From an uncultured Eubacteriales bacterium (GTDB lineage Bacteria > Bacillota > Clostridia > Oscillospirales > Oscillospiraceae): a stretch of 64,000 bases of DNA. The position numbers and the translations under genes are program-made. Numbering within the stretch: position 1 is the first letter of the stretch; every line of letters begins with the position of its first letter. The stretch covers positions 99,869 through 163,868 of the forward strand of contig URDJ01000001.1 in assembly GCA_900546615.1 (NCBI GenBank), in the 5' to 3' direction. Under the pieces are notes generated by a model. That model did no database searches. It had not been told where the DNA came from and was given only the letters and a program-made list of their open reading frames with translations. Below, piece by piece: positions 1 to 64,000 of the stretch.

Positions 1-1837
1 TAACGGGCCTCTCTTCCGCAAGACAGTACTCCGTTTCTGGCCTTTGTGGGCCTCTTATGCCTTTGTGTTGTTCCTTGCGCTGCCCGCAAATCTGGCAGGC
101 AGGCTGGGTCAGGCGGAGTCGGCGGCGGATGCGGCCCGGCTGGCGCAGTACGTGCCCATAGCGTTCATAGGGAATGTGGGACTGGTCGTGGCGCCGATAA
201 TCGGCTGTGCGGCGGCCATGGCGGTGTACAGTCACCTGTACTTCCAGCGCTCGGCGGCAGCTTACGGCATGCTTCCGGTCAGGCGGGAAGGCATCTTCAT
301 CTCCGTGACGCTGGCTGGCTCGGTGCCGGTGCTGCTGGTGAACCTGCTCATTGCGGTAAGCTGTGTTCTGGCGGGATATTCGCAGTTTGACTCGGTGCTG
401 CCCGCGGCGGCGTCGATGTTCGGGACGATGAGCCTCATATTTATCGCATATTTCGGCATAGCGGCTTTCTGTGCGCAGCTGACGGGAAGCATGATAATCC
501 TGCCTCTGCTGTTCGTGGCGGTCAATATCGCGGCGGCGGTGTTTGAGGAAGTGGTGTTCTCAGCGATGGGCGAGTTCGTCTATGGCTTTGCGGTGCGCAG
601 CTACAGTCTGGACCTTCTCTCGCCTATCGTGGGCATGGCGGCGCGAAGCCAGTACAAGACGATATTCGAGTACATGTCGGACGGGACTATGCAGGCCGTG
701 GGCTATGTCTATACAGGCTGGGTGTATGTCGGTTGCTGCGCCGTGGTAGGCGCGCTGCTCACGATCCCCTCGTGCGTGCTGTATAAGCGGCGCAATCTGG
801 AGACGGCGGGCGACGTTGTAGCCATAGGATTATTGAGGCCGGTGCTGAGGTACTGCATGGCTCTGGCCTGCGCGCTGCTGCTGGCGGTACTGCTGACCGG
901 ACTGCTGATACCGGATGTGGCCTATATGGGCGCAGCCGGAGCAGTGCTCTTTGCGCTGTTCATGCTTATAGGCGGTCTGATAGGCTGGCTTGTGGCTGAG
1001 ATGCTGGTGCAGAAGAGCTGCCGGGTGTTCAAAATGGGCAGGGCCTGGGCGGGCTTTGCCGCGCTGTGGGTGCTGCTGACGGCGCTGCTGTTCGTCTGTG
1101 AGCTGGATCTCACCGGCTACGAGAAAAGGGTGCCGGACGCGGGCAAGGTAAGCTCCGTAACGCTGAACACCAGCGGCGGCGAGATGGTATTGAAGCAGCC
1201 GGAAAACATAGAGCTTGCTGCGGGGCTGCACCGGAGCCTTGTGGAAGGCAAGGACGCCTATGAGGCAGCTGCGAAGCATGGGCGCGCCTCGGGCGAGGAC
1301 GATTCGGGATTTGCTCCGCAATATGTAGAGCTGAGATACGAGCTGAAGGACGGCCGTCAGATGGTGAGAAGATACGCGGTCGACTATAGTGTGAATCCAG
1401 CGGATATTGAGCTGCTGGAGGAGCTCGCGAATGGAGTGGAGGGGCTGCTCTCACGGAAACTGCCGGATGTGGAGCCGAGCCGTTCGACAATAGAGTACGC
1501 GCTGGTGAACTGGACGGATGAGAACGGCGAAGTTAACAATTTAGAGCTGAGTCCGTCCGAGGCGGCTGAGCTGTATCATGAGTGTGTCCTGCCGGACATG
1601 AAGGACGGGACGATCGGGCTTGTGTGGTTCAACGAGAGCGGCGGATATCTGAAAGAAGTGTACGACTGCTGTATTAATATAGAGTTGCGTGTACGGGACA
1701 GAGGCACCGGCCAAAGCTATGAGCACTTTTATACCTACGCCACCATCTGGTCGGAGCGCACAAACGCGTGGCTCGCAGAGCACGGCATCACACCTCTGAC
1801 CCCGGCGGAACTGGGGAACGAATACCTGTTTTCATAA
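1..1837 (+). CDS. ABC-2-type transporter permease-like membrane protein (5' partial)
   Basis: The frame is open to the window edge. The first listed start (TTG at 44) has no convincing ribosome site, and the residues upstream of it read like a permease N-terminus, so the gene is cut by the window. The protein has about eight hydrophobic segments over the first ~350 residues. A soluble, probably extracytoplasmic domain of about 230 residues follows, without obvious catalytic motifs. This architecture matches permeases of Firmicute export ABC systems whose ATPase is encoded just upstream, here outside the window. A perfect 18-bp hairpin terminator follows the stop. The substrate cannot be predicted. 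Confidence 0.6.
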   Translation, partial: NGPLFRKTVLRFWPLWASYAFVLFLALPANLAGRLGQAESAADAARLAQYVPIAFIGNVGLVVAPIIGCAAAMAVYSHLYFQRSAAAYGMLPVRREGIFISVTLAGSVPVLLVNLLIAVSCVLAGYSQFDSVLPAAASMFGTMSLIFIAYFGIAAFCAQLTGSMIILPLLFVAVNIAAAVFEEVVFSAMGEFVYGFAVRSYSLDLLSPIVGMAARSQYKTIFEYMSDGTMQAVGYVYTGWVYVGCCAVVGALLTIPSCVLYKRRNLETAGDVVAIGLLRPVLRYCMALACALLLAVLLTGLLIPDVAYMGAAGAVLFALFMLIGGLIGWLVAEMLVQKSCRVFKMGRAWAGFAALWVLLTALLFVCELDLTGYEKRVPDAGKVSSVTLNTSGGEMVLKQPENIELAAGLHRSLVEGKDAYEAAAKHGRASGEDDSGFAPQYVELRYELKDGRQMVRRYAVDYSVNPADIELLEELANGVEGLLSRKLPDVEPSRSTIEYALVNWTDENGEVNNLELSPSEAAELYHECVLPDMKDGTIGLVWFNESGGYLKEVYDCCINIELRVRDRGTGQSYEHFYTYATIWSERTNAWLAEHGITPLTPAELGNEYLFS

Positions 1838-1844
1838 AGAGTAC

Positions 1845-1886
1845 AAACCGACACGGTGGCGGGGCAGACCGCCACCGTGTCGGTTT
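1845..1886 (+). terminator. Rho-independent terminator of the ABC permease gene
   Basis: A perfect 18-bp inverted repeat (1845-1862 with 1869-1886) has a 6-nt loop and ends in a T-rich tract. It starts 8 nt after the permease stop codon. Confidence 0.9.
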
Positions 1887-1894
1887 TCTTTGCG

Positions 1895-1940
1895 GTTCCA
1901 CTTCCGTTTCTTTCGACAAGTAAAAAGAAAGGAAGTGGAA
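1895..1940. repeat. Inverted repeat between two terminators
   Basis: Ten-base arms reading TTCCACTTCC and GGAAGTGGAA flank a partly complementary interior (TTTCTT with AAGAAA). It lies between the two terminator hairpins of convergent genes. It may add to termination or be a small palindromic repeat. Confidence 0.5.
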
Positions 1941-1948
1941 TATACGCG

Positions 1949-1987
1949 AAATCCGCCCGTGGAAATTTTACTTCCACGGGCGGGTTT
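1949..1987 (-). terminator. Hairpin terminator for the aminotransferase gene
   Basis: A 16-bp stem with one G-U type mismatch (1949-1964 with 1972-1987) and a 7-nt loop sits 18 nt past the stop codon of the minus-strand aminotransferase. The T-tract is modest on both strands, so it could act in both directions. Confidence 0.7.
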
Positions 1988-2004
1988 ATTATGTTATATT
2001 CTAC

Positions 2005-3195
2005 TTACTTCGCAAGCAGTTCCTTTATCGTATCGCCAAGGATCTTGATACCCTTCTCGATCGCCTCGTCAGAGCTGTTCGAGTAGTTGATGCGCATCGT
2101 GCGGACACCCCTGTCCTCCTCGTAGAAGGGGTCGCCGGGGCAGACGGCCACGCCTTTTTTGGCGGCGGCTTCCATGACGTCCACGGCCTTGAGGCCCTCC
2201 GGCATCGTCGCCCAGATGAACATGCCGCCCTCGGGCTTCGTGTAGCTCACGTCCGCCGGGAAATCCTCCGCCATGCAGGCCATCATCTTCTCCGCCTTCT
2301 CGCGGTACATGACCTTGATCTTGTCTATCTGCGCATCCAGATCGTTGTCCAGCAGGTACTCCGCAAGCACCATCTGGCCGAAGATGTTCGTGTGCAGGTC
2401 CATCGTGGACTTGAAGGCCAGCAGCTTCGCGTACAGCTCCGGCTGCTTGCAGGCTATCCAGCCTATGCGCATGCCAGGCGCCACTATCTTCGAGAAGGTG
2501 CCCATCGCCGCGCACTGCTCGCCCAGCAGCGCAGCAAAGCTGCTGCCGCCCTCGCCGTGGAAGCGCAGCTCGCCGTAGGGATTGTCCTCAATGACCGGGG
2601 TGCCCGCGGCCTTCAGTATCTCCGCCGCGCGCTCGCGCACCGCCTGAGTGTAGGTCAGGCCCGTCGGGTTCTGGAAGTTCGGTATCACATAGATGAACTT
2701 CGGGTCGTGCTCCTTGAGCGTCTTCTCCAGCTCGTCGCAGTCGATGCCGTCCTCGTTCAGGCTGACGGAGACTATCTTCGGGTCGTACAGGTGGAAGGTC
2801 TGCAGCGCGGTGAGGTAGCTCGGCTTCTCCACCGCCACCTTGTCGCCCGGGTTTATCAGCGTCGCCGCGACCATGTCCAGCGCCTGCTGCGAGCCGTTCG
2901 TTATGATGATATTCTCCGGCGCAAAATCCACGCCCTGCTTCTTGTACCTGTCGGAGATGAACTTGCGCAGCGGCATATAGCCCTCGGTGTTGCTGTACTG
3001 CAGGGCGCGCACGCCGTCACGCTCGAGGACCTTCGTTACCGCAGCCTCCATCTCCTTTACAGGAAAGGAGTCGGGGTTCGGCAGCCCGCCGGCAAAGGAT
3101 ATTACGTCCGGCGACGCGGCGGCCCTGAGTATGGCCGAGGTAAAATCGCCCTGAAAATCGGGCTTTAGCATGCGGTCTGAGATCCTGAGCTTCAT
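2005..3195 (-). CDS. PLP-dependent class I/II aminotransferase (2-aminoadipate/aromatic type)
   Basis: This 396-residue fold-type I aminotransferase is related to the LysN/MocR-catalytic-domain group that acts on aromatic or 2-aminoadipate-like amino acids with 2-oxoglutarate. Visible motifs are FAGGLPNPDSFP near the N-terminus, NGSQQALD, FQNPTGLTY in the cofactor-binding region, and the Schiff-base lysine K236 within TFSKIVAPGMRIGW. Length is normal and there is no N-terminal GntR domain, so it is an enzyme and not a MocR regulator. The ATG has a good AGAGGAGGAA ribosome site. The gene is monocistronic. Substrate specificity cannot be told from sequence alone. Confidence 0.85.
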   Translation of the reverse strand: MKLRISDRMLKPDFQGDFTSAILRAAASPDVISFAGGLPNPDSFPVKEMEAAVTKVLERDGVRALQYSNTEGYMPLRKFISDRYKKQGVDFAPENIIITNGSQQALDMVAATLINPGDKVAVEKPSYLTALQTFHLYDPKIVSVSLNEDGIDCDELEKTLKEHDPKFIYVIPNFQNPTGLTYTQAVRERAAEILKAAGTPVIEDNPYGELRFHGEGGSSFAALLGEQCAAMGTFSKIVAPGMRIGWIACKQPELYAKLLAFKSTMDLHTNIFGQMVLAEYLLDNDLDAQIDKIKVMYREKAEKMMACMAEDFPADVSYTKPEGGMFIWATMPEGLKAVDVMEAAAKKGVAVCPGDPFYEEDRGVRTMRINYSNSSDEAIEKGIKILGDTIKELLAK

Positions 3196-3414
3196 TTCTT
3201 GTTCCTCCTCTTAGCTTCTTTTCTCTCTCGCGTAGGCTGATACTTTCCGCGATAATAAAGAAAATGATATCACCTCACACTTTAAATTACAAGATTTTTT
3301 TTGCTGCTGTATTAATTTTTCATTTGAATAGATGAATTGTTGATTTCCCGTGCTTATCTTTATTGCCGGAGATGAACAAAATAGTTTTGCCACATCTTCA
3401 CAAAGGAGCGGAGC
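3196..3414. other. AT-rich divergent intergenic region
   Basis: These 219 bp between the divergent aminotransferase and TVP38 genes are far more AT-rich than their surroundings and hold T- and A-runs suited to two promoters. I saw no gene, clear operator or riboswitch here. Confidence 0.5.
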
Positions 3415-4149
3415 ATGTCGTCACACAAAAGGCCCGAACTCTCCGAAAAGGCCAGAAAGCTCATAGCCGCGTTGTCCGTCGCGGTCTTCATACTGCTGAC
3501 CCTCGCCATTGCCTGGTTCGTGGGCCGCCCGATGCTGAAGTTCGTCTCCGAGCCGGAGCACTTCCGCGCATGGGTGGACTCCGGCGGCGTCATGAGCCGG
3601 GTGTGGTTCCTCGGCATGCAGATACTGCAGGTCTTCGTTGCGATCATCCCCGGCGAGCCGATGGAGCTGGGCGCAGGCTATGCCTTCGGCGCCGTTGAGG
3701 GCACGCTGCTCTGCCTTGGCGGGACTGTGGCAGGCAGCATGGCCGTATTTTTCTTTGTCAGGCGTTTTGGCGTCCGGGCCGTGGAGATCTTCTTCACGCG
3801 CGAGAAAACAGAGTCCCTGCACTTTCTCAAAAACCCCAAAAAGCGCAACGCACTCATGTTCCTGCTCATCCTCATCCCCGGCACGCCGAAGGATCTGCTC
3901 GGCTACTTTGCGCCGCTCACCGGTATGAGCGCCTGGACCTGGCTTTTCATCACCTCGGTGGCCAGGATTCCGTCTATAATCACCTCTACCATAGGCGGCA
4001 GCGCCCTCGGCGTGCAGAACTACGTATTCGCGGCCATAGCGCTGGGCGTCACGCTGCTCATAAGCGGCGCCGGCCTGCTCATTTACCGGCGCATATGCCG
4101 CGTGCACGAGGAACGCTCGAAAAAGGAGGAAAACGGCGATGTCCGATAA
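3415..4149 (+). CDS. TVP38/TMEM64 (SNARE-associated/DedA-like) membrane protein
   Basis: This 244-residue integral membrane protein belongs to the VTT/SNARE-associated family (PF09335). One N-terminal helix (residues ~15-40) is followed by the family core with re-entrant loops, including IIPGEPMELGAGYAFG (~80-95) and the second conserved stretch around LILIPGTPKDLLGYFAPLTG (~145-165). DedA/VTT relatives act in lipid scrambling or membrane homeostasis, but the role here is unknown. The start has an AAAGGAGCGG site. Its 3' end overlaps the response regulator start by 11 bp, so it is probably co-expressed with the two-component system, as sensor partner or target. Confidence 0.85.
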   Translation: MSSHKRPELSEKARKLIAALSVAVFILLTLAIAWFVGRPMLKFVSEPEHFRAWVDSGGVMSRVWFLGMQILQVFVAIIPGEPMELGAGYAFGAVEGTLLCLGGTVAGSMAVFFFVRRFGVRAVEIFFTREKTESLHFLKNPKKRNALMFLLILIPGTPKDLLGYFAPLTGMSAWTWLFITSVARIPSIITSTIGGSALGVQNYVFAAIALGVTLLISGAGLLIYRRICRVHEERSKKEENGDVR

Positions 4150-4816
4150 ACTTCTGATAGCGGACGACGAGCCGGACATAGTCGATACCCTCGCCCGCTG
4201 TTTCGCCTCGCGGGGCTATGAGATCCTGCGCGCCGGCAGCGGCGAGGAAGCCGTTCGCCAGGCCGGGCGCTCTCCCGACCTCATCCTGCTCGACGTCAAC
4301 ATGCCCGACCTGGACGGTCTCGAGGTCTGCCGCAGGATACGCGGCCACGTCACATGTCCCATCATCTTCCTGACGGCGAGGGTGGAGGACTCGGACAAGA
4401 TCCGCGGTTTTGCCGCAGGCGGGGACGATTACGTCGTTAAGCCCTTCTCCATCGACGAGCTCGCCGCGCGCGTGGACGCCCATCTGCGCCGCGAACGGCG
4501 CCACGGCACCGCCTCCGAGCTGCGCTTCGAGGGTAAGCTCGTCATAAACTACACCGACCGCAGGGTCGTCTGGGCAGGGCACGAGCTGGGACTCGTCCGC
4601 AGGGAGTTCGACATAGTCGAGTTCCTCTCCCAGAACCCCGGCATGGTCTTTGACAGGGAGCGCATCTATGAGTGCGTCTGGGGTCTGGACGGCGAGGGCG
4701 ACTCCGCCGTTATCTCCGAGCACGTCCGCCGCATCCGCGCGAAATTCGCCGCCGCGGGCTGCGAGCGGCAGTATATCGAGACCGTGTGGGGGGTCGGTTA
4801 CCGTTGGGCAAGGTGA
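4139..4816 (+). CDS. OmpR/PhoB-family response regulator
   Basis: This 225-residue protein has an N-terminal receiver domain (acidic pair D9/D10, phosphoacceptor D52 in LLDVNMPDLDG, conserved Lys in YVVKPFS) and a C-terminal winged-helix DNA-binding domain (~130-225, ending in TVWGVGYRW). An AAAAGGAGG ribosome site lies inside the end of the TVP38 gene, which it overlaps by 11 bp. It should be phosphorylated by the kinase encoded next. Targets are unknown; the coupled TVP38 gene is the nearest candidate. Confidence 0.93.
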   Translation: MSDKLLIADDEPDIVDTLARCFASRGYEILRAGSGEEAVRQAGRSPDLILLDVNMPDLDGLEVCRRIRGHVTCPIIFLTARVEDSDKIRGFAAGGDDYVVKPFSIDELAARVDAHLRRERRHGTASELRFEGKLVINYTDRRVVWAGHELGLVRREFDIVEFLSQNPGMVFDRERIYECVWGLDGEGDSAVISEHVRRIRAKFAAAGCERQYIETVWGVGYRWAR

Positions 4817-6075
4817 GAGCCTCGGCGGAGCGCAGGCACCGGCTCCGCGATGCGCCGCTGCGCGTCTCCTTCGTCCTCTACATGGTCGTCACCGCCGTCG
4901 CCGCCACCATCGTCTGCGCCATTGCCGTAAACTGGATGGATGAAACGCGGATAGGGCTGTACTACAAGTACCGCACCATGGCCGAGGAGATCCCGGTCGC
5001 CGATGGCGGGCATGTGGAGTACGGCTACACGGACGACGCCGAGGTCTATGTTATCTATGACGCCCGGGGCGTGGAGATAGGCCGGGGCAGCGTGCCCTAT
5101 GGCGAGGGCACGCTCACCAGCGACGTGGGAGTCCTGCTCATAATGCCGGAGTACAGCCCGGAGGACGAGGCCCTCGACTACGCCCTGCGCGTCCTGCAGG
5201 CTCTGGCGATACCCCTCTCCTACCTCGGCGCCATCGTCCTGTGCGCCGTCATCTTTTACCGCCGGAAGCTGAAGCGGCCCATAGAGATACTCGACGCCGC
5301 CTCGCAGAAAATAGCGGAAAACGACCTGGGCTTCACCGTTGAGGCGCCCTGCGGCAACGAGCTGGGCAGGCTCTGCGCCTCCTTCGAGAAGATGCGCGCC
5401 TCCCTGCTCGCGCTCAACCGCGAGCACTGGGCGCAGATGGAGGAGCGCCGCCGCCTGAACGCCGCCTTCGCCCACGACCTGCGCACTCCCCTCACCGTCC
5501 TGCGCGGGCGAGCCTCCCTGCTCGAGGCCGAACTGCCGCCGGGCAGCGAGGCATCAGCGGACGCGAAGGTCATGCAGACGCATATCGAACGCCTCGTCCG
5601 CTATGCGGACGCCATGTCCAGCCTTCAGAGGATGGAGGATGTGGAGGTAAGGAGGGAGCGGGTCGCGCTTCCGGAGCTTGCCGGGAGCCTGAGGGACACG
5701 GCGGAGATACTCTTTTCCGGCCGCGAGGTAAACGTATCCTGCGGCGAGGGCGAGGCGTTTGTAGACGCCGAGGTGGTCATGCAGGTCTGCGGCAACATCC
5801 TGTCGAACAGCGCGAGATACGCGCGCACGCGGGTGGACATCGAGCTTCGCGCCACAGGCGGCGCTCTGCGCGTCGCTGTCACCGACGACGGCGGCGGGTT
5901 TACGAAGGAGGGGCTGGAGAAGGCCGCCGCCCCATTTTACAAGGGCGAGGGCAGCGGCTCCGGCCACCTGGGCCTCGGCCTGAACATATGCGACATCCTC
6001 TGCCGCCGCCACAACGGCCGCCTCGTCCTGGAAAACGTACAGCACGGCGCGAGGGTCACCGCCGTATTCGGATAA
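4813..6075 (+). CDS. HAMP-containing sensor histidine kinase
   Basis: This is a membrane histidine kinase of about 420 residues. It has TM1 (~17-40), an extracytoplasmic sensor loop of ~85 residues, TM2 (~126-148), HAMP, a HisKA H-box AFAHDLRTPLTVL with H221, and a HATPase domain with N-box NILSNSARYA, DDGGGF and GLGLNICDIL. I chose the GTG at 4813, which overlaps the regulator's TGA as GTGA (translational coupling). TTG at 4804 behind a G-rich site is an alternative. A start far upstream would only read through the regulator gene out of frame. The signal sensed is unknown. Confidence 0.9.
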   Translation: MRASAERRHRLRDAPLRVSFVLYMVVTAVAATIVCAIAVNWMDETRIGLYYKYRTMAEEIPVADGGHVEYGYTDDAEVYVIYDARGVEIGRGSVPYGEGTLTSDVGVLLIMPEYSPEDEALDYALRVLQALAIPLSYLGAIVLCAVIFYRRKLKRPIEILDAASQKIAENDLGFTVEAPCGNELGRLCASFEKMRASLLALNREHWAQMEERRRLNAAFAHDLRTPLTVLRGRASLLEAELPPGSEASADAKVMQTHIERLVRYADAMSSLQRMEDVEVRRERVALPELAGSLRDTAEILFSGREVNVSCGEGEAFVDAEVVMQVCGNILSNSARYARTRVDIELRATGGALRVAVTDDGGGFTKEGLEKAAAPFYKGEGSGSGHLGLGLNICDILCRRHNGRLVLENVQHGARVTAVFG

Positions 6076-6113
6076 AAAAGCTCACGCTCCGGTGTATGGA
6101 GCGTGAGCTTTTT
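6075..6113. terminator. Bidirectional terminator between kinase gene and fhs
   Basis: A perfect 16-bp inverted repeat (6075-6090 with 6098-6113) has A- and T-runs at its ends and a 7-nt loop. It sits between convergent genes and should serve both. Confidence 0.92.
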
Positions 6114-6127
6114 GCATTTATTTTCCC

Positions 6128-7789
6128 TCAGAACAGCCCGGATATCTTTCCGGACGCATCCACGTCTATGCGCTCGGCCGCCGGGGACTTCGGCAGGCCG
6201 GGCATCGTCATGATATCGCCCGTCAGCGCCACGATGAAGCCCGCGCCCGCCGACACCTTCAGCTTCCGCACCGTCAGAGTGAAGCCCTCCGGCGCGCCCG
6301 GCTTCGCCGCGTCGTCCGAGAACGAGTACTGCGTCTTGGCCATGCACACCGGCAGGCCGCCGAAGCCCAGACGCTCGAGCTGCGCGAGTTCCTTTGCCGC
6401 CGGGCCGGTAAAGGCCACTGCCGAGGCCCGGTACACCTTCTTCGCTATCGCCTCGATCTTTGACCTTATATCCAGCTCGTCCGCATACGCAAATCGGAAA
6501 TCATTCGGCTCGCCGCACAGCCGCACGACCTCGCGCGCAAGCTCCACGCCGCCGTCGCCGCCCTTCGCCCAGACCTCCGAGAGCGCGGCGTTCACGCCCA
6601 GCTCGCGGCAGCGGCGGCCAACCAGCTCAAGCTCCGCCTCGGTATCCGTCGGGAAACGGTTTATCGCCACGACGCAGGGCAGGCCGTACACGTTCCTTAT
6701 GTTGTCAACATGCCTCAGCAGGTTCGGCAGCCCGCGCTCGAGAGCCTCCAGATCCTCCCTGCCCAGCTCCGTCTTCGCCGCGCCGCCGTGGTGCTTGAGC
6801 GCCCGCACCGTCGCCACTATGACCACCGCCGAGGGCCTCAGCCCTGACATGCGGCATTTTATGTCGAAAAACTTCTCCGCGCCCAAATCCGCGCCGAAGC
6901 CCGCCTCCGTCACCGCGTACTCGCCCAGCCGGAGCGCCATCCGCGTCGCCGTCACGCTGTTGCAGCCGTGCGCTATATTCGCAAACGGCCCGCCGTGTAC
7001 GAAGGCCGGCGTGCCCTCCAGCGTCTGCACCAGATTCGGCTTGATCGCGTCCTTCAGCAGCGCCGCCATCGCGCCCGCCGCCTTGAGCTGGCCAGCCGTC
7101 ACAGGCTGCTCGTCATAGGTATAACCCACGACGATCCTGGACAGCCGCTCCTTCAAATCCTCGATATCCGACGCAAGGCACAGCACAGCCATGACCTCGC
7201 TCGCCACCGTTATGTCGAAGCCGTCCTCCCTCGGCACGCCGTTCACCCTGCCGCCCAGCCCGTCCGTTACGAACCGCAGCTGCCGGTCGTTCATGTCCAC
7301 TGCGCGCCGCCAGGTGATGCGCCTCGGGTCTATATTCAGCGCGTTGCCCTGATATATGTGGTTATCCAGCATCGCAGCGAGCAGGTTGTTCGCTGCGCCT
7401 ATCGCGTGGAAGTCTCCCGTGAAATGCAGGTTTATATCCTCCATCGGGATGACCTGGGCGTATCCGCCGCCGGCCGCACCGCCCTTTATGCCGAACACCG
7501 GCCCCAGCGACGGCTCCCTGAGCGCTACCACAGAGCGCTTGCCGAGCTTCCTGAGCGCGTCCGCAAGTCCCACCGTCGTCGTCGTCTTGCCCTCGCCCGC
7601 GGGCGTCGGGTTTATCGCCGTCACAAGTATGAGCCTGCCGTCCTTCCCCGGCTCCTTCAGCAGCGCCGGGTCTATCTTCGCCTTGTTCCGCCCGTAGCAC
7701 TCGACATACTTCCCGTCGATGCCCGCACGGGCGGCGACCTCCGTTATCTCCAGCGGCTTCGCCGCCTGCGCAATCTCAATATCGGTCAT
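6128..7789 (-). CDS. fhs: Formate-tetrahydrofolate ligase
   Basis: This 553-residue protein is full length for the family (~555). It makes 10-formyl-THF from formate, ATP and THF in the cytoplasm. The ATP-binding loop is [18 protein letters not shown] near residue 60-75, and family signatures such as [20 protein letters not shown] follow. It is the last gene of a thyA-dfrA-fhs unit, 8 bp after dfrA, so the cassette covers THF regeneration, dTMP synthesis and one-carbon loading. 10-formyl-THF also feeds the PurN and AICAR transformylase steps encoded at 48-50 kb. Presence of Fhs alone does not prove acetogenesis. Confidence 0.96.
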
Positions 7790-7797
7790 GTCCTACC

Positions 7798-8277
7798 TCA
7801 CACTACACGCTCATAGGTGCAGAAGCTGCACTCGTATCCGCCCGAAACAAACTTCTCCTCCTCAGCACACTCCCAGTCAGGCAGCGAGTCGAGATTCGGA
7901 AAATATGCGTCCGACTTCGGCTGCGCGCCTATCTTCGTCACATAGATCCTGTCAAGATACTGAAACAGCGCCATATACACCGTCGCTCCGCCGATGACGA
8001 ACACCCTCTCGCAGTCCCGCGTCGCTTCGACAGCTTCCCTTGCCGTATGCACTATAGTTGCGCCCTCTATCTCGTCCACGTGCCTCGTTATCACAAGGTT
8101 CTCCCGGCCCTTGAGAGGCTTGCCCTCCGGGAAATCCTTCATCGTCCGCCGCCCGACGATCACCGTCGCACCCTTCGTCAGCTGCGCAAAATGCCGCCTG
8201 TCCTCGGGTATCACGATCGGCTGCGTGCCCTCGGCGCCTATGCCCCAGTCCGAATACACTGCTACTATCGCGTCCAT
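7798..8277 (-). CDS. dfrA: Dihydrofolate reductase
   Basis: This 159-residue DHFR reduces dihydrofolate (the thyA product) to THF with NADPH. Typical elements are AIVAVYSDWGIGAEG at the N-terminus, the NADPH-binding VIVGRRTMKDFP, ENLVITR and FVIGGATVYM. I start at the ATG at 8277 because GGAAAGGAG lies just upstream; a longer version would add eight implausible residues overlapping thyA. It sits between thyA and fhs in one transcription unit. Confidence 0.93.
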   Translation of the reverse strand: MDAIVAVYSDWGIGAEGTQPIVIPEDRRHFAQLTKGATVIVGRRTMKDFPEGKPLKGRENLVITRHVDEIEGATIVHTAREAVEATRDCERVFVIGGATVYMALFQYLDRIYVTKIGAQPKSDAYFPNLDSLPDWECAEEEKFVSGGYECSFCTYERVV

Positions 8278-8297
8278 GTGCTCTCCTTTCCGACCGC

Positions 8298-9131
8298 TCA
8301 CACCGCTATGGGTATCTTCTCGTTCAGCTCCGTATACTCGTAGCCGGGCAGCGAGAAGCTGTTCTTTGTGAAGGCATAGAAGTCCTTCACGCTCTCGTCC
8401 AGTATGAGCTTCGGGGCCTTTTTCGGCTCATTTGCTATTATCTTCTCCACGATCGGCACATGCCGGTCATAGATATGAGCGTCCGCTATCACATGCACCA
8501 GCTCGCCTGCCTCGAGGCCCGATACCTGCGCGAACATGTACGTCAGCGCCGCGTACTGGCACACGTTCCAGTTGTTCGCGGCCAGCATGTCCTGGCTGCG
8601 CTGGTTCAGGATCGCATTGAGCGTCCTGCCCGTCACGTTGAAGGTCATCGAGTACGCGCAGGGATAGAGCGCCATCTCGTGCAGATCCTCAAAGTTGTAG
8701 ATATTCGTCAATATCCGTCTCGAAGCCGGGTTGTGCTTCAGGTCGTACAGCACCCTGTCCACCTGGTCAAACTCGCCCTCCGGGTACTTGTGCTTCACTC
8801 CCAGCTGATAGCCATAGGCCTTGCCGATGGAGCCATTCTCGTCCGCCCACTGGTCCCAGACATGGCTGCCCAGATCCTTTATGTTGTTCGACTTCTTCTG
8901 CCATATCCACAGCAGCTCGTCGATGGCGCTTTTCCAATAGGTCCTGCGTATCGTGAGGATGGGAAACTCGCCCCTCAGGTCGTAACGGTTTACAATGCCG
9001 AACTTTTTTATCGTGTGCGCGGGCGCGTTATCGTCCTCCCAGCGCGGACGAACGTCCTGCTCGGTGTCCCAAAAGCCGTTTTCGAGTATGTCCCGGCAAT
9101 TCTTAATGAACACCTCGTCGGCGTAGCTCAT
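8298..9131 (-). CDS. thyA: Thymidylate synthase (ThyA)
   Basis: This 277-residue ThyA makes dTMP from dUMP and methylene-THF. The catalytic cysteine lies in ALYPCAYSMTF. Most ThyA proteins have PPCH followed by QFY here; a non-His residue after the Cys resembles the Bacillus subtilis ThyA/phage-type branch (TPCVYETQW as I recall it). Other ThyA features are intact: SRRILTNIYN (phosphate-binding Arg pair) and the dUMP-binding DAHIYDRHV near the C-terminus. It is the first gene of the thyA-dfrA-fhs unit. Confidence 0.93.
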   Translation of the reverse strand: MSYADEVFIKNCRDILENGFWDTEQDVRPRWEDDNAPAHTIKKFGIVNRYDLRGEFPILTIRRTYWKSAIDELLWIWQKKSNNIKDLGSHVWDQWADENGSIGKAYGYQLGVKHKYPEGEFDQVDRVLYDLKHNPASRRILTNIYNFEDLHEMALYPCAYSMTFNVTGRTLNAILNQRSQDMLAANNWNVCQYAALTYMFAQVSGLEAGELVHVIADAHIYDRHVPIVEKIIANEPKKAPKLILDESVKDFYAFTKNSFSLPGYEYTELNEKIPIAV

Positions 9132-9196
9132 GCTCCTGCCCCCTGTCTGTGCTAATGTTAAATCAATATAAAATCAGTATAAACCATCCCGGCGGC

Positions 9197-9223
9197 ACCC
9201 GCAAGCGGCAATTGCATAGAATA
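9197..9223 (+). promoter_or_regulatory. Predicted sigma-K/E-type mother-cell promoter of dpaA
   Basis: CATAGAATA at 9215-9223 matches the CATAnnnTA -10 of mother-cell sporulation sigma factors exactly. An AC dinucleotide of sigma-K type (ACC at 9197-9199) lies ~15 nt upstream. It is 27 bp before dpaA, whose Bacillus homolog is sigma-K dependent. The prediction is by inspection. Confidence 0.6.
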
Positions 9224-9249
9224 GATAGGGAAAGGGGCGTGGAGTTTTT

Positions 9250-10107
9250 ATGGTTTTTGCCTTATGCGGCGGCGACGTGCGGCAGTCCAGGCTGGCCGGT
9301 CTGCTGCTGGAGGACGGACACGGGGTGCGCAGCTGGGCCTTGGAGAAGGCCGAACTGCCCGGCGGCGTCAGGGCCTGCGAGACGGCGGCCGAGGCGCTGG
9401 AGGGCGCGGGCTGCCTGCTGCTGCCCATGCCGGTGTCCATGAGAAGCGGACTTTTGAACGCGCCGCTGTCCGAGGGCACGCACTGTCTGGGCGAAGTGTT
9501 CGCCGCGCTCGGGCCGGGTCAGAGCGTCTGCGGCGGTATGGTGAACGCTGAGACGAGGGCCGTGGCCGAGGGCTTTGGCGTCAGGGTGCTGGACTACGGC
9601 AAGCGCGAAGAACTGCTGGCGGCAAACGCCGTCGCCACCGCCGAGGGCGCCATAGGCGTACTGCTGACCGAGACCGACCGGGCGCTCTGGAACAGGCGCA
9701 CCCTCGTGACCGGCTGGGGTCGGGTGGCAAGGGCGCTCGCGCCGAGGCTGAAGGCTCTTGGCATGGAAGTCACGATAGCCGCAAGGAAGCCCGGCGACCG
9801 GGCATGGGCCGCAGCCTGGGGCTTCAGGACCGCGGACACGGAGCGGCTCGCGCAGGCGCTCCGGGGCTGCGAGATCGTAGTGAACACCGTCCCGGCGCTG
9901 CTGCTCACGGCCTCGCGGTTGGCAGAGCTGGATTCGGACGCTGTGGTGCTCGACCTCGCTTCGGCTCCCGGCGGCACGGATTTCGAGGCCGCTCGCGCCT
10001 TCGGCATACGCGCCCTGACCGCGCCGGGCCTGCCCGGGAAGTGGGCGCCGCTCACGGCGGCGGAGGCCGTCAGGGACGCGGTCTACAACATTCTGGAGGT
10101 TGGATGA
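9250..10107 (+). CDS. dpaA: Dipicolinate synthase subunit A
   Basis: This 285-residue SpoVFA/DpaA forms, with DpaB, the mother-cell enzyme that oxidises dihydrodipicolinate to dipicolinic acid loaded into the spore core. The C-terminal half has a Rossmann NAD(P)-binding segment (LVTGWGRVARALAPRLKALG, ~155-174) related to alanine dehydrogenase-like folds. The N-terminal domain carries LCGGDVRQSRLAGLLLEDGH. The start follows a GGGGCGTGGAG site. dpaB follows without a gap. This marks the organism as an endospore former. Confidence 0.92.
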   Translation: MVFALCGGDVRQSRLAGLLLEDGHGVRSWALEKAELPGGVRACETAAEALEGAGCLLLPMPVSMRSGLLNAPLSEGTHCLGEVFAALGPGQSVCGGMVNAETRAVAEGFGVRVLDYGKREELLAANAVATAEGAIGVLLTETDRALWNRRTLVTGWGRVARALAPRLKALGMEVTIAARKPGDRAWAAAWGFRTADTERLAQALRGCEIVVNTVPALLLTASRLAELDSDAVVLDLASAPGGTDFEAARAFGIRALTAPGLPGKWAPLTAAEAVRDAVYNILEVG

Positions 10108-10111
10108 CAAC

Positions 10112-10681
10112 ATGGAAAGCAGAAGAATGGGGCTCGCACTCTGCGGCTCCTACTGCACATACGAAAAGGTGCTCAAAGAGGCCGAAAAGCTCGCCGGGGA
10201 CTGGGACCTCACCGCTGTCATGAGCGAGACCGCCGCATGCACCGACAGCAGATTCGGCAAGGCCGAGGACTTTATTAAAAGGCTCGAAGCCATCACCTGT
10301 AAACCTGTCATCAGGTCGATCACGCAGGCCGAGCGCGTCGGACCCGAAAAGCTTTTTGACGTGCTGGTCATTGCTCCCTGCACGGGCGCAACGCTGGCCC
10401 GTCTGGCCGTCGGGCTTACCGACACCGCCGTAACAATGGCCGCCAAAAGCCACCTGCGCAACGGCCGTCCCGTGGTGGTAGCGCTCTCGACAAACGACGC
10501 CCTCTCAGGCTCGGCAGAGAGCATCGCCGCCCTGCTCAATCGGAGGAACTACTACTTCGTGCCCTTCGGTCAGGATGACCCGGAGGGAAAGCCCTGCTCC
10601 CTGCAGGCGGATTTCACCAAGATCCACGAAGCCGCCCTGGCCGCCCTGGAAGGCCGCCAGCTCCAGCCGGTGCTGAGATAA
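10112..10681 (+). CDS. dpaB: Dipicolinate synthase subunit B (flavoprotein)
   Basis: This 189-residue SpoVFB/DpaB is a homolog of the Dfp/UbiX flavoprotein fold. Motifs are LALCGSYCTYEK at the FMN-binding N-terminus, VLVIAPCTGATLARLAVGLTD, and VVVALSTNDALSG in the C-terminal half. I chose ATG at 10112, 4 nt after the dpaA stop, served by the GGAGG at the end of dpaA. The TTG at 10100 would overlap that ribosome site, and ATG at 10127 is another option. It is translationally coupled with dpaA and followed by a strong terminator. Confidence 0.9.
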   Translation: MESRRMGLALCGSYCTYEKVLKEAEKLAGDWDLTAVMSETAACTDSRFGKAEDFIKRLEAITCKPVIRSITQAERVGPEKLFDVLVIAPCTGATLARLAVGLTDTAVTMAAKSHLRNGRPVVVALSTNDALSGSAESIAALLNRRNYYFVPFGQDDPEGKPCSLQADFTKIHEAALAALEGRQLQPVLR

Positions 10682-10696
10682 GCCGTCCGCAAAAAA

Positions 10697-10727
10697 CGGA
10701 GGGAACGGGCCTTGCCCGTTCCCTCCG
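10697..10727 (+). terminator. Terminator of dpaAB
   Basis: A perfect 14-bp stem (10697-10710 with 10714-10727) has a 3-nt loop and a CTCTTT tail. It lies 16 nt past dpaB and also borders the convergent ABC operon. Confidence 0.88.
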
Positions 10728-10745
10728 CTCTTTACTGTGTATTTC

Positions 10746-11879
10746 TCATTCCGTCGGCATGGCGCCTTCCATGAGGTCGTCATACATCTCCTGAGTCAGG
10801 TCGCACTGGTAGAACAGCTTGTAGTACTCCGTCACCTCGGTCTGGAGGTCATACTCACAGTAGTCCGGATAGAGCAGCGCGCCCAGCCAGAGCATACCCA
10901 GATACCTCTGCACCGACGGAGGGCTGGACAGCCAACCGTAGGGTCCATAGGGGGTCTTGTAGTAGTTCCCGGAGCTTATGGCGTTCAGCTGCTGCCAGGT
11001 GCTGTTGTCCGCCACCGTGTCGTAGATGGTGTCCGGCGCAAATATGATGACGTCAGGGTTCCAGACAAGGAGCTGCTCCATGTCCACCTCGTTGCCCATG
11101 CCGGAGGACACGACCTCGGGCACGACGGCGAGGTTTTCCGACATGAGGTTGATGGTCTCCGCGTGGTAGCTGCCCTCGGCTATGACGTTCAGGCCCTTGT
11201 CGCCCAGGCAGTAGAGCAGGCTGCGTCGCGCGCCGTCCGCGTCCACCTTTGCCATCATGTCCGTCATCATGGCGTAGGTCTCCTCGCACCAGGTGGCCAG
11301 CTCCTCCGCCTTCTCGGTCTGGCCGGTCAGCTCGCCCAGCAGGCGGTAGGCCTCGGGCGCCGTTTCGACCGTGGCGTCGATGTGGACGAAGGGGATGCCG
11401 GTCTGCTCGGTCAGGCTGTCCATGTCCTCGGCTATGCTGTCCTTCGTGTCGCCCACGTCAATGACGACGTCGGGGTCGGCAGCCAGCAGGGCCTCGAGGT
11501 CCATCTCGCCCTTGCCGCCGTAGAGCTGGCCCAGCTCCGGCAGGGTCGAGATGTACTCCGGCAGGTAGAGTGCGATGTCCTCGGCTATGTAGTTCGACAC
11601 GCCCACCATGAGTTCGCCCACCAGAGGGATGGCATAGACCTGAGTCAGCGGACCCGAGATGGCGACCTTCGTCACCTCATAGGGCACCGTCACCGTTCTC
11701 CCGGTGGAATCCGTGAACTCGCGGGTCTCAGGCGTCGTCTCCTCCGCGGCCGGCTCCGTCGCGGGCGCAGTGTCCTCCGTGGGCGGCTCCGTAGTCTGGG
11801 TCCCGGCCTGTCCGCAGCCGGACAGCAGGCCGGCAAGCAGGCAGAGCGCGAGCAGCATTACGAAAATTCTTCTTTTCAT
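10746..11879 (-). CDS. ABC transporter substrate-binding lipoprotein (BtuF/FhuD/MolA-like)
   Basis: This 377-residue binding protein belongs to the class III/FecB fold (PF01497). The signal peptide ends in the lipobox LLSGC with Cys22, then a Thr/Pro/Glu-rich linker leads to the two-lobed domain (TVPYEVTKVAISGPL, DPDVVIDVGDTK, NPDVIIFAPDTI). The family binds siderophores, haem, B12 or, in MolA, molybdate and tungstate. I start at the ATG at 11879, preceded by AGGAGG. It is the last gene of the DUF364-permease-ATPase unit next to molybdenum-enzyme genes, so a molybdate or tungstate substrate is attractive but unproven; iron chelates are the alternative. Confidence 0.88.
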   Translation of the reverse strand: MKRRIFVMLLALCLLAGLLSGCGQAGTQTTEPPTEDTAPATEPAAEETTPETREFTDSTGRTVTVPYEVTKVAISGPLTQVYAIPLVGELMVGVSNYIAEDIALYLPEYISTLPELGQLYGGKGEMDLEALLAADPDVVIDVGDTKDSIAEDMDSLTEQTGIPFVHIDATVETAPEAYRLLGELTGQTEKAEELATWCEETYAMMTDMMAKVDADGARRSLLYCLGDKGLNVIAEGSYHAETINLMSENLAVVPEVVSSGMGNEVDMEQLLVWNPDVIIFAPDTIYDTVADNSTWQQLNAISSGNYYKTPYGPYGWLSSPPSVQRYLGMLWLGALLYPDYCEYDLQTEVTEYYKLFYQCDLTQEMYDDLMEGAMPTE

Positions 11880-11923
11880 TTCGGGTTTCCTCCTGATATA
11901 TTTTGACGCTGTGAAACGCAATG

Positions 11924-12709
11924 TCATTTCTCCACGATGACCGAGGCGGGCGTACAGACCCGGACCCTGTCGTCAAAGAGGCTGGAGACCTCGACCTCGA
12001 CCCCGTAGAGCCGCTGCATCATGTCCGGGGTCAACACGTCCCCGGGCTTTCCCTCCGTCAGCACCTCGCCGCCTCTCAGGGCAAGGATGCGGTCAGAGAA
12101 CATGTAGCTCTGTTCGGGGTTGTGGGTAGTCTGGATGACGGTGTAACCCTCGCGGGCCAGCTCGCGGGCACAGTTCAGCACCAGCAGCTGGTTGCCGAAG
12201 TCGAGGCTCGCCGTAGGCTCGTCGAGCATGAGCACCGGCGCGCGCTGCACCAGCGCCCTCGCTATGAGCGCCAGCTGCCGCTCGCCGCCGGAGATGCGGT
12301 GGAAGCAGCGCTCCGCCAGCTCCGAAATGCCCGTCCTCTCGAGGGCCTCGTCCACCCTCCTGACATCCTCCTTCTTCGGCGTCGAGAAGGTTCCCAGCCC
12401 GCTCGTCGTGCCCATGAGCACGATGTCGCGCACGCTGTAGTTGAAGGCCGGGTGCGAGCTCTGGGGTATATAGGCGATGAGCTTCGCCGACTCGCGTATG
12501 CTCAGGCTGCGCGCGTCGCGGCCCTCGACCGTTATGCTGCCGGTATAGTCGCGCAGCAGGCCCAGCACACAGCGGAAGAGCGTGCTCTTTCCCACGCCGT
12601 TCGGCCCGAGGATGGAGAGGAACTCGCCGGCCTCGACCCTGAAGCTCACGTCGTGCAGCACCTCGCGCTCGCCGTAGGAGAAGCGCAGATTTTTCACTTC
12701 GACGCTCAC
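11924..12709 (-). CDS. FecE/BtuD-type ABC transporter ATP-binding protein
   Basis: This 261-residue ATPase of the vitamin B12/siderophore importer type has Walker A GPNGVGKSTLF (~35-45), signature SGGERQLALIARALV (~137-151), Walker B VLMLDEPTASLD and the switch His in TTHN. It overlaps the permease gene by 4 bp (ATGA) and is followed after 44 bp by the binding protein gene. It energises import through the adjacent permease. Confidence 0.93.
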   Translation of the reverse strand: MSVEVKNLRFSYGEREVLHDVSFRVEAGEFLSILGPNGVGKSTLFRCVLGLLRDYTGSITVEGRDARSLSIRESAKLIAYIPQSSHPAFNYSVRDIVLMGTTSGLGTFSTPKKEDVRRVDEALERTGISELAERCFHRISGGERQLALIARALVQRAPVLMLDEPTASLDFGNQLLVLNCARELAREGYTVIQTTHNPEQSYMFSDRILALRGGEVLTEGKPGDVLTPDMMQRLYGVEVEVSSLFDDRVRVCTPASVIVEK

Positions 12710-13749
12710 AGCCGCTCACCCCTTCCCGTTATGAGCAAAAGGAAGAAGGGCGCGCCGACGAAGGCCGTCAGTATGCCAATCGGTATGCCGGAGGTCGAGA
12801 TATTCCTCGAGATGTTATCAACTATCAGCAAAAATGTTCCACCGCCGAGCATGCAGCAGGGCATGAGCCAGCGGTAGTCCGAGCCGCAGATGCGCCGTAC
12901 CATGTGCGGGATGACCAGCCCCACCCAGCCTATCATGCCCGAAACGGAGACGGAGGCCGCCGTCACGAGCGTCGCGGCAATGATGAGCCAGATGCGGAGT
13001 CTGCCCGCGTCCACGCCCATCGCCCTCGCCTCATCGTCGCCCATGGACAGTACGTTCAGGCGCCAGCGCAGGCAAAAGAGCGGTACCAGCCCTATGAGCA
13101 TCGGCCAGATGACAAACCCCAGGTCCTCCCAGGCCATACCCGAGAGGCTGCCCATGAGCCAGTAGGTGATCTCAGGCAGCTTGTTCGTCGGGTCAGCCGC
13201 AAGCTTTATAAAGGATGTGCCCGCCTGGAAAAGCGAGCTTATCATGATGCCCGCCAGCACCAGCCCAAGCACCCTCTCGCCCTTGGCGTGCTTGCTTATC
13301 CAGAACACCAGCACGACGGTCAGCAGGCTCATGCCGAAGGCGGCAAAGGTAATGTACATGCTGGACAGGCCCACATATATCGCCAGTGCCGCGCCGAAGC
13401 CCGCGCCCGCCGACGCGCCCAGCACGTCCGGCGCCGCCATCGGGTTCTGAAACACGCCCTGATACGTTGCGCCCGCCGCCGACAGGCAGCAGCCCACGAG
13501 CACGCTCATGAGCACCCTCGGCAGGCGCACGTTCCAGACGGCTATCTCCATGCTGCTCTCCCAAAACGGCTCTATGCCTGCGCCGAATATCGAGAGGAAT
13601 TTGTTCCAGAGTATGCCGCAAAGCTCCCTGAAGGGCACGGGATAGCGCCCGAAAAGGAAGGACAGCAGCGTGCAGGCTATGAGTATGGCCGCCATCAGCA
13701 ATATGGACTTTGGCCCGCTCAGGAGCCGGTCTCTCTTTTTAAGGCTCAT
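12706..13749 (-). CDS. FecCD-family ABC transporter permease
   Basis: This 347-residue permease has about ten predicted membrane helices (BtuCD/FecCD/MolB family). Family-typical stretches include RLPRVLMSVLVGCCLSAAG, FQNPMAAPDVLGASAGAGFG and the C-terminal GWVGLVIPHMVRRICGSDYR, which includes the coupling segment. It overlaps the DUF364 gene by 4 bp and the ATPase gene by 4 bp, so the four genes are strongly coupled. The substrate is discussed with the binding protein. Confidence 0.92.
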   Translation of the reverse strand: MSLKKRDRLLSGPKSILLMAAILIACTLLSFLFGRYPVPFRELCGILWNKFLSIFGAGIEPFWESSMEIAVWNVRLPRVLMSVLVGCCLSAAGATYQGVFQNPMAAPDVLGASAGAGFGAALAIYVGLSSMYITFAAFGMSLLTVVLVFWISKHAKGERVLGLVLAGIMISSLFQAGTSFIKLAADPTNKLPEITYWLMGSLSGMAWEDLGFVIWPMLIGLVPLFCLRWRLNVLSMGDDEARAMGVDAGRLRIWLIIAATLVTAASVSVSGMIGWVGLVIPHMVRRICGSDYRWLMPCCMLGGGTFLLIVDNISRNISTSGIPIGILTAFVGAPFFLLLITGRGERL

Positions 13750-14501
13750 AGTCCCCTCCCCAGCAGGAAGGTGCGCCCATATGGATAGGGCGGGCCTTCA
13801 AGACATTCGGCTGCGTGCCGCCTCGCCCCGGCGTGGTCGGTCACGACCATGCCCGCGAGCCGATCTATGCCACAGTCCAGCAGCGCCGGGCAGAGCGGCA
13901 CCGTCGGCCCCGTGAGCACCACAAAGGCGTTCCTGCACAGCTCCAGCAGCCGCGGCAGGGTCTTGTTCACGATGGAGCTGCCCGTTATGAGCACGATATC
14001 GCAGTCGGGCAGGATGAACTCGCAGGCCGAGTCCGGGTAGTCGCCCGGCTTCGGGTGCTTCTCGAGTATGTACACGCTCTCCGCCGTATCCAGCGTGCCG
14101 GGCGGCATCCGCAGGTGGCCGATAAGCCCCACCTTCCTGCCCGTAACGTCGAGACCCCGCAGGCAGTAGTTGTCATAGGGCTCGGCGCAGCCCAGCTCCG
14201 CCATGCGCTCAGGCGTGTTGTAAAAGGCGTTTATCGCCGCGACGCCCAGGCCCGCCTCTATGAAGTTCCAGCTCCTGGCAGCCTCCGCCGCGACCCTTAT
14301 CCTCATGCCCTCGATGCCGTTCGGATAGCGCGGGGCTATGGAGTCGCCCTCCGTCGTCATGGCATAGCCCGCGCCGCCCATATCCGTCTCGACCAACGTC
14401 CAGCGCTCGCCCGCCGTCGTCCTCGCCACCGTGCCCGTCCTCGGCAGGCCCGCCAGCAGCGCGTCATACAGCTCCCACATGTTGCTCACTCTCTTTTCCA
14501 T
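13746..14501 (-). CDS. DUF364/DUF4213 protein (putative metal-chelate handling)
   Basis: This protein of up to 251 residues has an N-terminal DUF4213-like domain and a C-terminal Rossmann-like DUF364 domain (PF04016, annotated as putative heavy-metal chelation). Recognisable pieces are NGIEGMRIRVAAEAARSWNF, GLGVAAINAFYN, KVGLIGHLR and VLITGSSIVNKTLPRLLELC. No enzymatic activity is established. ATG at 14501 lacks a ribosome site and sits in a palindrome that may be part of the promoter, so ATG at 14480 may be the true start. It heads the ABC importer unit, suggesting it processes or senses the imported metal species. Confidence 0.8.
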   Translation of the reverse strand: MEKRVSNMWELYDALLAGLPRTGTVARTTAGERWTLVETDMGGAGYAMTTEGDSIAPRYPNGIEGMRIRVAAEAARSWNFIEAGLGVAAINAFYNTPERMAELGCAEPYDNYCLRGLDVTGRKVGLIGHLRMPPGTLDTAESVYILEKHPKPGDYPDSACEFILPDCDIVLITGSSIVNKTLPRLLELCRNAFVVLTGPTVPLCPALLDCGIDRLAGMVVTDHAGARRHAAECLEGPPYPYGRTFLLGRGL

Positions 14502-14517
14502 TACAGCGTTTTGTAAT
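14500..14517. promoter_or_regulatory. Palindrome ATTACA-N6-TGTAAT at the start of the importer operon
   Basis: A perfect 6+6 palindrome covers the first candidate start codon of the DUF364 gene. On the minus strand TGTAAT could be a -10 element with TTGTAT 15 nt upstream, putting the transcript start inside the annotated ORF and the palindrome where a repressor would act. The binding factor is unknown; the MocA-HTH fusion protein is a candidate. Confidence 0.4.
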
Positions 14518-14577
14518 CAAATACAAGTCCTTAGCGCAGACCCGTCCCCGTAAAATGTGCGGGGAGGGGGTGTTTAA

Positions 14578-15141
14578 TTACAGCGCATATTCCTCGACCC
14601 AGTGCCGGAGCGCGCCTTCGGCGTTGGCGTCGTACCTGCCCGTAGTCTCTAGCAGGAGCGTGTCGGGGTCGTCCTCCAGCAGCTCGCGCAGCTCGCGGGC
14701 CGCGTCCATATACTCAGGCGGGAGCTTGACTCGTCTCGTCAGCTCCTCCGCGCCCGGCAGGGCCTTGAGTACGCCCACGCAGGGTTTGCCCGAGAACAGA
14801 AAGGCCGTCAGCGCCTCGTAGAAGTCGGGGTACAGCAGCTCAAAACCGCCGATCTCGTCCATGAGCGCGAATTTTTTCTCCTGAGCCTGCCGGAGCAGTG
14901 CCGGGGCTGTCTCGGTGAAGGGCCGTTCGCTCCGTACCGTGCCCGCCCCGCCGAAGCTCAAAAAGCGCTCCCTCGTCTTCCCGTCCAAGGAGCAGAGGTC
15001 GAAGCCCGCGAGGCGCCCGTCCTCTATGACCCGGAGCGTCAGGAAGCCTCCCGCGTCCCGGACCGCGCCGCCCAGCGCGTTTACGATGAGCGTGGATTTG
15101 CCGCAGCCTATGGGTCCCGTCAGCAGGAGACGTCGCTTCAA
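14578..15141 (-). CDS. THEP1-like nucleoside-triphosphatase (NTPase_1)
   Basis: This 187-residue P-loop NTPase of the THEP1/NTPase_1 family (PF03266) has Walker A GPIGCGKST (residues 9-17), Walker B FALMDEIGGFE and the family's compact size. THEP1 proteins hydrolyse NTPs broadly; their cellular role is poorly defined. It overlaps xdhC by 4 bp, which ties it to molybdenum cofactor maturation, perhaps as a nucleotide-dependent chaperone or switch for MCD formation or insertion (inference). A 76-bp gap with a small hairpin separates it from the DUF364 gene. Confidence 0.85.
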   Translation of the reverse strand: MKRRLLLTGPIGCGKSTLIVNALGGAVRDAGGFLTLRVIEDGRLAGFDLCSLDGKTRERFLSFGGAGTVRSERPFTETAPALLRQAQEKKFALMDEIGGFELLYPDFYEALTAFLFSGKPCVGVLKALPGAEELTRRVKLPPEYMDAARELRELLEDDPDTLLLETTGRYDANAEGALRHWVEEYAL

Positions 15142-16151
15142 AGGGCGTTCCTCCCGGCCCTGACCTCTATCATCTGCGCGGCGATGGAGATGGCGATCTC
15201 CGCCGGGGTCTCGGCCTTTATGTCCAGCCCGATGGGCGTGGTGATGCGCGCAAAGTCCTCGTCCGTGAAGCCCTGTTCACGCAGCTGCCTCTGCACGCCC
15301 GCGGTCTTTGCCTTGCTGCCGATGACGCCGATGTAGCAGGCTGGCGTCCGCAGCGCCTGGGCCTGGACGACGGTGTCGTAGGCGTGGCCGCGCGTCATGA
15401 TGCAGATGTAGTCCTCGGGGCCTATCGTGACGCTCGCGCCGATGTTTTCGAAGTCCACGAGCAGGATCTTCTCCGCCCCGCGCATGACCCGCTCGTTTGC
15501 AAACTCCGGCCTGTCGTCCAGGGCGACACAGCGGAAGCCCACATGCTCCAGGACCGGTACCAGCTCCTGCGCCACGTGCCCGCAGCCAAAGACGTAGACC
15601 TTGCCCGAGGAGTTTATCTGCTCGGCGTAGAAGTCGCGCCCGTCCTGCTTTTTCCGCGTCGGGTGGCGCGACATGATGTCCCGCGTCCATTCCGGGGCCT
15701 CGAGGCCGAAGAAGCCCTCCGCCGCCGACCACAGGCCCAGCCTCCCGCCGTCCGATATCTCCGAGAGCAGCCAGAGGTCCTCGCCCTCTGCAAACCTGCG
15801 CTCGGCCTCCTCCGCTATGGACAGGACGTAGGTGTCGTTCGCCGGGATGTAGCTGAAATACACGTTCACGGCCCCGCCGCAGATCATGCCGAGGTTCTGC
15901 ACGTCGTTTTTCGTGAGCGAAAAGTCGTGCTCGCCGCTGCGCTTTTCCTCGAGCACCTTTTTGGCCAGCTGCTCGGACTTATACTCCACCGCGCCGCCGC
16001 CTATGGTGCCGCAGATGCGCCCGTTTTTGCCGACCAGCATCCTCGCACCCGCGCCCCTCGGCGTCGCGCCCGAGGACGCTATCACCGTGACGAGCACCAG
16101 TTCCTCGCCGTTTTTGAGCCTTCCGGCTATCTCCCTGAACATGTTCCTCAT
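15138..16151 (-). CDS. xdhC: XdhC/CoxI-family molybdenum hydroxylase maturation factor
   Basis: This 337-residue XdhC family protein binds the molybdenum cofactor, promotes its sulfuration and inserts it into xanthine dehydrogenase-type enzymes. It has the N-terminal XdhC/CoxI signature (ASSGATPRGAGARMLV), GTIGGGAVE, a CGGAVNVYF motif, and a C-terminal Rossmann domain with VYVFGCGHVAQELVPVLEHVG and a following DDRPEF. It overlaps both neighbours by 4 bp (THEP1 and the phosphatase-HD gene). The obvious client is the aldehyde oxidoreductase at 18.7 kb, transcribed divergently. Confidence 0.92.
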   Translation of the reverse strand: MRNMFREIAGRLKNGEELVLVTVIASSGATPRGAGARMLVGKNGRICGTIGGGAVEYKSEQLAKKVLEEKRSGEHDFSLTKNDVQNLGMICGGAVNVYFSYIPANDTYVLSIAEEAERRFAEGEDLWLLSEISDGGRLGLWSAAEGFFGLEAPEWTRDIMSRHPTRKKQDGRDFYAEQINSSGKVYVFGCGHVAQELVPVLEHVGFRCVALDDRPEFANERVMRGAEKILLVDFENIGASVTIGPEDYICIMTRGHAYDTVVQAQALRTPACYIGVIGSKAKTAGVQRQLREQGFTDEDFARITTPIGLDIKAETPAEIAISIAAQMIEVRAGRNAL

Positions 16152-17227
16152 ATCGGCACTACATCCTTTCCGCAGAAATCGTTTATCATCTTTGCCGCCG
16201 CGAGCGCAGACTGATACCGCCTCTCATGCGCCCGGCGGGCCTCCTCGTCCCGGCATTTATCGAGGCTTGCCCGGAAGCGCTCCGATACGCGCACCATCCG
16301 GCCGCCCCGGCAGAGCTTGTCCGCGACATTCACGACCATGGCCTCGTCCAGCTTCGACCCATCCTCCAGGTCGTGGTGCTGCGCCATGAGCGGCGCGAGC
16401 GCCGGGTAGCCCAGCTGGGACATGAGCCCCGCGCCGGCCAGCGCGTGGTCCGGCGTGCCCTTCGACACGTCGTGCAGCAGCGCCGCCGCATACACAAGAT
16501 TCTCGTCAAGGCAGGCGCCCGCCGCCGCCAGAGCGCAGACTATCTCCATCGCAGTCTCCGCCGTCAGCCGGCTGTGTGCGTGAAGCTCCTCCGGCAGCTC
16601 CGCTGCCTCGAGCAGCCTTGCGGCGAGCTCCGGCGTCAACTCCGGCACGGGCAGCACGCCGTATTCGCAGAGCCTGAAGTCCCCGGCGTATTCCAGCCGC
16701 GTCACCGAGCCGTAGGGCAGGACAAAATCCCGCGCGCAGTCGAAGGGACGCCCCTCGATGGTGCACAGCAGGGTCTGTATGACCGAGGAGTGCGATACTA
16801 TTATGATATCGCCCCTCGAGAGCGCCAGCGCCCTTTTGACCGCCGCCGTGAATCTCCTGTTCGCGTCCTCGAACCCCTCCCCTCCGGGAGGCGGCAGCGA
16901 GCGGTCGCGTCCGCGCCTTTCGTAGTATTCCGGCCAGCGCCGGCGTATCTCGTCAAAGCTCAGCCCGTCCCAGTCCCCGGCGTCCATCTCCTCCAGCCCG
17001 GGTATTACCACCGCCGAGACACAGCCCATCAGCTCCGCCGTCTGACGGCTGCGCGACAGGCGCGAGCAAAAGCACTCGTCAACGCCCCGGCCCTCAAACT
17101 CCGCGCCCAGCAGCGCCGCCTGCAGTCTTCCCCTCAGGCCCAGCGGCGTGTCCGTCCGGCCAAGGCACATCCTCGCCCCGCCGGGAAAATCCGGCATCCC
17201 GTGCCGGATAAGGTATATCTCTCTCAT
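16148..17227 (-). CDS. Histidine phosphatase-HD domain fusion protein
   Basis: This 359-residue two-domain protein has an N-terminal histidine phosphatase (phosphoglycerate mutase-like) domain with catalytic IRHGMPDF (~6-13), Arg/His features and the second His in IIVSHSSVIQTL (~150-160). A C-terminal HD domain follows (~195-350) with metal-binding AALLHDVSKGTPDH and AQHHDLEDGSK. The pairing suggests phosphoester hydrolysis on a nucleotide or phosphorylated cofactor intermediate. It overlaps xdhC by 4 bp and is 15 bp from the cytidylyltransferase gene, so a role in molybdopterin dinucleotide metabolism or quality control is inferred. The actual substrate is unknown. Confidence 0.82.
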   Translation of the reverse strand: MREIYLIRHGMPDFPGGARMCLGRTDTPLGLRGRLQAALLGAEFEGRGVDECFCSRLSRSRQTAELMGCVSAVVIPGLEEMDAGDWDGLSFDEIRRRWPEYYERRGRDRSLPPPGGEGFEDANRRFTAAVKRALALSRGDIIIVSHSSVIQTLLCTIEGRPFDCARDFVLPYGSVTRLEYAGDFRLCEYGVLPVPELTPELAARLLEAAELPEELHAHSRLTAETAMEIVCALAAAGACLDENLVYAAALLHDVSKGTPDHALAGAGLMSQLGYPALAPLMAQHHDLEDGSKLDEAMVVNVADKLCRGGRMVRVSERFRASLDKCRDEEARRAHERRYQSALAAAKMINDFCGKDVVPI

Positions 17228-17242
17228 CCCGCCTCCATACGG

Positions 17243-18172
17243 CTAGTTCCTGAACAGGTCCGGGAAATACTCCGCGAACAGCTCGTCCGCCGTGGCCCTG
17301 ACCCTCTGCGTATACGCTTCATAGGCGCGCAGCAGCTCGCGGCCCTTTTCCGTCAGCTCGCTCCGGCCGCCCTTCGGCCCGCCCTGAGTCCGCACGACCA
17401 CGGCGTAGCCCAGCTCCTTCTCCAGCAGGTTTATGGCGTTCCAGCCCGAGCTGTAGGATAGCTGCATCCTCTGGCAGGCCAGACGCACCGAACTCGTCTC
17501 GTCCGTCAGCGCGAGCAGCATGGCCACACGGGAATCCAGAAATTTCTTCTCCCTCGCTATGGCTATCTGCATCACCGGCCGCACAAGCTGGCTGTTGTGC
17601 AGTTCAAGAAGCTCCTTATAGTCCTCCGGCGTGTCCGCATCATGCAGGATACCGGGATCGTCCACTTCGACAAAGGTCATGGGCACCCCGCAGCGCGAGA
17701 GCGCGCCCTGCAGCCCGCCTTCGCCCGGGTCGTCCAGTATCCGGCCTATGACATCCGACGACATCAGTATCGGGTGTCCGCGGCTCCCACCGCAGACCGG
17801 ACAGACCAGCGGCGCGCCGGTGTTCAAAAGAGCCTCGGCGGTGGCCGCCGTGAAAAGCGGGATGTCCACAGGCGTAAAAAGCACCTGCCGGCACTTGTCC
17901 CGCAGGTACCTGAGACCTATGAGCGCGGAATCGAACATATGCGTCGTGCGGTATCTCTCATTGCGCAGGAAAATCACGCCGCTGCGGGCCAGATGCCACT
18001 CCAGCTCCTCGGCATTGTAGCCCGTGACAACGACTATCCTCGACGCGCCCGCCTGCCTGAGCGTAGCGATGACGCGCTGGGCGATGGATATCGAACCTAT
18101 GCTCAACATGGGCTTGAACTCACCCATGCGCGACGACATTCCCGCCGCAACGACGACGGCGCCGGTCTCCAT
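17243..18172 (-). CDS. MocA-like nucleotidyltransferase fused to a ModE-like HTH
   Basis: In this 309-residue protein the N-terminal ~195 residues are a MobA/MocA-type NTP transferase (VVVAAGMSSRMGEFKPML, VVVTGYNAEELEW, FTPVDIPLF, GHPILMS), expected to add CMP to molybdopterin to form MCD. The C-terminal ~100 residues are a winged helix like the ModE DNA-binding domain (SYSSGWNAINLLEKELGY, GGPKGGRSELTEKGRELL). I use the ATG at 18172, just behind GGGAGG; a longer version would add 27 residues. I recall this architecture as the DVU_1551 family. The enzyme may therefore also regulate the divergent promoters. Confidence 0.87.
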   Translation of the reverse strand: METGAVVVAAGMSSRMGEFKPMLSIGSISIAQRVIATLRQAGASRIVVVTGYNAEELEWHLARSGVIFLRNERYRTTHMFDSALIGLRYLRDKCRQVLFTPVDIPLFTAATAEALLNTGAPLVCPVCGGSRGHPILMSSDVIGRILDDPGEGGLQGALSRCGVPMTFVEVDDPGILHDADTPEDYKELLELHNSQLVRPVMQIAIAREKKFLDSRVAMLLALTDETSSVRLACQRMQLSYSSGWNAINLLEKELGYAVVVRTQGGPKGGRSELTEKGRELLRAYEAYTQRVRATADELFAEYFPDLFRN

Positions 18173-18243
18173 GCCGCCGCCTCCCTTCATTTTCCTGATT
18201 CCGTTCTGAAACAGGCTGAAAAAGCCCACCCCAGAGCTTTTGT

Positions 18244-18272
18244 ATTGTATCACAGGAAAACCGACTTGTAAA
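18244..18272 (-). promoter_or_regulatory. Sigma-A-type promoter of the cytidylyltransferase-xdhC operon
   Basis: On the minus strand TTTACA (18267-18272) and TACAAT (18244-18249) are separated by exactly 17 nt. They lie about 70 bp upstream of the chosen start at 18172. Confidence 0.7.
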
Positions 18273-18333
18273 CCAAAACAATTTGACGGTATTTCACAGC
18301 AAGAGTATATTCAATAATGTAAAGACAGTATAT

Positions 18334-18600
18334 TTATATGCTGTTGCTGTGCCCTCCGCAGGGGTCTTTGTCGGGTCCTCCACCCGTGAGATCGCGCAGT
18401 CGGCTGAGTCCTGTATTAGAATAGAATACCAATTCTGCCGGCTTTCCCTCGGCGTCCTCGGCTGCCAGCCTGAGGCAATTTGCAGTCTCCGTATAGTCTA
18501 TCGGCAGCGTGCGTCTGAGGGTCTGTCCCGATTTGGGGTCCGTCACCTCTATGGTGATCTCCGAGGCGCGAATTTCCTTGAGCGCGTTCATATTTTCCAT
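18334..18600 (-). CDS. Small uncharacterised protein, 88 residues
   Basis: I do not recognise this protein. It begins MENMNALKEIRASEITIEV, contains DPKSGQTLRRTLPIDYTET and LVFYSNTGLSRLRDL, and ends in a Gly/Asp-rich tail with one Cys before HSNSI. Codon use is GC3-rich like real genes here. GGGAGG lies 11 nt before the ATG, a slightly long spacing. The other overlapping frames lose this composition. It lies between the divergent cytidylyltransferase and aldehyde oxidoreductase genes, on the cytidylyltransferase strand, and so probably belongs to the molybdoenzyme locus. It is easily missed because of long antisense frames. Confidence 0.6.
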   Translation of the reverse strand: MENMNALKEIRASEITIEVTDPKSGQTLRRTLPIDYTETANCLRLAAEDAEGKPAELVFYSNTGLSRLRDLTGGGPDKDPCGGHSNSI

Positions 18601-18624
18601 CGTGCATACAGCCTCCCTTACGAA

Positions 18625-18647
18625 TACAGCCCGCGGTCTGGGCTGTA
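18625..18647. promoter_or_regulatory. Inverted repeat in the divergent control region
   Basis: An 8-bp perfect inverted repeat (TACAGCCC with GGGCTGTA, 7-nt spacer) lies between the small minus-strand gene and the oxidoreductase gene. It is next to AT-rich -10-like sequence, so it could be an operator or a leader hairpin. Confidence 0.4.
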
Positions 18648-18690
18648 TAAATATATCATATCCTGTCATCGTTTTAAAGTGTTGATTTGG

Positions 18691-18703
18691 AGCGCAGTGC
18701 GCT
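18691..18703. promoter_or_regulatory. Palindrome AGCGCAGTGCGCT upstream of the aldehyde oxidoreductase
   Basis: A 6+6 palindrome with a 1-nt centre lies 48 bp before the oxidoreductase ATG, flanked by GTTGAT and a distant ATCAAC. A candidate promoter for the enzyme gene (TTGAAG, 16 nt, TATCAA ending at 18731) begins just downstream. Confidence 0.35.
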
Positions 18704-18750
18704 TTGAAGGATATCTGGGTGAAAGTATCAACAATAAAGGAGGAAACCGC

Positions 18751-21492
18751 ATGTTCAAAAAAGTCCTGATCATCAACGGGGTCGAGCGTACGCTCGTACT
18801 GGAGGGTACCGAAACGCTCGCCAAGGTGCTCCGTGAGCGCCTGCTGCTCACGGGCTGTAAGATAGGCTGCGGCGAGGGCCACTGCGGCGCCTGCAACGTC
18901 ATAGTTGACGGCAAGGTCACCCGCTCCTGCATCACCAAGGTCATGAAGCTGCGCGACTACGCCGAGATAACCACCATCGAGGGCATCGGCACGGTCAACA
19001 ATCTGCATCCCATCCAGGTCGCGTGGATGGCCTACGGCTGCGCACAGTGCGGCTTCTGCAGCCCGGGCTTCATCGTCAGCGCAAAGGTCCTGCTCGAGCA
19101 GAATCCGAACCCGACCCGCGAGGAGGTCCGCGACTGGTTCAACAAGAACCGCAACCTCTGCCGCTGCACCGGCTACAAGCCGCTCATCGACGCTACGATG
19201 GCCGCCGCTGCCGTCATGCGCGGTGAGATGAGCAAAGAGGATCTGCTCTTTAAGCCCACCGAGAACGTAATCACCGGCACGACCTACGCCCGCCCGTCCG
19301 CGGCGATGAAGGTCACCGGCACCTGGGACTTCGGCGCCGACCAGGCCCTGACCATGCCGGAGGGCACCCTGCGCCTGGCCCTGGTGCAGGCCGAGGTCTC
19401 CCACGCGAACATCAAGGGCGTCGACACCTCCGAGGCCGAAAAGATGCCCGGCGTCTTCAAGGTCATCACCGCGAAGGACGTCCCCGGCAAGAACCGCATA
19501 AACGGCCTCGTCATGCTCCCGCTCAACAACAAGTGCGACGGCTGGGACCGCCCGATCCTCTGCGACGAGAAGGTCTTCCAGTACGGCGACGCCATCGCGA
19601 TAGTCGCGGCCGACACCGAGGCGCATGCGCGTGAGGCGGCGAAGGCGGTCAAGGTCGACCTGGAGGTCCTGCCCGCGTACATGAGTGTGCCCGAGGCGCT
19701 GGCGCCCGACGCCATAGAGATCCACCCCGGCACGCCGAACGCATACTATGAGACCAACTGCATCAAGGGCCCCGACTTCGACTTCGACTCCGCGCCGAAC
19801 GTCATCGAGGTCGAGAGCTACTGCTCGCGCCAGCCGCACCTGTATCTGGAACCGGACAACGGCTACGCCTACATAGACGAGGACGGCATGCTGACCGTCC
19901 ACTCCAAGAGCATAGGCATCCACCTGCATATGCCCATGATAGCCGACGGCATCGGCGTGACGATGGATAAGCTGCGCCTCGTGCAGAACCACGCGGGCGG
20001 CACCTTCGGCTACAAGTTCTCGCCCACGAACGAGGCGATACTGGGCGTTGCGGCGCTTGTGTGCCAGAAGCCAGTCTCGCTGAACTTCAACATGTACCAG
20101 TCCATCACCTACACCGGCAAGCGCAGCCCGGGCTTCATGCACATCAAGCTCGCAGCAGACAACGATGGCAAGGTGCTGGCGCTCTGGGGCGACAACTACA
20201 TCGACCACGGCCCGTACTCCGAGTTCGGCGACCTGCTGACCCACCGTCTGAGCCAGTTCGTCGGCGCGGGCTTCGACATCCCGACAATAAGGAACAAGAG
20301 CACGACTGTCTTCACGAACCACGCCTGGGGCAGCGCCTTCCGCGCCTACGGCTCGCCGCAGTCCTTCATGGGCAGCGACATCGCCATGGACATCATGGCT
20401 GCGAAGCTCGGTATGGACCCCTTCGAGTTCAGGGCGAAGAACTGCTATAAGGAGGCCGACGATTCCAGGACGCCGAACGGCTGCAAGCCGGATGTCTACT
20501 GCGAGGAGGATTTGTTCAACCTCGCGCGGCCCTACTACGAGGCGGCGAAGAAGCGCGTCGCGGAGAAGAACGCCGCGTCCGACGGCAAGATCAAATACGG
20601 CGTCGGCGTGTCCCTCGGCGTCTACGGCTGCGGCCTTGACAACTCGGACGCTTCCGAGTGCTGGGCGGACCTGAATCCGGACGGCACGGTCACACTGCGC
20701 AATTCCTGGGAGGACCACGGCCAGGGCGCCGACATAGCGACGCTGACCGCCGGCCATGAGACCCTGCGTCAGGCGGGCTTCACGCCGGAGATGATAAAGC
20801 TCGAGCTGTGCGACACGAAGCTCACGCCGAACTCCGGCCCTGCCGGCGGCAGCCGCTCCACGGTCATGACCGGCTCGGCCACGCGCGTCGCCTGCGAGAA
20901 CCTGCTCAAGGCCATGCGGAAGCCGGACGGCACTTACAGGACCTATGACGAGATGAAGGCCGAGGGCATCGACACCCACGCCGTGGGCGTCTACACCTAC
21001 ACCGCCTCCGTCGCGCTCGACCAGGCAACCAGCCAGGGCGAGCCCTTCCCGACCTACATGTACACCATCTTCCTGCCCGAAGTCGCGGTCAACACCGAGA
21101 CCGGCAAGGTCAAGGTCGAGAAGTTCACGGCGGTCGCGGATGTCGGCACGATACTCAACAAACTGGCCGTTGACGGCAACTTCTACGGCGGCCTCGTCCA
21201 GGGCATCGGCCTTGCGCTGACCGAGGACTTTGAGGACCTCAAGAAGCACACGAGCCTCATGAAGTGCGGTATCCCGTACCCGAACGACGCTCCGGACGAC
21301 ATCGAGGTCATCTATCAGGAGAACCACCCGCGCCCGAACGGCCCGTACGGCGCCTCCGGCTGCGGCGAGGCCCCGCTGGACGCCCCGCACCCGGCCATCC
21401 TGAACGCCATCTTCAACGCCACCGGCGCGAGGATCACCCGCGTCCCGGCCCTGCCCGAGGTAGTGCTCGAGGCTCTGGCGAAGGTGAAATAA
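18751..21492 (+). CDS. mop: Molybdenum-dependent aldehyde oxidoreductase, Desulfovibrio MOP type
   Basis: This 913-residue single-subunit xanthine oxidase-family enzyme oxidises aldehydes to carboxylates using MCD and two [2Fe-2S] clusters. From the AAAGGAGG-backed ATG the plant-type cluster cysteines fall at C40, C45, C48 and C60. The second cluster is at C100, C103, C137 and C139, the same numbers I recall for Desulfovibrio gigas MOP (907 residues). EDHGQGADI and AFRAYGSPQSF lie in the molybdenum domains, and the catalytic Glu is E873 in GASGCGEAPL. There is no FAD subunit, so electrons probably leave to a ferredoxin, a flavodoxin or the downstream Fe-S protein. The physiological aldehyde is unknown. 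Confidence 0.95.
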   Translation: MFKKVLIINGVERTLVLEGTETLAKVLRERLLLTGCKIGCGEGHCGACNVIVDGKVTRSCITKVMKLRDYAEITTIEGIGTVNNLHPIQVAWMAYGCAQCGFCSPGFIVSAKVLLEQNPNPTREEVRDWFNKNRNLCRCTGYKPLIDATMAAAAVMRGEMSKEDLLFKPTENVITGTTYARPSAAMKVTGTWDFGADQALTMPEGTLRLALVQAEVSHANIKGVDTSEAEKMPGVFKVITAKDVPGKNRINGLVMLPLNNKCDGWDRPILCDEKVFQYGDAIAIVAADTEAHAREAAKAVKVDLEVLPAYMSVPEALAPDAIEIHPGTPNAYYETNCIKGPDFDFDSAPNVIEVESYCSRQPHLYLEPDNGYAYIDEDGMLTVHSKSIGIHLHMPMIADGIGVTMDKLRLVQNHAGGTFGYKFSPTNEAILGVAALVCQKPVSLNFNMYQSITYTGKRSPGFMHIKLAADNDGKVLALWGDNYIDHGPYSEFGDLLTHRLSQFVGAGFDIPTIRNKSTTVFTNHAWGSAFRAYGSPQSFMGSDIAMDIMAAKLGMDPFEFRAKNCYKEADDSRTPNGCKPDVYCEEDLFNLARPYYEAAKKRVAEKNAASDGKIKYGVGVSLGVYGCGLDNSDASECWADLNPDGTVTLRNSWEDHGQGADIATLTAGHETLRQAGFTPEMIKLELCDTKLTPNSGPAGGSRSTVMTGSATRVACENLLKAMRKPDGTYRTYDEMKAEGIDTHAVGVYTYTASVALDQATSQGEPFPTYMYTIFLPEVAVNTETGKVKVEKFTAVADVGTILNKLAVDGNFYGGLVQGIGLALTEDFEDLKKHTSLMKCGIPYPNDAPDDIEVIYQENHPRPNGPYGASGCGEAPLDAPHPAILNAIFNATGARITRVPALPEVVLEALAKVK

Positions 21493-21521
21493 GAGGCTTT
21501 TATAAAGCGAATAACCATGGT

Positions 21522-21553
21522 AAAATGGGGGAGGCGGAAGCCTTCCCCATTTT
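21522..21553 (+). terminator. Intercistronic hairpin after the aldehyde oxidoreductase
   Basis: A 14-bp stem with one mismatch (21522-21535 with 21540-21553) and a GGAA tetraloop, followed by TTTG, sits between the enzyme gene and the next ribosome site. It likely acts as a partial terminator or 3'-end stabiliser, giving more enzyme mRNA than downstream mRNA. Confidence 0.7.
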
Positions 21554-21575
21554 GTCTCGGACAGGAGGACGGCAC

Positions 21576-23861
21576 ATGGACTTTACCGAACGTTCGACAA
21601 GGGTATACCGCACAAAGCAGCTCTACACGAAGGAGGAGCTGGCAGCGCGCGAGGCGCTGTGCGTGCACGAGCAGCCGGCCTTCTGCGCCGCAGCCTGCCC
21701 GCTGCGGCTGGACGCGAGGGAGCTTTTGGGCTGCGCGGCGAAGGGCGACCTCGCCACGGCCCGGGCCATGCTCGAGCGGGCGACGCCCTTCCCCGGCATC
21801 CTCGCTGCGGGCTGCGAGGCCCCATGCAAGGCCGCGTGCAGATTGAACGAGGTTCCCGGATGCGAGGCCGTGGACATCCCCGCAATAGAGCGCGCCGCCA
21901 TGCGGCACGGCGCCGCGAGGACGGGAAAGGGTCTGCTCAAGTTCAAGAAGAAAAAGACCGCCGCCGTCTTTGGCGCGGAGCTTTTCACGCTCATCGTCGC
22001 GGGCGAGCTTGCGGGCAAGAGCTACCCCACAAGGTTCTGCGTCGCCGTGGGCTCGGCGGAGGAACTCATTGACAAATGCGCGCCGTTTTTGTGCCCCGAG
22101 GACAGGGCCGCGGAGATAAGAAGGCTGGAGTCCATGGACATAGAGCTTGAGTTCGGCGCAGAGCTGACGCCGGCGCTCGTGCGCGGCGCGGGCGCGGACA
22201 TAGTATGCGTCTCTCAGGAGGTGCTGGCGCTGCTCGACCCGGCCTCGGAACCTGACCCCGTCACGCTGTACTGCGGAAAGCTCGGCGTCCTGGCCCGTGC
22301 GGGCGCGGAGGGCGGCGTCATCGGTGCTTTTTACGACGCGCGGCGCGCAGGCGTCTCAGCGGACAGGCTGGCGCAGGGCATGTCGCCCGATACGATGCGC
22401 GGCGAGGAAGGCCCCGTCGAGAGCCGGCTGTATACAGACCTCTCCGAGGCGCGGCCCGGCGGCAGTGTGCCTGAGGACGAGGGCTATACGCCCGAACAGG
22501 CCGCAGCTGAGGCAGGGCGCTGCATACAGTGCCGCTGCGAGGAGTGCGTCAAGGGCTGCGCCTGGCTCAGGCACTACGGTAAGTTCCCGCGCATCATGAC
22601 GCGCGAGATATACAACAACGTCGGCATCATCATGGGCGACCACATGATGAACGGAGCCATCAACTCCTGCGCTCTCTGCGGCCAGTGTACGGTGAACTGC
22701 CCCAACGGCTACGACATGGCCGAGATCTGCCTCTCGGCGCGGCGGAACATGGTCGCCACGGGCAAGATGAGCCTCGCCGTGCACGAATTTGCGCTCTACG
22801 ACCAGATTTTCTCGAACACCGAGGCGTTTTTATGCCGCGTGGAGCCTGGATATGAGACCTGCAAATATGTGTTCTTCCCCGGCTGTCAGGCTGGCGCCGT
22901 CGCTCCGGAGGCGGTGTACCGGGCGTATGCCGACCTGCGTGCGCGTCTTACCGGTGGAGTGGGCATACTGCTCGGCTGCTGCGGTATAATCTCGCGCTGG
23001 GCCGGAAGGGAAGAGCTGTTCGATGAGACCTGCGCGCTGCTTCGCTCCGAGCTTGACAAGCTGGGCAATCCCACGATCATCACGGCCTGCCCGACCTGTC
23101 AAAAGACAATGCGCGAGGCGGGCATCGGCGAGTGCAGGGGCATCTGGGACGTGCTGCTCGAACTAGGCCTGCCGGAGAGCGCGCCCACGGCCTGCGGCGA
23201 GGCGGTCATACACGACGCCTGCGGCGCGAGGGGCGACGCGGCGACGCAAAACGCGGTGCGAGAGCTGGTGTCGAAGCTCGGCTGCAGGATAACGGAGCCG
23301 GCCCACACGCTGGACCGCTCCGACTGCTGCGGCTACGGCGGTCTCGCGGGCTACGCAAAGCCCGAGGTCGCGGCGGACTACACCAAGGCCGCGCTGGAGG
23401 GCTGCGAGGGCTTGCAGCTCACCTACTGCATGGGCTGCCGCGACCGCTACGCGCGTCATGGCGCGGAGAGCGCGCACATATTGGAGCTTATCTACGCATC
23501 CCCGGCCGGAGACCCGCCCGGCATCTCTGAAAAACGCAAAAACCGTTTGACCCTGAAGCAGCGGCTGCTGCGCGACATCTGGAAGGAGGACACACACATG
23601 GCCCCGAGAGGCTACAAGATCGAGTATACCCCCGAGGTGAAGGAGCTCATGGAGCAGCGCATGGTGCTCGAGAGCGACATTGAGACCGTCATGCAGGCCT
23701 ACCGCGAGGGCGGCGAGGCCATATACGAGGCGGATACCGGCCTGCGCATCTCGCGCTACCGTCTCGGCAACGTCACCTTCTGGGTGAAATTCACGGAGGA
23801 CGCCGAGGGCTATGTCATCCACAGCGCGTACAGCCACAGGATGACCGTCGAGACGAGGTAG
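21576..23861 (+). CDS. Multi-cluster Fe-S protein with HdrB-like CCG domains and degenerate nucleotide-binding region
   Basis: Predicted 761 residues from the ATG behind ACAGGAGG. The N-terminal ~115 residues resemble the dicluster domain of GltD-like proteins (C29, C37, C41; C80, C84, C88). Residues ~120-310 sit where a pyridine nucleotide-disulfide fold belongs, but the glycine-rich FAD motif is lost (AAVFGAELFTLI). Next come ferredoxin-type motifs (CIQCRCEECVKGC; CALCGQCTVNCPNG) and two CCG modules (FFPGCQAG, LGCCGI; DACGARGD, DCCGYGG) as in HdrB. Residues 675-761 form a separate small domain ending in YSHRM. It probably moves electrons or reduces disulfides for the molybdoenzyme system. 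I recall relatives named pyridine nucleotide-disulfide oxidoreductase/dicluster-binding protein. Confidence 0.85.
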   Translation: MDFTERSTRVYRTKQLYTKEELAAREALCVHEQPAFCAAACPLRLDARELLGCAAKGDLATARAMLERATPFPGILAAGCEAPCKAACRLNEVPGCEAVDIPAIERAAMRHGAARTGKGLLKFKKKKTAAVFGAELFTLIVAGELAGKSYPTRFCVAVGSAEELIDKCAPFLCPEDRAAEIRRLESMDIELEFGAELTPALVRGAGADIVCVSQEVLALLDPASEPDPVTLYCGKLGVLARAGAEGGVIGAFYDARRAGVSADRLAQGMSPDTMRGEEGPVESRLYTDLSEARPGGSVPEDEGYTPEQAAAEAGRCIQCRCEECVKGCAWLRHYGKFPRIMTREIYNNVGIIMGDHMMNGAINSCALCGQCTVNCPNGYDMAEICLSARRNMVATGKMSLAVHEFALYDQIFSNTEAFLCRVEPGYETCKYVFFPGCQAGAVAPEAVYRAYADLRARLTGGVGILLGCCGIISRWAGREELFDETCALLRSELDKLGNPTIITACPTCQKTMREAGIGECRGIWDVLLELGLPESAPTACGEAVIHDACGARGDAATQNAVRELVSKLGCRITEPAHTLDRSDCCGYGGLAGYAKPEVAADYTKAALEGCEGLQLTYCMGCRDRYARHGAESAHILELIYASPAGDPPGISEKRKNRLTLKQRLLRDIWKEDTHMAPRGYKIEYTPEVKELMEQRMVLESDIETVMQAYREGGEAIYEADTGLRISRYRLGNVTFWVKFTEDAEGYVIHSAYSHRMTVETR
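23582..23600 (+). promoter_or_regulatory. Internal ribosome site and ATG within the Fe-S protein gene
   Basis: GAAGGAGG at 23582-23589 stands 8 nt before an in-frame ATG at 23598, with no stop codon between the upstream protein and this start. Internal initiation would give a separate 87-residue copy of the C-terminal domain. This could be an ancestral gene boundary turned into a fusion. Confidence 0.5.
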
Positions 23862-23865
23862 CGCC

Positions 23866-24087
23866 ATGGCGGAGGAGAAGAGCTATTACGTCGTTGACCC
23901 CGGCGGGCGCTATCGCTGCCTCAAGTGCGATGTGCCGCTGGTGAAGGGCAACGCGGTGTTCGGCTATCTCGACAACGCCTTCCCCGTGGAGCTGCCCGTC
24001 TGTCCCAGGTGCGGCTTTGTGTTCGTGCCGGAGGAGCTGGCGATGGGCAAGGTGCTCTCGGTGGAGAAGGTGCTCGAGGACAAGTGA
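23866..24087 (+). CDS. Small double-CxxC zinc-ribbon/redox protein
   Basis: This 73-residue protein has two knuckles, YRCLKCDVPL (~17-26) and LPVCPRCGFVFV (~45-56), which can form one zinc or rubredoxin-like iron site. It begins 4 nt after the Fe-S protein stop and its TGA overlaps the methyltransferase ATG. I recall the family as DVU_1557 redox protein next to Desulfovibrio aldehyde oxidoreductase. A small electron carrier or a metal-binding scaffold for the radical SAM/methyltransferase pair are both possible. Confidence 0.75.
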   Translation: MAEEKSYYVVDPGGRYRCLKCDVPLVKGNAVFGYLDNAFPVELPVCPRCGFVFVPEELAMGKVLSVEKVLEDK

Positions 24088-24611
24088 TGGAGCGGCATCC
24101 CGGCGGCGCTGACGCCGCTCTGCGGCTCGTGGGGCTTGCGGGGCTTGAGCCGCCATGCCGTATCATAGACCTCGGCGCGGGCTCCGGCGAGAGCGTGCGG
24201 CGGCTGCGCGCCCTCGGCTTTGACGCCGTGGGCATAGACCTTGCGCCCGGCGCGGACGTGGAGCGTGGGGATATACTCGCTCCGCCCTTTGGCGACGCCT
24301 CCTTTGATGCGGCCTTGAGCGAGTGCGCGTTCTTCCTCACCGGCGACCCGGAAAGGGCGCTCCGTGAGGCGGCAAGGCTGCTCAGGCCCGGCGGCAAGCT
24401 GCTCTTTTCCGACATCTGCCCCGGCGGGGAGTCCTGGCTGCGCAGGACCTCGGAACAGTCCGGGTTCGCGGTTGAGGCGCTAATCGACGCCACGGACGAA
24501 TGGAAGCGATATTACATCGAGGCCCTCTGGCGCGGCAAGGCCGAGGGCCCGCCCGACGGAGTGCGGAACTGCCGCTATATCTACGCGGTGCTGAGGAAGG
24601 AGGCGTGGTAA
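24087..24611 (+). CDS. Class I SAM-dependent methyltransferase of the aldehyde oxidoreductase cluster
   Basis: This 174-residue methyltransferase has a Rossmann fold: SAM-binding motif I IDLGAGSGESVRRLRALG (~26-43), the acidic loop GIDLAPG, ALSECAFFL as motif IV equivalent, and RPGGKLLFSDICPGG. The start ATG overlaps the previous stop (TGATG), so the longer frame upstream is only the shadow of the zinc-ribbon gene. I recall this as the DVU_1556/TrsM family, consistently beside a radical SAM protein. The methyl acceptor is unknown. Confidence 0.85.
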   Translation: MERHPGGADAALRLVGLAGLEPPCRIIDLGAGSGESVRRLRALGFDAVGIDLAPGADVERGDILAPPFGDASFDAALSECAFFLTGDPERALREAARLLRPGGKLLFSDICPGGESWLRRTSEQSGFAVEALIDATDEWKRYYIEALWRGKAEGPPDGVRNCRYIYAVLRKEAW

Positions 24612-24612
24612 A

Positions 24613-25023
24613 ATGGACGACGTGTTTGGAAGGATGCTTGAGCTCTCGAGGAAGGGCTATTTCTGCGCGCAGATACTCATGCAGCTGGCGCTGGACGCCG
24701 AGGGGAAGGACTGCCCGGAGCTCATACGCGCCATGGGCGGTCTCAACGCGGGCATCGGCTTCTCCGGCGGCCCCTGCGGTGCGCTGACCGGCGGGGCCTG
24801 CTTCCTCGCCTATTTCTCCGAGGGCATGGAGCCGCAGGAGCGCGAGGCCATGCTCAGGGAATTCCACGACTGGTTCCGGGAACGCACGGCCGAATACGGC
24901 GGCGAGAGCTGCGACAGCATACTCGCGGGCGACCCCACGAACCAGCTGCGCCGCTGTCCTGCGCTGGTGCAGGAGGTCTATGGCAAGTGCGTCGAGCTGC
25001 TCTCGGAAAGGGGCCTCGCCTGA
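24613..25023 (+). CDS. C-GCAxxG-C-C family protein
   Basis: This 136-residue protein of the C_GCAxxG_C_C family (PF09719) has the defining glycine/cysteine stretch GFSGGPCGALTGGACF at ~48-63, an N-terminal FCAQ and later cysteines (SCDSIL, RCPALV). The family is thought to be redox-active or Fe-S/metal binding, but no function is established. It starts 1 nt after the methyltransferase stop and overlaps the radical SAM gene start, so it is co-translated with both. Confidence 0.82.
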   Translation: MDDVFGRMLELSRKGYFCAQILMQLALDAEGKDCPELIRAMGGLNAGIGFSGGPCGALTGGACFLAYFSEGMEPQEREAMLREFHDWFRERTAEYGGESCDSILAGDPTNQLRRCPALVQEVYGKCVELLSERGLA

Positions 25024-26306
25024 TGTACGAGGTATTCGCAAGGACAAAAAGCGTCTGTCCCGTGTGTCTCAGGACGATAGACGCCGAAAAAGCCGTGGCC
25101 GGGGACGGGTTTGTCCATCTCATCAAGACCTGCCCCGAGCACGGCTTTTTTGACACGCTGATCTGGGAGGGCGGCGCGGACGAGTACCTCGCCTGGGGCG
25201 GAGCCTTCCCCGGTGACGAGGCAGACGACGGCTGCCCAAACAACTGCGGCCTCTGCGCGGGGCATAAAAGCGAGGGCTGCTGCGTCCTGCTCGAGCTGAC
25301 GCGCCGCTGCGATCTCCGCTGCCCGGTCTGCTTCGCCTCCGCCGGCGGTGAGGGCGACCTCGGACTCGACGAGATCGCGCGGCTCTACGACATGCTCATG
25401 GCGCGCGGAGGCCTCTTCAACATCCAGCTCTCGGGCGGCGAGCCGACCATGCGCGACGATCTGCCCGAGATAGTACGTCTTGGCCGGGAGCGTGGCTTCA
25501 CCTTCTTCCAGCTCAACACCAACGGTCTGCGTCTCGCCTCTGAGGATGGCTACGCGGCAAAGCTGCACGCGGCGGGGGTCTCCTGCGCCTTTTTGCAGTT
25601 CGATGGGCTGCGGCCGGAGACGCATGAGGCGCTCCGGGGCCGCAATATCCTCGCGGAAAAGCTCAGGGCCATTGATGCCTGCGAGGGGGCGGGACTGCCC
25701 GTAGTGCTCGTGCCGACGCTCGTGCCGGGCGTGAACGTGGACGAGCTGGGCGGCATACTGCGCTTCGCACTCGGGCGGGGCAAAATCGTCCGGGGAGTGC
25801 ACTTCCAGCCCGTGAGCTACTTCGGCCGCTGCGAGCTGCCGGAGCCGGAGACGCGGCTGACCATACCGCGCGTCATGCGCGGGATAGAGGCTCAAACAGA
25901 CGGCGCGATGAAGTTTGCGGACTTCGGCGGCGGCGGGGCGGAAAGCCCATGGTGCAGCTTTCACGCCAGTTACCGCAAGCTCCCGGACGGGAGGCTCAAG
26001 GCCCTGCCGAGGCGGGAGAGCGCCTGCTGCTGCAAAAATAGCTCCGAGGCCCGCGATTTTGTCGCCGGGCGCTGGGGCTTCGGCTCTGAGTCGCGCGAGG
26101 ACGAGGACGGCTTCGACCGCTTCATGCGCGAGACCGTGGAGAACACCTTCACTGTCTCCGGCATGGCCTTCATGGACGCGGACAGCCTCGAGCTGGACAG
26201 GCTCCGGCGCTGCTACATAAGCGAGGCCGACATGGAACGCGGCATGGTGCCCTTTTGCGCCTACAACCTCACGGCGAGGGACGGGCGCGCACTGTACAGG
26301 AAATGA
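25023..26306 (+). CDS. Cysteine-rich radical SAM protein (TrsS-like)
   Basis: This 427-residue radical SAM enzyme carries the SAM-cluster motif C96-x3-C100-x2-C103 (TRRCDLRCPVCFA), followed by SGGEPTMRDDL as the SAM-binding GGE. Other cysteines are an N-terminal knuckle (C12, C15), C37, a second CxxxCxxC (C71, C75, C78), the pair C86-C87 and a CCC run near residue 340, so extra Fe-S clusters or metal ligands are likely. I recall this family as radical SAM (seleno)protein TrsS, with selenocysteine in some members; here all are Cys. Its ATG overlaps the preceding TGA and its own TGA overlaps the next ATG. The reaction is unknown. Confidence 0.85.
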   Translation: MYEVFARTKSVCPVCLRTIDAEKAVAGDGFVHLIKTCPEHGFFDTLIWEGGADEYLAWGGAFPGDEADDGCPNNCGLCAGHKSEGCCVLLELTRRCDLRCPVCFASAGGEGDLGLDEIARLYDMLMARGGLFNIQLSGGEPTMRDDLPEIVRLGRERGFTFFQLNTNGLRLASEDGYAAKLHAAGVSCAFLQFDGLRPETHEALRGRNILAEKLRAIDACEGAGLPVVLVPTLVPGVNVDELGGILRFALGRGKIVRGVHFQPVSYFGRCELPEPETRLTIPRVMRGIEAQTDGAMKFADFGGGGAESPWCSFHASYRKLPDGRLKALPRRESACCCKNSSEARDFVAGRWGFGSESREDEDGFDRFMRETVENTFTVSGMAFMDADSLELDRLRRCYISEADMERGMVPFCAYNLTARDGRALYRK

Positions 26307-27505
26307 GAAAGACGAGGCTTGAAAACTGGATATGCGAAGTCGAGGGTCTTTCGGCCCTTGACTGTAAGACGCTTGAGGATATCCAACTCCGGCGCCTGAA
26401 TGAGCTGCTCGCGCGCGAGAAGGCGCGCGGCGGGTTCTACAAGGGCCTGCCGGAGCGGCTGGGCAGCCTGGCAGAGCTCAGGCACCTGCCCTTCACCACG
26501 CCGGAGCAGCTCGCGGAAAACGCGCCGGGTCTGCTGCTGACCTCTCAGGCCGAGGTGAGCCGCATCATCTCCGGCGCGACGAGCGGCACGACGGGGCCGT
26601 CTAAGCGGATATTCTACACCGAGCGGGATATCACGCACACCGTCGGCTTTTTCGCCGCGGGCATAGGCGAGTTTGTCTCCACGGGTGAGGCGGTGGCCGT
26701 CGCCATGCCCTTCTCCGGGCCGGACGGGCTGGGAGAGCTCATCTGCCGGGCTGTGGAGCGCCTGGGCGCAAGGCCGGTGAGGATGGGCGTGGGCAGGGGC
26801 CTCGGCGAGCAGGCGGAAATGCTCGAGGCTGAACGCCCCGAGGCGTACATCGGTATGCCCGTACCGCTGCTGGGGCTCATGCGTTGGATGGGTTCTCCGG
26901 GGAGCCTCCGCCGGGCGCTGGTCTCCGGCGATGCCTGCCCCGGGGGCGTCATGCTGGAGCTGGAGCGGCTGCTCGGCACGCGGCTCTTCCCGCACTACGG
27001 CTCGCGTGAGATGTGCCTCGGCGGGGCGGTGACCTGCCCGGCGCACGAGGGCATGCACCTGCGGGAAAACCACGTCATTGCGGAGATAGTCTCCCCCGAA
27101 GGCGAGGCGCTGCCGGACGGGGAGTTCGGTGAGCTGGCCGTCACCACCGTGGACATGCAGGCGATGCCGCTCATACGCTACAAAACCGGCGACTACACGC
27201 GATTTTTGCCCGGCCCCTGCCCCTGCGGCGGCGTTACGCGGCGGCTGGACACGGTACGGCGCGCAAGGGAGACCCCCGATATCGTGGACCTGGACAGTGC
27301 GCTCTTTGCCCTGCCTGGGCTCATCGACTACTCGGCGCGCCTGGACGGCGGGCAGCTCATTGTCGACGCCGTGGGTACCGTGACGGCAGAGGAGCTCGAG
27401 AGCGCAGCGCAGGCCCTGTATCCCGCGCTCGGCGTCAAGGCCGGCGTGCGTCCGGCCTCACCCGATTTCCGCGGCTGCTGCGCCGGGAAACGCTGCATAC
27501 TGTGA
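26303..27505 (+). CDS. PaaK-like AMP-forming ligase of the aldehyde oxidoreductase cluster
   Basis: This 400-residue adenylate-forming enzyme is related to phenylacetate-CoA ligase. It has the AMP-binding P-loop SGATSGTTGPSKRIFYTE (~91-108), the aromatic/acidic motif HYGSREMCLGG (~230-240), and RYKTGDYT as the A8-type motif, then a short C-terminal domain. I recall it as the DVU_1553 family. It could activate the carboxylate made by the oxidoreductase as acyl-CoA, or adenylate a precursor during cofactor or protein modification. ATGA overlap with the radical SAM gene argues for close functional linkage. It is the last gene before a strong terminator. Confidence 0.83.
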   Translation: MRKTRLENWICEVEGLSALDCKTLEDIQLRRLNELLAREKARGGFYKGLPERLGSLAELRHLPFTTPEQLAENAPGLLLTSQAEVSRIISGATSGTTGPSKRIFYTERDITHTVGFFAAGIGEFVSTGEAVAVAMPFSGPDGLGELICRAVERLGARPVRMGVGRGLGEQAEMLEAERPEAYIGMPVPLLGLMRWMGSPGSLRRALVSGDACPGGVMLELERLLGTRLFPHYGSREMCLGGAVTCPAHEGMHLRENHVIAEIVSPEGEALPDGEFGELAVTTVDMQAMPLIRYKTGDYTRFLPGPCPCGGVTRRLDTVRRARETPDIVDLDSALFALPGLIDYSARLDGGQLIVDAVGTVTAEELESAAQALYPALGVKAGVRPASPDFRGCCAGKRCIL

Positions 27506-27568
27506 GAGGCCGCCCAGCAGCTTGTCAAAGAAGTCCTTGCCTTCTTCGACAAGCTGCGGGGCGGCCTC
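27506..27568. terminator. Long terminator hairpin closing the aldehyde oxidoreductase operon
   Basis: Two 28-nt arms (27506-27533 and 27541-27568) have two mismatches and a 7-nt loop, directly after the AMP ligase stop, with a TTTT tail. It also lies just past the convergent DUF3021 gene stop and may serve both. Confidence 0.92.
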
Positions 27569-27571
27569 TTT

Positions 27572-28027
27572 TCATTTATTCTCACCGAGCCGCCGGTTCA
27601 GGAGGCGCAGCCTTGCCCTGAGGCTCAGGTACTGCCCCAGCCATACGGCTGCAAAGATACCGGCGTATATGCCGAAGTATACGGCAAAGCCCACCGCGCT
27701 GCGCTCCATCCAGTGCGCGATATAGGCCGCCGGCAGCATCGCCGCCGCGCCCACGGCGAAATACGCCGCCGACTGCGCCGCTATGCTCCAGCGCTCCAGC
27801 TGCCAGATGACCGAGGCGGCGCCGAAGGCCGCGCCCATCAGCCCGCAGAGCAGCATTTGCAGCGCAACCGCTCCGAGCTCGCTGCCCAGCTCCGCTGCAA
27901 ACTCCGGCATGACCGCAGAATATGTCCCGTATCCCGAAGCGGCGGAGGCGGCGACGGTTATGAACTGACCCATTGCAACGCCGAGCGGAAAGCCCAGCAG
28001 GCCGCGCAGTATGGCCTGTTTTTTCAT
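27572..28027 (-). CDS. DUF3021 four-helix membrane protein
   Basis: This protein of about 151 residues has four transmembrane helices (approx. 7-30, 52-75, 83-107, 110-132) and a basic C-terminus, matching DUF3021 proteins. These usually accompany a LytTR-type regulator, as here. I start at the ATG at 28027, preceded by GAGGTG, rather than the upstream alternative that overlaps the regulator. It may act as a membrane partner inhibiting or sensing for the regulator, as in LytTR regulatory systems; this is inference. Confidence 0.75.
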   Translation of the reverse strand: MKKQAILRGLLGFPLGVAMGQFITVAASAASGYGTYSAVMPEFAAELGSELGAVALQMLLCGLMGAAFGAASVIWQLERWSIAAQSAAYFAVGAAAMLPAAYIAHWMERSAVGFAVYFGIYAGIFAAVWLGQYLSLRARLRLLNRRLGENK

Positions 28028-28037
28028 TTCCAGCACC

Positions 28038-28478
28038 TCACAATCCAAGAGTCTTTCTGAGCTTCGCCACATAGCGGCGGGAAGCCCAGGCCGTGGAGCC
28101 GTCCGTCAGGCTGACGCGTATCGTGCCCGCAAGGCTCAAATCGAAGCTGCACACGCGTTTGAGGTTTATCAGCTCCGAGTTCGAGATCCTGACAAAGTCC
28201 GCGCCCTCGAGTCTCTCCTCCAGCTCGTAGAGCCTCTGCCTGAGCTGGAACTCGCCCTCATCCGTCGCGGCGCAGACGCGCCCCTGTTGGGCGTAGATGC
28301 GGCTGATCGACGCCTCGTCGAGCGGCGAGACCGCCTCGCCCCTGAAGCCCAGGAGCATCGGCTCCGACCAGGCCCGCAGCTTCCGCAGCAGACGCTCTGT
28401 ATCCTCCGTCATGCGGTCTGTCCTCACGAGCACGCTGGTCTCGCGGCATTCAGGGTCAAGCTTCAGTTCCACCTTCAT
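28038..28478 (-). CDS. LytTR-domain transcriptional regulator
   Basis: This 146-residue regulator has a LytTR DNA-binding domain in its C-terminal two thirds (RQRLYELEERLEGADFVRI, SNSELINLKRVC, TAWASRRYVAKLRKTLGL) and no receiver domain. Such short LytTR proteins are typically encoded with a DUF3021 membrane protein, and the pair is 10 bp apart here. It is probably autoregulatory. The ribosome site is G-rich (GAAGGGGGGCG). Confidence 0.85.
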   Translation of the reverse strand: MKVELKLDPECRETSVLVRTDRMTEDTERLLRKLRAWSEPMLLGFRGEAVSPLDEASISRIYAQQGRVCAATDEGEFQLRQRLYELEERLEGADFVRISNSELINLKRVCSFDLSLAGTIRVSLTDGSTAWASRRYVAKLRKTLGL

Positions 28479-28571
28479 TCTCGCGCCCCCCTTCTGCCGC
28501 GATGATAGCTGAAGCGCGGCCTCGCGTCAATGGACTTTACACAGTCGGTATCATTGGAGACACAGTCGGCT

Positions 28572-29789
28572 CTATTCACGCCGCCGGGCGGCAGCAAGAC
28601 CGAGGGCGCAGGCCGCGGTTCCGGTGGGCAGCAGCACGAGCTGGGCCGCAGTCCCGGCCCAGTCGAAAAGCGCGCCGTACGCCACCTGTCCCAGAGGCTG
28701 GGCACACATGGAAAAGGTTATCGTCAGCGCCATGGCCTTGCCGGTCAACCCCTCAGGAGTCCGCTGCTGTATCTCTGAAAGCGCCAGCACCGAGAACATC
28801 GTGCACACCAGCTGTCCCGCGCAGAAGGCCGCGGTGAGCGCGAGATAGCGCGCCAGCGCGTTAATAGGAAGCAAGAATGCAAGCCCGGCAAGCAGCAGCG
28901 ACAGCCCGAAGCAGGTTATGAGCAGCTCGCGCTTTTTCAGTCTCATCCCCGCGAGGCCCGCCGCCAGGGCGCCCAGCACGGCCGCCGCGCCCATGGCGCT
29001 CTCCGCCGCTCCGTAGTGCTCGGCCGAGAGTCCCAGCACATTGCGCACAAGGTGCGGGAAACCCACTACCGCCGTACCGGCCGCGAAGAAGCTTGCGCAT
29101 GCCGCGAGCAGCAGCAGACGCAGCACCGCCGGCTCGTCCCTCCGCAGAAAGCGCAGGCTGTCACTGAAATCCTCGCGCAGCGCCGCCGCCAGCCCTCTGC
29201 TCTCCCGCTCCCGCGGAGGGCCGAGGCGTATGAAGCACTCGAGCGCCGCCGTCACCAAAAAACACAGCCCCGCCGCGAGCAGCACCGTCTCCAGTCCCAA
29301 CGCCGCGTACATCAGGCTGCCCAGAAACGGTGTCACCAGCCCAGCCAGCGCCTGTATCTGGTTCACCACCGAGTTCCCGCGCAGGATGTTGTCCCCCGAG
29401 AGCAGCTGCGGCACGTAGGCCTGCACGGTCGGCGACTCAAAGGCGCCCAACACCGAGAGCACAATGAGCAGCGCCCCCGCGGGCAGGGTCCCTCCCAGAT
29501 ACCGCGCAGCGGGGACCGAGAGCAGCACCGCCGCACCGGAGACCGCGTCCATCGCCGCCATCAGCTTCCGCCTGTCGCACCTGTCGGCCAGCATCCCGCC
29601 GAAGGGCGAGAGCAAAATGGTCGGCACCATGGCCAGCGCCAGCATGCCCGCGAAAACCGCCGCCGACCCCGTCAGCTCCAGCACATACATGGAAAGCGCT
29701 ATCTTCAGGGCATAATTGCCCACCAGCGAAAAGGCCTGCCCCAGCGCCAGAAGCGTAAAGTCCCGATTAAACAGCTTCTCCCTCTGCAT
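28572..29789 (-). CDS. MFS transporter (drug-efflux-like)
   Basis: This 405-residue major facilitator has about 12 helices and the motif A-like loop GGMLADRCDRRKLM between TM2 and TM3. It resembles MFS efflux pumps of Firmicutes (the DHA-type/MdtG- and macrolide-efflux-like group). The AAAGGAGG site is immediately preceded by a palindrome shared with the tetR gene upstream, so this gene is probably repressed by that regulator and induced by a toxic ligand. Confidence 0.85.
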   Translation of the reverse strand: MQREKLFNRDFTLLALGQAFSLVGNYALKIALSMYVLELTGSAAVFAGMLALAMVPTILLSPFGGMLADRCDRRKLMAAMDAVSGAAVLLSVPAARYLGGTLPAGALLIVLSVLGAFESPTVQAYVPQLLSGDNILRGNSVVNQIQALAGLVTPFLGSLMYAALGLETVLLAAGLCFLVTAALECFIRLGPPRERESRGLAAALREDFSDSLRFLRRDEPAVLRLLLLAACASFFAAGTAVVGFPHLVRNVLGLSAEHYGAAESAMGAAAVLGALAAGLAGMRLKKRELLITCFGLSLLLAGLAFLLPINALARYLALTAAFCAGQLVCTMFSVLALSEIQQRTPEGLTGKAMALTITFSMCAQPLGQVAYGALFDWAGTAAQLVLLPTGTAACALGLAAARRRE

Positions 29790-29804
29790 TTTTCAGCCTC
29801 CTTT

Positions 29805-29825
29805 ACATACGTTCGGTTGGTATGT
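29805..29825. promoter_or_regulatory. Predicted TetR operator in front of the MFS gene
   Basis: ACATAC-N9-GTATGT is a perfect inverted repeat directly upstream of the MFS ribosome site. The same GGTATGTAT half and spacing to the ribosome site recur before the tetR gene (30521-30539). Confidence 0.65.
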
Positions 29826-29869
29826 ATATTTGCAAAACAGAGCTGTCCGCTTGGGACAGCCTGTGATAT

Positions 29870-30505
29870 TCAGAATTTTGCAAAGCAGTCCTCGGCCAGG
29901 TGCAGCATTTCCTCGTCTATGACGGGAAGGCCCAGCGCGGAGAGCATCTCGCCTATGACGCGGAACTTGCGCAGCATCCCCTCCGGCGTGGCCGGATACA
30001 CCGTCGGCGCGAGCCAGAGGCTGGTGAGCAGCGGTATCAGCTCCGCAAGCTCCGGGCCGTACTCGGTGGTGATGGAGCCGTCGCGCCGCCCTTCCTCGAT
30101 GAGCTTCAGGAACCTCGGCGTAAGCTCGCGACGGTTCGTCTCCAGCATCTCCGAGAGCACGCGCGGATTCTTCAATATGGGCATGGCTTCACGGCTGAAT
30201 TTCTGCTGCTCGGCGTCGGCCTGGTGCAGCCGCACGACCTCACGCAGCTTCTCAAGGCCGTTCATATCCTTTCGGCCCTCCACGGCGCGAAAGGGGTCGC
30301 TTTCCAGAAACATCCGGTCACCCAGTGCGTTCATGATGTCCGCCTTGGACTTGAAGTGGTGGTACACAGCGCCCTTCGTCATCCCGCCCAGCTCATCCAC
30401 TATGTCCTGTATCGTAGTGGCCTCATAGCCCTTCTCCAGGAACAGCCGCTGCGCCGCGTCGAGTATGCGCTCCACAGTCTGCTCCGGGTACTTGTTGCGC
30501 GACAT
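29870..30505 (-). CDS. TetR/AcrR-family repressor
   Basis: This 211-residue TetR-family protein has an N-terminal HTH (RILDAAQRLFLEKGYEATTI, GMTKGAVYHHFKSKADIM) and a helical ligand-binding domain. I use the ATG at 30505 behind AAAGGAGG. It lies upstream of the MFS gene on the same strand, and both genes carry a matching operator, indicating a self-regulated efflux module. The ligand is unknown. Confidence 0.88.
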   Translation of the reverse strand: MSRNKYPEQTVERILDAAQRLFLEKGYEATTIQDIVDELGGMTKGAVYHHFKSKADIMNALGDRMFLESDPFRAVEGRKDMNGLEKLREVVRLHQADAEQQKFSREAMPILKNPRVLSEMLETNRRELTPRFLKLIEEGRRDGSITTEYGPELAELIPLLTSLWLAPTVYPATPEGMLRKFRVIGEMLSALGLPVIDEEMLHLAEDCFAKF

Positions 30506-30520
30506 TCGGCTCCCTCCTTT

Positions 30521-30539
30521 ACATTCATGCGGTATGTAT
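30521..30539. promoter_or_regulatory. Predicted TetR autoregulatory operator
   Basis: An ACAT...ATGT imperfect palindrome with GGTATGTAT is positioned immediately before the tetR ribosome site, mirroring the site in front of the MFS gene. Confidence 0.6.
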
Positions 30540-30588
30540 GATAGCACGAAAAGTGCGCGGCGTCAAGCGCGGACGCCGCGCGAGCTTA

Positions 30589-31239
30589 TCAGCCCATGGA
30601 AAAGCCTATGGCTAGCAGGGTCTGTGCAGCTATGTAGGTGAGCATGACGGCCACGTCGGCGGCGTTGCTGTCGCCGTCGCGGAAGGTCTCGAAGGAGAGG
30701 ATGCCGTCGGAGCAGAGGAAGAGGCAGCCGCCCGCGAGCAGCCAGCCCGCGCCGGGCGCACCGGCTCTCAGCCCGATGAAGGCCGCCGAGCCGAGCGAGG
30801 CCAGCAGCAGGCCGTAGAGCAGGCCCGGCAGCCGAAGCTCCTTCGGTATCCGCTTCCTCAGCACGAAGAAAATGCACAACGCGACGGCAGCCGGCACCAG
30901 CGTCGCCGCCAGCGCTGTGAACAGTCTCGGCTGCGCGGCCACGGCCAGCACCGAGATATGCGCGACGTACAGGATATGCCCCAGTCCGAAGGCAGCCATG
31001 CCAAGGCCGAGGAAGACGTTCCGGTGCTTATAGATCATGAAGAAGTCGCCTGCCCAGCCGCAGAGCATGGCGGCGATGACGACCGGCGAGGGCCTTTTTG
31101 CGATGGCGCAATACAGCAGGCAGATGAGCGGCATCAGCAGAAGCTTCGTACCGTATCTCAGCTTCTGCCTTCCCAGTCCACAGGCGGCCAAATGCGTAGC
31201 AGAGGCCGCAGCAGCGGCGACAGTGAGCGCAATTACCAT
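30589..31239 (-). CDS. YhhN/TMEM86-family membrane protein
   Basis: This 216-residue protein has about eight hydrophobic helices and matches YhhN/TMEM86 (PF07947). Eukaryotic members and some bacterial ones are lysoplasmalogenases. Conserved residues of the family appear in CGWAGDFFMIY, LGLGMAAFGLGHILYV and GGCLFLCSDGILSF, the latter two with Asp/His candidates for catalysis. Plasmalogens occur in anaerobic Clostridia, so vinyl-ether lipid turnover is plausible. The gene stands alone. Confidence 0.8.
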   Translation of the reverse strand: MVIALTVAAAAASATHLAACGLGRQKLRYGTKLLLMPLICLLYCAIAKRPSPVVIAAMLCGWAGDFFMIYKHRNVFLGLGMAAFGLGHILYVAHISVLAVAAQPRLFTALAATLVPAAVALCIFFVLRKRIPKELRLPGLLYGLLLASLGSAAFIGLRAGAPGAGWLLAGGCLFLCSDGILSFETFRDGDSNAADVAVMLTYIAAQTLLAIGFSMG

Positions 31240-31335
31240 GTCAGACCTCCCAAACTTTATCCGTTTTCATCATATACGCTGCACACAGCAGTGTAAAGAA
31301 AATATAAACAAAATTAAGAATTGAGAACATAAAAA

Positions 31336-31371
31336 TATCGGGAGAGGCCAAATGCCGCAGCTCTCCCGATA
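31336..31371 (-). terminator. Terminator of the FadR-type regulator gene
   Basis: An 11-bp perfect stem (31336-31346 with 31361-31371) lies 19 nt past the stop codon and is followed on the minus strand by TTTTT. Confidence 0.88.
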
Positions 31372-31389
31372 ATGATATGCGCATATTCG

Positions 31390-32097
31390 TCAGATTCCGA
31401 CGTTATCCAGGTAGTGGTCAAACAGGGCGTTCATGTAATTTGCCGCGTCCTCGCCCCGGCCCTCATCTATAAGGCCTATTATATGCATCCCCTGTTCGTA
31501 CAGGGCCTTTTCGCCCCAGAACTTTGCCGAGGACTCCCAGAGTATACTCCCTATGCCCCGGAAGGCGTTCATGATGAGCGGGAACAGCTGATTGCCCGAC
31601 AGGGTGCAGATCTTATAATGAAACTTCGCCAGCGCCGCCGCGACCTCCGAGGTGTCCGGCGACATCATGCTCGCCGCCTCGAACTCCGCCATCATGCTGC
31701 GCAGCTCCTCCATGTCCTTCGCCGTGTGGCTCCTGCCCAGCCTTATGAGAGCCCCGCCCTCTATCGCACTGCGCAGCTCCACTATGGATACCACCATCTG
31801 CCTGTCCAGCTTGCCGCCGTTATATCTCAGGATCGCGTTGAGCGTCTCCAGATTCCCCGTCTCCGCAAAATCTGCCACCACCGTGCCCTTCCTGGGCGTC
31901 ACCTCAAGAAAACCCATTCGGGCAAGGTCTTCCAACCCAAGATGAACTATGGTCTTGCTTATCTTCATCTGTTCGGCCAGGTCGCGCTCGCTCGGCAGCT
32001 TGTCCCCGGGCTTCAGAGCGCCGGAAAAGATAAGTCCCTCTATCCTCTCTATGAACAGCTCCTTGATGGTTGGAGCCACTATCTGCCCAAACTCCAT
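31390..32097 (-). CDS. GntR-family regulator, FadR/FCD type
   Basis: In this 235-residue protein the N-terminal winged helix contains GALKPGDKLPSERDLAEQM and SKTIVHLGLEDLARMGFLEV. The C-terminal helical FCD domain (~85-230) includes SIVELRSAIEGGALI and a His/Asp set typical of metal-binding effector pockets (FHYKICTLSGNQLF). The family regulates carboxylate or amino-acid catabolism. A textbook FadR-type operator is found 26 bp upstream of the start codon, indicating autoregulation. No catabolic genes are adjacent in the window. Confidence 0.87.
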   Translation of the reverse strand: MEFGQIVAPTIKELFIERIEGLIFSGALKPGDKLPSERDLAEQMKISKTIVHLGLEDLARMGFLEVTPRKGTVVADFAETGNLETLNAILRYNGGKLDRQMVVSIVELRSAIEGGALIRLGRSHTAKDMEELRSMMAEFEAASMMSPDTSEVAAALAKFHYKICTLSGNQLFPLIMNAFRGIGSILWESSAKFWGEKALYEQGMHIIGLIDEGRGEDAANYMNALFDHYLDNVGI

Positions 32098-32122
32098 GGT
32101 TTACCGCACCTCCGGCCTTATC

Positions 32123-32133
32123 TGGTCTAACCA
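32123..32133. promoter_or_regulatory. FadR/GntR-type operator TGGTCTAACCA
   Basis: TGGT-N3-ACCA is the classical FadR-subfamily palindrome and lies 26 bp upstream of the regulator's start codon, so it probably mediates autoregulation. Confidence 0.75.
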
Positions 32134-32172
32134 ATGATACCATACCTCGTCGTCTCTGGCAACCCGGCTTTT

Positions 32173-32218
32173 AAAAAGGACACGCGGCATAGCGTTCTTT
32201 CTGCCGCGTGTCCTTTTT
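32173..32218. terminator. Strong hairpin terminator of the candidate RNA
   Basis: A perfect 17-bp stem (32173-32189 with 32202-32218) includes A- and T-runs at both ends and a 12-nt loop. It is 40 bp upstream of the FadR-type operator, insulating that promoter. Confidence 0.85.
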
Positions 32219-32393
32219 CTTCGTGGAATGTCACGGGGCCGGTCGGTCCCGCCTTCGACGTGGGAAGCGATGCGCGGTCCAGGTTCCGCAAAAACCCTGC
32301 TGCACACCGGCGTCTCCGGCCTCGCCTGCCGGCAAGCGTTCTCCCGCTCACTCCGAGCCGCGGCCCGTCCTTGCCCCGGGACGACCCGCATCG
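32173..32393 (-). ncRNA. Candidate structured non-coding RNA
   Basis: No convincing protein is encoded between 32140 and 32530. On the minus strand TTGACC (32423-32428) and GATTAT (32401-32406) form a promoter-like pair, spacer 16. About 220 nt downstream a 17-bp hairpin with T-run (32173-32218) ends the unit. Inside, the 5' segment GGTCGTCCCG pairs with CGGGACCGACC near the 3' end with one bulge, and GATGCG near the 5' end can pair with CGCATC, giving a possible pseudoknot. I do not recognise it as 6S, SRP, tmRNA, RNase P or a known riboswitch. Confidence 0.4.
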
Positions 32394-32459
32394 TTAAATG
32401 ATAATCCGGTCAACGGGCGTGAGGTCAAATCATCACCCATTGCTAAAAATATATCACAA

Positions 32460-32491
32460 AAGCCCCGCAGTTTCAAGAAAAACGGGGCCTT
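32460..32491 (-). terminator. Terminator of the AI-2E family gene
   Basis: A GCCCCG/CGGGGC stem (32462-32467 with 32483-32488) extends with an additional A/T stem toward the loop and a TTTT tail on the minus strand, about 40 nt after the stop. Confidence 0.75.
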
Positions 32492-32532
32492 TGCTCATTT
32501 TTGTAGATGTGCACAGAAGTCTTGGTTTGACC

Positions 32533-33687
32533 TTATGTCAGCGGAGCTGCGCCCTCCTGCTTTTTCCTGAGCTTCGTGTCTACCAACTCCCGGAGCAGCG
32601 CGTAGAGCACCGCGCACACGGGAACGCCCATGACCGCCCCCAGCACTCCGGCGATATTGCCTCCCACCAGCACCGCGCAGAACACCGCGATGCCCGGCAG
32701 CCCGACCGACTTACCGACTATCCTCGGATATATGAACGCCCCGTCCACCTGCTGTATAGCCAGCACCATGACCACGAAAAGCAGCGCCTTGATGGGGCTG
32801 AAAATGAGTATAAGCAGCGCGCCTATGACCTCGCCTATAAAGGAGCCGATCATCGGCACCAGCGAGGTCACACCAATGACCACCGATATGACCTCAGGGT
32901 ACGGGAACCTGAAAATCCTCATGCAGATGTAGCAGAGTATGCCCAGTATGCAGGAATCCGCCAGCTGGCCTGCGACAAAGCTGGAAAAAGTGTTCGAGGT
33001 CATGGACGCCACGCGGCAGATGGCGGCTGAGGCCTTGTGCGGCAGGAACGCCTCTATGCAGCGCTTCGTGAACCTGCCTATCCGTTCCTTCTGCGCCAGC
33101 ACGTACACCGCTATCACAAGGCCGAAGAAGGTGTTCATCACCGTACTCGCCGCCGCTGTTCCCACGTCTGTCGCGGTATTTATGACGTTGCCCTCTTTCA
33201 AATATGTGGTGAGGTCCTTGAACACCTCTTCCCAGTTCACGGTGAACTCCTTGAGGGCTTCGATCTCAATATCGAAACGCGCGAGGAACTCGTTTATCCA
33301 GTTGACCCCTGCGCTTATATACTCCGGCACCCGGGCCGCGACCTCCGTCACCGTCTGCGTGAGCTGCGGCAGGATAACGGCTATGAGTATGACGATCACG
33401 CCCAGCGTCACCACCAGCGAACACAGCAGCGAGACCGCCCGCCTGAGCTTGCGCACGAGCGGACGCCTGTCCTCCGACATGCCGTAGAACAGCCGGTTCT
33501 CAAAGAGCTTGAGAGGCACGTTCAGCACGAACGCCATGGCAAGGCCGGTTATGACCACGCCGAACACGTTCCAGACCGTCTTTATCGCGTCGTAGATCGA
33601 GGACAGGTTCTGCGCGGCCGTATAGAGCACGACCGCAAAGGTGATGATGAGCAGGATCGTGCGCACATTTTTCTTCTTCAGCTCCAA
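32533..33687 (-). CDS. AI-2E family transporter (PF01594 permease)
   Basis: This 384-residue membrane protein of the AI-2E/YdiK/PerM family has seven to eight helices, a large soluble insertion after the third helix (~110-180), and C-terminal motifs IGVTSLVPMIGSFIGEVIGA and QQVDGAFIYPRIVGKSVGL. Members move diverse small molecules or act as Na+/H+ antiporters, so the AI-2 name is not a function prediction. I start at a TTG at 33687, because GGAAGGAGG stands 7 nt before it. ATG at 33711 has no ribosome site. Confidence 0.85.
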   Translation of the reverse strand: MELKKKNVRTILLIITFAVVLYTAAQNLSSIYDAIKTVWNVFGVVITGLAMAFVLNVPLKLFENRLFYGMSEDRRPLVRKLRRAVSLLCSLVVTLGVIVILIAVILPQLTQTVTEVAARVPEYISAGVNWINEFLARFDIEIEALKEFTVNWEEVFKDLTTYLKEGNVINTATDVGTAAASTVMNTFFGLVIAVYVLAQKERIGRFTKRCIEAFLPHKASAAICRVASMTSNTFSSFVAGQLADSCILGILCYICMRIFRFPYPEVISVVIGVTSLVPMIGSFIGEVIGALLILIFSPIKALLFVVMVLAIQQVDGAFIYPRIVGKSVGLPGIAVFCAVLVGGNIAGVLGAVMGVPVCAVLYALLRELVDTKLRKKQEGAAPLT

Positions 33688-33801
33688 GCTCCGGCCTCCT
33701 TCCGTATTCATCATAACCATAATACACAAAATTACCCTCCGCGGCAACCTTAACTTGCGGCAGGAACCGACGTGGTGTAAAATTCCCTCGGAGGTGTGAA
33801 G

Positions 33802-34770
33802 ATGCTGTATTATTTCGCGCCCATGGAGGGCGTCACGGGCTATGCCTTCCGTCGGGCGCACACGAAATATTTCCCGCCCGCGGACAGGTATTTCGCCCCG
33901 TTCTTTTCACCGACGAGGGAGCATGTCATACCCCCGAGGGTCCTGCGCGAACTGGAGCCTGAACGGAACCGGGGCGTCCCTCTCGTGCCGCAGCTGCTCT
34001 GCCGCGACCCGGGCGACTTCATCTGGGCGGCGGGAGCGCTCGCCGACATGGGCTATGCCGAGATAAACATCAACCTCGGCTGCCCCTCCGGCACGGTCGC
34101 CGCCAAGGGCAAGGGTTCGGGTTTTCTGGCCTTCCCCGAGGAACTGGACAGGTTCTTCGACCGCGTATTCTCCGCGCCGGACATGCCGCGCATATCCGTA
34201 AAGACGCGCCTCGGCATTGAAAGCCCGCAGGAGTTCCCGCGGCTCATGGAGATATACGCCCGTTATCCCATATGCGAGCTTATCGTGCATACGAGGGTGC
34301 GCCGGGACATGTATAAGCTGCCGGCGAAGCCGGAGCATTTGGCCCCGGCGCTGGGCTTTCCGGGCGCGCTGTCGTATAATGGCGACCTGTTCTCCGTCCC
34401 CGACGTGCGCGGGCTTGAGAAGATGTATCCCCGGCTGGGCTCGATCATGCTCGGGCGCGGGGCGGCGGCGAACCCCGGGCTGTTCGGCCTGCTGAGAGGG
34501 GAGGCCCCGCCCGGGCGGGCCGCGCTCATCGGGTTCCACGACGAGATTTACGAGACCTGCTCCGCCGACTTCGGCTCGAGGGGCTCAGCGGTGCTCAGGA
34601 TGAAGGAGCTGTGGGGCTATCTGCGCTGCCTGTTCCCGAACTCGGAAAAGCAGCTCAAGAGGCTCGGCAAAACGAAAAAGCCGGGGGACTATGAGCTGGC
34701 GGCAAGGGAAATCCTGAGCTTTGCCGAACTCGACCCGACGGCGGCGTATGCGGGAGGCGGGCAGCTGTGA
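33802..34770 (+). CDS. dus: tRNA-dihydrouridine synthase
   Basis: This 322-residue flavoprotein reduces uridine to dihydrouridine in tRNA. It has a TIM barrel beginning YYFAPMEGVTGYAFR and the catalytic-Cys motif INLGCPSGTVAAKGKGSGFL (~92-111, Cys in GCP). Then come ISVKTRLG, LIVHTRVRRDMYK, SYNGDLFSVPDV and IMLGRGAAANP. It is shorter than DusB/C prototypes at the C-terminus but complete. ATG at 33802 follows TCGGAGG; the GTG at 33796 would sit too close to that site. It is coupled to thpR by a 4-bp overlap. Confidence 0.93.
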   Translation: MLYYFAPMEGVTGYAFRRAHTKYFPPADRYFAPFFSPTREHVIPPRVLRELEPERNRGVPLVPQLLCRDPGDFIWAAGALADMGYAEININLGCPSGTVAAKGKGSGFLAFPEELDRFFDRVFSAPDMPRISVKTRLGIESPQEFPRLMEIYARYPICELIVHTRVRRDMYKLPAKPEHLAPALGFPGALSYNGDLFSVPDVRGLEKMYPRLGSIMLGRGAAANPGLFGLLRGEAPPGRAALIGFHDEIYETCSADFGSRGSAVLRMKELWGYLRCLFPNSEKQLKRLGKTKKPGDYELAAREILSFAELDPTAAYAGGGQL

Positions 34771-35300
34771 GGCTTTTCATAGCGGTGAATTTTGACGAAA
34801 AAGAGCTGGACATGTTCGAGTCGGCCCGCGACAGGCTGAGGGCGCAGGCGGGGCGGGCAAGCTATTCCAGGCGTGAGAACCTGCATCTCACTCTGGCCTT
34901 TCTTGGAGAGCAGCCGGGTTCGAGGCTGCCGGACATGGAGGCGGCGATGGCGGCGGCCTCGGACGGGGCACGGGAATTTGAGCTTTGCTTTGACCATGCG
35001 GGTCGGTTCCGCCGGGATGAGGGGGACATCTGCTGGCTCGGCGCCGAGCCCTCGAAGGAGCTTCTGCGTCTCCAAAGCCGTCTCGAGTCCGAGCTTCGGA
35101 AGCGGGGTTTCAAGCTGGAGAAAAGAAAATTCTCCCCTCACCTGACCCTGGCAAGGAGAGTTTGCGGGGACACAGACACGGCGCTCATACTGCCCGAACC
35201 GGTGAGGGCGCGGGTGCGCGGGATGAGCCTCATGCTCTCCGAGAGGCCGGGAGGAAAGCTCACCTATACCGAACTCTTTTACTCCGGCTTTGCGCGTTGA
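34767..35300 (+). CDS. thpR: RNA 2',3'-cyclic phosphodiesterase (LigT/ThpR)
   Basis: This 177-residue 2H phosphoesterase has two HxTx motifs, HLTLAF (~39) and HLTLARR (~128), that form the active site opening 2',3'-cyclic phosphates of RNA ends. It starts MRLFIAVNF as usual for the family. The GTG start overlaps the dus stop (GTGA), so it forms a small RNA-modification/repair operon with dus. Confidence 0.93.
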   Translation: MRLFIAVNFDEKELDMFESARDRLRAQAGRASYSRRENLHLTLAFLGEQPGSRLPDMEAAMAAASDGAREFELCFDHAGRFRRDEGDICWLGAEPSKELLRLQSRLESELRKRGFKLEKRKFSPHLTLARRVCGDTDTALILPEPVRARVRGMSLMLSERPGGKLTYTELFYSGFAR

Positions 35301-35358
35301 CGCGGCTCCCCGGGCGTGTTATTATGAGTAATACGGGCATGGTCGAGGAGGGATATTC

Positions 35359-35994
35359 CTGCTTTTACACGATCTTACACACACAATAAGTGAAGATATC
35401 CTCGTCTGGCCGGGCACCGAACGGCCGAAGCTGTCCGAGGGCAGTACCTTTGAAAAGGACGGGTTTCGCGAGACGAGGCTTGAGATATTCTCACACGTCG
35501 GCACGCATATGGACGCGCCGGCGCACATGAGGCGCGACCGGCCGGAGCTGGACGAGCTGCCGGTGTCGGCTTTCATGGGCAGCGCCTGGGTGCTGGACGC
35601 CATGGGATGCGCCGAGAGCGGGCAGATAGGGTCCGAGGCCGTCGAGCCGGTGAAGGGCAGCGATTTCCTGCTGGTCTGCACGGGCTGGGACAGGCACTGG
35701 AATACGGAAAAGTATTTTGGGAACTATCCCGTGCTCTCCGAGGCGGCGGTGGAGCGCGCCGTGGAGCTGGGCGTCAGGGGCATAGGGCTGGACACCATGG
35801 GCATCGACCCTATGGACTCGCTGGAGTTTCCTAGGCATCACATCGTATTTGAGAAGGGCCTCGTCATAATAGAGAACCTCTGCAATTTGTCGCCCCTTGC
35901 GGGCAGGCGGCTGTTTTTCGTCGCGCTGCCCATAAAATACAAAAATGCCGACGGCGCCCCGGTGAGGGCCGTCGGCATTGAGGGCTTAGTTTAG
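35359..35994 (+). CDS. Cyclase/kynurenine formamidase-like metal-dependent hydrolase with CTG start
   Basis: This protein of about 211 residues belongs to the cyclase family (PF04199). Evidence for the long form is LLHDLTHTISEDILVWPGTE directly after the start and the metal-binding FSHVGTHMDAPAHM (~43-56), with GIDTMGIDP-like GLDTMGIDPMDS later. No ATG, GTG or TTG exists between the upstream stop (35329) and the conserved HDLTH. A CTG at 35359 lies 6 nt after GAGGAGGG and is my chosen start; ATA at 35353 is an alternative. Starting at ATG 35509 would remove the first metal-binding region. The substrate (N-formylkynurenine or another amide or lactone) is not determined. Confidence 0.85.
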   Translation: MLLHDLTHTISEDILVWPGTERPKLSEGSTFEKDGFRETRLEIFSHVGTHMDAPAHMRRDRPELDELPVSAFMGSAWVLDAMGCAESGQIGSEAVEPVKGSDFLLVCTGWDRHWNTEKYFGNYPVLSEAAVERAVELGVRGIGLDTMGIDPMDSLEFPRHHIVFEKGLVIIENLCNLSPLAGRRLFFVALPIKYKNADGAPVRAVGIEGLV

Positions 35995-36720
35995 GTTCCC
36001 GGCTATCGTGTGATAGCGCATACAGAGGTTGTAGCAGGTGTCGAGATGCGTCTTTGACGCGGTCTCAGCCAACTCGGGCATGCCGAGCGCTATGGCCCTG
36101 TAGATGGCCATGTGCTGGCAGGACAGGACCGCAAAGTTCGGGTCGTTGTCGAGCGAGGACATGTATTCCTGCGACCTTATGGAATAGTACGAGATGAAGC
36201 GCTCGAGCGCGGCGTACATCTTGAGGATATACGGGTTCCGGCAGGACTGGATTATCTGGTTGTGGAAATCCTGATCCAGCTCGGAAAAGTTGGTAAACTC
36301 GCGTTTTTCAAAGGTCCTCTGGAACCTTATCGCAAGGCTGCGCAGTCTTGGCATGTCTACGGTACCGTTCTGCCTCGCGCAGATGTAGGCTGCCGTGCCC
36401 TCCAGCGCCTTTCTCGCCATGAAAAGCTGCTCGAGCGAGGAGTGGGAGATATCGAAGACGTAATGGCCTTTCCTTGACGGGGGGCTGACCACCAGGCCCT
36501 CCTTCTGCAGCTGTTCGAGCGCGTCCGACACCGGCGTGCGGCTGACGTTCAGCAGGTTCGCTATCTTGACAATGCTCAGCCTCGTCCCGGGCGGCAGGTC
36601 GCCATAGATGATCGCCTTTTCTATTATGGAATACACGAGGTCGTTCAGACGTAGGAATGGGTTTTGCTTCTGTGCCTCCTCGATAAGCTCGGGGCGGAAA
36701 TATTTTTCGAGGGCGTCCAT
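35986..36720 (-). CDS. GntR-family regulator (FCD type)
   Basis: This 244-residue regulator has a winged helix ~25-90 (AIIYGDLPPGTRLSIVKIAN, VSRTPVSDALEQLQKEGLVV) and a helical FCD effector domain (ELDQDFHNQIIQSCRNPYIL). ATG at 36720 follows GGAAAGGAG. Its 3' end overlaps the end of the convergent cyclase gene by 9 bp, and it sits 26 bp downstream of the ZIP gene on the same strand. Targets could be either neighbour. Confidence 0.87.
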   Translation of the reverse strand: MDALEKYFRPELIEEAQKQNPFLRLNDLVYSIIEKAIIYGDLPPGTRLSIVKIANLLNVSRTPVSDALEQLQKEGLVVSPPSRKGHYVFDISHSSLEQLFMARKALEGTAAYICARQNGTVDMPRLRSLAIRFQRTFEKREFTNFSELDQDFHNQIIQSCRNPYILKMYAALERFISYYSIRSQEYMSSLDNDPNFAVLSCQHMAIYRAIALGMPELAETASKTHLDTCYNLCMRYHTIAGNLN

Positions 36721-36745
36721 GTGCAGTCTCCTTTCCGGCCCGGCC

Positions 36746-37534
36746 TCAACCGAGCGCAACGTCGAGTATCATCATGAGTACAAAGCCGAGTGCCGCGCCT
36801 ATCGTGCCAATGTTCGAATGCTCGCCCGCCTGGGCCTCAGGTATCAGCTCCTCCACGACGACGTATATCATCGCGCCGGCGGCAAAGGAAAGTATGTACG
36901 GCAGCACCGGAGTCATCAGCCCTGTAAGCAGGATGGTGAGCAGCGCGCCTATCGGTTCGACCACGCCCGAGAGCGCCCCCATCACGAACGCCCTGCCCCG
37001 GCTCATGCCCTGACCCAGCAGCGGCATCGAGATCACCGCCCCCTCCGGCACGTTCTGCAGAGCTATTCCGGCGGCAAGCGCAAACGCGGCAGCGGCGGAT
37101 ATGACGGTCTCGCCCGACAGCGCCCCGGCGAATACCACGCCAACGGCCATGCCCTCAGGCAGATTGTGCAGCGTGACGGCCAGCACCAGCATGGTGGACT
37201 TGCCCAGTCCGCAGCTCTTGCCCTCAGGACAGTCCGAGCCGAGATGCAGGTGCGGTATCACACTGTCGAGCAGCAGCAGGAAAGCAATGCCCGTTATAAA
37301 ACCGACGGCTGCCGGCAGCCACGGTATGACGCCCTGACTCTCCGACATCTCTATGGCGGGGATGATGAGCGACCAGACGGAAGCCGCTATCATGACGCCC
37401 GAGGCGAAGCCCAGCAGCAGCTTCTGTACCCCGGGCTTCACGTCTCCCTTCAAAAAGAACACAAAGCAGGAGCCGAACACCGTACCCAGAAAGGGTATCA
37501 GTATCCCGACTGCGGTCTTGAGGATCTCGTTCAT
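36746..37534 (-). CDS. ZIP-family metal transporter (ZupT/GufA-like)
   Basis: This 262-residue divalent metal importer has eight helices. The metal-site helices are visible as VTLHNLPEGMAVGV (TM4) and ALQNVPEGAVISM (TM5). A short His- and Cys-containing loop (HLHLGSDCPEGKSCG) lies between TM3 and TM4. It probably takes up zinc or also Fe/Mn. It is followed on the same strand by the GntR regulator. Confidence 0.92.
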   Translation of the reverse strand: MNEILKTAVGILIPFLGTVFGSCFVFFLKGDVKPGVQKLLLGFASGVMIAASVWSLIIPAIEMSESQGVIPWLPAAVGFITGIAFLLLLDSVIPHLHLGSDCPEGKSCGLGKSTMLVLAVTLHNLPEGMAVGVVFAGALSGETVISAAAAFALAAGIALQNVPEGAVISMPLLGQGMSRGRAFVMGALSGVVEPIGALLTILLTGLMTPVLPYILSFAAGAMIYVVVEELIPEAQAGEHSNIGTIGAALGFVLMMILDVALG

Positions 37535-37679
37535 ATGGGCTTCCCCCTTTTACCTCGGATTATACCATATAAAACCCAAGCCGCAAATCACAGAATATTT
37601 ATTTTTTCAAATAAACTTTTCCGGCGGGCGCCGCGTCATAATATATGCGTAGACAGAGACAGACAGGGGATGAGCACCA

Positions 37680-38579
37680 GTGACAAGGACAAATTCAAGG
37701 CGCAGCCGCCGGGACCGGCGTTTCAAGCGCGGGCTCAGGACGGTGCTGGCTATAACAGCCGTGCTTGCCCTTATGCTGATAACAGGCTCGGGCTTTTTCA
37801 CCGGACACAGGGGAGCGGTCGATCCCGGTCCTGGCGTGACCACCCGGCCCAAACCGAGCGACTTGCCGGTAAGCAGCGATATGCCGGAGGACGGCGGTGC
37901 GGAGACCAGCGACCCGCCGAGCGGGGGCAAGGATGACCGGGAAGACCTCAGACCATCCCCGACCCCGAACGACTGCAATATGCTGGTGCCCGAGAGCGAG
38001 CCTGTTGACGACAGCTATTTTGACGACGCAGTATTCATAGGCAATTCCAGGACCGAGGGCCTCAAGATGTATTCCGGGCTGACAAAGTCCACCTTCATAA
38101 CCGAGGTCGGACTGACCGTCGACAGCATTTTCACCGACTACTGCAACATTTCCGGCGGGTACAAGAACCTGGCATTCAGCGAGCTGGAGAGCCGTGAGTT
38201 CGGCAAGGTCTATATCATGATGGGCATGAATGAGCTGGGCTGGGTATACGACGACGTGTTCAAGGAGGACTACGGAAAGATAATCGACAGGATACGGGAG
38301 ATAAACCCGGATGCAGTCATCTATATTCAATCCATCCTGCCGGTGAGCAAGTGGAAGGATTCGAACGACAGCACGTATACGATAGCCAACGTGGACAGGC
38401 TCAATGCAAGACTGCGCGAGCTGGCGGACGAAAAGGAGGTCCATTATGTGGACGTGGCCGAAGGTATAATGGATGAGGAGGGATATCTGCCCTACGAGGC
38501 GACGCTGGACGGCGTGCATCTGGTGCCTGAGTACTGTGTCAAGTGGCTGGATTACCTGAAGACCCATACCGCGCAATAG
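37680..38579 (+). CDS. SGNH/GDSL-type hydrolase, membrane anchored
   Basis: This 299-residue protein has a basic N-terminus, one signal-anchor helix (~20-42) and a low-complexity Pro/Asp/Ser linker (~48-100). A SGNH-fold catalytic domain follows, with nucleophile block FIGNSRTEG (Ser ~122), MGMNELG (Asn of block III) and the terminal Asp/His in DGVHLVPEY. Such proteins deacylate cell-wall or extracellular carbohydrates. GTG start with AGGGGATG upstream. Just before the lysozyme-type SigV/RsiV pair, it may take part in wall modification (inference). Confidence 0.8.
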   Translation: MTRTNSRRSRRDRRFKRGLRTVLAITAVLALMLITGSGFFTGHRGAVDPGPGVTTRPKPSDLPVSSDMPEDGGAETSDPPSGGKDDREDLRPSPTPNDCNMLVPESEPVDDSYFDDAVFIGNSRTEGLKMYSGLTKSTFITEVGLTVDSIFTDYCNISGGYKNLAFSELESREFGKVYIMMGMNELGWVYDDVFKEDYGKIIDRIREINPDAVIYIQSILPVSKWKDSNDSTYTIANVDRLNARLRELADEKEVHYVDVAEGIMDEEGYLPYEATLDGVHLVPEYCVKWLDYLKTHTAQ

Positions 38580-38610
38580 ACAGAAAGAAAAACGGAAAGA
38601 GGAAGATAAG

Positions 38611-39072
38611 ATGATCAAGAGGACAGCAGCGGCGATACTCGCCATATCCCTCATTTTTGCGCTCTCGGCCTGCGGGCAGGAGAAGGCACCGGAGCTGAAT
38701 ATCGACGAGTTCGGCGAGGAACTATACTCCGCCGGCACCTTCGGGGAGACGCTCTATGCGCTGGACGAGTCTGTGGCCCAGGGCATTTACGGCATCGATG
38801 CGGACACGCGCTGCTGGGTGAGGGCAGGCACGGGCGCAACCGCCGAGGAGCTGGCCGTGTTCGAGGCGAAGGACGCCGACGCGGCAGCAGCGCTGGTGGA
38901 AAAGCTGCAGGCCCGGAACGCGGACAGGATCGAGAACTATGCGGACTACATCCCGGCTGAGGTGCCGAAGCTGGAGAACGCAGTCATATTCTCCGGCGGC
39001 CGCTATGTGGTACTCTGTGTGGCAACGGACGCCTCTGCAGTGCGCGAGTTGGCCGAAAAAACGCTCGGATAA
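38611..39072 (+). CDS. DUF4358 lipoprotein
   Basis: This 153-residue lipoprotein has a signal peptide ending in the lipobox ALSACG (Cys ~21). The rest matches the DUF4358 family of Clostridia, small secreted domains of unknown function, often next to SGNH/MBOAT-type envelope genes. It starts 31 nt after the hydrolase gene and is followed 1 nt later by the sigma factor gene, so all are likely co-transcribed. Confidence 0.75.
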   Translation: MIKRTAAAILAISLIFALSACGQEKAPELNIDEFGEELYSAGTFGETLYALDESVAQGIYGIDADTRCWVRAGTGATAEELAVFEAKDADAAAALVEKLQARNADRIENYADYIPAEVPKLENAVIFSGGRYVVLCVATDASAVRELAEKTLG

Positions 39073-39073
39073 G

Positions 39074-39553
39074 ATGACCGGCGAGGAATTCGCAGGTTTT
39101 GTAAGGCAGAACGAGGCGAGCTTTTACAGGATAGCGTTCAGCTATGTAAAAAGCCGCGAGGACGCGCTGGATATCGTGCAGGACTCGATAGAAAAGGCTC
39201 TGCGCAAGCTGCCGGGCCTGCGGGATGACGCGAGGATAAAACCGTGGTTTTGCCGCATACTGGTGAACGAGAGCATAGACAGCCTGAGACGCAGACGCGG
39301 CTCGGAGCCTGTGGACGAGAGTCTCCCCGCGCCGGACGACACCGGCAAAAGGACGGAGGCGCTGGACGTCTATGAGGCAGTGTCAAAACTGCCGCCCAAG
39401 TACAAGACGATCGTGGTGCTGAGGTTTTTCGAGGACATGAAGCTTCAAGAGGTGGCCGAGGTCGCAGGCTGCAACCTGAGCACGGCGAAGTCGCGGCTTT
39501 ACAGGGCGCTGGAGCTGCTGCGGGTAGAACTGAAGGACTGGGAGGTGGAGTGA
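39074..39553 (+). CDS. ECF-type sigma factor, SigV-like
   Basis: This 159-residue protein has sigma region 2 (SFYRIAFSYVKSREDALDIV, then QDSIEKALRKLPGL) and region 4 (KLPPKYKTIVVLRFFEDMKL, then EVAGCNLSTAKSRLYRALEL). The next gene encodes an RsiV-like membrane anti-sigma. In Bacillus and Enterococcus, SigV responds to lysozyme through proteolysis of RsiV. ATG at 39074 directly follows the lipoprotein stop; a longer frame upstream is the antiphase of that gene. Confidence 0.88.
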   Translation: MTGEEFAGFVRQNEASFYRIAFSYVKSREDALDIVQDSIEKALRKLPGLRDDARIKPWFCRILVNESIDSLRRRRGSEPVDESLPAPDDTGKRTEALDVYEAVSKLPPKYKTIVVLRFFEDMKLQEVAEVAGCNLSTAKSRLYRALELLRVELKDWEVE

Positions 39554-39556
39554 GCC

Positions 39557-40390
39557 TTGAGAGACGAACTGCGTGACATCTATATGCAGACGGAGCTTCC
39601 AGAGGAGCTGCCGGGGGTAGTCGAGGCCGCGCTCAGGCGCGGCGAACGGCGGGCAAAGGCAAAAAGGCGCACATGGCACATAGTGTCGCCGCTGGCGGCG
39701 GCCTTCGCCGTGTTCACTCTGGTCCTGAACACGGTGCCGACCTTCGCTTCGGCGATGTATGAGGTCCCCGTCCTCGGAGAAGTGTGCCGTGTCCTGACGG
39801 TCCGAAGCTACCACTACGAGGACGAGACAAAGAACGTGGACATCGAGATCCCTGCCATAGACGTCGAGCTGGGCGATGCAGACTGGGCCGAGAGCGTCAA
39901 CCGGCTCATCGAAGCCACGATCGAATACGAAGTGGCCCAGTCCGAGCAGCGGGCAGAGGAATACTACAACGCTTTCATCTCTACCGGCGGCACTCCTGAG
40001 GATTACCACGCCATTGGCATAGAGGTGGACTACGAGGTCTATTACGCCTCCGAGGATGTCCTGTCCTTCGCTGTCATCAAGACCGAGACGCTGGCCTCGG
40101 CGTATGAGACCTTCCACTATTACAATTACGACCTCAGGACCGGGCAGGAGCTGAAAGCAGAGGACTTAGCAGGGCAAGCCTGGAGGGAGAAGGCGAAAGC
40201 CGCCCTGACCGAGCTGATGGCCGACCCGGCCGAGGGCACGGTGTACTGGGAGCTTGACGACGAGGCTCTGGAGGCCGCCATCGATGGGGCGCAGCTGAGG
40301 CTGAGCAGCACGGGCGAGCCAGTGCTGGTCTTCCAGAAATACAGCATAGGGCCCGGCTCCATGGGCCGCCCTGAGATAACATTGAAATAA
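39557..40390 (+). CDS. RsiV-like anti-sigma factor with DUF3298-type extracellular domain
   Basis: This 277-residue protein has a cytoplasmic segment of ~40 residues (LRRGERRAKAKRR), one membrane helix (~43-60), then a segment typical of RsiV proteins (TFASAMYEVPVLGEVCRVLT) and an extracellular domain. That domain has repeated YEV and LSF-type strands and a C-terminal DUF3298 block ending in Pro-Glu-Ile. TTG start at 39557 behind GGAGGTGGAG. It should hold the SigV-like factor inactive until lysozyme or another wall signal triggers cleavage. Lysozyme sensing is inferred from the family. Confidence 0.78.
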   Translation: MRDELRDIYMQTELPEELPGVVEAALRRGERRAKAKRRTWHIVSPLAAAFAVFTLVLNTVPTFASAMYEVPVLGEVCRVLTVRSYHYEDETKNVDIEIPAIDVELGDADWAESVNRLIEATIEYEVAQSEQRAEEYYNAFISTGGTPEDYHAIGIEVDYEVYYASEDVLSFAVIKTETLASAYETFHYYNYDLRTGQELKAEDLAGQAWREKAKAALTELMADPAEGTVYWELDDEALEAAIDGAQLRLSSTGEPVLVFQKYSIGPGSMGRPEITLK

Positions 40391-40400
40391 AAAACGGCAT

Positions 40401-40435
40401 AAAAAACACACCCGCCGGCGGCGGGTGTGTTTTTT
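40401..40435. terminator. Bidirectional terminator between rsiV-like gene and SLH nucleotidase gene
   Basis: A perfect 16-bp stem (40401-40416 with 40420-40435) has a 3-nt loop and A- and T-runs on both ends, between convergent genes. Confidence 0.95.
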
Positions 40436-40448
40436 GTTTTGCGTTACA

Positions 40449-42629
40449 TCAGGCGGCGGCGTCGATGATGCGAACCATGACGGTGGCGCCCATGGCGCGG
40501 GTCGCGCTGCCCGCAGGATTGAAAGTGGTGTCGGTCACGCCGGTCATGAGGCCGGTGTCGGTGCAGTAATCGACAGCGGCAAGCGCCCAGCTCGAGACCG
40601 CGTCGGCGTCGGTATAGGCCAGCTCAGGCTCGGTTACCTCGTCGGCGCCCTTGTACTTCATGTAATTGTAGAGGATGACGGCCATCTCCTCCCTCGTCAG
40701 GGTGGACAGCGGCTGATAGCTCGCCTCGCCCCTGCCGGAGACTATGCCGTTGTTATAGGCCCAGAGCACGGCGTTCGCGTAGTAGGCATCGTCATTGCAG
40801 TCCGTGAAGACTTCGGATACCTTGCCCTCGACCTCAGGCTCGCCCTCGAGGCGGTAGAGCATGGTGACAAGCATCGCCCTGTTGACAGAGGTCATCGGGG
40901 AGAACACGCCCTCAGCGGTGCCGTCCATGATGCCCTTCTCATACGCGGTCATGACAGCCTCGTAGTACCACGCGTCCTCAGCAACGTCGGTGAACACGGG
41001 GGCTTCCTCAACTATCGTGATGCGGCCCTGCGGCTCGCCGTACTGCTCGGCGGTGATGACGCCGTTGAGGTTCTCGGTGATGTACTTGAGCAGCATCTCG
41101 TTGTCAACGTAGATCTCGTGCTTCTCGCTGACGATCTCGGCGCCCTTGAACATGGTCATGCCGTCGCCGTAGGCGGTCAGCCAGTAGCTGTGGCAGGCCA
41201 CAGTGTAGATCTTGTCGAGGTCAAGGGCCTCGCCGCCGACCTTGACGTCCTTCACGCGGTACTCGCCGTCAACGGAGGCGAAGTTGCCCTGAGCGTCGGT
41301 CTTGACGGAGCTCTCGATAGTCGCGTCAATGGTATAGGTCAGGCCCGATACATGGGTGAAGCCGCCGGAGAGGCCGGGGTAGGCGGAAGCGCCCATCTCG
41401 AGGCAGTCGAGGATCTGCTGGCCGCTGGCCTTGACGACAGTGGCCATGTTGCCGAAGGTCATGACGTTCAGGATATCCTCAATGGTCACGTCTCCCGCGT
41501 CAATGTCGGCACGGATTCCGCCGCCGTTCATGAGGCCGATGTCGGCGCCCATGACCACGCGGTAAGCATCGGCGACCAGGTCACCGAGGTTGGTCTCACC
41601 GCTGCGAACGGCCCAGCTGCCGTCCTCCTTGGTGGCTACGAGCTTGACCTCGCTCTTCGCAACTACTTCGCTCGTGACTTCCTTGTAGCTGGCTTCGATC
41701 GTGGCAACGAGGTCGGCAACGGTCTGATCCACACCGTCATACTCGCTCACGAGGCTGGCGGTCACAGTGTCGGCAGCGGGATCGATGACGATCTGGCCGA
41801 CGTTGGCGAGCTTGGTACCGGTCTGGTTCAGGACCACATCCTCACCGGCCTTGTTCTTCACGACCTCGCCTGCGATGGTGCTGTGGCTGTGGCCGTCGAT
41901 AAAGGCGTCGATGCCGGTGGTGTTGGCGATCACGTCACGGCTCATCCAGGGAGCGCTCTGCTCATCAACGCCCATGTGACCGATGGCTACGACATAGTTC
42001 GCGCCCTCGGCAATCGCAGCGTCAACGGAGGCCTGGACGGTCGCGTAAAGCTCGTCCTCGCAGAAGCTGTAGATGTAGTTGCCGTTCTCGTCCTGGAAAT
42101 AAGTCGGGGTGGACTTGGTATAGGTCTCAGGGGTGCTGATGCCGACGAAGGCGACCTTGGTCTCGCCGTAGCTGACGACCTTATAGCCCTCAAAGACCGG
42201 CTTCTCAGTCTTGAGGTCTACAAAGTTGCAGGCAAGCACGGTGGCATCGAGCGCGTTGAGGTTCTCGAGAGCCTTAGCCATGCCGTAGTCGAACTCATGG
42301 TTGCCGGGAACGACAAAATCATAGCCGACGGCGTTCATGAGCTGGATGAGATACTCGCCGCTGGACAGGGTGGCCATGGTGGAACCCTGCGAGAAGTCGC
42401 CCGCGTCAACGAGCGTTACGTACTCGGTGCTCTTGAGCAGCTCGTCCTTATAGGCCGCAAGGCCCGCATAGGTGATGCCCTGGTCATAGCCGCCGTGCAC
42501 GTCGTTGGTGTGCAGGATGACGATCTTGCCTGCAAGCTCGTTCTCTGCGGCCGGCTCATCGGCCAGCGCGCCCACGCAAAGCGAGAACACAAGCGCGAGC
42601 ACCAGGAACAGCGATAGCAGTTTTTTCAT
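40449..42629 (-). CDS. Surface 5'-nucleotidase/metallophosphoesterase with SLH repeats
   Basis: This 726-residue secreted enzyme has a signal peptide (cleaved after ~23, AGA-type LCVGALA), a metallophosphatase domain (ILHTNDVHGGYD, DAGDFSQGS, GNHEFDYG, IGHMGV, GHSHS) and a 5'-nucleotidase C-terminal domain (GETNLGDLVADAYR, MNGGGIRADI). Three SLH motifs follow (VFTDVAEDAWYYEAVMTAYE onward, ~560-726) that anchor it to cell-wall polymer. It dephosphorylates extracellular nucleotides for nucleoside and phosphate uptake. The gene follows the purine operon end by 175 bp with its own TATAAT promoter at 42681-42686. Confidence 0.93.
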   Translation of the reverse strand: MKKLLSLFLVLALVFSLCVGALADEPAAENELAGKIVILHTNDVHGGYDQGITYAGLAAYKDELLKSTEYVTLVDAGDFSQGSTMATLSSGEYLIQLMNAVGYDFVVPGNHEFDYGMAKALENLNALDATVLACNFVDLKTEKPVFEGYKVVSYGETKVAFVGISTPETYTKSTPTYFQDENGNYIYSFCEDELYATVQASVDAAIAEGANYVVAIGHMGVDEQSAPWMSRDVIANTTGIDAFIDGHSHSTIAGEVVKNKAGEDVVLNQTGTKLANVGQIVIDPAADTVTASLVSEYDGVDQTVADLVATIEASYKEVTSEVVAKSEVKLVATKEDGSWAVRSGETNLGDLVADAYRVVMGADIGLMNGGGIRADIDAGDVTIEDILNVMTFGNMATVVKASGQQILDCLEMGASAYPGLSGGFTHVSGLTYTIDATIESSVKTDAQGNFASVDGEYRVKDVKVGGEALDLDKIYTVACHSYWLTAYGDGMTMFKGAEIVSEKHEIYVDNEMLLKYITENLNGVITAEQYGEPQGRITIVEEAPVFTDVAEDAWYYEAVMTAYEKGIMDGTAEGVFSPMTSVNRAMLVTMLYRLEGEPEVEGKVSEVFTDCNDDAYYANAVLWAYNNGIVSGRGEASYQPLSTLTREEMAVILYNYMKYKGADEVTEPELAYTDADAVSSWALAAVDYCTDTGLMTGVTDTTFNPAGSATRAMGATVMVRIIDAAA

Positions 42630-42803
42630 GTCTACTCTCCTTTTTTACAATTTAGTTTCATGCCCCTTAAAGGCTACACCATTATACACCAACTGTATTA
42701 AATTGAAAATACACTTACAGAATTTTTCTTGTTAAATCTAATTAAAAGTCCGGCGGCAATTTTATAACGAACTATGATAACGCACAAGGACTGCCGCAGC
42801 GCA

Positions 42804-45800
42804 TTATTTAAAATAGTCCACTCCGCTCTCGAAGACGGGCTGGATGCCGACGTCGGGGATGTTCCGGTAGAGGCCGGGGCCGCTGCGCTCTGTGTGGCCC
42901 ATTTTGCCCAGCACGCGGCCGTCCGGCGAGCATATGGCCTCCACAGCCAGCACCGAGCCGTTCGGGTTCGACTGCACGTCCATCGTCGGCTCGCCCTCGA
43001 GGTCCACGTACTGCGTGGCTATCCTGCCCGTCGCCTCCAGCTCCGCCAGCAGCGGCCCGGGGCAGACGAAACGGCCCTCGCCGTGGGATATGGCCACGGT
43101 GTGGATATCGCCCACCCGGCACCTCGACAGCCAGGGACTCAGGTCCGAGGCCACCCTCGTGCGCACCAGCATGCTCTGGTGGCGGCCTATGGCGTTATAC
43201 GTCAGCGTCGGGCAGTCAGCGTCAGTCTCAACTATGCGCCCGAAAGGCACGAGGCCCAGCTTTATGAGCGCCTGAAAGCCGTTGCAGATGCCCAGCATCA
43301 GCCCGTCGCGCGCATAGAGCAGCTCGTGCACCGCGTCCGTCAGCTTCTGTGAGCGGAAGAAGGCCGCCATCAGCTTTGCGCTGCCGTCCGGCTCGTCGCC
43401 GCCCGAGAAACCGCCGGGCAGGACTATCATCTGGCTGCGCGCTATCGCCTCCGTCACGCGGTCCACGCTCTCGGCGACGTCCACCGGGCTCAGGTTGCGT
43501 ATAACCAGTATCTCCGGCTCCGCGCCCGCCCTCCTTAGCGCGCGCGCCGTGTCGTATTCGCAGTTCGTGCCGGGAAACACCGGGATGAGCGCCCTGGGTT
43601 TTGCCGACTTTATCGCCGGAGAGGGCCTCGACTGCGTGGTAAAGCTCAGCTTGCGGACCCGCTCGTGGCCCTGACCCGGCGCGTCCAGGTTCGGCATCAC
43701 CGGCTCAAGCGTGCCATCCCAGGCCGCCTGCACCGCGGCGAGGTCCACGCTCTGGTCGCCGCAGCTGAAGCTGTAGTCCGCTGTGACAGCGCCTATCGTC
43801 TCGCCCGCCGCGCAGTCCGGCTCCGTCTCGACTATCATGCCGCCGAAGCTCCAGCCGAACAGCCGCCCGGAGGCGAAGTCGGGGCTTATCTCCACGCCCA
43901 GACGGTTGCCGAAGGCCATCTTGCACAGCCCGCCGGCGATACCCTCATTTCCCACAGCCCAGCAGGCGCGCACCTTGCCCGCCCGCATGAGCGCCTCCAC
44001 CTCGTCGAACATCGCGAGCGTCGCCGCCGCGTCGTAAGGGTCGGCGTGGAAATACGCCAGCCTGTCCCCGGCGCGTTTCAGCTCCGGCGTCACCACGTCC
44101 CCGACGCTGCCGCAGGTCACGGCAAAGCTCACCAGCGTCGGCGGCACGTCCATATCCTCAAAGCTGCCGGACATGCTGTCCTTGCCGCCTATCGCCGCAA
44201 CGCCCAGCTCCGTCTGCGCGTCGAGCGCGCCGAGCAGCGCGGCAAAGGGCTTGCCCCAGCGCTCCGCCTCCGTGCGCAGACGCTCGAAATACTCCTGAAA
44301 GCTCATGTACACCCGCTCGTGTCCCATGCCCGAGGCCACGAGCCGCGAGACGCTCTCGACCACGGCGAGATACGCGCCGAGATAGGGACTCTGCTCCGAG
44401 ACGCGCGGCTCGAAGCCGAAGGCCATTGCTGAGCAGGTCGAGGTCTCGCCCATGACGGGCAGCTTCGCTATCATGCTCTGCGCGGGCGTGAGCTGGTATC
44501 TGCCGCCGTAGGGCATGACGACCGTGCCCGCGCCTATCGTGCTGTCGAACCTGCCGCCCAGCCCCTTCCTCGAGCAGACGGAGAGGTCTGACATGAGCGC
44601 CGCGAGCTTCTCGGAGAGCGTTCCCGACACGGCGGGGCTGCGGTCCTCAACACAGGTCTCGGGTATGCTCACGCGCGCGCGCTTTTCGGCCCCGTTGGAT
44701 GCGAGAAATTCCCGGCTGAGGTCGGCGATCGTCTTACCACGCCAGCGCATGCGCAGCCTAGGCTCCGCCGTCACCTGCGCCACGACCGTCGCCTCGAGGT
44801 TCTCCGCCGCCGCGAGGTCGAGGAAGTGCTCCGCGTCCGCGGCGGAGACGACCACCGCCATGCGCTCCTGGCTCTCCGAGATGGCAAGCTCCGTGCCGTC
44901 GAGGCCCTCGTACTTGCGCTGGACCTTATCGAGGTCGATGTCGAGGCCGTCGGCAAGCTCGCCTATGGCCACCGAGACGCCGCCTGCGCCGAAGTCGTTG
45001 CAGCGGCGGATGAGCCGCGTGGCCTCTGGGTCTCTGAACAGGCGCTGCAGCTTGCGCTCCACCGGGGCGTTGCCCTTCTGCACCTCGGCGCCGCAGGTCT
45101 CGAGGCTGTGGAGGCCGTGGGCCTTCGACGAGCCGGTCGCACCGCCGCAGCCGTCGCGCCCCGTGCGCCCGCCGAGCAGTATGACCACATCGCCCGGCTC
45201 CGGGCACTCGCGCACGACGTTATGCTCCGGCGCCGCCGCCACGACCGCGCCTATCTCCATGCGCTTGGCGACGTAGCCGGGGTGGTAAAACTCATCCACC
45301 AGTCCGGTCGCCAGCCCTATCTGGTTGCCGTAGGAGCTGTAGCCCGCCGCGGCGGTAGTCACCAGCTTCCTCTGGGGCAGCTTGCCGGGCAGGGTCTCCG
45401 CCACCGGCGTGAGCGGGTCGCCCGCGCCGGTCACGCGCATCGCCTGATACACATAGGCCCGGCCGGAGAGCGGGTCGCGGATCGCCCCGCCGATGCAGGT
45501 CGCCGCGCCGCCGAAGGGCTCTATCTCCGTCGGGTGGTTGTGAGTCTCGTTCTTGAACATGAGCAGCCACGGCTCATCATGCCCGTCCACGTCCGCCGTC
45601 ACCTTCACCGAGCAGGCGTTTATCTCCTCCGATTCGTCGAGGCCCTTGAGCTGCCCCGTCTTTTTGAGGTATCTCGCACCCAGCGTCGCCAGCTCCATGA
45701 GCGTGAGGGGCTTATTCTCCCGGCCCAGCTCGCGGCGAATTTCAAGGCAGCGCTCATAGGCCCGGCGCACGCGCTCATCCTCTATCCCGACCTCGTCAAT

Positions 45801-46490
45801 GATCGTGCCGAAGGTGGTGTGGCGGCAGTGGTCCGACCAGTAGGTATCCAGCACACGCAGCTCCGTCAGGCTCGGGTCGCGGCCCTCGGCGCGGAAATAT
45901 TCCCGGCAGAACTGCGCGTCGTCCGCGTCCATGGCGAGGCCCATGTCCCGCACGAGGCGCTCGATACCGGCCCTGCCCAGCTCGCGGAAACCATCGAGCA
46001 CCCGAACGTCGGGCGGTTCCGGGTAGTCCTCCCTGAGCGTGGCGCGCTCTGCCAGCGAGGCCTCGCGGCTCTCGACCGGGTTTATGAGGTAGCGCTTTAT
46101 CCTGTCCAGCTCCTCGTCCGTCACATCCCCGTCCAGCAGGTAGACCTTCGCCGTCCTGACGCTCGGCCGCTCGCCCTGCGTCAGCAGCTGCACGCACTCG
46201 GCGCAGGAGTCCGCCCTCTGGTCGAACTGTCCCGGCAGGTACTCGACCGCGAAGACCCGGCCGGCCTCCGGCAGCGTCTCGTGCAGCAGGTCCACCTGCG
46301 GCTCCGAAAACACGACCGGCAGCGCGCGCTCCAGCGTGCGGGCGTCAAGGCCCTCCACGTCGTAGCGGTTAAGCAGCCTCAGCCCGCTCAGGCCCTCAGC
46401 GCCCAGAAGCGTCCGAAGCTCCGAGAGCACGGACTGCGCCTCAACGTCAAAAGGTGACTTTTTCTCGACATATATCCGGCAGACCGCCAT
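42804..46490 (-). CDS. purL: Phosphoribosylformylglycinamidine synthase, fused long form
   Basis: This 1228-residue single-chain FGAM synthase (fourth step of IMP synthesis) has an N-terminal PurS-like region and the ATP-binding PurL domains (SDHCRHTTF, MFKNETHNHPTEIEPFGGAA, PAQSMIAKLPVMG). The C-terminal ~260 residues are a glutamine amidotransferase (PVFPGTNCEYDTARALR, LPGGFSGGDE, nucleophile in MLGICNGFQALIKLG). The fused form is common in Clostridia and Gram-negatives, while Bacillus uses separate PurS, PurQ and PurL. It is the last gene of the operon, 21 bp after purD. Confidence 0.97.
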   Translation of the reverse strand: MAVCRIYVEKKSPFDVEAQSVLSELRTLLGAEGLSGLRLLNRYDVEGLDARTLERALPVVFSEPQVDLLHETLPEAGRVFAVEYLPGQFDQRADSCAECVQLLTQGERPSVRTAKVYLLDGDVTDEELDRIKRYLINPVESREASLAERATLREDYPEPPDVRVLDGFRELGRAGIERLVRDMGLAMDADDAQFCREYFRAEGRDPSLTELRVLDTYWSDHCRHTTFGTIIDEVGIEDERVRRAYERCLEIRRELGRENKPLTLMELATLGARYLKKTGQLKGLDESEEINACSVKVTADVDGHDEPWLLMFKNETHNHPTEIEPFGGAATCIGGAIRDPLSGRAYVYQAMRVTGAGDPLTPVAETLPGKLPQRKLVTTAAAGYSSYGNQIGLATGLVDEFYHPGYVAKRMEIGAVVAAAPEHNVVRECPEPGDVVILLGGRTGRDGCGGATGSSKAHGLHSLETCGAEVQKGNAPVERKLQRLFRDPEATRLIRRCNDFGAGGVSVAIGELADGLDIDLDKVQRKYEGLDGTELAISESQERMAVVVSAADAEHFLDLAAAENLEATVVAQVTAEPRLRMRWRGKTIADLSREFLASNGAEKRARVSIPETCVEDRSPAVSGTLSEKLAALMSDLSVCSRKGLGGRFDSTIGAGTVVMPYGGRYQLTPAQSMIAKLPVMGETSTCSAMAFGFEPRVSEQSPYLGAYLAVVESVSRLVASGMGHERVYMSFQEYFERLRTEAERWGKPFAALLGALDAQTELGVAAIGGKDSMSGSFEDMDVPPTLVSFAVTCGSVGDVVTPELKRAGDRLAYFHADPYDAAATLAMFDEVEALMRAGKVRACWAVGNEGIAGGLCKMAFGNRLGVEISPDFASGRLFGWSFGGMIVETEPDCAAGETIGAVTADYSFSCGDQSVDLAAVQAAWDGTLEPVMPNLDAPGQGHERVRKLSFTTQSRPSPAIKSAKPRALIPVFPGTNCEYDTARALRRAGAEPEILVIRNLSPVDVAESVDRVTEAIARSQMIVLPGGFSGGDEPDGSAKLMAAFFRSQKLTDAVHELLYARDGLMLGICNGFQALIKLGLVPFGRIVETDADCPTLTYNAIGRHQSMLVRTRVASDLSPWLSRCRVGDIHTVAISHGEGRFVCPGPLLAELEATGRIATQYVDLEGEPTMDVQSNPNGSVLAVEAICSPDGRVLGKMGHTERSGPGLYRNIPDVGIQPVFESGVDYFK

Positions 46491-46511
46491 GTTCCGACCT
46501 CCGTTCCGAAT

Positions 46512-47795
46512 TTATCGCCCGGCTGCGAGCGCCCTCGCGCCGATGTCGGCTCTCCTGTGCAGGCCCTCGAAGCTTATCTCGTCCGCCGCGGCATAGGCAC
46601 GCTCCACGGCCTCGGCGAGCGTGTCCCCCGTCGCGGTGACGCCCAGCACACGGCCGCCGTTCGTGTAATACCGACCATCCTCCGCCCGCGTCCCGGCGTG
46701 GAAGACCTCGGCCGGGCCGTCCGGGAGCTGTCCGCCCTCGTCGAGGCCCGATATCGGCAGGCCCTTTTTATAGCCCTTCGGATAGCCGCCCGAGGCCAGG
46801 ATGACGCAGCAGGCCGACTTATCAGACCACTTTATATCCAGCTCGGACAACCTGCCCGCCGCGACAGCCTCCATGATGTCCAGCAGGTCTGTCTCGAGCA
46901 GGGGAAGCACGACCTGCGTCTCCGGGTCGCCGAAGCGGCAGTTGTACTCGATGACCTTCGGGCCGTCCTTCGTCAGCATGAGACCGAAGTACAGGCAGCC
47001 ACGGAAGGTGCGGCCTTCCGCGTTCATCGCCCGCACCGTCGGCAGGAAGATGCGCTCCATGCACTCGCGGGCGACGGTCTCCGTGTAATACGGGTTCGGG
47101 CAGATAGTGCCCATACCGCCGGTGTTCGGGCCGGTGTCCCCGTCGTATGCCCGCTTGTGGTCCATGGATGAGAGCATGGGCACGAGTGTCCTGCCGTCCG
47201 TAAAGGAGAGCACCGAGACCTCAGGGCCTTCGAGATACTCCTCGATGACGAGCCTTGCGCCGCTCTCGCCGAAGACACGCTCCTGCATCGCGGCCCTGAC
47301 CGCGTCCCGTGCCTCGTCCCGCGTCATTGCTACCGTAACGCCCTTGCCGAGCGCCAGCCCGTCGGCCTTCACCACGAGCGGGAGGGGGGCCTTTTCGGCA
47401 TAGGCCATGGCCGCGTCGAAGTCCTCGAATACCTCGTACGCCGCGGTGGGGATGCCGTACTTCTTCATAAGCCCTTTCGCAAAGACCTTACTGCCCTCTA
47501 TTTGCGCGGCCGCCTTCGATGGGCCGAAGACGGGGATGCCGATGTGCTCGAGGGCGTCGGCCATGCCGAGGCAGAGGGGGTCGTCGGGGGTCACGACGGC
47601 GAAATCGGCCTTTACCTCCCGTGCGAGATCCACGGCTCCCTCTATATCCGTCGCGCCCACGGGCACGCAGACCGCGTCTGCGGCGATGCCGCCGTTGCCC
47701 GGCAGGGCGTAGATATCCGACACCTTCGGGTTTTTCCGAAGTGCCCTTATAACAGCGTGCTCACGCCCGCCCGAACCGACAACCAAAATCCTCAT
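46512..47795 (-). CDS. purD: Phosphoribosylamine-glycine ligase
   Basis: This 427-residue ATP-grasp enzyme makes GAR. It has the N-terminal MRILVVGSGGREHAVIRAL, then PDDPLCLGMADAL, LVVKADGLALGKGVTV, DGDTGPNTGGMGTICPNP and FGDPETQVVLPLL. I start at the ATG at 47795, preceded by TTGGAGGCGCGT. The frame continues upstream for 40 codons, but those derive from the palindromic element at 47.8 kb and are not part of the enzyme. Confidence 0.96.
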   Translation of the reverse strand: MRILVVGSGGREHAVIRALRKNPKVSDIYALPGNGGIAADAVCVPVGATDIEGAVDLAREVKADFAVVTPDDPLCLGMADALEHIGIPVFGPSKAAAQIEGSKVFAKGLMKKYGIPTAAYEVFEDFDAAMAYAEKAPLPLVVKADGLALGKGVTVAMTRDEARDAVRAAMQERVFGESGARLVIEEYLEGPEVSVLSFTDGRTLVPMLSSMDHKRAYDGDTGPNTGGMGTICPNPYYTETVARECMERIFLPTVRAMNAEGRTFRGCLYFGLMLTKDGPKVIEYNCRFGDPETQVVLPLLETDLLDIMEAVAAGRLSELDIKWSDKSACCVILASGGYPKGYKKGLPISGLDEGGQLPDGPAEVFHAGTRAEDGRYYTNGGRVLGVTATGDTLAEAVERAYAAADEISFEGLHRRADIGARALAAGR

Positions 47796-47824
47796 ACGCG
47801 CCTCCAAGTCTAAAAGTTTTTTGC

Positions 47825-47942
47825 CCCGCTTTTTACGAATAAAACGAGCAAGCATGGGCGCAGCCCTGAGTGCAGCCCGTTTTATTCGTAAAAAGCGGGT
47901 AGAGTCCAGAGGCAAAGCCTCTGGTCGCCCGCCGCAGCGGGC
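47825..47942. repeat. Palindromic repeat element inside the purine operon
   Basis: A perfect 22-bp inverted repeat (47825-47846 with 47878-47899, 31-nt loop) is followed by two more perfect hairpins, 47906-47924 (8-bp stem, AAA loop) and 47927-47942 (6-bp stem, CGCA loop). There is no T-tract. The three lie in the 157-bp gap between the AICAR transformylase and purD genes and look like a REP/BIME-like mobile palindromic unit. No second copy was seen in this window. Confidence 0.65.
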
Positions 47943-47952
47943 GAAACTCCCC

Positions 47953-49065
47953 TCAGTGATGGAACAGCCGGATCCCCGTAAAACACATCACCATGCCATA
48001 CTTATCCGCCGTCGCAATGACATTGTCGTCACGGATCGAGCCGCCGGGCTGGGCAATGGCCGTGACGCCGCTGCGCGCCGCCCTCTCCACGTTGTCGCCG
48101 AAGGGGAAGAAGGCGTCCGAACCGAGGGCGAGGTCAGTGACCTTCGAGAGCCAGTCCCGTTTCTCGGCCTCCGTCAGCTCCTCACGGATGAAGCGGTCTA
48201 TCTCGTTGTCCCTCTCCGCGCGCTTCATGTCACCGGAAAAGCTCAGCTCCAGCACCTTCGGATGCCGGCGCAGCTGCCAGAGGTCGGCCTTGTCGCCCGC
48301 GAGGCGGGTACAGTGGATGCGGCTCTGCTGGCCCGCGCCCACGCCCACCGTCTGGCCGCCCTTCACGTAGCAGACCGAGTTCGACTGCGTGTACTTGAGC
48401 GTGATGAGCGCCAGCAGCAGGTCGTCCTCCTGCCCGGGCGTAAGCGTCCTGTTTTTCGTCACGATGTTCGTGAGGCAGTCGCGGGTGATGGGCAGGGAAT
48501 TGTAGCCCTGCTCAAAACGGATGCCGAAGATGTCGCGCCGCTCCTGCGGCTTCGGCTCGTAGTCAGGGTCTATCCGCACGACGTTATAATTTCCCCTGCG
48601 CTTCTGCCGGAGTATCTCGAGCGCGCCGGGAGTGTAGTCCGGGGCGATAATGCCGTCGGAGACCTCGGGCAGCAGCAGACGCGCCGCCGTCTCGTCGCAG
48701 GTGTCGGAGAGCGCGGCCCAGTCTCCGTAGGAGCAGAGCCTGTCCGCCCCGCGCGCCCGGGCGTAGGCCGTCGCCACCGGGGACAGCTCGCCCTCGGCGA
48801 AGAAGACGCGCCTGTCCTCGTCAGTGAGCGGCGAGGCTATCGCCGCGCCCGCGGGCGAGACGTGCTTGAAGCTCGCCGCCGCAGGCTTCCCCGTCGCCGC
48901 GCGCAGGGCGCGGACAAGCTGCCAGGAGTTGAGCGCGTCCATGAAGTTAATATAGCCCGGCCTGCCGTTCAGGACCTCCACGGGCAGCTCGGAGCCGTCC
49001 TCCATGTAGAGTCTCGCGGGTTTCTGATTCGGGTTGCAGCCGTATTTCAGCTCTATCTCCTTCAT
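47953..49065 (-). CDS. AICAR formyltransferase (stand-alone PurH C-terminal domain type)
   Basis: This 370-residue AICAR transformylase moves the formyl group of 10-formyl-THF to AICAR. Family signatures include [10 protein letters not shown], the catalytic KHVSPAGAA segment (Lys/His ~67-68), [20 protein letters not shown] (~225-244) and [15 protein letters not shown]. The IMP cyclohydrolase domain of bifunctional PurH is absent. The ring-closing step is instead encoded by the preceding gene, whose start is 1 bp from this one's upstream stop. The pair replaces PurH. Confidence 0.92.
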
Positions 49066-49737
49066 TTACGCTTCCTCCCCGTACTTGTTGATGATGACTT
49101 CCTCGCCGCCCGCGACGACACATAGCGAGACGCGGTTAGCCTCGTCCAGCGCGGCCCAGAGCCGCTCCGCCAGCTCTCGTGCACCCAGCCCCGGCAGCTT
49201 AGTCTCGACCGGTTCGCCCGAAAAGCTCGGCAGCGGCGAGCCGAAGCCCTCGTAGGTGCTGATGAAATGGCAGATACCGGGGACGTTCTCATACTCGAAG
49301 AAGTACCTGAGGCAGCTTTTCCCCTCGGCGTCCGCGGCCTTGAGTATGCTCAGGCTGTGGCCCGCGGCCGTGTATATGCCGGAGACCCTCGGCGTCCAGT
49401 TGGGGCCGTCCGGCTCGAATGTGCGCGTGCGCAGCGCCGCCGTGAAGTCGCCCATATTATATATGGTATCCGTCTGGTCGCCGTTCGTGACGATGAAGGC
49501 CCCGTCCCGGCTGCGGATGGGATTGTAGATTATGAGGCTCGGGTCGGTCATCTTCGACTCGTCGAAGGCCCGCGTCCTGATGCCGTCGGGCGTCTTCTCG
49601 AAGACGCGGTTGCGGCTGTTCCCGCTCCTGCCCATGATGAAGTAGGCGCACAGCAGGCCCCCGTCCGCGCCCGTGCCGAGCAGGATGCCCCGGCCGGGGT
49701 AGGGCCGCGCTCTCAGGTATTCAAAGATATCCGTCAC
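49066..49737 (-). CDS. purO: IMP cyclohydrolase, PurO (archaeal) type
   Basis: This 223-residue protein matches IMP_cyclohyd (PF07826), the PurO enzyme first described in archaea, which closes FAICAR to IMP. Supporting segments are YPGRGILLGTGADGG at ~13-27, AYFIMGRSGNSRNRVF, NGDQTDTI and DGPNWTPRVSGIY. It overlaps purN by 4 bp and abuts the stand-alone AICAR transformylase gene, which makes the assignment by context strong. It is not homologous to PurH cyclohydrolase. Confidence 0.9.
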   Translation of the reverse strand: MTDIFEYLRARPYPGRGILLGTGADGGLLCAYFIMGRSGNSRNRVFEKTPDGIRTRAFDESKMTDPSLIIYNPIRSRDGAFIVTNGDQTDTIYNMGDFTAALRTRTFEPDGPNWTPRVSGIYTAAGHSLSILKAADAEGKSCLRYFFEYENVPGICHFISTYEGFGSPLPSFSGEPVETKLPGLGARELAERLWAALDEANRVSLCVVAGGEEVIINKYGEEA

Positions 49738-50324
49738 AGCTTTTCGCTCCTTTCAAGCTCCGAGGCCGTAAGCTGCAGCGCCTTCGGCAGCAGCTGCCAC
49801 TCGGCCTGCTCCATGACCCTTCTCTGCAAAAGCTCCGGCGTGTCGCCCGGCAGGACGGGGACGGCCTTTTGCAGGATTATCTCGCCCCCGTCGGGGATCT
49901 CGTTCACGAAATGCACCGTCGCTCCCGTGAGCTTCACGCCCCGCGCCAGCGCCGCCTCATGCACCCGCAGGCCGTAATAGCCGCGCCCGCAGAAGGCCGG
50001 GATGAGGCTCGGGTGGATGTTCAGTATCCGCCGGGGCCATCTCGCCGTGAACTCCGGGCTGAGTATCCGCAGAAAGCCCGCGAGCACTATGAGCCCTATG
50101 CCCCGCGCCGCAAGCTCCGCCTCCAGCTTCGCCTCGAAGTCCTCCGGGCCCAAATACAGCGCCTCGACGCCCGCCTTCCTCGCGCGTTCCAGTGCGTAGG
50201 CGCCCTCCTTGTTCGACACGACGAGGGCTATCTCCGCGTCCGGCAGCTCGCCGCGTGCCGAAGCGTCGAGGAGCGCCTGAAGGTTCGTCCCGCCGCCCGA
50301 GACCAGCACCGCCGTCCTCACCAC
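49734..50324 (-). CDS. purN: Phosphoribosylglycinamide formyltransferase
   Basis: This 196-residue 10-formyl-THF-dependent GAR transformylase has AVLVSGGGTNLQALLDA at the N-terminus, NIHPSLIPAF with the catalytic Asn/His (~107-116), GLRVHEAALARGVKLTGATV and DGGEIILQKAVPV. It overlaps purM by 7 bp and purO by 4 bp. It depends on the Fhs or folate pathway encoded at 6-9 kb for formyl groups. Confidence 0.96.
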   Translation of the reverse strand: MVRTAVLVSGGGTNLQALLDASARGELPDAEIALVVSNKEGAYALERARKAGVEALYLGPEDFEAKLEAELAARGIGLIVLAGFLRILSPEFTARWPRRILNIHPSLIPAFCGRGYYGLRVHEAALARGVKLTGATVHFVNEIPDGGEIILQKAVPVLPGDTPELLQRRVMEQAEWQLLPKALQLTASELERSEKL

Positions 50325-51352
50325 AGCTCCACGCCGCCTTCCCCGCGCACGACCTCGCCGCAGGCACAGGCCGCGACGCCGTTTTCCCTGAGCGCCCTTA
50401 TCGCCGCGTCCGCGTCCTCCGCCGCGACGGTGAGCAGCATGCCCACGCCCATGTTGAAGGTGTTGTACATGTCCCGCTCGGGTATGTTCCCCTCCCTCGC
50501 TATGAGGCCGAAGATGGGCGGGGTCTCAATTTTTGTCTTCTCTATCCTCGCCGTAAAGCCAGGCGCCAGCGAGCGCGGGATGTTCTCGTAGAATCCGCCG
50601 CCCGTTATGTGGCTGACGGAGCGCACCCGCGCGGCCCTTATCGCCGCGAGCACGGGTTTAACGTATATGCGCGTGGGCTCGAGCAGGGCCTCGCCCAGCG
50701 TGCGGCCCAGCTCCGGCTCGTAGCGCTCGAGCGAGCCGCTCTCCACGTCGAAGACCTTCCGCACCAGCGAAAAACCGTTCGAGTGTACGCCGGAGCTCGG
50801 CAGGGCTATGAGCGCGTCGCCCTCCCTCATCGTGCTGCTGTCGAGTATCTTCTCCTTATCCACAATGCCGACGGCAAAGCCCGCGAGGTCGTATTCGTTC
50901 TCGGGGTAAAAGCCCGGCATCTCGGCGGTCTCGCCGCCTATGAGCGCCGCGCCGGCCTGATGGCAGCCCTCTGCCACGCCTTTTACGATGTCCGCTATCC
51001 GCTCCGGCACATTTTTGCCACAGGCAATGTAGTCGAGGAAAAAGAGCGGCTGCGCGCCCGAGCAGACGATGTCGTTCACGCACATGGCCACGCAGTCTAT
51101 GCCCACCGTGTCGTGCTTATCCATGAGGAAGGCCAGCTTCAGCTTCGTGCCCACGCCGTCCGTGCCCGAGACCAGCACCGGGGCCTTCATGCCCGAGAGA
51201 TCCGGCATGAACAGCCCGCCGAAGCCGCCCAGCCCGCCAAGTACGCCGGGGATGACAGTGCTCTCGACGTGTTTTTTCATCAGCTCCACCGCGCGGTAGC
51301 CCGCGGTGATGTCCACGCCCGCCGTCCTGTAGCTCTCGCTCTCGCTTCTCAT
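50318..51352 (-). CDS. purM: Phosphoribosylformylglycinamidine cyclo-ligase
   Basis: This 344-residue AIR synthetase has VLVSGTDGVGTKLKLAF (~58-74), the ATP-site motifs NDIVCSGAQPLFFLDYIACG, GGETAEMPGFY and HSNGFSLVRKV. It overlaps purF by 4 bp and purN by 7 bp in the same transcription unit. Confidence 0.97.
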   Translation of the reverse strand: MRSESESYRTAGVDITAGYRAVELMKKHVESTVIPGVLGGLGGFGGLFMPDLSGMKAPVLVSGTDGVGTKLKLAFLMDKHDTVGIDCVAMCVNDIVCSGAQPLFFLDYIACGKNVPERIADIVKGVAEGCHQAGAALIGGETAEMPGFYPENEYDLAGFAVGIVDKEKILDSSTMREGDALIALPSSGVHSNGFSLVRKVFDVESGSLERYEPELGRTLGEALLEPTRIYVKPVLAAIRAARVRSVSHITGGGFYENIPRSLAPGFTARIEKTKIETPPIFGLIAREGNIPERDMYNTFNMGVGMLLTVAAEDADAAIRALRENGVAACACGEVVRGEGGVELW

Positions 51353-52794
51353 TTAGCGCCCTCCCGGCCTATTTTCTGCTCGAACTTCGACTTCTGCGCC
51401 CGGCAGGGCGGCTCGCATGGGTACTTCCCGGTGAAGCAGCCCTTACAGAAGCCTATCGTGCTGTTGTCCGCCAGTTTGTCGAGGTAGTCCGCGTTCAGGT
51501 AGCCCAGGCTGTCTACGCCTATTATTTCGCGTATCTCCTCGAGGCTGTGGTTGTAGGCGATGAGGTAGTCCGAGCTGTCTATGTCCGTGCCGAAGTAGCA
51601 GGGATACAGGAAGGGCGGCGCAGAGAGCCGCGCGTGTACCTCGGTCGCCCCGGCCTCGCGCAGCAGGCCGACAATGCGCGCGATTGTCGTGCCGCGCACG
51701 ATGCTGTCGTCCACCAGTATGACCCGCTTGCCCCTCACCGTAGAGGCGATGGTGTTGAGCTTTATCCTCACGGCGTCCTCGCGCCGGGCCTGGCCCGGCT
51801 GGATGAAGGTGCGGCCTATATACTTGCTCTTTACGAAACCCACGCCGTAGGGTATGCCGCTCTGCCTCGCGTAGCCGAGCGCGGCGTCGAGGCCCGAGTC
51901 CGGCACGCCGATGACGACGTCCGCCTGTACGGGGTGCTCGAGCGCGAGGAAGGCCCCGGCCCTCTGCCGCGCCGTGTGGACGCAGCTGCCGTCTATGACC
52001 GAGTCGGGCCGCGCAAAGTAAATGAACTCGAAGACGCACTCGCCCGTCGCCTGCCCGCAGTGGCTTCTGTCGCTCTCGAGGCCCTTGTCCGAGATCGTGA
52101 CGATCTCGCCCGGCTCCACGTCCCTTATGAACTTCGCGCCTATGGCGTCGAGGGCGCAGCTCTCGCTCGCCACGACCCAGCCGCCCTCGATCTCGCCCAG
52201 GCACAGAGGCCGGAAGCCTATGGGGTCGCGCACGGCTATGAGCTTTCTCGGGCTCATTATCGCGAGGGAATACGCACCCTTCACCTTGTCCATCGCCCGC
52301 GACACGGCCTCCTCTATGGACCTTGCGCCTATGCGCTCGCGCGTGATGGCGTAGGCTATGACCTCGGAATCCGAGGTCGTGCGGAAGATGGCCCCGTCCA
52401 GCTCGAACTGCTCGCGCAGCTCCGCCGCGTTCGTGAGGTTGCCGTTGTGCGCGAGGGCCATGCCGCCCTTTATATGCCGTATCACCAGAGGCTGAGCGTT
52501 CTCGCGGCTCTGGCAGCCCGTCGTACCGTAGCGGCAGTGGGCTATCGCCATGCGCCCGCGCGGCAGCTTGCGCAGCACCTCCTCCGTGAAGACCTCGCTG
52601 ACAAGGCCCGTATCCATGTGCCCCGTTATGACCCCGTCGTCGTTCACCGCCATGCCGCAGCTCTCCTGACCGCGGTGCTGGAGCGCATAGAGTGCGTGGT
52701 GCGTGAGGCTGACCACGTCCTCCGAGGGCTCCTTCATATAAATGCCGAATACGCCGCATTCCTCATGCAGCTTGCCGAATATGTCTGCTCCCAT
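51349..52794 (-). CDS. purF: Amidophosphoribosyltransferase
   Basis: In this 481-residue committed-step enzyme, the N-terminal glutaminase begins at Cys13 after a 12-residue propeptide (LHEECGVFGIY), with HCRYGTTG and HNGNLTNA. The C-terminal PRTase has the PRPP loop VILVDDSIVRGTT. C-terminal cysteines in FCKGCFTGKYPCEPPC plus others support the Bacillus-type 4Fe-4S form. It is 28 bp downstream of purC. Confidence 0.97.
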   Translation of the reverse strand: MGADIFGKLHEECGVFGIYMKEPSEDVVSLTHHALYALQHRGQESCGMAVNDDGVITGHMDTGLVSEVFTEEVLRKLPRGRMAIAHCRYGTTGCQSRENAQPLVIRHIKGGMALAHNGNLTNAAELREQFELDGAIFRTTSDSEVIAYAITRERIGARSIEEAVSRAMDKVKGAYSLAIMSPRKLIAVRDPIGFRPLCLGEIEGGWVVASESCALDAIGAKFIRDVEPGEIVTISDKGLESDRSHCGQATGECVFEFIYFARPDSVIDGSCVHTARQRAGAFLALEHPVQADVVIGVPDSGLDAALGYARQSGIPYGVGFVKSKYIGRTFIQPGQARREDAVRIKLNTIASTVRGKRVILVDDSIVRGTTIARIVGLLREAGATEVHARLSAPPFLYPCYFGTDIDSSDYLIAYNHSLEEIREIIGVDSLGYLNADYLDKLADNSTIGFCKGCFTGKYPCEPPCRAQKSKFEQKIGREGAK

Positions 52795-52821
52795 TTTTCT
52801 CTCCCGGTAGAATCAAAAAGT

Positions 52822-53532
52822 TTACTCGCCGATGAGCCGGCGCATGACCTCCTGGTAGGCGTCCTCCACGCCGCCCATGTCGCGGCGGAAGCGGTCCTTG
52901 TCGAGCTTCTCGTGCGTCTCCACGTCCCAGAAGCGGCAGGTGTCGGGGCTTATCTCGTCCGCGAGCACGATGTTCCCGTCCGGCAGGCGGCCGAACTCCA
53001 GCTTGAAATCCACCAGCTCTATGCCGTGGCCCAGCAGGAAGTCCTTGAAGATGGCGTTTATCCTCAGCGCCATGACCTTTATGGCCTCCAGCTCGTCCCT
53101 CGACGCGAGGCCCAGCGCCAGCGCGTGGCTCGCATTCATCAGCGGGTCGCCCAGCTCGTCGTTTTTATAGGATAACTCGACCGTCGGCTCCGCGAAGACT
53201 ATGCCCTCGCGCACGCCGTAGCGTTTGGCAAAGCTGCCCGCCGAGATGTTCCGCACGATGACCTCCAGCAGGACTATCTCCACCCGCTTCACCAGCGTCT
53301 CGCGCTCGGAGAGCTCCTTCACCAGATGCGTCGGGATGCCGTGGCTCTCGAGCAGGCGCATAAATCGGTTCGTCAGGCGGTTGTTGATGACGCCCTTGCC
53401 GAGGATCGTGCCGCGCTTTTCGCCGTTGAAGGCCGTGGCGTCGTCCTTGTAGTCCACTATGCACAGCGCCGGGTCGTCCGTGGCATAGACGCGCTTGGCC
53501 TTGCCCTCGTAGAGCTGTTCGCGTTTTTCCAT
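52822..53532 (-). CDS. purC: SAICAR synthetase
   Basis: This 236-residue enzyme joins CAIR and aspartate. Motifs are [12 protein letters not shown] at the N-terminus, [27 protein letters not shown] and [15 protein letters not shown] start at the ATG at 53532, 1 nt after the purE stop, with GGGAGG inside the purE end; the longer alternative reads back into purE. Confidence 0.97.
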
Positions 53533-53533
53533 C

Positions 53534-54043
53534 TCAGTTTGCCTCCCTTTCAAGCTTCTCGCGCAGGGCGCGGTCCTTTTCAAGCGTCGCGGCCTCCATG
53601 TCGCGGCGCATTTTGTCGAGCTTTTCGGCCAGCTCGTCGTCGTAAACGGCGAGTATCTCCGCCGCGAGCAGGGCAGCGTTCTGCGCCCCGTCTATCGCCA
53701 CCGTGGCGACCGGTATGCCCGAGGGCATCTGCACCGTCGAGAGCAGGGCGTCCAGCCCGTCGAGGGTCGAGGATTTCACAGGTATTCCGATGACCGGCAG
53801 CGTGCTTGCCGCCGCGAGCGCGCCCGCCAGATGCGCCGCCTTGCCCGCAGCCGCTATGATGACGCCGAAGCCCATCTTCCTGGCCCCGAGCGCAAAGCGC
53901 CGCGCCGCCTCCGGCGTCCTGTGCGCCGACATGACGTGCGCCTCGGTCTCTATGCCGAGCTCCCTGAGCTGCCGTACCGCCTTCTCGACCACCGGCCAGT
54001 CGCTGTCGCTGCCCATGATGACCGCAGCCTTCTTTTTTACCAT
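53534..54043 (-). CDS. purE: N5-carboxyaminoimidazole ribonucleotide mutase
   Basis: This 169-residue class I PurE has [15 protein letters not shown] (~9-23), VMSAHRTPE (active-site His), [18 protein letters not shown] and [17 protein letters not shown]. The ATG at 54043 follows GGAGGCGAGGGC. No purK is in this operon, so class I versus II use needs checking: class I PurE normally needs PurK or high CO2, which may be encoded elsewhere. It is the first gene of the purine operon, behind the attenuator-like leader. Confidence 0.95.
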
Positions 54044-54203
54044 GCCCTCGCCTCCAAATGTCCAATAAAAATGTAACAAGGCCATGGCATACAGTCATGG
54101 CCTTGCAGTTCACGCTATTAGACCCCCTCCGAGGGCGCAGAAGTTTCCGGCAAGTTTTGCTCTCAGCCGAACCACAGCAACGCCACCTCCAAGCGGGAAA
54201 TAT
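54044..54203 (-). promoter_or_regulatory. Attenuator-like leader of the purine operon
   Basis: A transcript starting near 54203 would have ~160 nt before purE. Its 5' part (54110-54203) contains several complementary GC-rich blocks and a GGCTGAGAG run. Its 3' part forms a perfect 10-bp hairpin (54077-54105) followed by a T-rich tract just ahead of the purE ribosome site. This is the layout of a riboswitch or attenuator. The 5' part does not match the purine, ZTP, PRPP or THF consensus that I remember. Confidence 0.5.
54077..54105 (-). terminator. Leader terminator hairpin upstream of purE
   Basis: A perfect 10-bp stem (54077-54086 with 54096-54105) has a 9-nt loop, then TTACATTTTTA on the minus strand, 34 nt before the purE start codon. 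Termination here would shut off the operon. Confidence 0.65.
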
Positions 54204-54209
54204 GTATTT

Positions 54210-54238
54210 ATGATAGCCGTTTTTTGCTCCGAACTCAA
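54210..54238 (-). promoter_or_regulatory. Sigma-A-type promoter of the purine operon
   Basis: On the minus strand TTGAGT (54233-54238) and TATCAT (54210-54215) are spaced by exactly 17 nt, in an AT-rich patch downstream of the Gx transporter gene. Confidence 0.75.
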
Positions 54239-54319
54239 GTTTTTCTTGACCAGGAGTTCATTTTCAGTCAATCTCACAAGAATGAGCAAAAGTCAAAGCG
54301 GCCTTTGTTGGTTTTGCCT

Positions 54320-54823
54320 TCATTTCTTCATGAGCTTCCTGAGCGCCCTCGTGAGGTACATGGCGCCCAGCCCCGTGAACACGCCGGTCACGATGCCCGC
54401 CGCAATGAGCGCCGGCGCCCAAACGATAAGCCCCGGCGTGCCCGAGACCCAGATGGCCACGGCGAGCTGCCCTGCGTTGTGCGCCAGCGCCGCCAGCACG
54501 CTCACCACCCAGACGAGCTTCTCGGGAAAAACCTTTATGAGCAGGCACATGACGAGATACGCCGCCGCGCCGCCCGCCACGGAGAACATCAGGCTAGAAA
54601 AACCGCCCGCAAACGCGCTGCCCAGTATGAGCCGCACGATGAGCACCGCACCGGCCTCCTTCCGCCCCAGTACGAGCATCGTCACCATCGTTATAATGTT
54701 CGCCAGGCCCAGCTTCACGCCCGGCACGGGCACGACAGGCGGTATCTGCGCCTCGGCTATGAAGATCGTCAGCGCCACCGCCGTCAGTGCCGCCAGCAGC
54801 GTAAGCTTCTTCGTCTTCGTCAT
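54320..54823 (-). CDS. Gx transporter / heptaprenyl diphosphate synthase component I-like membrane protein
   Basis: This 167-residue protein has five to six helices and matches Hpre_diP_synt_I/Gx transporter (PF07456): IPPVVPVPGVKLGLANIITM, MVTMLVLGRKEAGAVL, LAALAHNAGQLAVAI. Despite the old isoprenoid name, many members resemble ECF S-components and may be substrate-binding membrane subunits. It overlaps the NusG-II gene by 4 bp. Such pairs are often found with ApbE or Rnf genes, which lie 4 kb away here. Confidence 0.85.
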   Translation of the reverse strand: MTKTKKLTLLAALTAVALTIFIAEAQIPPVVPVPGVKLGLANIITMVTMLVLGRKEAGAVLIVRLILGSAFAGGFSSLMFSVAGGAAAYLVMCLLIKVFPEKLVWVVSVLAALAHNAGQLAVAIWVSGTPGLIVWAPALIAAGIVTGVFTGLGAMYLTRALRKLMKK

Positions 54824-55176
54824 GGCTCCGCCCCCACTACCTCTATTATCAGCCTGTGCGGTATGCAGGCTATCGGCACCAGCGAGCCGGAGATCTTCCC
54901 CTGACGCACGCAGACCTGATCCGGGCAGTCCGCCTCAATGACCGAGATCGCCCCGTGCTCCACGTGCACGATATTATAGCCCAGCTCCGTCTCTATCCTT
55001 ATATCATAAGGCAGGGCCACAGCGTCCAGGTCTATTTCCTTGTACAGCTCGCCGTCGAGCGTTATCCGCGCCGTCCTCCCGCCCGTGTCGCCGCTTCTGA
55101 GCAGCAGAAAAGCTCCGACGCCCAAAATGAAGAGCGCGGAGAACAAAACTATCCAGAACTTCGTCTTACGCCACAT
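54820..55176 (-). CDS. NusG domain II-containing membrane-anchored protein
   Basis: This 118-residue protein has one N-terminal membrane helix (~8-27) followed by a NusG_II domain (PF07009), with the typical ISVIEADCPDQVCVRQGKIS and IACIPHRLII segments. Two conserved cysteines (DCPDQVC) suggest a redox or metal site outside the membrane. It is translationally coupled to the Gx transporter gene. The family commonly accompanies FMN-transferase and Rnf-type electron transfer genes. Confidence 0.87.
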   Translation of the reverse strand: MWRKTKFWIVLFSALFILGVGAFLLLRSGDTGGRTARITLDGELYKEIDLDAVALPYDIRIETELGYNIVHVEHGAISVIEADCPDQVCVRQGKISGSLVPIACIPHRLIIEVVGAEP

Positions 55177-55267
55177 ACTGCTATTTTAGTGTACCTCTCA
55201 CCCGTTGTCAACAGGGCGCTGAAATGGTATAATATTCGTTACGCAAAGAACAGAAGGGGGTGGCGAT

Positions 55268-57019
55268 TTGCCCGATATCCCTGACCTCACCTCATATATA
55301 ATGACAGGCACAAAGTATCTGCTGCCCATACTGGCGCTGTGGATACTCCTGCGCTGCATACGCTCCATGCTCCGCGAGCGCTATGAGCCGGAGACCTGGG
55401 CCTGGCTGCTCGACGAGGACGGCGCCGCAGTGCCCGTCTGCCACTGGGAGTGCATAATAGGCCGTTCGGCGTCCTCGGACGTCGTCATCGACATGCCCGG
55501 CGTATCCAAGCTCCACGCCTCGCTCCAGCGCGACGGCGACGGGGACTGGACTCTCTCCGACCTGCGCTCGCGCGAGGGCACCTTCATAAACGGCGACGAG
55601 ATCGACATACTTGAGCCGGTGGAGGACGGCGATACCCTCGAGTTCGGCGACGCCGCGCTCACCTTCCGCGAGATAGACGCCGAGGAGCGCGCCGCGCTCG
55701 AGAGACGCAGGACCGCCCCCGGCAGATTCGTCGGCCCCGGCATCACCCTTCTCATACTCTCCATCTTTCAGGCCTTCCTCACGCTCGAATTCACAATGAC
55801 CGCCGAGGAGGAGTACCTTTTTCCCATCTGCCTCGGCTTCTTCGCGCTCATGGTCACGGAGTGGTTCTGCTATCTCGTGACGCGAAGCGTGCGGCGCACG
55901 GGCTTCGAGCCGGAGACGCTCGCGTTCTTCCTCACGACCCTCGGCACCGCAGTCTGCGCCTCGGGCACGCCCGAGGACATGTTCAAGCAGACCATATTCA
56001 TCATTCTGGGCGTTGCGCTCTACTTTTTCCTCGGCGCGTGGCTGCGTAGCCTTGAGCGCGTTAAAGCCTCTCGCTTTCTCGCCGCCGCAGCGGCGCTCGG
56101 CCTGCTCGCCGTAAACGTGGTCTTCAGCGAAGCCGTTTTCGGCGCGAAGAACTGGCTCGAGATAGGCGGGGTCAGCTTCCAGCCCTCCGAGTTCGTCAAG
56201 GTGCTCTACATCTACACCGGCGCCGCGACGCTCGACAGGCTCTTTGCGAGGCGGAACCTCTTTGTCTTTATCGTATTTTCCGCCATCTGCGTCATAGCCC
56301 TCGCGCTCATAGGCGACTTCGGCACGGCGGTCATCTTCTTTGCGACCTTCCTCGTCATCTCCTTCATGCGCTCGGGCAGCTTCGCCACCATTTTCCTCGC
56401 CGTATCCGGCGCGGCAATGGCGGGCTTTCTCGTCATATCCGTTAAGCCCTACATCGCGGACCGCTTCTCCGCCTGGGGCCACGTCTGGGAGGACGTCTGG
56501 GACAAGGGCTACCAGCAGACCCACGCCATGAGTGCCGCCGCCTCGGGAGGGCTGTTCGGCAAGGGCGCGGGAGAGGGCTGGCTCAAGGACATCTTCGCCG
56601 CGGAAACCGACATGGTCTTCGGCGTCGTCTGCGAGGAGCTGGGCCTCATCCTCGCCGTGCTCGCCATGTTCGCCGTCATAGCGCTCGCGCTCTTTGCCGT
56701 GCGCAACGCCGCGCAGGGCAGGAGCACCTTCTATGTCATCGCCGGCTGCGCCGCTGTCAGCCTCATGATGGTCCAGATGGGCCTGAACGTCTTCGGCTCG
56801 CTGGATATCCTGCCCTTCACGGGCGTCACCTTCCCCTTCGTCTCGAAGGGCGGCACCTCTCTTGTGTCATGCTGGATGCTGCTGGCCTTCGTAAAGGCCA
56901 CGGACACGCGGCGCGACGCCAGCTTCGTAGTCAGCCGCGACAAAGCCCCGAAGCGCAGGTATGAGGACGAGTATGAGGAGTACGATGACGCGGATGAAAA
57001 TGAGGAGGCCGGGGCATGA
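55268..57019 (+). CDS. FHA domain fused to FtsW/RodA/SpoVE-family glycosyltransferase
   Basis: This 583-residue protein has a membrane helix (~12-30), an FHA domain (~45-135: IIGRSASSDVVIDM, VSKLHASLQ, SREGTFINGDEI), then about ten SEDS helices with family signatures (GAKNWLEIGGVSFQPSEFVK, GDFGTAVIFFATF, GGLFGKGAGEGW, FPFVSKGGTS) and an acidic tail. SEDS proteins polymerise glycan strands from lipid II with a partner PBP, encoded next with a 4-bp overlap. The FHA domain implies phosphothreonine recognition, perhaps from a PASTA kinase. TTG start at 55268 behind GGGGGTGG. Confidence 0.9.
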   Translation: MPDIPDLTSYIMTGTKYLLPILALWILLRCIRSMLRERYEPETWAWLLDEDGAAVPVCHWECIIGRSASSDVVIDMPGVSKLHASLQRDGDGDWTLSDLRSREGTFINGDEIDILEPVEDGDTLEFGDAALTFREIDAEERAALERRRTAPGRFVGPGITLLILSIFQAFLTLEFTMTAEEEYLFPICLGFFALMVTEWFCYLVTRSVRRTGFEPETLAFFLTTLGTAVCASGTPEDMFKQTIFIILGVALYFFLGAWLRSLERVKASRFLAAAAALGLLAVNVVFSEAVFGAKNWLEIGGVSFQPSEFVKVLYIYTGAATLDRLFARRNLFVFIVFSAICVIALALIGDFGTAVIFFATFLVISFMRSGSFATIFLAVSGAAMAGFLVISVKPYIADRFSAWGHVWEDVWDKGYQQTHAMSAAASGGLFGKGAGEGWLKDIFAAETDMVFGVVCEELGLILAVLAMFAVIALALFAVRNAAQGRSTFYVIAGCAAVSLMMVQMGLNVFGSLDILPFTGVTFPFVSKGGTSLVSCWMLLAFVKATDTRRDASFVVSRDKAPKRRYEDEYEEYDDADENEEAGA

Positions 57020-58296
57020 AAAAAGTCAAACGCCGCGCAACAGCGGCCCTGCTCATAGCCGCGCTGCTGGTCGTGGGCCTCTCGGTATACCTCGTCCGGC
57101 TCGCCGACAACGGCGGGGCCTGGGCCTCATACTTTAACGGCGGCACCCCCGGCGGCACCATCCTCGACCGCAACGGCGTCGTACTATATACCTCGGATGA
57201 GAACGGCTACTCCTTCGCCGAGGACTGGGCCACCAGAGTCAGCTGCTATCACCTCATAGGCGACGCCAACGGCAATGTCTGGACCGGCGCGCTCAGGCAG
57301 TTCCGCGACAGGCTCTCCGGCTACAGCTTCATCGAGGGCACGACCAGCGGCGAGACCATCTCGCTCACCGTCGACTCCTACCTCAACACCGTCGCGTACT
57401 CGGCCATGGCCGGGAGGGACGGGGCCTGCATGCTCATCGACTACACGACGAGCGAGATACTCTGCATGGTCTCCACGCCGAGCGACGACCCGGCAAACCC
57501 CAGCTCGGAACCGGCGGACGGCACATACCTCAATAAATGCCTGAGCGCCTCTTTCACCCCCGGCTCGGTGTTCAAGCTCGTGACCCTCGCAGCCGCCATC
57601 GAGAATATCCCCGACCTGTACGAGCGCAGTTTCTGGTGCGAGGGCAGCGCCATCGTCGGCGGCTCGACCCTCACCTGCACCGGCGCGCACGGCACCCAGA
57701 ACATCGAACAGGCACTGGCAAATTCCTGCAACTGTGTCTTCGGCCAGCTCGCCGTTGAGCTGGGGGCGGATACAATGGCAGAATACGCCGAAAAGCTCGG
57801 CATCACTGCCGAGCTGCAGCTGGACGGCATGGACGTGCTCTCCGGCAGCTACGTCAAGGGCGAGGAAGGCTCGATCGGTCTGGCCTGGTCCGGCGCGGGC
57901 CAGTACGAGGACCTCGTCTGCCCCTATGCCATGGTCAGATACGTCTCTGCCATAGCAAACGGCGGCTCCATATACGAGCCGACCCTCCTGGGCCACGGCT
58001 CGCTCGAGGGCAAAACGCAGGTGCTCTCGGCCGATACCGCACAGAAGATATCCGAGATGATGAACTATAACGTCCAGAACGCCTACGGCAGCTGGGTCTT
58101 CGGCGGACTGAACGTCTCAGCCAAAACCGGCACCGCCGAGGTCGGCGACGGCACCAGCCACGCCTGGATAACGGGCTTTCTTAACGACCCCGAGCACCCC
58201 TACGCCTTCGTAGTCGTGCTCGAGCACGCCGGCGGCGGCCTCGCGAACGCCGGGCCTGTCGCGAACGCCGTCCTGCAGGCTGCCATAAGCAAATAA
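57016..58296 (+). CDS. Class B-like penicillin-binding protein (D,D-transpeptidase)
   Basis: This 426-residue protein has one N-terminal helix (~8-27) and a short pedestal (GGTILDRNGVVLYTS). The transpeptidase domain shows active-site SxxK in FTPGSVFKLV (Ser ~179), SxN as NSCNCVFGQLA and KTG in NVSAKTGTAEV. It is smaller than PbpA/SpoVD types and has no PASTA repeats, like actinobacterial PbpA. It is coupled to the FHA-SEDS gene by ATGA, so the two form a glycan polymerase-transpeptidase pair for elongation, division or spore cortex. Confidence 0.92.
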   Translation: MKKVKRRATAALLIAALLVVGLSVYLVRLADNGGAWASYFNGGTPGGTILDRNGVVLYTSDENGYSFAEDWATRVSCYHLIGDANGNVWTGALRQFRDRLSGYSFIEGTTSGETISLTVDSYLNTVAYSAMAGRDGACMLIDYTTSEILCMVSTPSDDPANPSSEPADGTYLNKCLSASFTPGSVFKLVTLAAAIENIPDLYERSFWCEGSAIVGGSTLTCTGAHGTQNIEQALANSCNCVFGQLAVELGADTMAEYAEKLGITAELQLDGMDVLSGSYVKGEEGSIGLAWSGAGQYEDLVCPYAMVRYVSAIANGGSIYEPTLLGHGSLEGKTQVLSADTAQKISEMMNYNVQNAYGSWVFGGLNVSAKTGTAEVGDGTSHAWITGFLNDPEHPYAFVVVLEHAGGGLANAGPVANAVLQAAISK

Positions 58297-58643
58297 ACCT
58301 TAAGTTCCAGCCGCCGCCCCGGTCATGTCGGAGCGGCGGCCTCATACTGTTTAATTGAAGATACTGGTATGAGTTCGAAACAGGAAATGGGAAAAACGTC
58401 GGATATAAAGTTCACTCTTTACAGGAAGGCGAAAATCCTTTATAGTATAAGGGTAATTTGTGTTATGTTGGATAGTGTGACCATTCCGTCCGGGCGCGCT
58501 GAAACTGCTGTTTTAACGGAAAATTTATTCGCGCCTCTATTATTGTGTCCTGAATTGTTATTCTTTTGACATGCTGTTGACGTCCCGCGGCTGTCTGCGG
58601 GACGAACAGATATAAAAACCATCCACATTCAGGAGGTAGGAAA
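58297..58643 (+). promoter_or_regulatory. 347-bp intergenic region with terminator, promoter and leader
   Basis: A GC-rich 8-bp hairpin (58310-58340) follows the PBP gene, with a weak T-tract. TTTACA (58418-58423) and TATAGT (58441-58446), spacer 17, form a strong promoter for the lipoprotein gene, giving a ~190-nt leader that includes a 7-bp hairpin at 58582-58603. The AGGAGGTAGG site precedes the ATG. I see no gene; a 66-codon frame at 58369 has AT-rich codon use and no ribosome site. Confidence 0.7.
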
Positions 58644-59756
58644 ATGAAGAAACTGTTTGCGATTCTCCTTGCCGCGATACTCTGCCTGGGCCTGCTGGCA
58701 GGCTGCGGCCAGACGACCATCATAGTCAACATGGGTGATGAAGATGACGCCGCCGACGCCACCCCGACCCCCGAGGCCGTAGAGACCGAGCCGCCCGCTG
58801 AGACCGACGCCCCGGTGGTTGACGACACTCCGCTGCCCGAGGGTCAGCTGAAAACCGGCCTCGCGCTTGTCTCCGTCGTGTCCAGCAGCTCCAAGGCCGC
58901 CACTGCCGATGCCGACGGCAATGCCCAGGCCGACACCACCTTCGTGGCCGTGCTCGTGGACGGCGACGGTGTCATCCAGGACTGCCTCATCGACTGCGTG
59001 CAGACCAAGATAGCTTTCAACGCCGCCGGCGAGATCGTCACCGCGGCGAACACCGCGTTTGACTCCAAGATCGTGCTCGACGACGCCTACGACATGCGCA
59101 AGGCCAGCCCGATAGGGGCCGAGTGGGATGAGCAGGCGAACTTCCTTGCCGATTATGTCGTTGGCAAGACCATCGATGAGGTCAAGGGCATCGCTCTTGA
59201 CGACGGCGGCAAGCCCACCGACGCCGACATCACCACCGGCTGCACCATGAACATAGCTGAGATCGTCACCGGCATTGAAAACGCCGTCGCGAACGCGAAG
59301 GTCCTCGGCGCGAATGTTGGCGACACCCTGTACATGAACTGCAACGCCATTGTCTCCGACAGCTCCAAGGCTGCCTCCGCCGACGGCGACGGCAACGCTC
59401 AGGCCGACGTGACCGTGGGCGCCTACACGCTCGATGCCTCCGGCGTTATCACCAGCTGCTACCTCGACTGCGTGCAGGCCAAGATAGCCGTCACCGCGGC
59501 GGGCGAGGTCGCCTCCGAGGTCGGCGCCTCCTACGACTCCAAGCTCGTGCTCGACGACGCCTACGACATGCGCAAGGCCAGCCCGATAGGCGCCGAGTGG
59601 GATGAGCAGGCCTGGTTCTTCGCCGAGTACGTCACCGGCAAGACTCCGGCCGATGTTGCCGGCATAGCCCTTGACGAGAGCACCCACCCGACCGATGCCG
59701 ACATGACCACCGGCTGCACCATGGCCGTCGGCGCTTTCATCGCGGTCATAAAGTAA
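58644..59756 (+). CDS. Lipoprotein with two tandem FMN-binding-like domains
   Basis: This 370-residue protein has a lipobox LLAGCG (Cys ~21) and an acidic Pro/Thr linker (~28-65). Two homologous domains follow (~68-212 and ~213-370) sharing SSSKAA.AD.DGNAQAD, DCVQ.KIA and a perfectly repeated ASPIGAEWDEQA stretch. Each ends in Asp-x(2-3)-TTGCTM then a helix, which resembles the S/T-G-A-T flavinylation site of FMN_bind domains with Ala replaced by Cys. It sits directly before apbE and rnfC, so it may be a surface electron carrier loaded with covalent FMN, like PplA. Flavinylation is inference. Confidence 0.7.
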   Translation: MKKLFAILLAAILCLGLLAGCGQTTIIVNMGDEDDAADATPTPEAVETEPPAETDAPVVDDTPLPEGQLKTGLALVSVVSSSSKAATADADGNAQADTTFVAVLVDGDGVIQDCLIDCVQTKIAFNAAGEIVTAANTAFDSKIVLDDAYDMRKASPIGAEWDEQANFLADYVVGKTIDEVKGIALDDGGKPTDADITTGCTMNIAEIVTGIENAVANAKVLGANVGDTLYMNCNAIVSDSSKAASADGDGNAQADVTVGAYTLDASGVITSCYLDCVQAKIAVTAAGEVASEVGASYDSKLVLDDAYDMRKASPIGAEWDEQAWFFAEYVTGKTPADVAGIALDESTHPTDADMTTGCTMAVGAFIAVIK

Positions 59757-59762
59757 GTATAC

Positions 59763-60866
59763 ATGCCCAGGCTGAGAAGTCCGCGGGCGCGGCGCGGCAA
59801 AGTCCTGCTGCGGCTCACGGCGCTCTCGCTGGCGCTGCTGACGCTCACCGGCTGCTCCACGACGCAGATAATAGACGTGGGGCAGCCGTCTGAGACGGCG
59901 GGGCCGGAGCTCACGAGATATCAGGCAAGTTTCCTCGACCTCTTCGACACGCTGACGACGGTGGTCGGCTACGCGGAGTCGGAGGATGAGTTCAGGGCCG
60001 TCGCAGAGCAGCTGCGCTCCGGGCTGGAGGAGTACCACCAGCTCTACGATATCTATGACGAGTACGAGGGCATCAACAATATCAAGACGATAAACGACTC
60101 GGCGGGGCAGGGCCCTGTCGAGGTCGATGAAAAGATCATAGACCTGCTGCTGTTCTGCCGGGACATGTACGAGGCGACAGACGGCAAGCTCGACGTGGCC
60201 ATGGGCGGCGTGCTGAAGCTCTGGCATGACGAGCGCGAAGCCGGGGAGTTCTCCGAGGACGGGAAGCTGCCGGACGAGGCGGCACTCAAGGAAGCCGCGG
60301 AGCACTGCAGCTTCGACGCGGTGGTAATAGACGCCGAGTCGGGCACGGTGGAGATAACGGACCCCGAGACGCGGCTGGACGTCGGCGCGGTGGCCAAGGG
60401 CTACGCGACTGAGCAGGTATGCAGGACTCTGCCGGAGGGCTATTTAGTGAGCGTCGGCGGCAACGTCCGGGCCTGCGGGATGAAGCCCGACGGTACCGAC
60501 TGGGTGGTCGGAGTGCAGGACCCCGACGGGGGCACGGAAGACTACCTGCTGACGGTCTACGCCATGGGCGGCTCGGTCGTGACGAGCGGGGACTATCAGC
60601 GCTATTACTATGTGGACGGGGTGAAGTACCACCACATAATCGACCCGGAGACGCTGTATCCGGCGACGCTGTGGCGCTCGGTGACTGTGGTATGCGCCGA
60701 CTCCGGACTCGCGGATGCGCTCTCGACGAGCCTGTTCACGATGACTCAGGAGGAGGGCCAGGCGCTGCTGGATAAATTCAGCGCTGAGGCCGTCTGGGTC
60801 ACGGCGGAGGGAGAGCTTTTGTACAGCGAGGGCTTCTCCGCATATGTCAAAGAAGTGAAAAGTTAA
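59763..60866 (+). CDS. apbE: FAD:protein FMN transferase
   Basis: This 367-residue ApbE lipoprotein (lipobox TLTGCS) attaches FMN to Thr/Ser of target proteins outside the membrane. Motifs are LDVGAVAKGYA (~202-212), VSVGGNVRACG, SVVTSGDYQRYYY, the metal/FAD site HHIIDPETLYPA and ADALSTSLFTM. It starts 6 nt after the tandem-domain lipoprotein and ends 23 nt before rnfC. Targets in the same locus are RnfD, RnfG and possibly the lipoprotein. Confidence 0.95.
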   Translation: MPRLRSPRARRGKVLLRLTALSLALLTLTGCSTTQIIDVGQPSETAGPELTRYQASFLDLFDTLTTVVGYAESEDEFRAVAEQLRSGLEEYHQLYDIYDEYEGINNIKTINDSAGQGPVEVDEKIIDLLLFCRDMYEATDGKLDVAMGGVLKLWHDEREAGEFSEDGKLPDEAALKEAAEHCSFDAVVIDAESGTVEITDPETRLDVGAVAKGYATEQVCRTLPEGYLVSVGGNVRACGMKPDGTDWVVGVQDPDGGTEDYLLTVYAMGGSVVTSGDYQRYYYVDGVKYHHIIDPETLYPATLWRSVTVVCADSGLADALSTSLFTMTQEEGQALLDKFSAEAVWVTAEGELLYSEGFSAYVKEVKS

Positions 60867-60889
60867 AATAAGTGTAGAGAGGTGAAAGT

Positions 60890-62182
60890 ATGAAGCAGCT
60901 TTTCAGGGGCGGCATCCACCCCAACGACGGCAAGGCGCTGTCGCGGGGAGGGGCGCCCGTCCCGATGCCGGCGCCTTCGAGGGTCATCATACCCATGTCC
61001 CAGCACATCGGCGCGCCCTGCAGCCCTCTGGTGAAGGTGGGCGACACGGTAAAGCTGGGTCAGAAGATAGGCGACGGCGAGGGAGTCTGCTCACCCGTGC
61101 ACGCCTCGGTGTCCGGCACCGTGGCTGCCGTGGAGCAGATGCCGATACCCGGCGGCAGGAAGGCCGTCTGCGTCGTCATAGACAGCGACGGCAAGGACAC
61201 TCCCGATCCCGCCATACAGCCGCGCAAGTCGCACAAGGAGCTCAGCCCGGCAGAGCTCGCGGGCATAGTCCGCGAGGCGGGCATCTGCGGCATGGGCGGC
61301 GCGGCCTACCCGACTAATTCGAAGATACTCTCCACCGCGGGCAAGACCGAGACCCTGCTCATAAACGCCTGCGAGTGCGAACCCTACATCACCTCCGACG
61401 ACATGGTGATGTGCACCTGGCCCGAGAAGGTCATCCTCGGCGCGAGGATCGTGGCCGACGTCATCGGCGCGAAGCATACGGTCATAGCGGTCGAGGACAA
61501 CAAGCCCGAGGCCATCGAAGCTCTCAGGGCCAAGGCCGAGGGCAACGACGACATCGAGATCCGCGCGCTGCCGACCCGGTATCCGCAGGGCGCGAAAAAG
61601 CAGCTCATCCTGGCCGTCACAGGGCGCGAGGTCGCCCCGGGCGCAAGGACAGGAGCGCTGTTCAACGTCACAACGATCTACTCCATCTGCCGCGCCGTGT
61701 ATGAGGGCCTGCCGATAACGGAAAAGGTTGTCACCGTGACGGGCGAGGGCGCGAACGAGCCGAAGAACGTCATCGTGCGCATAGGCACCCCGCTCGAGGA
61801 GGTGCTGAAGTTCGCCGGCGGCGTGAAGGAGGAGACCTGCAAGGTAGTCTGCGGCGGCCCTATGATGGGCGTTGCGCAGGGGAACCTCTCCGTGCCGGTG
61901 GTCAAGGGCACGAACGCGCTGCTCTGCCTTACGGATGCCGCGCCTGCGGCCGATGACCCCACCTGCATCCGCTGCGGAAAGTGCATGGAGGCCTGCCCCA
62001 TGGGGCTCCAGCCGCTGAACCTGTACAGATACGTGAACTCCGCAAACAAGGAGGAGCTGCAGAGGCTCAACCTTGAGGACTGCATGGAATGCGGCTGCTG
62101 CGCCTACGTCTGTCCCGGACGCCTGCCCCTCGTTGAGACCTTCAAGGCGGGCAAGAAACTGCTCAAGGAGGGAAAGAGGTAA
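60890..62182 (+). CDS. rnfC: Rnf complex subunit RnfC
   Basis: This 430-residue peripheral subunit binds NADH/FMN. It starts FRGGIHPNDGKALS, has GGAAYPTNSKI and INACECEPYITSDDMVM, the FMN-site region and a SLBB-like segment. Two 4Fe-4S motifs follow near the C-terminus (CIRCGKCMEACPMG and CMECGCCAYVCPG). It passes electrons between NAD(H) and the membrane part of the ferredoxin:NAD+ oxidoreductase. GAGAGGTG precedes the ATG. rnfD overlaps its stop by 1 bp. Confidence 0.96.
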   Translation: MKQLFRGGIHPNDGKALSRGGAPVPMPAPSRVIIPMSQHIGAPCSPLVKVGDTVKLGQKIGDGEGVCSPVHASVSGTVAAVEQMPIPGGRKAVCVVIDSDGKDTPDPAIQPRKSHKELSPAELAGIVREAGICGMGGAAYPTNSKILSTAGKTETLLINACECEPYITSDDMVMCTWPEKVILGARIVADVIGAKHTVIAVEDNKPEAIEALRAKAEGNDDIEIRALPTRYPQGAKKQLILAVTGREVAPGARTGALFNVTTIYSICRAVYEGLPITEKVVTVTGEGANEPKNVIVRIGTPLEEVLKFAGGVKEETCKVVCGGPMMGVAQGNLSVPVVKGTNALLCLTDAAPAADDPTCIRCGKCMEACPMGLQPLNLYRYVNSANKEELQRLNLEDCMECGCCAYVCPGRLPLVETFKAGKKLLKEGKR

Positions 62183-63153
62183 TGAACCTGACTGTGACCT
62201 CCGCACCCCACATCCGCAGCGGCAATACCACGCAGCGGACCATGCTGGACGTGCTCATAGCTCTCATCCCCGCACTCATCGCCGGGGTCGTCATTTTCGG
62301 CCTGCGTGCGCTGGTGCTCACCGTCGTCTCGGCGGCCGGCTGCGTTGTGGCGGAGCTTATCGTGAACCTCGTCATGAGGAAAAAGCCCACCGTCGGCGAC
62401 CTCTCAGCCGTCGTCACCGGCGTGCTGCTGGCCTTCTCCCTGCCCGCGAGCTGCCCCTATTGGGTCGTGCTCGTCGGCGACGCCTTTGCGATAATCGTCG
62501 TCAAGGGCCTCATGGGCGGCCTGGGCCAGAACGTCTTTAACCCCGCGCTGGGCGGCAGGGCGATAATCATGCTTTTCTGGCCCGCGACCATCACCCGCTA
62601 TACCACCGAGGCTGTCCCCGCCTTCAACTTCGGCGCCGTGGATATCGTCTCCTCCAGCACCCCGCTCCAGACCATGGCGCGGCCCGCGCTGCCGGATGCG
62701 AGCCTGCTCGACATGTTCCTCGGCAAGATAGGCGGCTGCATCGGCGAGGTCTGCACCCTCGCGCTGCTTATCGGCTTTGCTTACCTGCTCTGGCGCAAGG
62801 TCATCAGCTGGCGCATCCCCGTCGCCTACGTAGGCGCGGTGGCCGTGCTGACCCTCATTTTCAATAAAGGCGACGACGCCTTCCTCTGGATGCTCTACAG
62901 CGTCATGGGCGGCGGCGTCATGCTCGGCGCCATCTTCATGGCCACCGACTACGTCACCAGCCCCGCAATGCCCTCGGCCCAGCTCGTCTACGGCATCGGC
63001 TGCGGCGTGCTGACCGTCATAATCCGCTACTTCGGCATTTACCCGGAGGGCGTGACCTATGCCATCCTCATTATGAACGCCTTCGCCTGGGCGCTTGACA
63101 AGGCCGTACCTGTAAAACGCTTCGGTGTGGCGAAAGGAGGTGCCGGGAAATGA
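62182..63153 (+). CDS. rnfD: Rnf complex membrane subunit RnfD
   Basis: This 323-residue membrane subunit has nine to ten helices (NqrB/RnfD family). It begins with the family segment TSAPHIRSGNTTQRTM. The covalent FMN site is expected at DIVSSSTPLQT (~162), aligned with the SGATPL motif of other RnfD proteins. A second signature is TDYVTSPAMPSAQLVYGIGC. It couples electron transfer to Na+ or H+ translocation. It overlaps rnfG by 4 bp. Confidence 0.94.
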   Translation: MNLTVTSAPHIRSGNTTQRTMLDVLIALIPALIAGVVIFGLRALVLTVVSAAGCVVAELIVNLVMRKKPTVGDLSAVVTGVLLAFSLPASCPYWVVLVGDAFAIIVVKGLMGGLGQNVFNPALGGRAIIMLFWPATITRYTTEAVPAFNFGAVDIVSSSTPLQTMARPALPDASLLDMFLGKIGGCIGEVCTLALLIGFAYLLWRKVISWRIPVAYVGAVAVLTLIFNKGDDAFLWMLYSVMGGGVMLGAIFMATDYVTSPAMPSAQLVYGIGCGVLTVIIRYFGIYPEGVTYAILIMNAFAWALDKAVPVKRFGVAKGGAGK

Positions 63154-64000
63154 ACGAGAGCATGAAAAAGCTGCTTATCCCCGTCGCCGTCATACTGGTC
63201 TGTGCGATTATCCTCGCGGCGGCAGGCGCCGGTCTGGCCGGCACCGCGGCGGCTAACGCCGAAAAAGAGTTCAATGACATGATCGCCTACCTCATGCCCG
63301 GCGGCGGCGAGTTCGAGGAAGTCGAGTACACCGGCTCCGACGCCAAGATCACCAACGTCTATAAGGGCGAGGGCGGCTATGTCCTGGCCATGACCACAAA
63401 CGGCTTCGTGGACGAGATAAAGCTCCTCGTCGCCGTAGACAACGACGGCGTGGTCAAGGGCTACACTGTCAGGGACATCCACGATACCTACGGCCTCGGC
63501 CTTGGCGTACAGGATGACCTGTTCTTCCTCGTTGGTCTCATGAACTCCCAGGGCGACCTCGCCGTGAACAGCAACATCGACGCCGTAACCGGCGCGACCA
63601 TCAGCTCCTCCGCCGTCGTCGCCTGCGTGAACGCCGCGAGCAAGTTCGTGCAGGAGGCCGGCGCGGCCGGCGTGCTCACCGGCACGGCCGACGGTTTCAT
63701 GGGCCCCATCACGGTCTCCGTCACCATGGACGGCGACACCATCACCGCTGTTGAAGTCGTCTCCAACAGCGAGACGCCCGAGATAGCGGGAGGCGCCCTT
63801 GAGCAGATACCCGCCGCCATCGTCGCGGCCAACTCCCCGGATGTCGACATCGTCTCCGGCGCGACCTACACCAGCAACGGCATCATCAATGCCGTCAAGA
63901 ACGCACTCGAGAGCGCGGGCAGCGCCGGCGGAGCGCTCACAGGCACGGCCGACGGTTTCATGGGCCCCATCACGGTCTCCGTCACCATGGACGGCGACAC
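63150..64000 (+). CDS. rnfG: Rnf complex subunit RnfG with extra FMN-binding repeats (3' partial)
   Basis: The start ATG overlaps the rnfD stop (ATGA) and the gene runs off the window. An N-terminal helix (~7-30) is followed by the RnfG domain with flavinylation site AVTGATISSSAV (~148-159). A second FMN_bind domain follows (~176-262: LTGTADGFMGPITVSVTMD to DIVSGATYTSNGIINAV), and a third begins at 63936 with nearly identical DNA. Ordinary RnfG has a single FMN site. Extra domains suggest a wire-like flavin chain reaching outward. rnfE, rnfA and rnfB presumably follow outside the window. Confidence 0.92.
   Translation, partial: MNESMKKLLIPVAVILVCAIILAAAGAGLAGTAAANAEKEFNDMIAYLMPGGGEFEEVEYTGSDAKITNVYKGEGGYVLAMTTNGFVDEIKLLVAVDNDGVVKGYTVRDIHDTYGLGLGVQDDLFFLVGLMNSQGDLAVNSNIDAVTGATISSSAVVACVNAASKFVQEAGAAGVLTGTADGFMGPITVSVTMDGDTITAVEVVSNSETPEIAGGALEQIPAAIVAANSPDVDIVSGATYTSNGIINAVKNALESAGSAGGALTGTADGFMGPITVSVTMDGD
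63675..64000 (+). repeat. Tandem 261-bp repeat units in rnfG
   Basis: The 65 nt at 63675-63739 recur at 63936-64000 with a single mismatch, a period of 261 bp (87 codons), matching one FMN-binding domain. The second unit is cut by the window end. Near-identity at third codon positions points to recent duplication or gene conversion. Confidence 0.9.

What the first reader, a model, noticed from the sequence alone, without database searches (positions are those of the whole stretch)
18334..27505. Aldehyde oxidoreductase with a dedicated, chemically unexplained maturation or cofactor pathway
The MOP-type enzyme is followed by six genes with ATGA/TGATG overlaps: an HdrB-like Fe-S protein, a zinc-ribbon protein, a methyltransferase, a C-GCAxxG-C-C protein, a Cys-rich radical SAM enzyme and a PaaK-like AMP ligase. 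None is needed for canonical MCD insertion. I recall the same set beside the Desulfovibrio vulgaris aldehyde oxidoreductase (DVU_1551-1559, TrsS/TrsM names). The combination of radical SAM, methyltransferase and adenylating enzyme suggests synthesis of a small modified ligand or a post-translational modification of the enzyme. The alternative is a pathway that uses the aldehyde product.
Basis: partly seen in the sequence, partly recalled or inferred. Interest (0 to 1): 0.88.

Follow-up and report, generated by a model that had tools for sequence, protein, structure and literature searches.

The report
Aldehyde oxidoreductase with companion biosynthetic pathway
A gut bacterium carries a molybdenum aldehyde-oxidising enzyme together with a conserved set of genes that looks like an assembly line for a still unknown small molecule, and the pattern suggests the molecule helps the enzyme itself, rather than being a way to use up what the enzyme makes.

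Summary
The seven genes are real and contiguous (18751-27505, +): MOP, a multi-domain Fe-S protein (DIC), zinc ribbon, methyltransferase, C-GCAxxG-C-C protein, radical SAM TrsS, PaaK-like ligase. NCBIfam already catalogues them; the function is unknown. Among 299 genomes TrsS occurs in 18, all with this MOP; three more have MOP without TrsS. New here: (1) TrsS keeps the metal ligands of the tetraether lipid synthase GDGT-MAS, labile Met included, but not its Tyr459. (2) D. gigas AOR nests among Trs-linked MOPs, and the passages read on its 1.28 A structure describe only MCD and two [2Fe-2S] clusters. (3) Trs genes stay beside MOPs with altered pockets, and ligase divergence follows TrsS, not the pocket, so the ligase probably does not act on the MOP product. 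(4) DIC carries two HdrB-type CCG motifs. (5) An unannotated small gene with a conserved tail (18334-18600, -) lies beside MOP. Best reading: Trs makes a small cofactor for the MOP-DIC unit, probably in electron transfer; maturation remains possible; covalent modification of MOP and use of its product are disfavoured. All of this is computational; the D. gigas locus itself could not be read.

The parts
18751..21492 (+). MOP: single-subunit molybdopterin aldehyde oxidoreductase, two [2Fe-2S] domains plus Moco domains, no FAD domain
   Evidence: NF045668 1510.7 bits over cut-off 1100; D. gigas AOR 1sij 1178.8 bits over 1-905; all 8 Fe-S Cys and Glu869 kept. ATG read; the scans used 18745, two residues too long
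21576..23861 (+). DIC: Fer4_20 + remnant flavin domain + 4Fe-4S dicluster + two CCG motifs + C-terminal domain; predicted electron partner of MOP
   Evidence: NF045663 754.2 bits; Pfam Fer4_20, dicluster and CCG in 14 of 14 aligned members, NAD/FAD-binding domain in 8 of 14 and not in the window's; each Cys of both CCG motifs in 82 of 83
23866..24087 (+). ZnR: 73-aa zinc-ribbon or rubredoxin-like protein
   Evidence: NF045645 DVU_1557 90.5 bits; its four Cys in 90 of 90
24087..24611 (+). TrsM-like class I SAM methyltransferase, short form (174 aa)
   Evidence: NF045667 107.3 bits, below cut-off 155; Methyltransf_11
24613..25023 (+). C-GCAxxG-C-C protein (CGA)
   Evidence: NF045669 141.4 bits over 103; PF09719; Cys 18, 55, 100 and 115 in 89 of 89, Cys63 in 88 of 89
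25023..26306 (+). TrsS: Tes/GDGT-MAS-like radical SAM enzyme
26303..27505 (+). PaaK-like AMP-forming ligase (DVU_1553 family), catalytic motifs intact
   Evidence: NF045666 328.9 bits over 300; nearest solved 4r1l phenylacetate-CoA ligase, 107 bits; SGTTG, YGSRE, TGD and C-terminal GKR in the sequence; which motifs are catalytic is recalled
18334..18600 (-). X: unannotated 88-aa protein, beta domain + helix + conserved flexible tail (GPDxDPCGxH), divergent from MOP
   Evidence: The window's and L113's X: no NCBIfam hit, no Pfam hit above gathering score; found in 45 distinct loci, 43 of them next to MOP; model pLDDT 83.4, falling to 69 and 49 in the last two blocks; no fold match
17243..18172 (-). 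MocA-like nucleotidyltransferase with C-terminal ModE-type domain (N half of DVU_1551)
   Evidence: NF045665 184.7 bits over model 2-196, TIGR03310 108.9, ModE 55; all below cut-offs
16148..17227 (-). Histidine phosphatase fused to HD domain (C half of DVU_1551)
   Evidence: NF045665 119.3 bits over model 199-357; alpha-ribazole-phosphatase-like N part
15138..16151 (-). XdhC-family maturation factor
   Evidence: NF045664 325.6 (cut-off 350), TIGR02964 165.5 over 161.6; PF13478, PF02625
14578..15141 (-). P-loop NTPase
   Evidence: PF03266 60.0 bits
10746..14501 (-). DUF4213/DUF364 protein (13746-14501) and FecCD-type metal ABC importer: permease 12706-13749, ATPase 11924-12709, binding protein 10746-11927; probably molybdate or tungstate uptake (inference)
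   Evidence: Pfam, NCBIfam; a permease-family gene also beside Trs genes in L022, L024, L030, L053, L127

Best explanation
MOP + DIC form the catalytic unit: MOP oxidises an aldehyde at MCD, and because it lacks a flavin domain its electrons leave through its two [2Fe-2S] clusters to DIC, whose HdrC-like dicluster feeds an HdrB-type double-CCG site. The Trs set (TrsS, TrsM, ligase, with ZnR and CGA as probable redox helpers of TrsS) is a separate anaerobic pathway that builds one small, carboxylate-bearing molecule: TrsS makes a C-C or C-S bond at an unactivated carbon by Tes-like chemistry, TrsM methylates, and the ligase adenylates the carboxylate and passes it to a thiol. The product serves the MOP-DIC unit whatever aldehyde MOP handles, most likely as a loosely held redox cofactor at the DIC end, less likely as a maturation factor. 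Shown by computation: gene set, co-occurrence, metal-ligand conservation, pocket independence (as an indication), position of D. gigas AOR. Inferred: electron path, reaction order, nature and use of the product.
Against: The product and its site of use are unknown. In vitro D. gigas AOR passes electrons to flavodoxin (passage), so DIC need not be its acceptor. G215 has two MOP genes and DIC without TrsS, ligase or CGA over cut-off; G081 and G091 also lack a full TrsS, so the unit may work without the product. Six of the 18 TrsS genomes have no CGA over cut-off and one (G084) has no ligase near it. In the closest TrsS bin (0.40-0.45) the ligase is more distant for different-pocket pairs (0.601, n 5) than for same-pocket pairs (0.522, n 196), against the other bins, and the raw ligase-pocket correlation is 0.43; pairs are not independent. 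The cluster Cys ligands are also kept by most of seven weaker Tes-like relatives, so they are not special to TrsS. No HdrB chain of the PDB reached E 0.001 with the DIC profile (HdrC did), and Pfam finds one CCG domain in the window's DIC. Whether D. gigas itself has Trs genes was not tested.
Confidence: 0.42

Rival explanations
1. Trs is a maturation pathway: its product or TrsS itself acts on MOP or its MCD cofactor during assembly (transient ligand, cofactor repair such as dithiolene redox state, or a modification lost on purification) and is absent from the finished enzyme.
For: Trs genes lie in one island with XdhC and MocA-like genes; MOPs with different pockets share Trs; D. gigas AOR can be isolated in active and inactive forms of identical mass that differ in the dithiolene S7 oxidation state (abstract and passages of PMC3877041), so the cofactor of this clade has an unusual activation problem.
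Against: Dithionite plus sulfide alone activates inactive D. gigas enzyme. Maturation does not by itself need a ligase and a methyltransferase. MOP occurs without a full TrsS in 3 of 21 genomes.
Confidence: 0.25
2. Covalent post-translational modification of MOP by TrsS/TrsM.
For: Radical SAM + methyltransferase beside one enzyme; a small unannotated protein with a conserved Cys tail is adjacent.
Against: D. gigas AOR lies among the Trs-linked MOPs; the passages that I read on its structures describe MCD and two [2Fe-2S] centres only, and the words 'modification', 'covalent' and 'post-translational' do not occur in the main text of PMC10223205. TrsS resembles a small-molecule (lipid) enzyme more than a SPASM peptide maturase.
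Confidence: 0.08
3. Catabolic pathway: MOP oxidises an aldehyde to an acid that the PaaK-like ligase activates to an acyl-CoA, with TrsS/TrsM making or tailoring the aldehyde.
For: PaaK-like ligases activate carboxylates; nearest solved relative is phenylacetate-CoA ligase; D. gigas AOR oxidises benzaldehyde; genes that look like Fe-alcohol dehydrogenase (by eye) lie in 6 loci, 4 of them with Trs; DVU_1559 is listed under ethanol metabolism; in the closest TrsS bin the ligase does differ more between pocket types (n 5).
Against: Over the other bins ligase divergence does not follow MOP pocket type; the pocket is identical from D. gigas to gut Clostridia while the ligase is only about 40% identical (window-L101); a Tes-like enzyme is an unlikely step in aldehyde catabolism; no catabolic family flanks the set generally.
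Confidence: 0.15
4. Membrane-lipid pathway: TrsS couples lipid chains as Tes does, and MOP and ligase handle fatty aldehydes and acids.
For: TrsS shares the metal-site set and fold of GDGT-MAS.
Against: Tyr459, conserved in archaeal GDGT-MAS, is Glu in 80 of 80 gut-type rows and Val, Ile or Phe in 18 of the 19 others, the 19th being a duplicate gut row; TrsS scores 297.9 against the Tes model (cut-off 450) and is shorter than GDGT-MAS; PaaK-like ligases are not fatty-acid enzymes (recall).
Confidence: 0.06

Closest known systems
DVU_1551-1559 / TrsS-TrsM gene set of NCBIfam (NF045645, 045646, 045663-045669); Haft and Tolstoy 2025 mSystems (title and citation seen; text not held)
   Same: Same families, neighbours and MOP; six of the seven plus-strand proteins score over the curated cut-offs.
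   Different: Window: TrsM below cut-off and short; DVU_1551 split in two genes, one half fused to a ModE-type domain and the other to a phosphatase; DIC flavin domain not detected; extra gene X; no in-frame TGA within TrsS.
GDGT-MAS / Tes tetraether lipid synthase (MJ0619, 7tol/7tom)
   Same: Whole-length fold, rubredoxin-type Fe site, N-terminal 4Fe-4S with His ligand, RS cluster, C-terminal 4Fe-4S with probable three Cys and labile Met.
   Different: Tyr459 replaced; shorter; extra conserved Cys86 and a Cys-rich loop (336-337); below the Tes cut-off.
Desulfovibrio gigas aldehyde oxidoreductase (1vlb/1sij)
   Same: Single subunit, two 2Fe-2S clusters, no FAD, same residues at the 12 active-site positions compared.
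   Different: Whether D. gigas has the Trs genes was not tested; flavodoxin is its in-vitro partner.
FeGP-cofactor (Hcg) and methanogen thiol-cofactor pathways (recalled)
   Same: Radical SAM + methyltransferase + carboxylate-adenylating enzyme building a small cofactor; HdrB site for a small disulfide.
   Different: No sequence relation was tested; only the logic is alike.

Membership tests
NCBIfam Trs/DVU_1551-1559 set | Curated cut-offs for MOP, DIC, ZnR, CGA, TrsS, ligase | tested here: met
   All six over cut-off
NCBIfam Trs/DVU_1551-1559 set | Methyltransferase DVU_1556 over cut-off | tested here: not met
   107.3 bits, cut-off 155; best family nevertheless
NCBIfam Trs/DVU_1551-1559 set | DVU_1551 NTP transferase in one chain over cut-off | tested here: not met
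   Split over two genes, 184.7 and 119.3 bits, cut-off 315
NCBIfam Trs/DVU_1551-1559 set | XdhC-family AOR maturation factor NF045664 over cut-off | tested here: not met
   325.6 bits, cut-off 350
Selenoprotein TrsS | In-frame UGA read as Sec | tested here: not met
   Window TrsS has no internal TGA; among the loci the TGA codons in TrsS matches were at the 5' edge of the match or the terminal stop
Tes / GDGT-MAS | Ligands of rubredoxin Fe, N-terminal, RS and C-terminal 4Fe-4S clusters incl. labile Met | tested here: met
   ligands from PMC9433317; the C-terminal Cys ligands are assigned here by alignment and conservation, not named in the passages read
Tes / GDGT-MAS | Tyr459 | tested here: not met
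   Glu401 in the window
Tes / GDGT-MAS | NCBIfam Tes cut-off (NF045702) | tested here: not met
   297.9 of 450 bits
Tes / GDGT-MAS | Second lipid pocket of amphipathic helices | tested here: inconclusive
   380 of 427 residues align to 7tom, target 498; pocket not modelled
D. gigas-type AOR (MOP) | Single chain, 8 Fe-S Cys, no FAD domain, catalytic Glu869 | tested here: met
HdrB | Two CCG motifs | tested here: met
   C437..C468C469..C505xxC508 and C549..C584C585..C618xxC621, 82 of 83; motif definition recalled; Pfam scores only the first
HdrB | Sequence relation to solved HdrB | tested here: inconclusive
   Profile finds HdrC and an iron-sulfur-binding reductase (9ojn, profile 348-598), no HdrB at E 0.001
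Peptide-modifying radical SAM (RiPP) system | SPASM domain and precursor peptide | tested here: inconclusive
   Best match is Tes rather than a SPASM maturase; X could be a precursor but its tail varies and it is absent from most non-gut loci

The most novel reading that the evidence does not exclude
The Trs genes make an undescribed small redox cofactor, possibly a thiol: TrsS uses Tes-like carbon-sulfur chemistry at its C-terminal cluster to functionalise an unactivated carbon, TrsM and the ligase finish the molecule, and the HdrB-type site of DIC uses it as the electron acceptor for aldehyde oxidation. It would be a bacterial counterpart of the coenzyme M / coenzyme B logic, serving an enzyme family whose first structure dates from 1995 and whose partner has stayed unknown.
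Probability: 0.2. Interest if true: 0.92.

Novelty: new variant of a known kind. Interest (0 to 1): 0.62.

Why it matters
D. gigas AOR is a textbook molybdenum hydroxylase, yet its relatives in the genomes sampled nearly always travel with a gene set whose function I found explained nowhere that I could read. If Trs makes a cofactor, the physiological role and electron acceptor of this enzyme class would have to be rethought, and a bacterial relative of the tetraether lipid synthase would gain a function: the GDGT-MAS authors note bacterial homologues in organisms not known to make such lipids and leave their reactions to future work. The pocket comparison narrows the options and makes the question testable with two mutants and one mass spectrum.

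Tried and rejected

Supplementary fitness tables were not available.

Rows set aside: five genomes with TrsS relatives of 242-356 bits (G091, G113, G132, G194, G303); four genomes with only 672-758-bit MOP relatives (G055, G065, G129, G287); DIC matches below about 690 bits. Loci L081-L100 and L139-L145 were left out of locus counts; L119 duplicates L075 (it is in the row counts, left out). 442 TrsS relatives were found but only 80 kept. The MOP tree used 55 sequences, a subset of the gut loci. In one search the ligase of L109 was taken from L110, another contig of the same genome.


Full report
WHAT IS THERE. The plus-strand genes are MOP 18751-21492, DIC 21576-23861, zinc ribbon 23866-24087, methyltransferase 24087-24611, C-GCAxxG-C-C protein 24613-25023, TrsS 25023-26306 and ligase 26303-27505. 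NCBIfam places six of the seven above curated cut-offs; the methyltransferase has its expected family as best match but below cut-off. Divergent from MOP run X (18334-18600), a MocA-like transferase with a ModE-type domain, a phosphatase-HD protein, XdhC, an NTPase, a DUF4213/DUF364 protein and a FecCD-type metal ABC importer. The organism looks like a spore-former (two spoVF-like genes, by eye) near Candidatus Scatomorpha (closest TrsS loci 70-71% identical); no genome is held for the window.

IS THE ASSOCIATION REAL. In a draw of 299 genomes from the phylum of G001 (the genome of L075, Blautia massiliensis), TrsS occurs in 18 genomes: 17 over cut-off, and G080 at 469.5 bits cut by a contig edge. 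MOP occurs in 21: 19 over cut-off, G081 and G084 as fragments at contig edges. All 18 TrsS genomes have MOP; three MOP genomes lack TrsS (G081, G215, and G091, which has only a 332-bit relative). Fisher's test gives 3.9e-26, not corrected for kinship. The ligase passes its cut-off in 15 genomes (two more, G038 and G080, at 281 and 275 bits), CGA in 12, all TrsS-positive; of the 18 TrsS genomes one (G084) has no ligase near the cut-off and six have no CGA over it. DIC is strong (about 690 bits or more) in 18 genomes, all with MOP; six others pass only by summed pieces and seem to be another protein. The search scores few candidates per genome, so misses are possible. In a second collection (80 loci kept of 442), 60 loci hold at least part of MOP on the contig, one more genome was covered (L044), and of the other 19 genomes 17 have a match (10 over cut-off, 7 as fragments below it): 78 of 80. 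In the remaining two (G314, G321) the TrsS contig ends within DIC, before the usual place of MOP.

IS THE LIGASE THE NEXT STEP AFTER MOP? At seven positions around the D. gigas active site (425, 494, 497, 535, 622, 626, 653; that these line the substrate tunnel is recalled, only Glu869 was seen in a paper), D. gigas, the window and 54 of 60 loci read F F L Y Y L H, while the six others have six other sets, two of them one residue apart. If the ligase acted on the MOP product, it should diverge with the pocket. Overall it does not: ligase distance correlates 0.93 with TrsS distance, and at equal TrsS distance same-pocket and different-pocket pairs are alike (0.607 and 0.568 at 0.45-0.50; 0.660 and 0.639 at 0.50-0.55; 0.680 and 0.660 at 0.55-0.60). 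The closest bin (0.40-0.45) goes the other way, 0.522 against 0.601, on five pairs. Ligase and TrsS thus look like one pathway with one constant product, independent of what MOP oxidises. The pairs are not independent, so this is an indication and not a formal test.

DOES THE PRODUCT STAY IN MOP? In the MOP tree D. gigas AOR lies among Trs-linked MOPs, next to those of L101-L107, whose nearest named TrsS relatives are Desulforamulus and Desulfotomaculum (no branch support was printed). A review of the enzyme describes MCD and two [2Fe-2S] centres, a 1.28 A structure, and in-vitro electron transfer to flavodoxin (passages); 'modification' and 'covalent' do not occur in its main text. Active and inactive native enzyme have the same mass and differ in the dithiolene sulfur S7 (abstract and passages of PMC3877041). 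Whether D. gigas carries Trs genes was not tested, so this argument is conditional.

THE PARTNER. DIC combines a Fer4_20 domain, a flavin/NAD domain recognisable in 8 of 14 aligned members but not in the window's, an HdrC-like dicluster and two CCG motifs; its cluster Cys are invariant in the 14. It lies beside MOP where Trs is absent from the genome (L122, G215) and beside a second MOP away from the Trs genes (L117), which marks it as electron partner and not as part of Trs. An HdrB-type site normally handles a disulfide or a similar acceptor (recall), which gives a natural place for a Trs-made molecule. This step is inference.

GENE X. Without an NCBIfam hit or a Pfam hit above gathering score, X is found in 46 rows, 45 distinct loci (L119 repeats L075): in 43 gut-type loci it lies beside MOP, and of the gut loci with an intact region upstream of a strong MOP only L073 lacks it; in L113 and L115 it lies near the ligase. 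1490 database proteins match its profile. Its tail (GPDxDPCGxH) is conserved and predicted flexible. A carrier, chaperone or precursor role is possible; its absence from most other loci shows that it is not essential to Trs.

VERDICT. A catalogued but functionally unexplained system, here in a gut-Clostridia variant. I favour a small-molecule cofactor serving MOP-DIC (0.42), then maturation (0.25), then catabolism (0.15).

Noticed in passing
   Followed up: yes
10746-14501 (-): DUF4213/DUF364 protein and FecCD-type ABC importer in the same island; a permease of this family also lies beside Trs genes in L022, L024, L030, L053, L127. Probably molybdate or tungstate uptake of the MolBCA type (recall).
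   Followed up: partly
17243-18172 and 16148-17227 (-): The DVU_1551 protein is split: the transferase half is fused to a ModE-type domain, the HD half to an alpha-ribazole-phosphatase-like domain.
   Followed up: partly
L110 9943-12609 and L111 6023-8689: A second, XDH-like MOP relative (792 and 778 bits) with ligase, CGA and TrsM-like genes beside it, in genomes that also hold TrsS and MOP; it may share the Trs pathway.
   Followed up: partly
L077 13212-15789: Genes that look like a ferredoxin-type protein and a tungsten aldehyde:ferredoxin oxidoreductase lie next to TrsS and the ligase, while MOP is on another contig (identity read by eye).
   Followed up: no
9250-10681 (+): Two genes that look like dipicolinate synthase subunits (spoVFA/spoVFB), suggesting a spore-former (by eye).
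   Followed up: no
59763-64001 (+): Start of what looks like an Rnf complex operon (ApbE-like, RnfC, RnfD, RnfG; by eye); a possible downstream electron sink.
   Followed up: no
46512-54085 (-): What looks like a purine biosynthesis operon (by eye).
   Followed up: no
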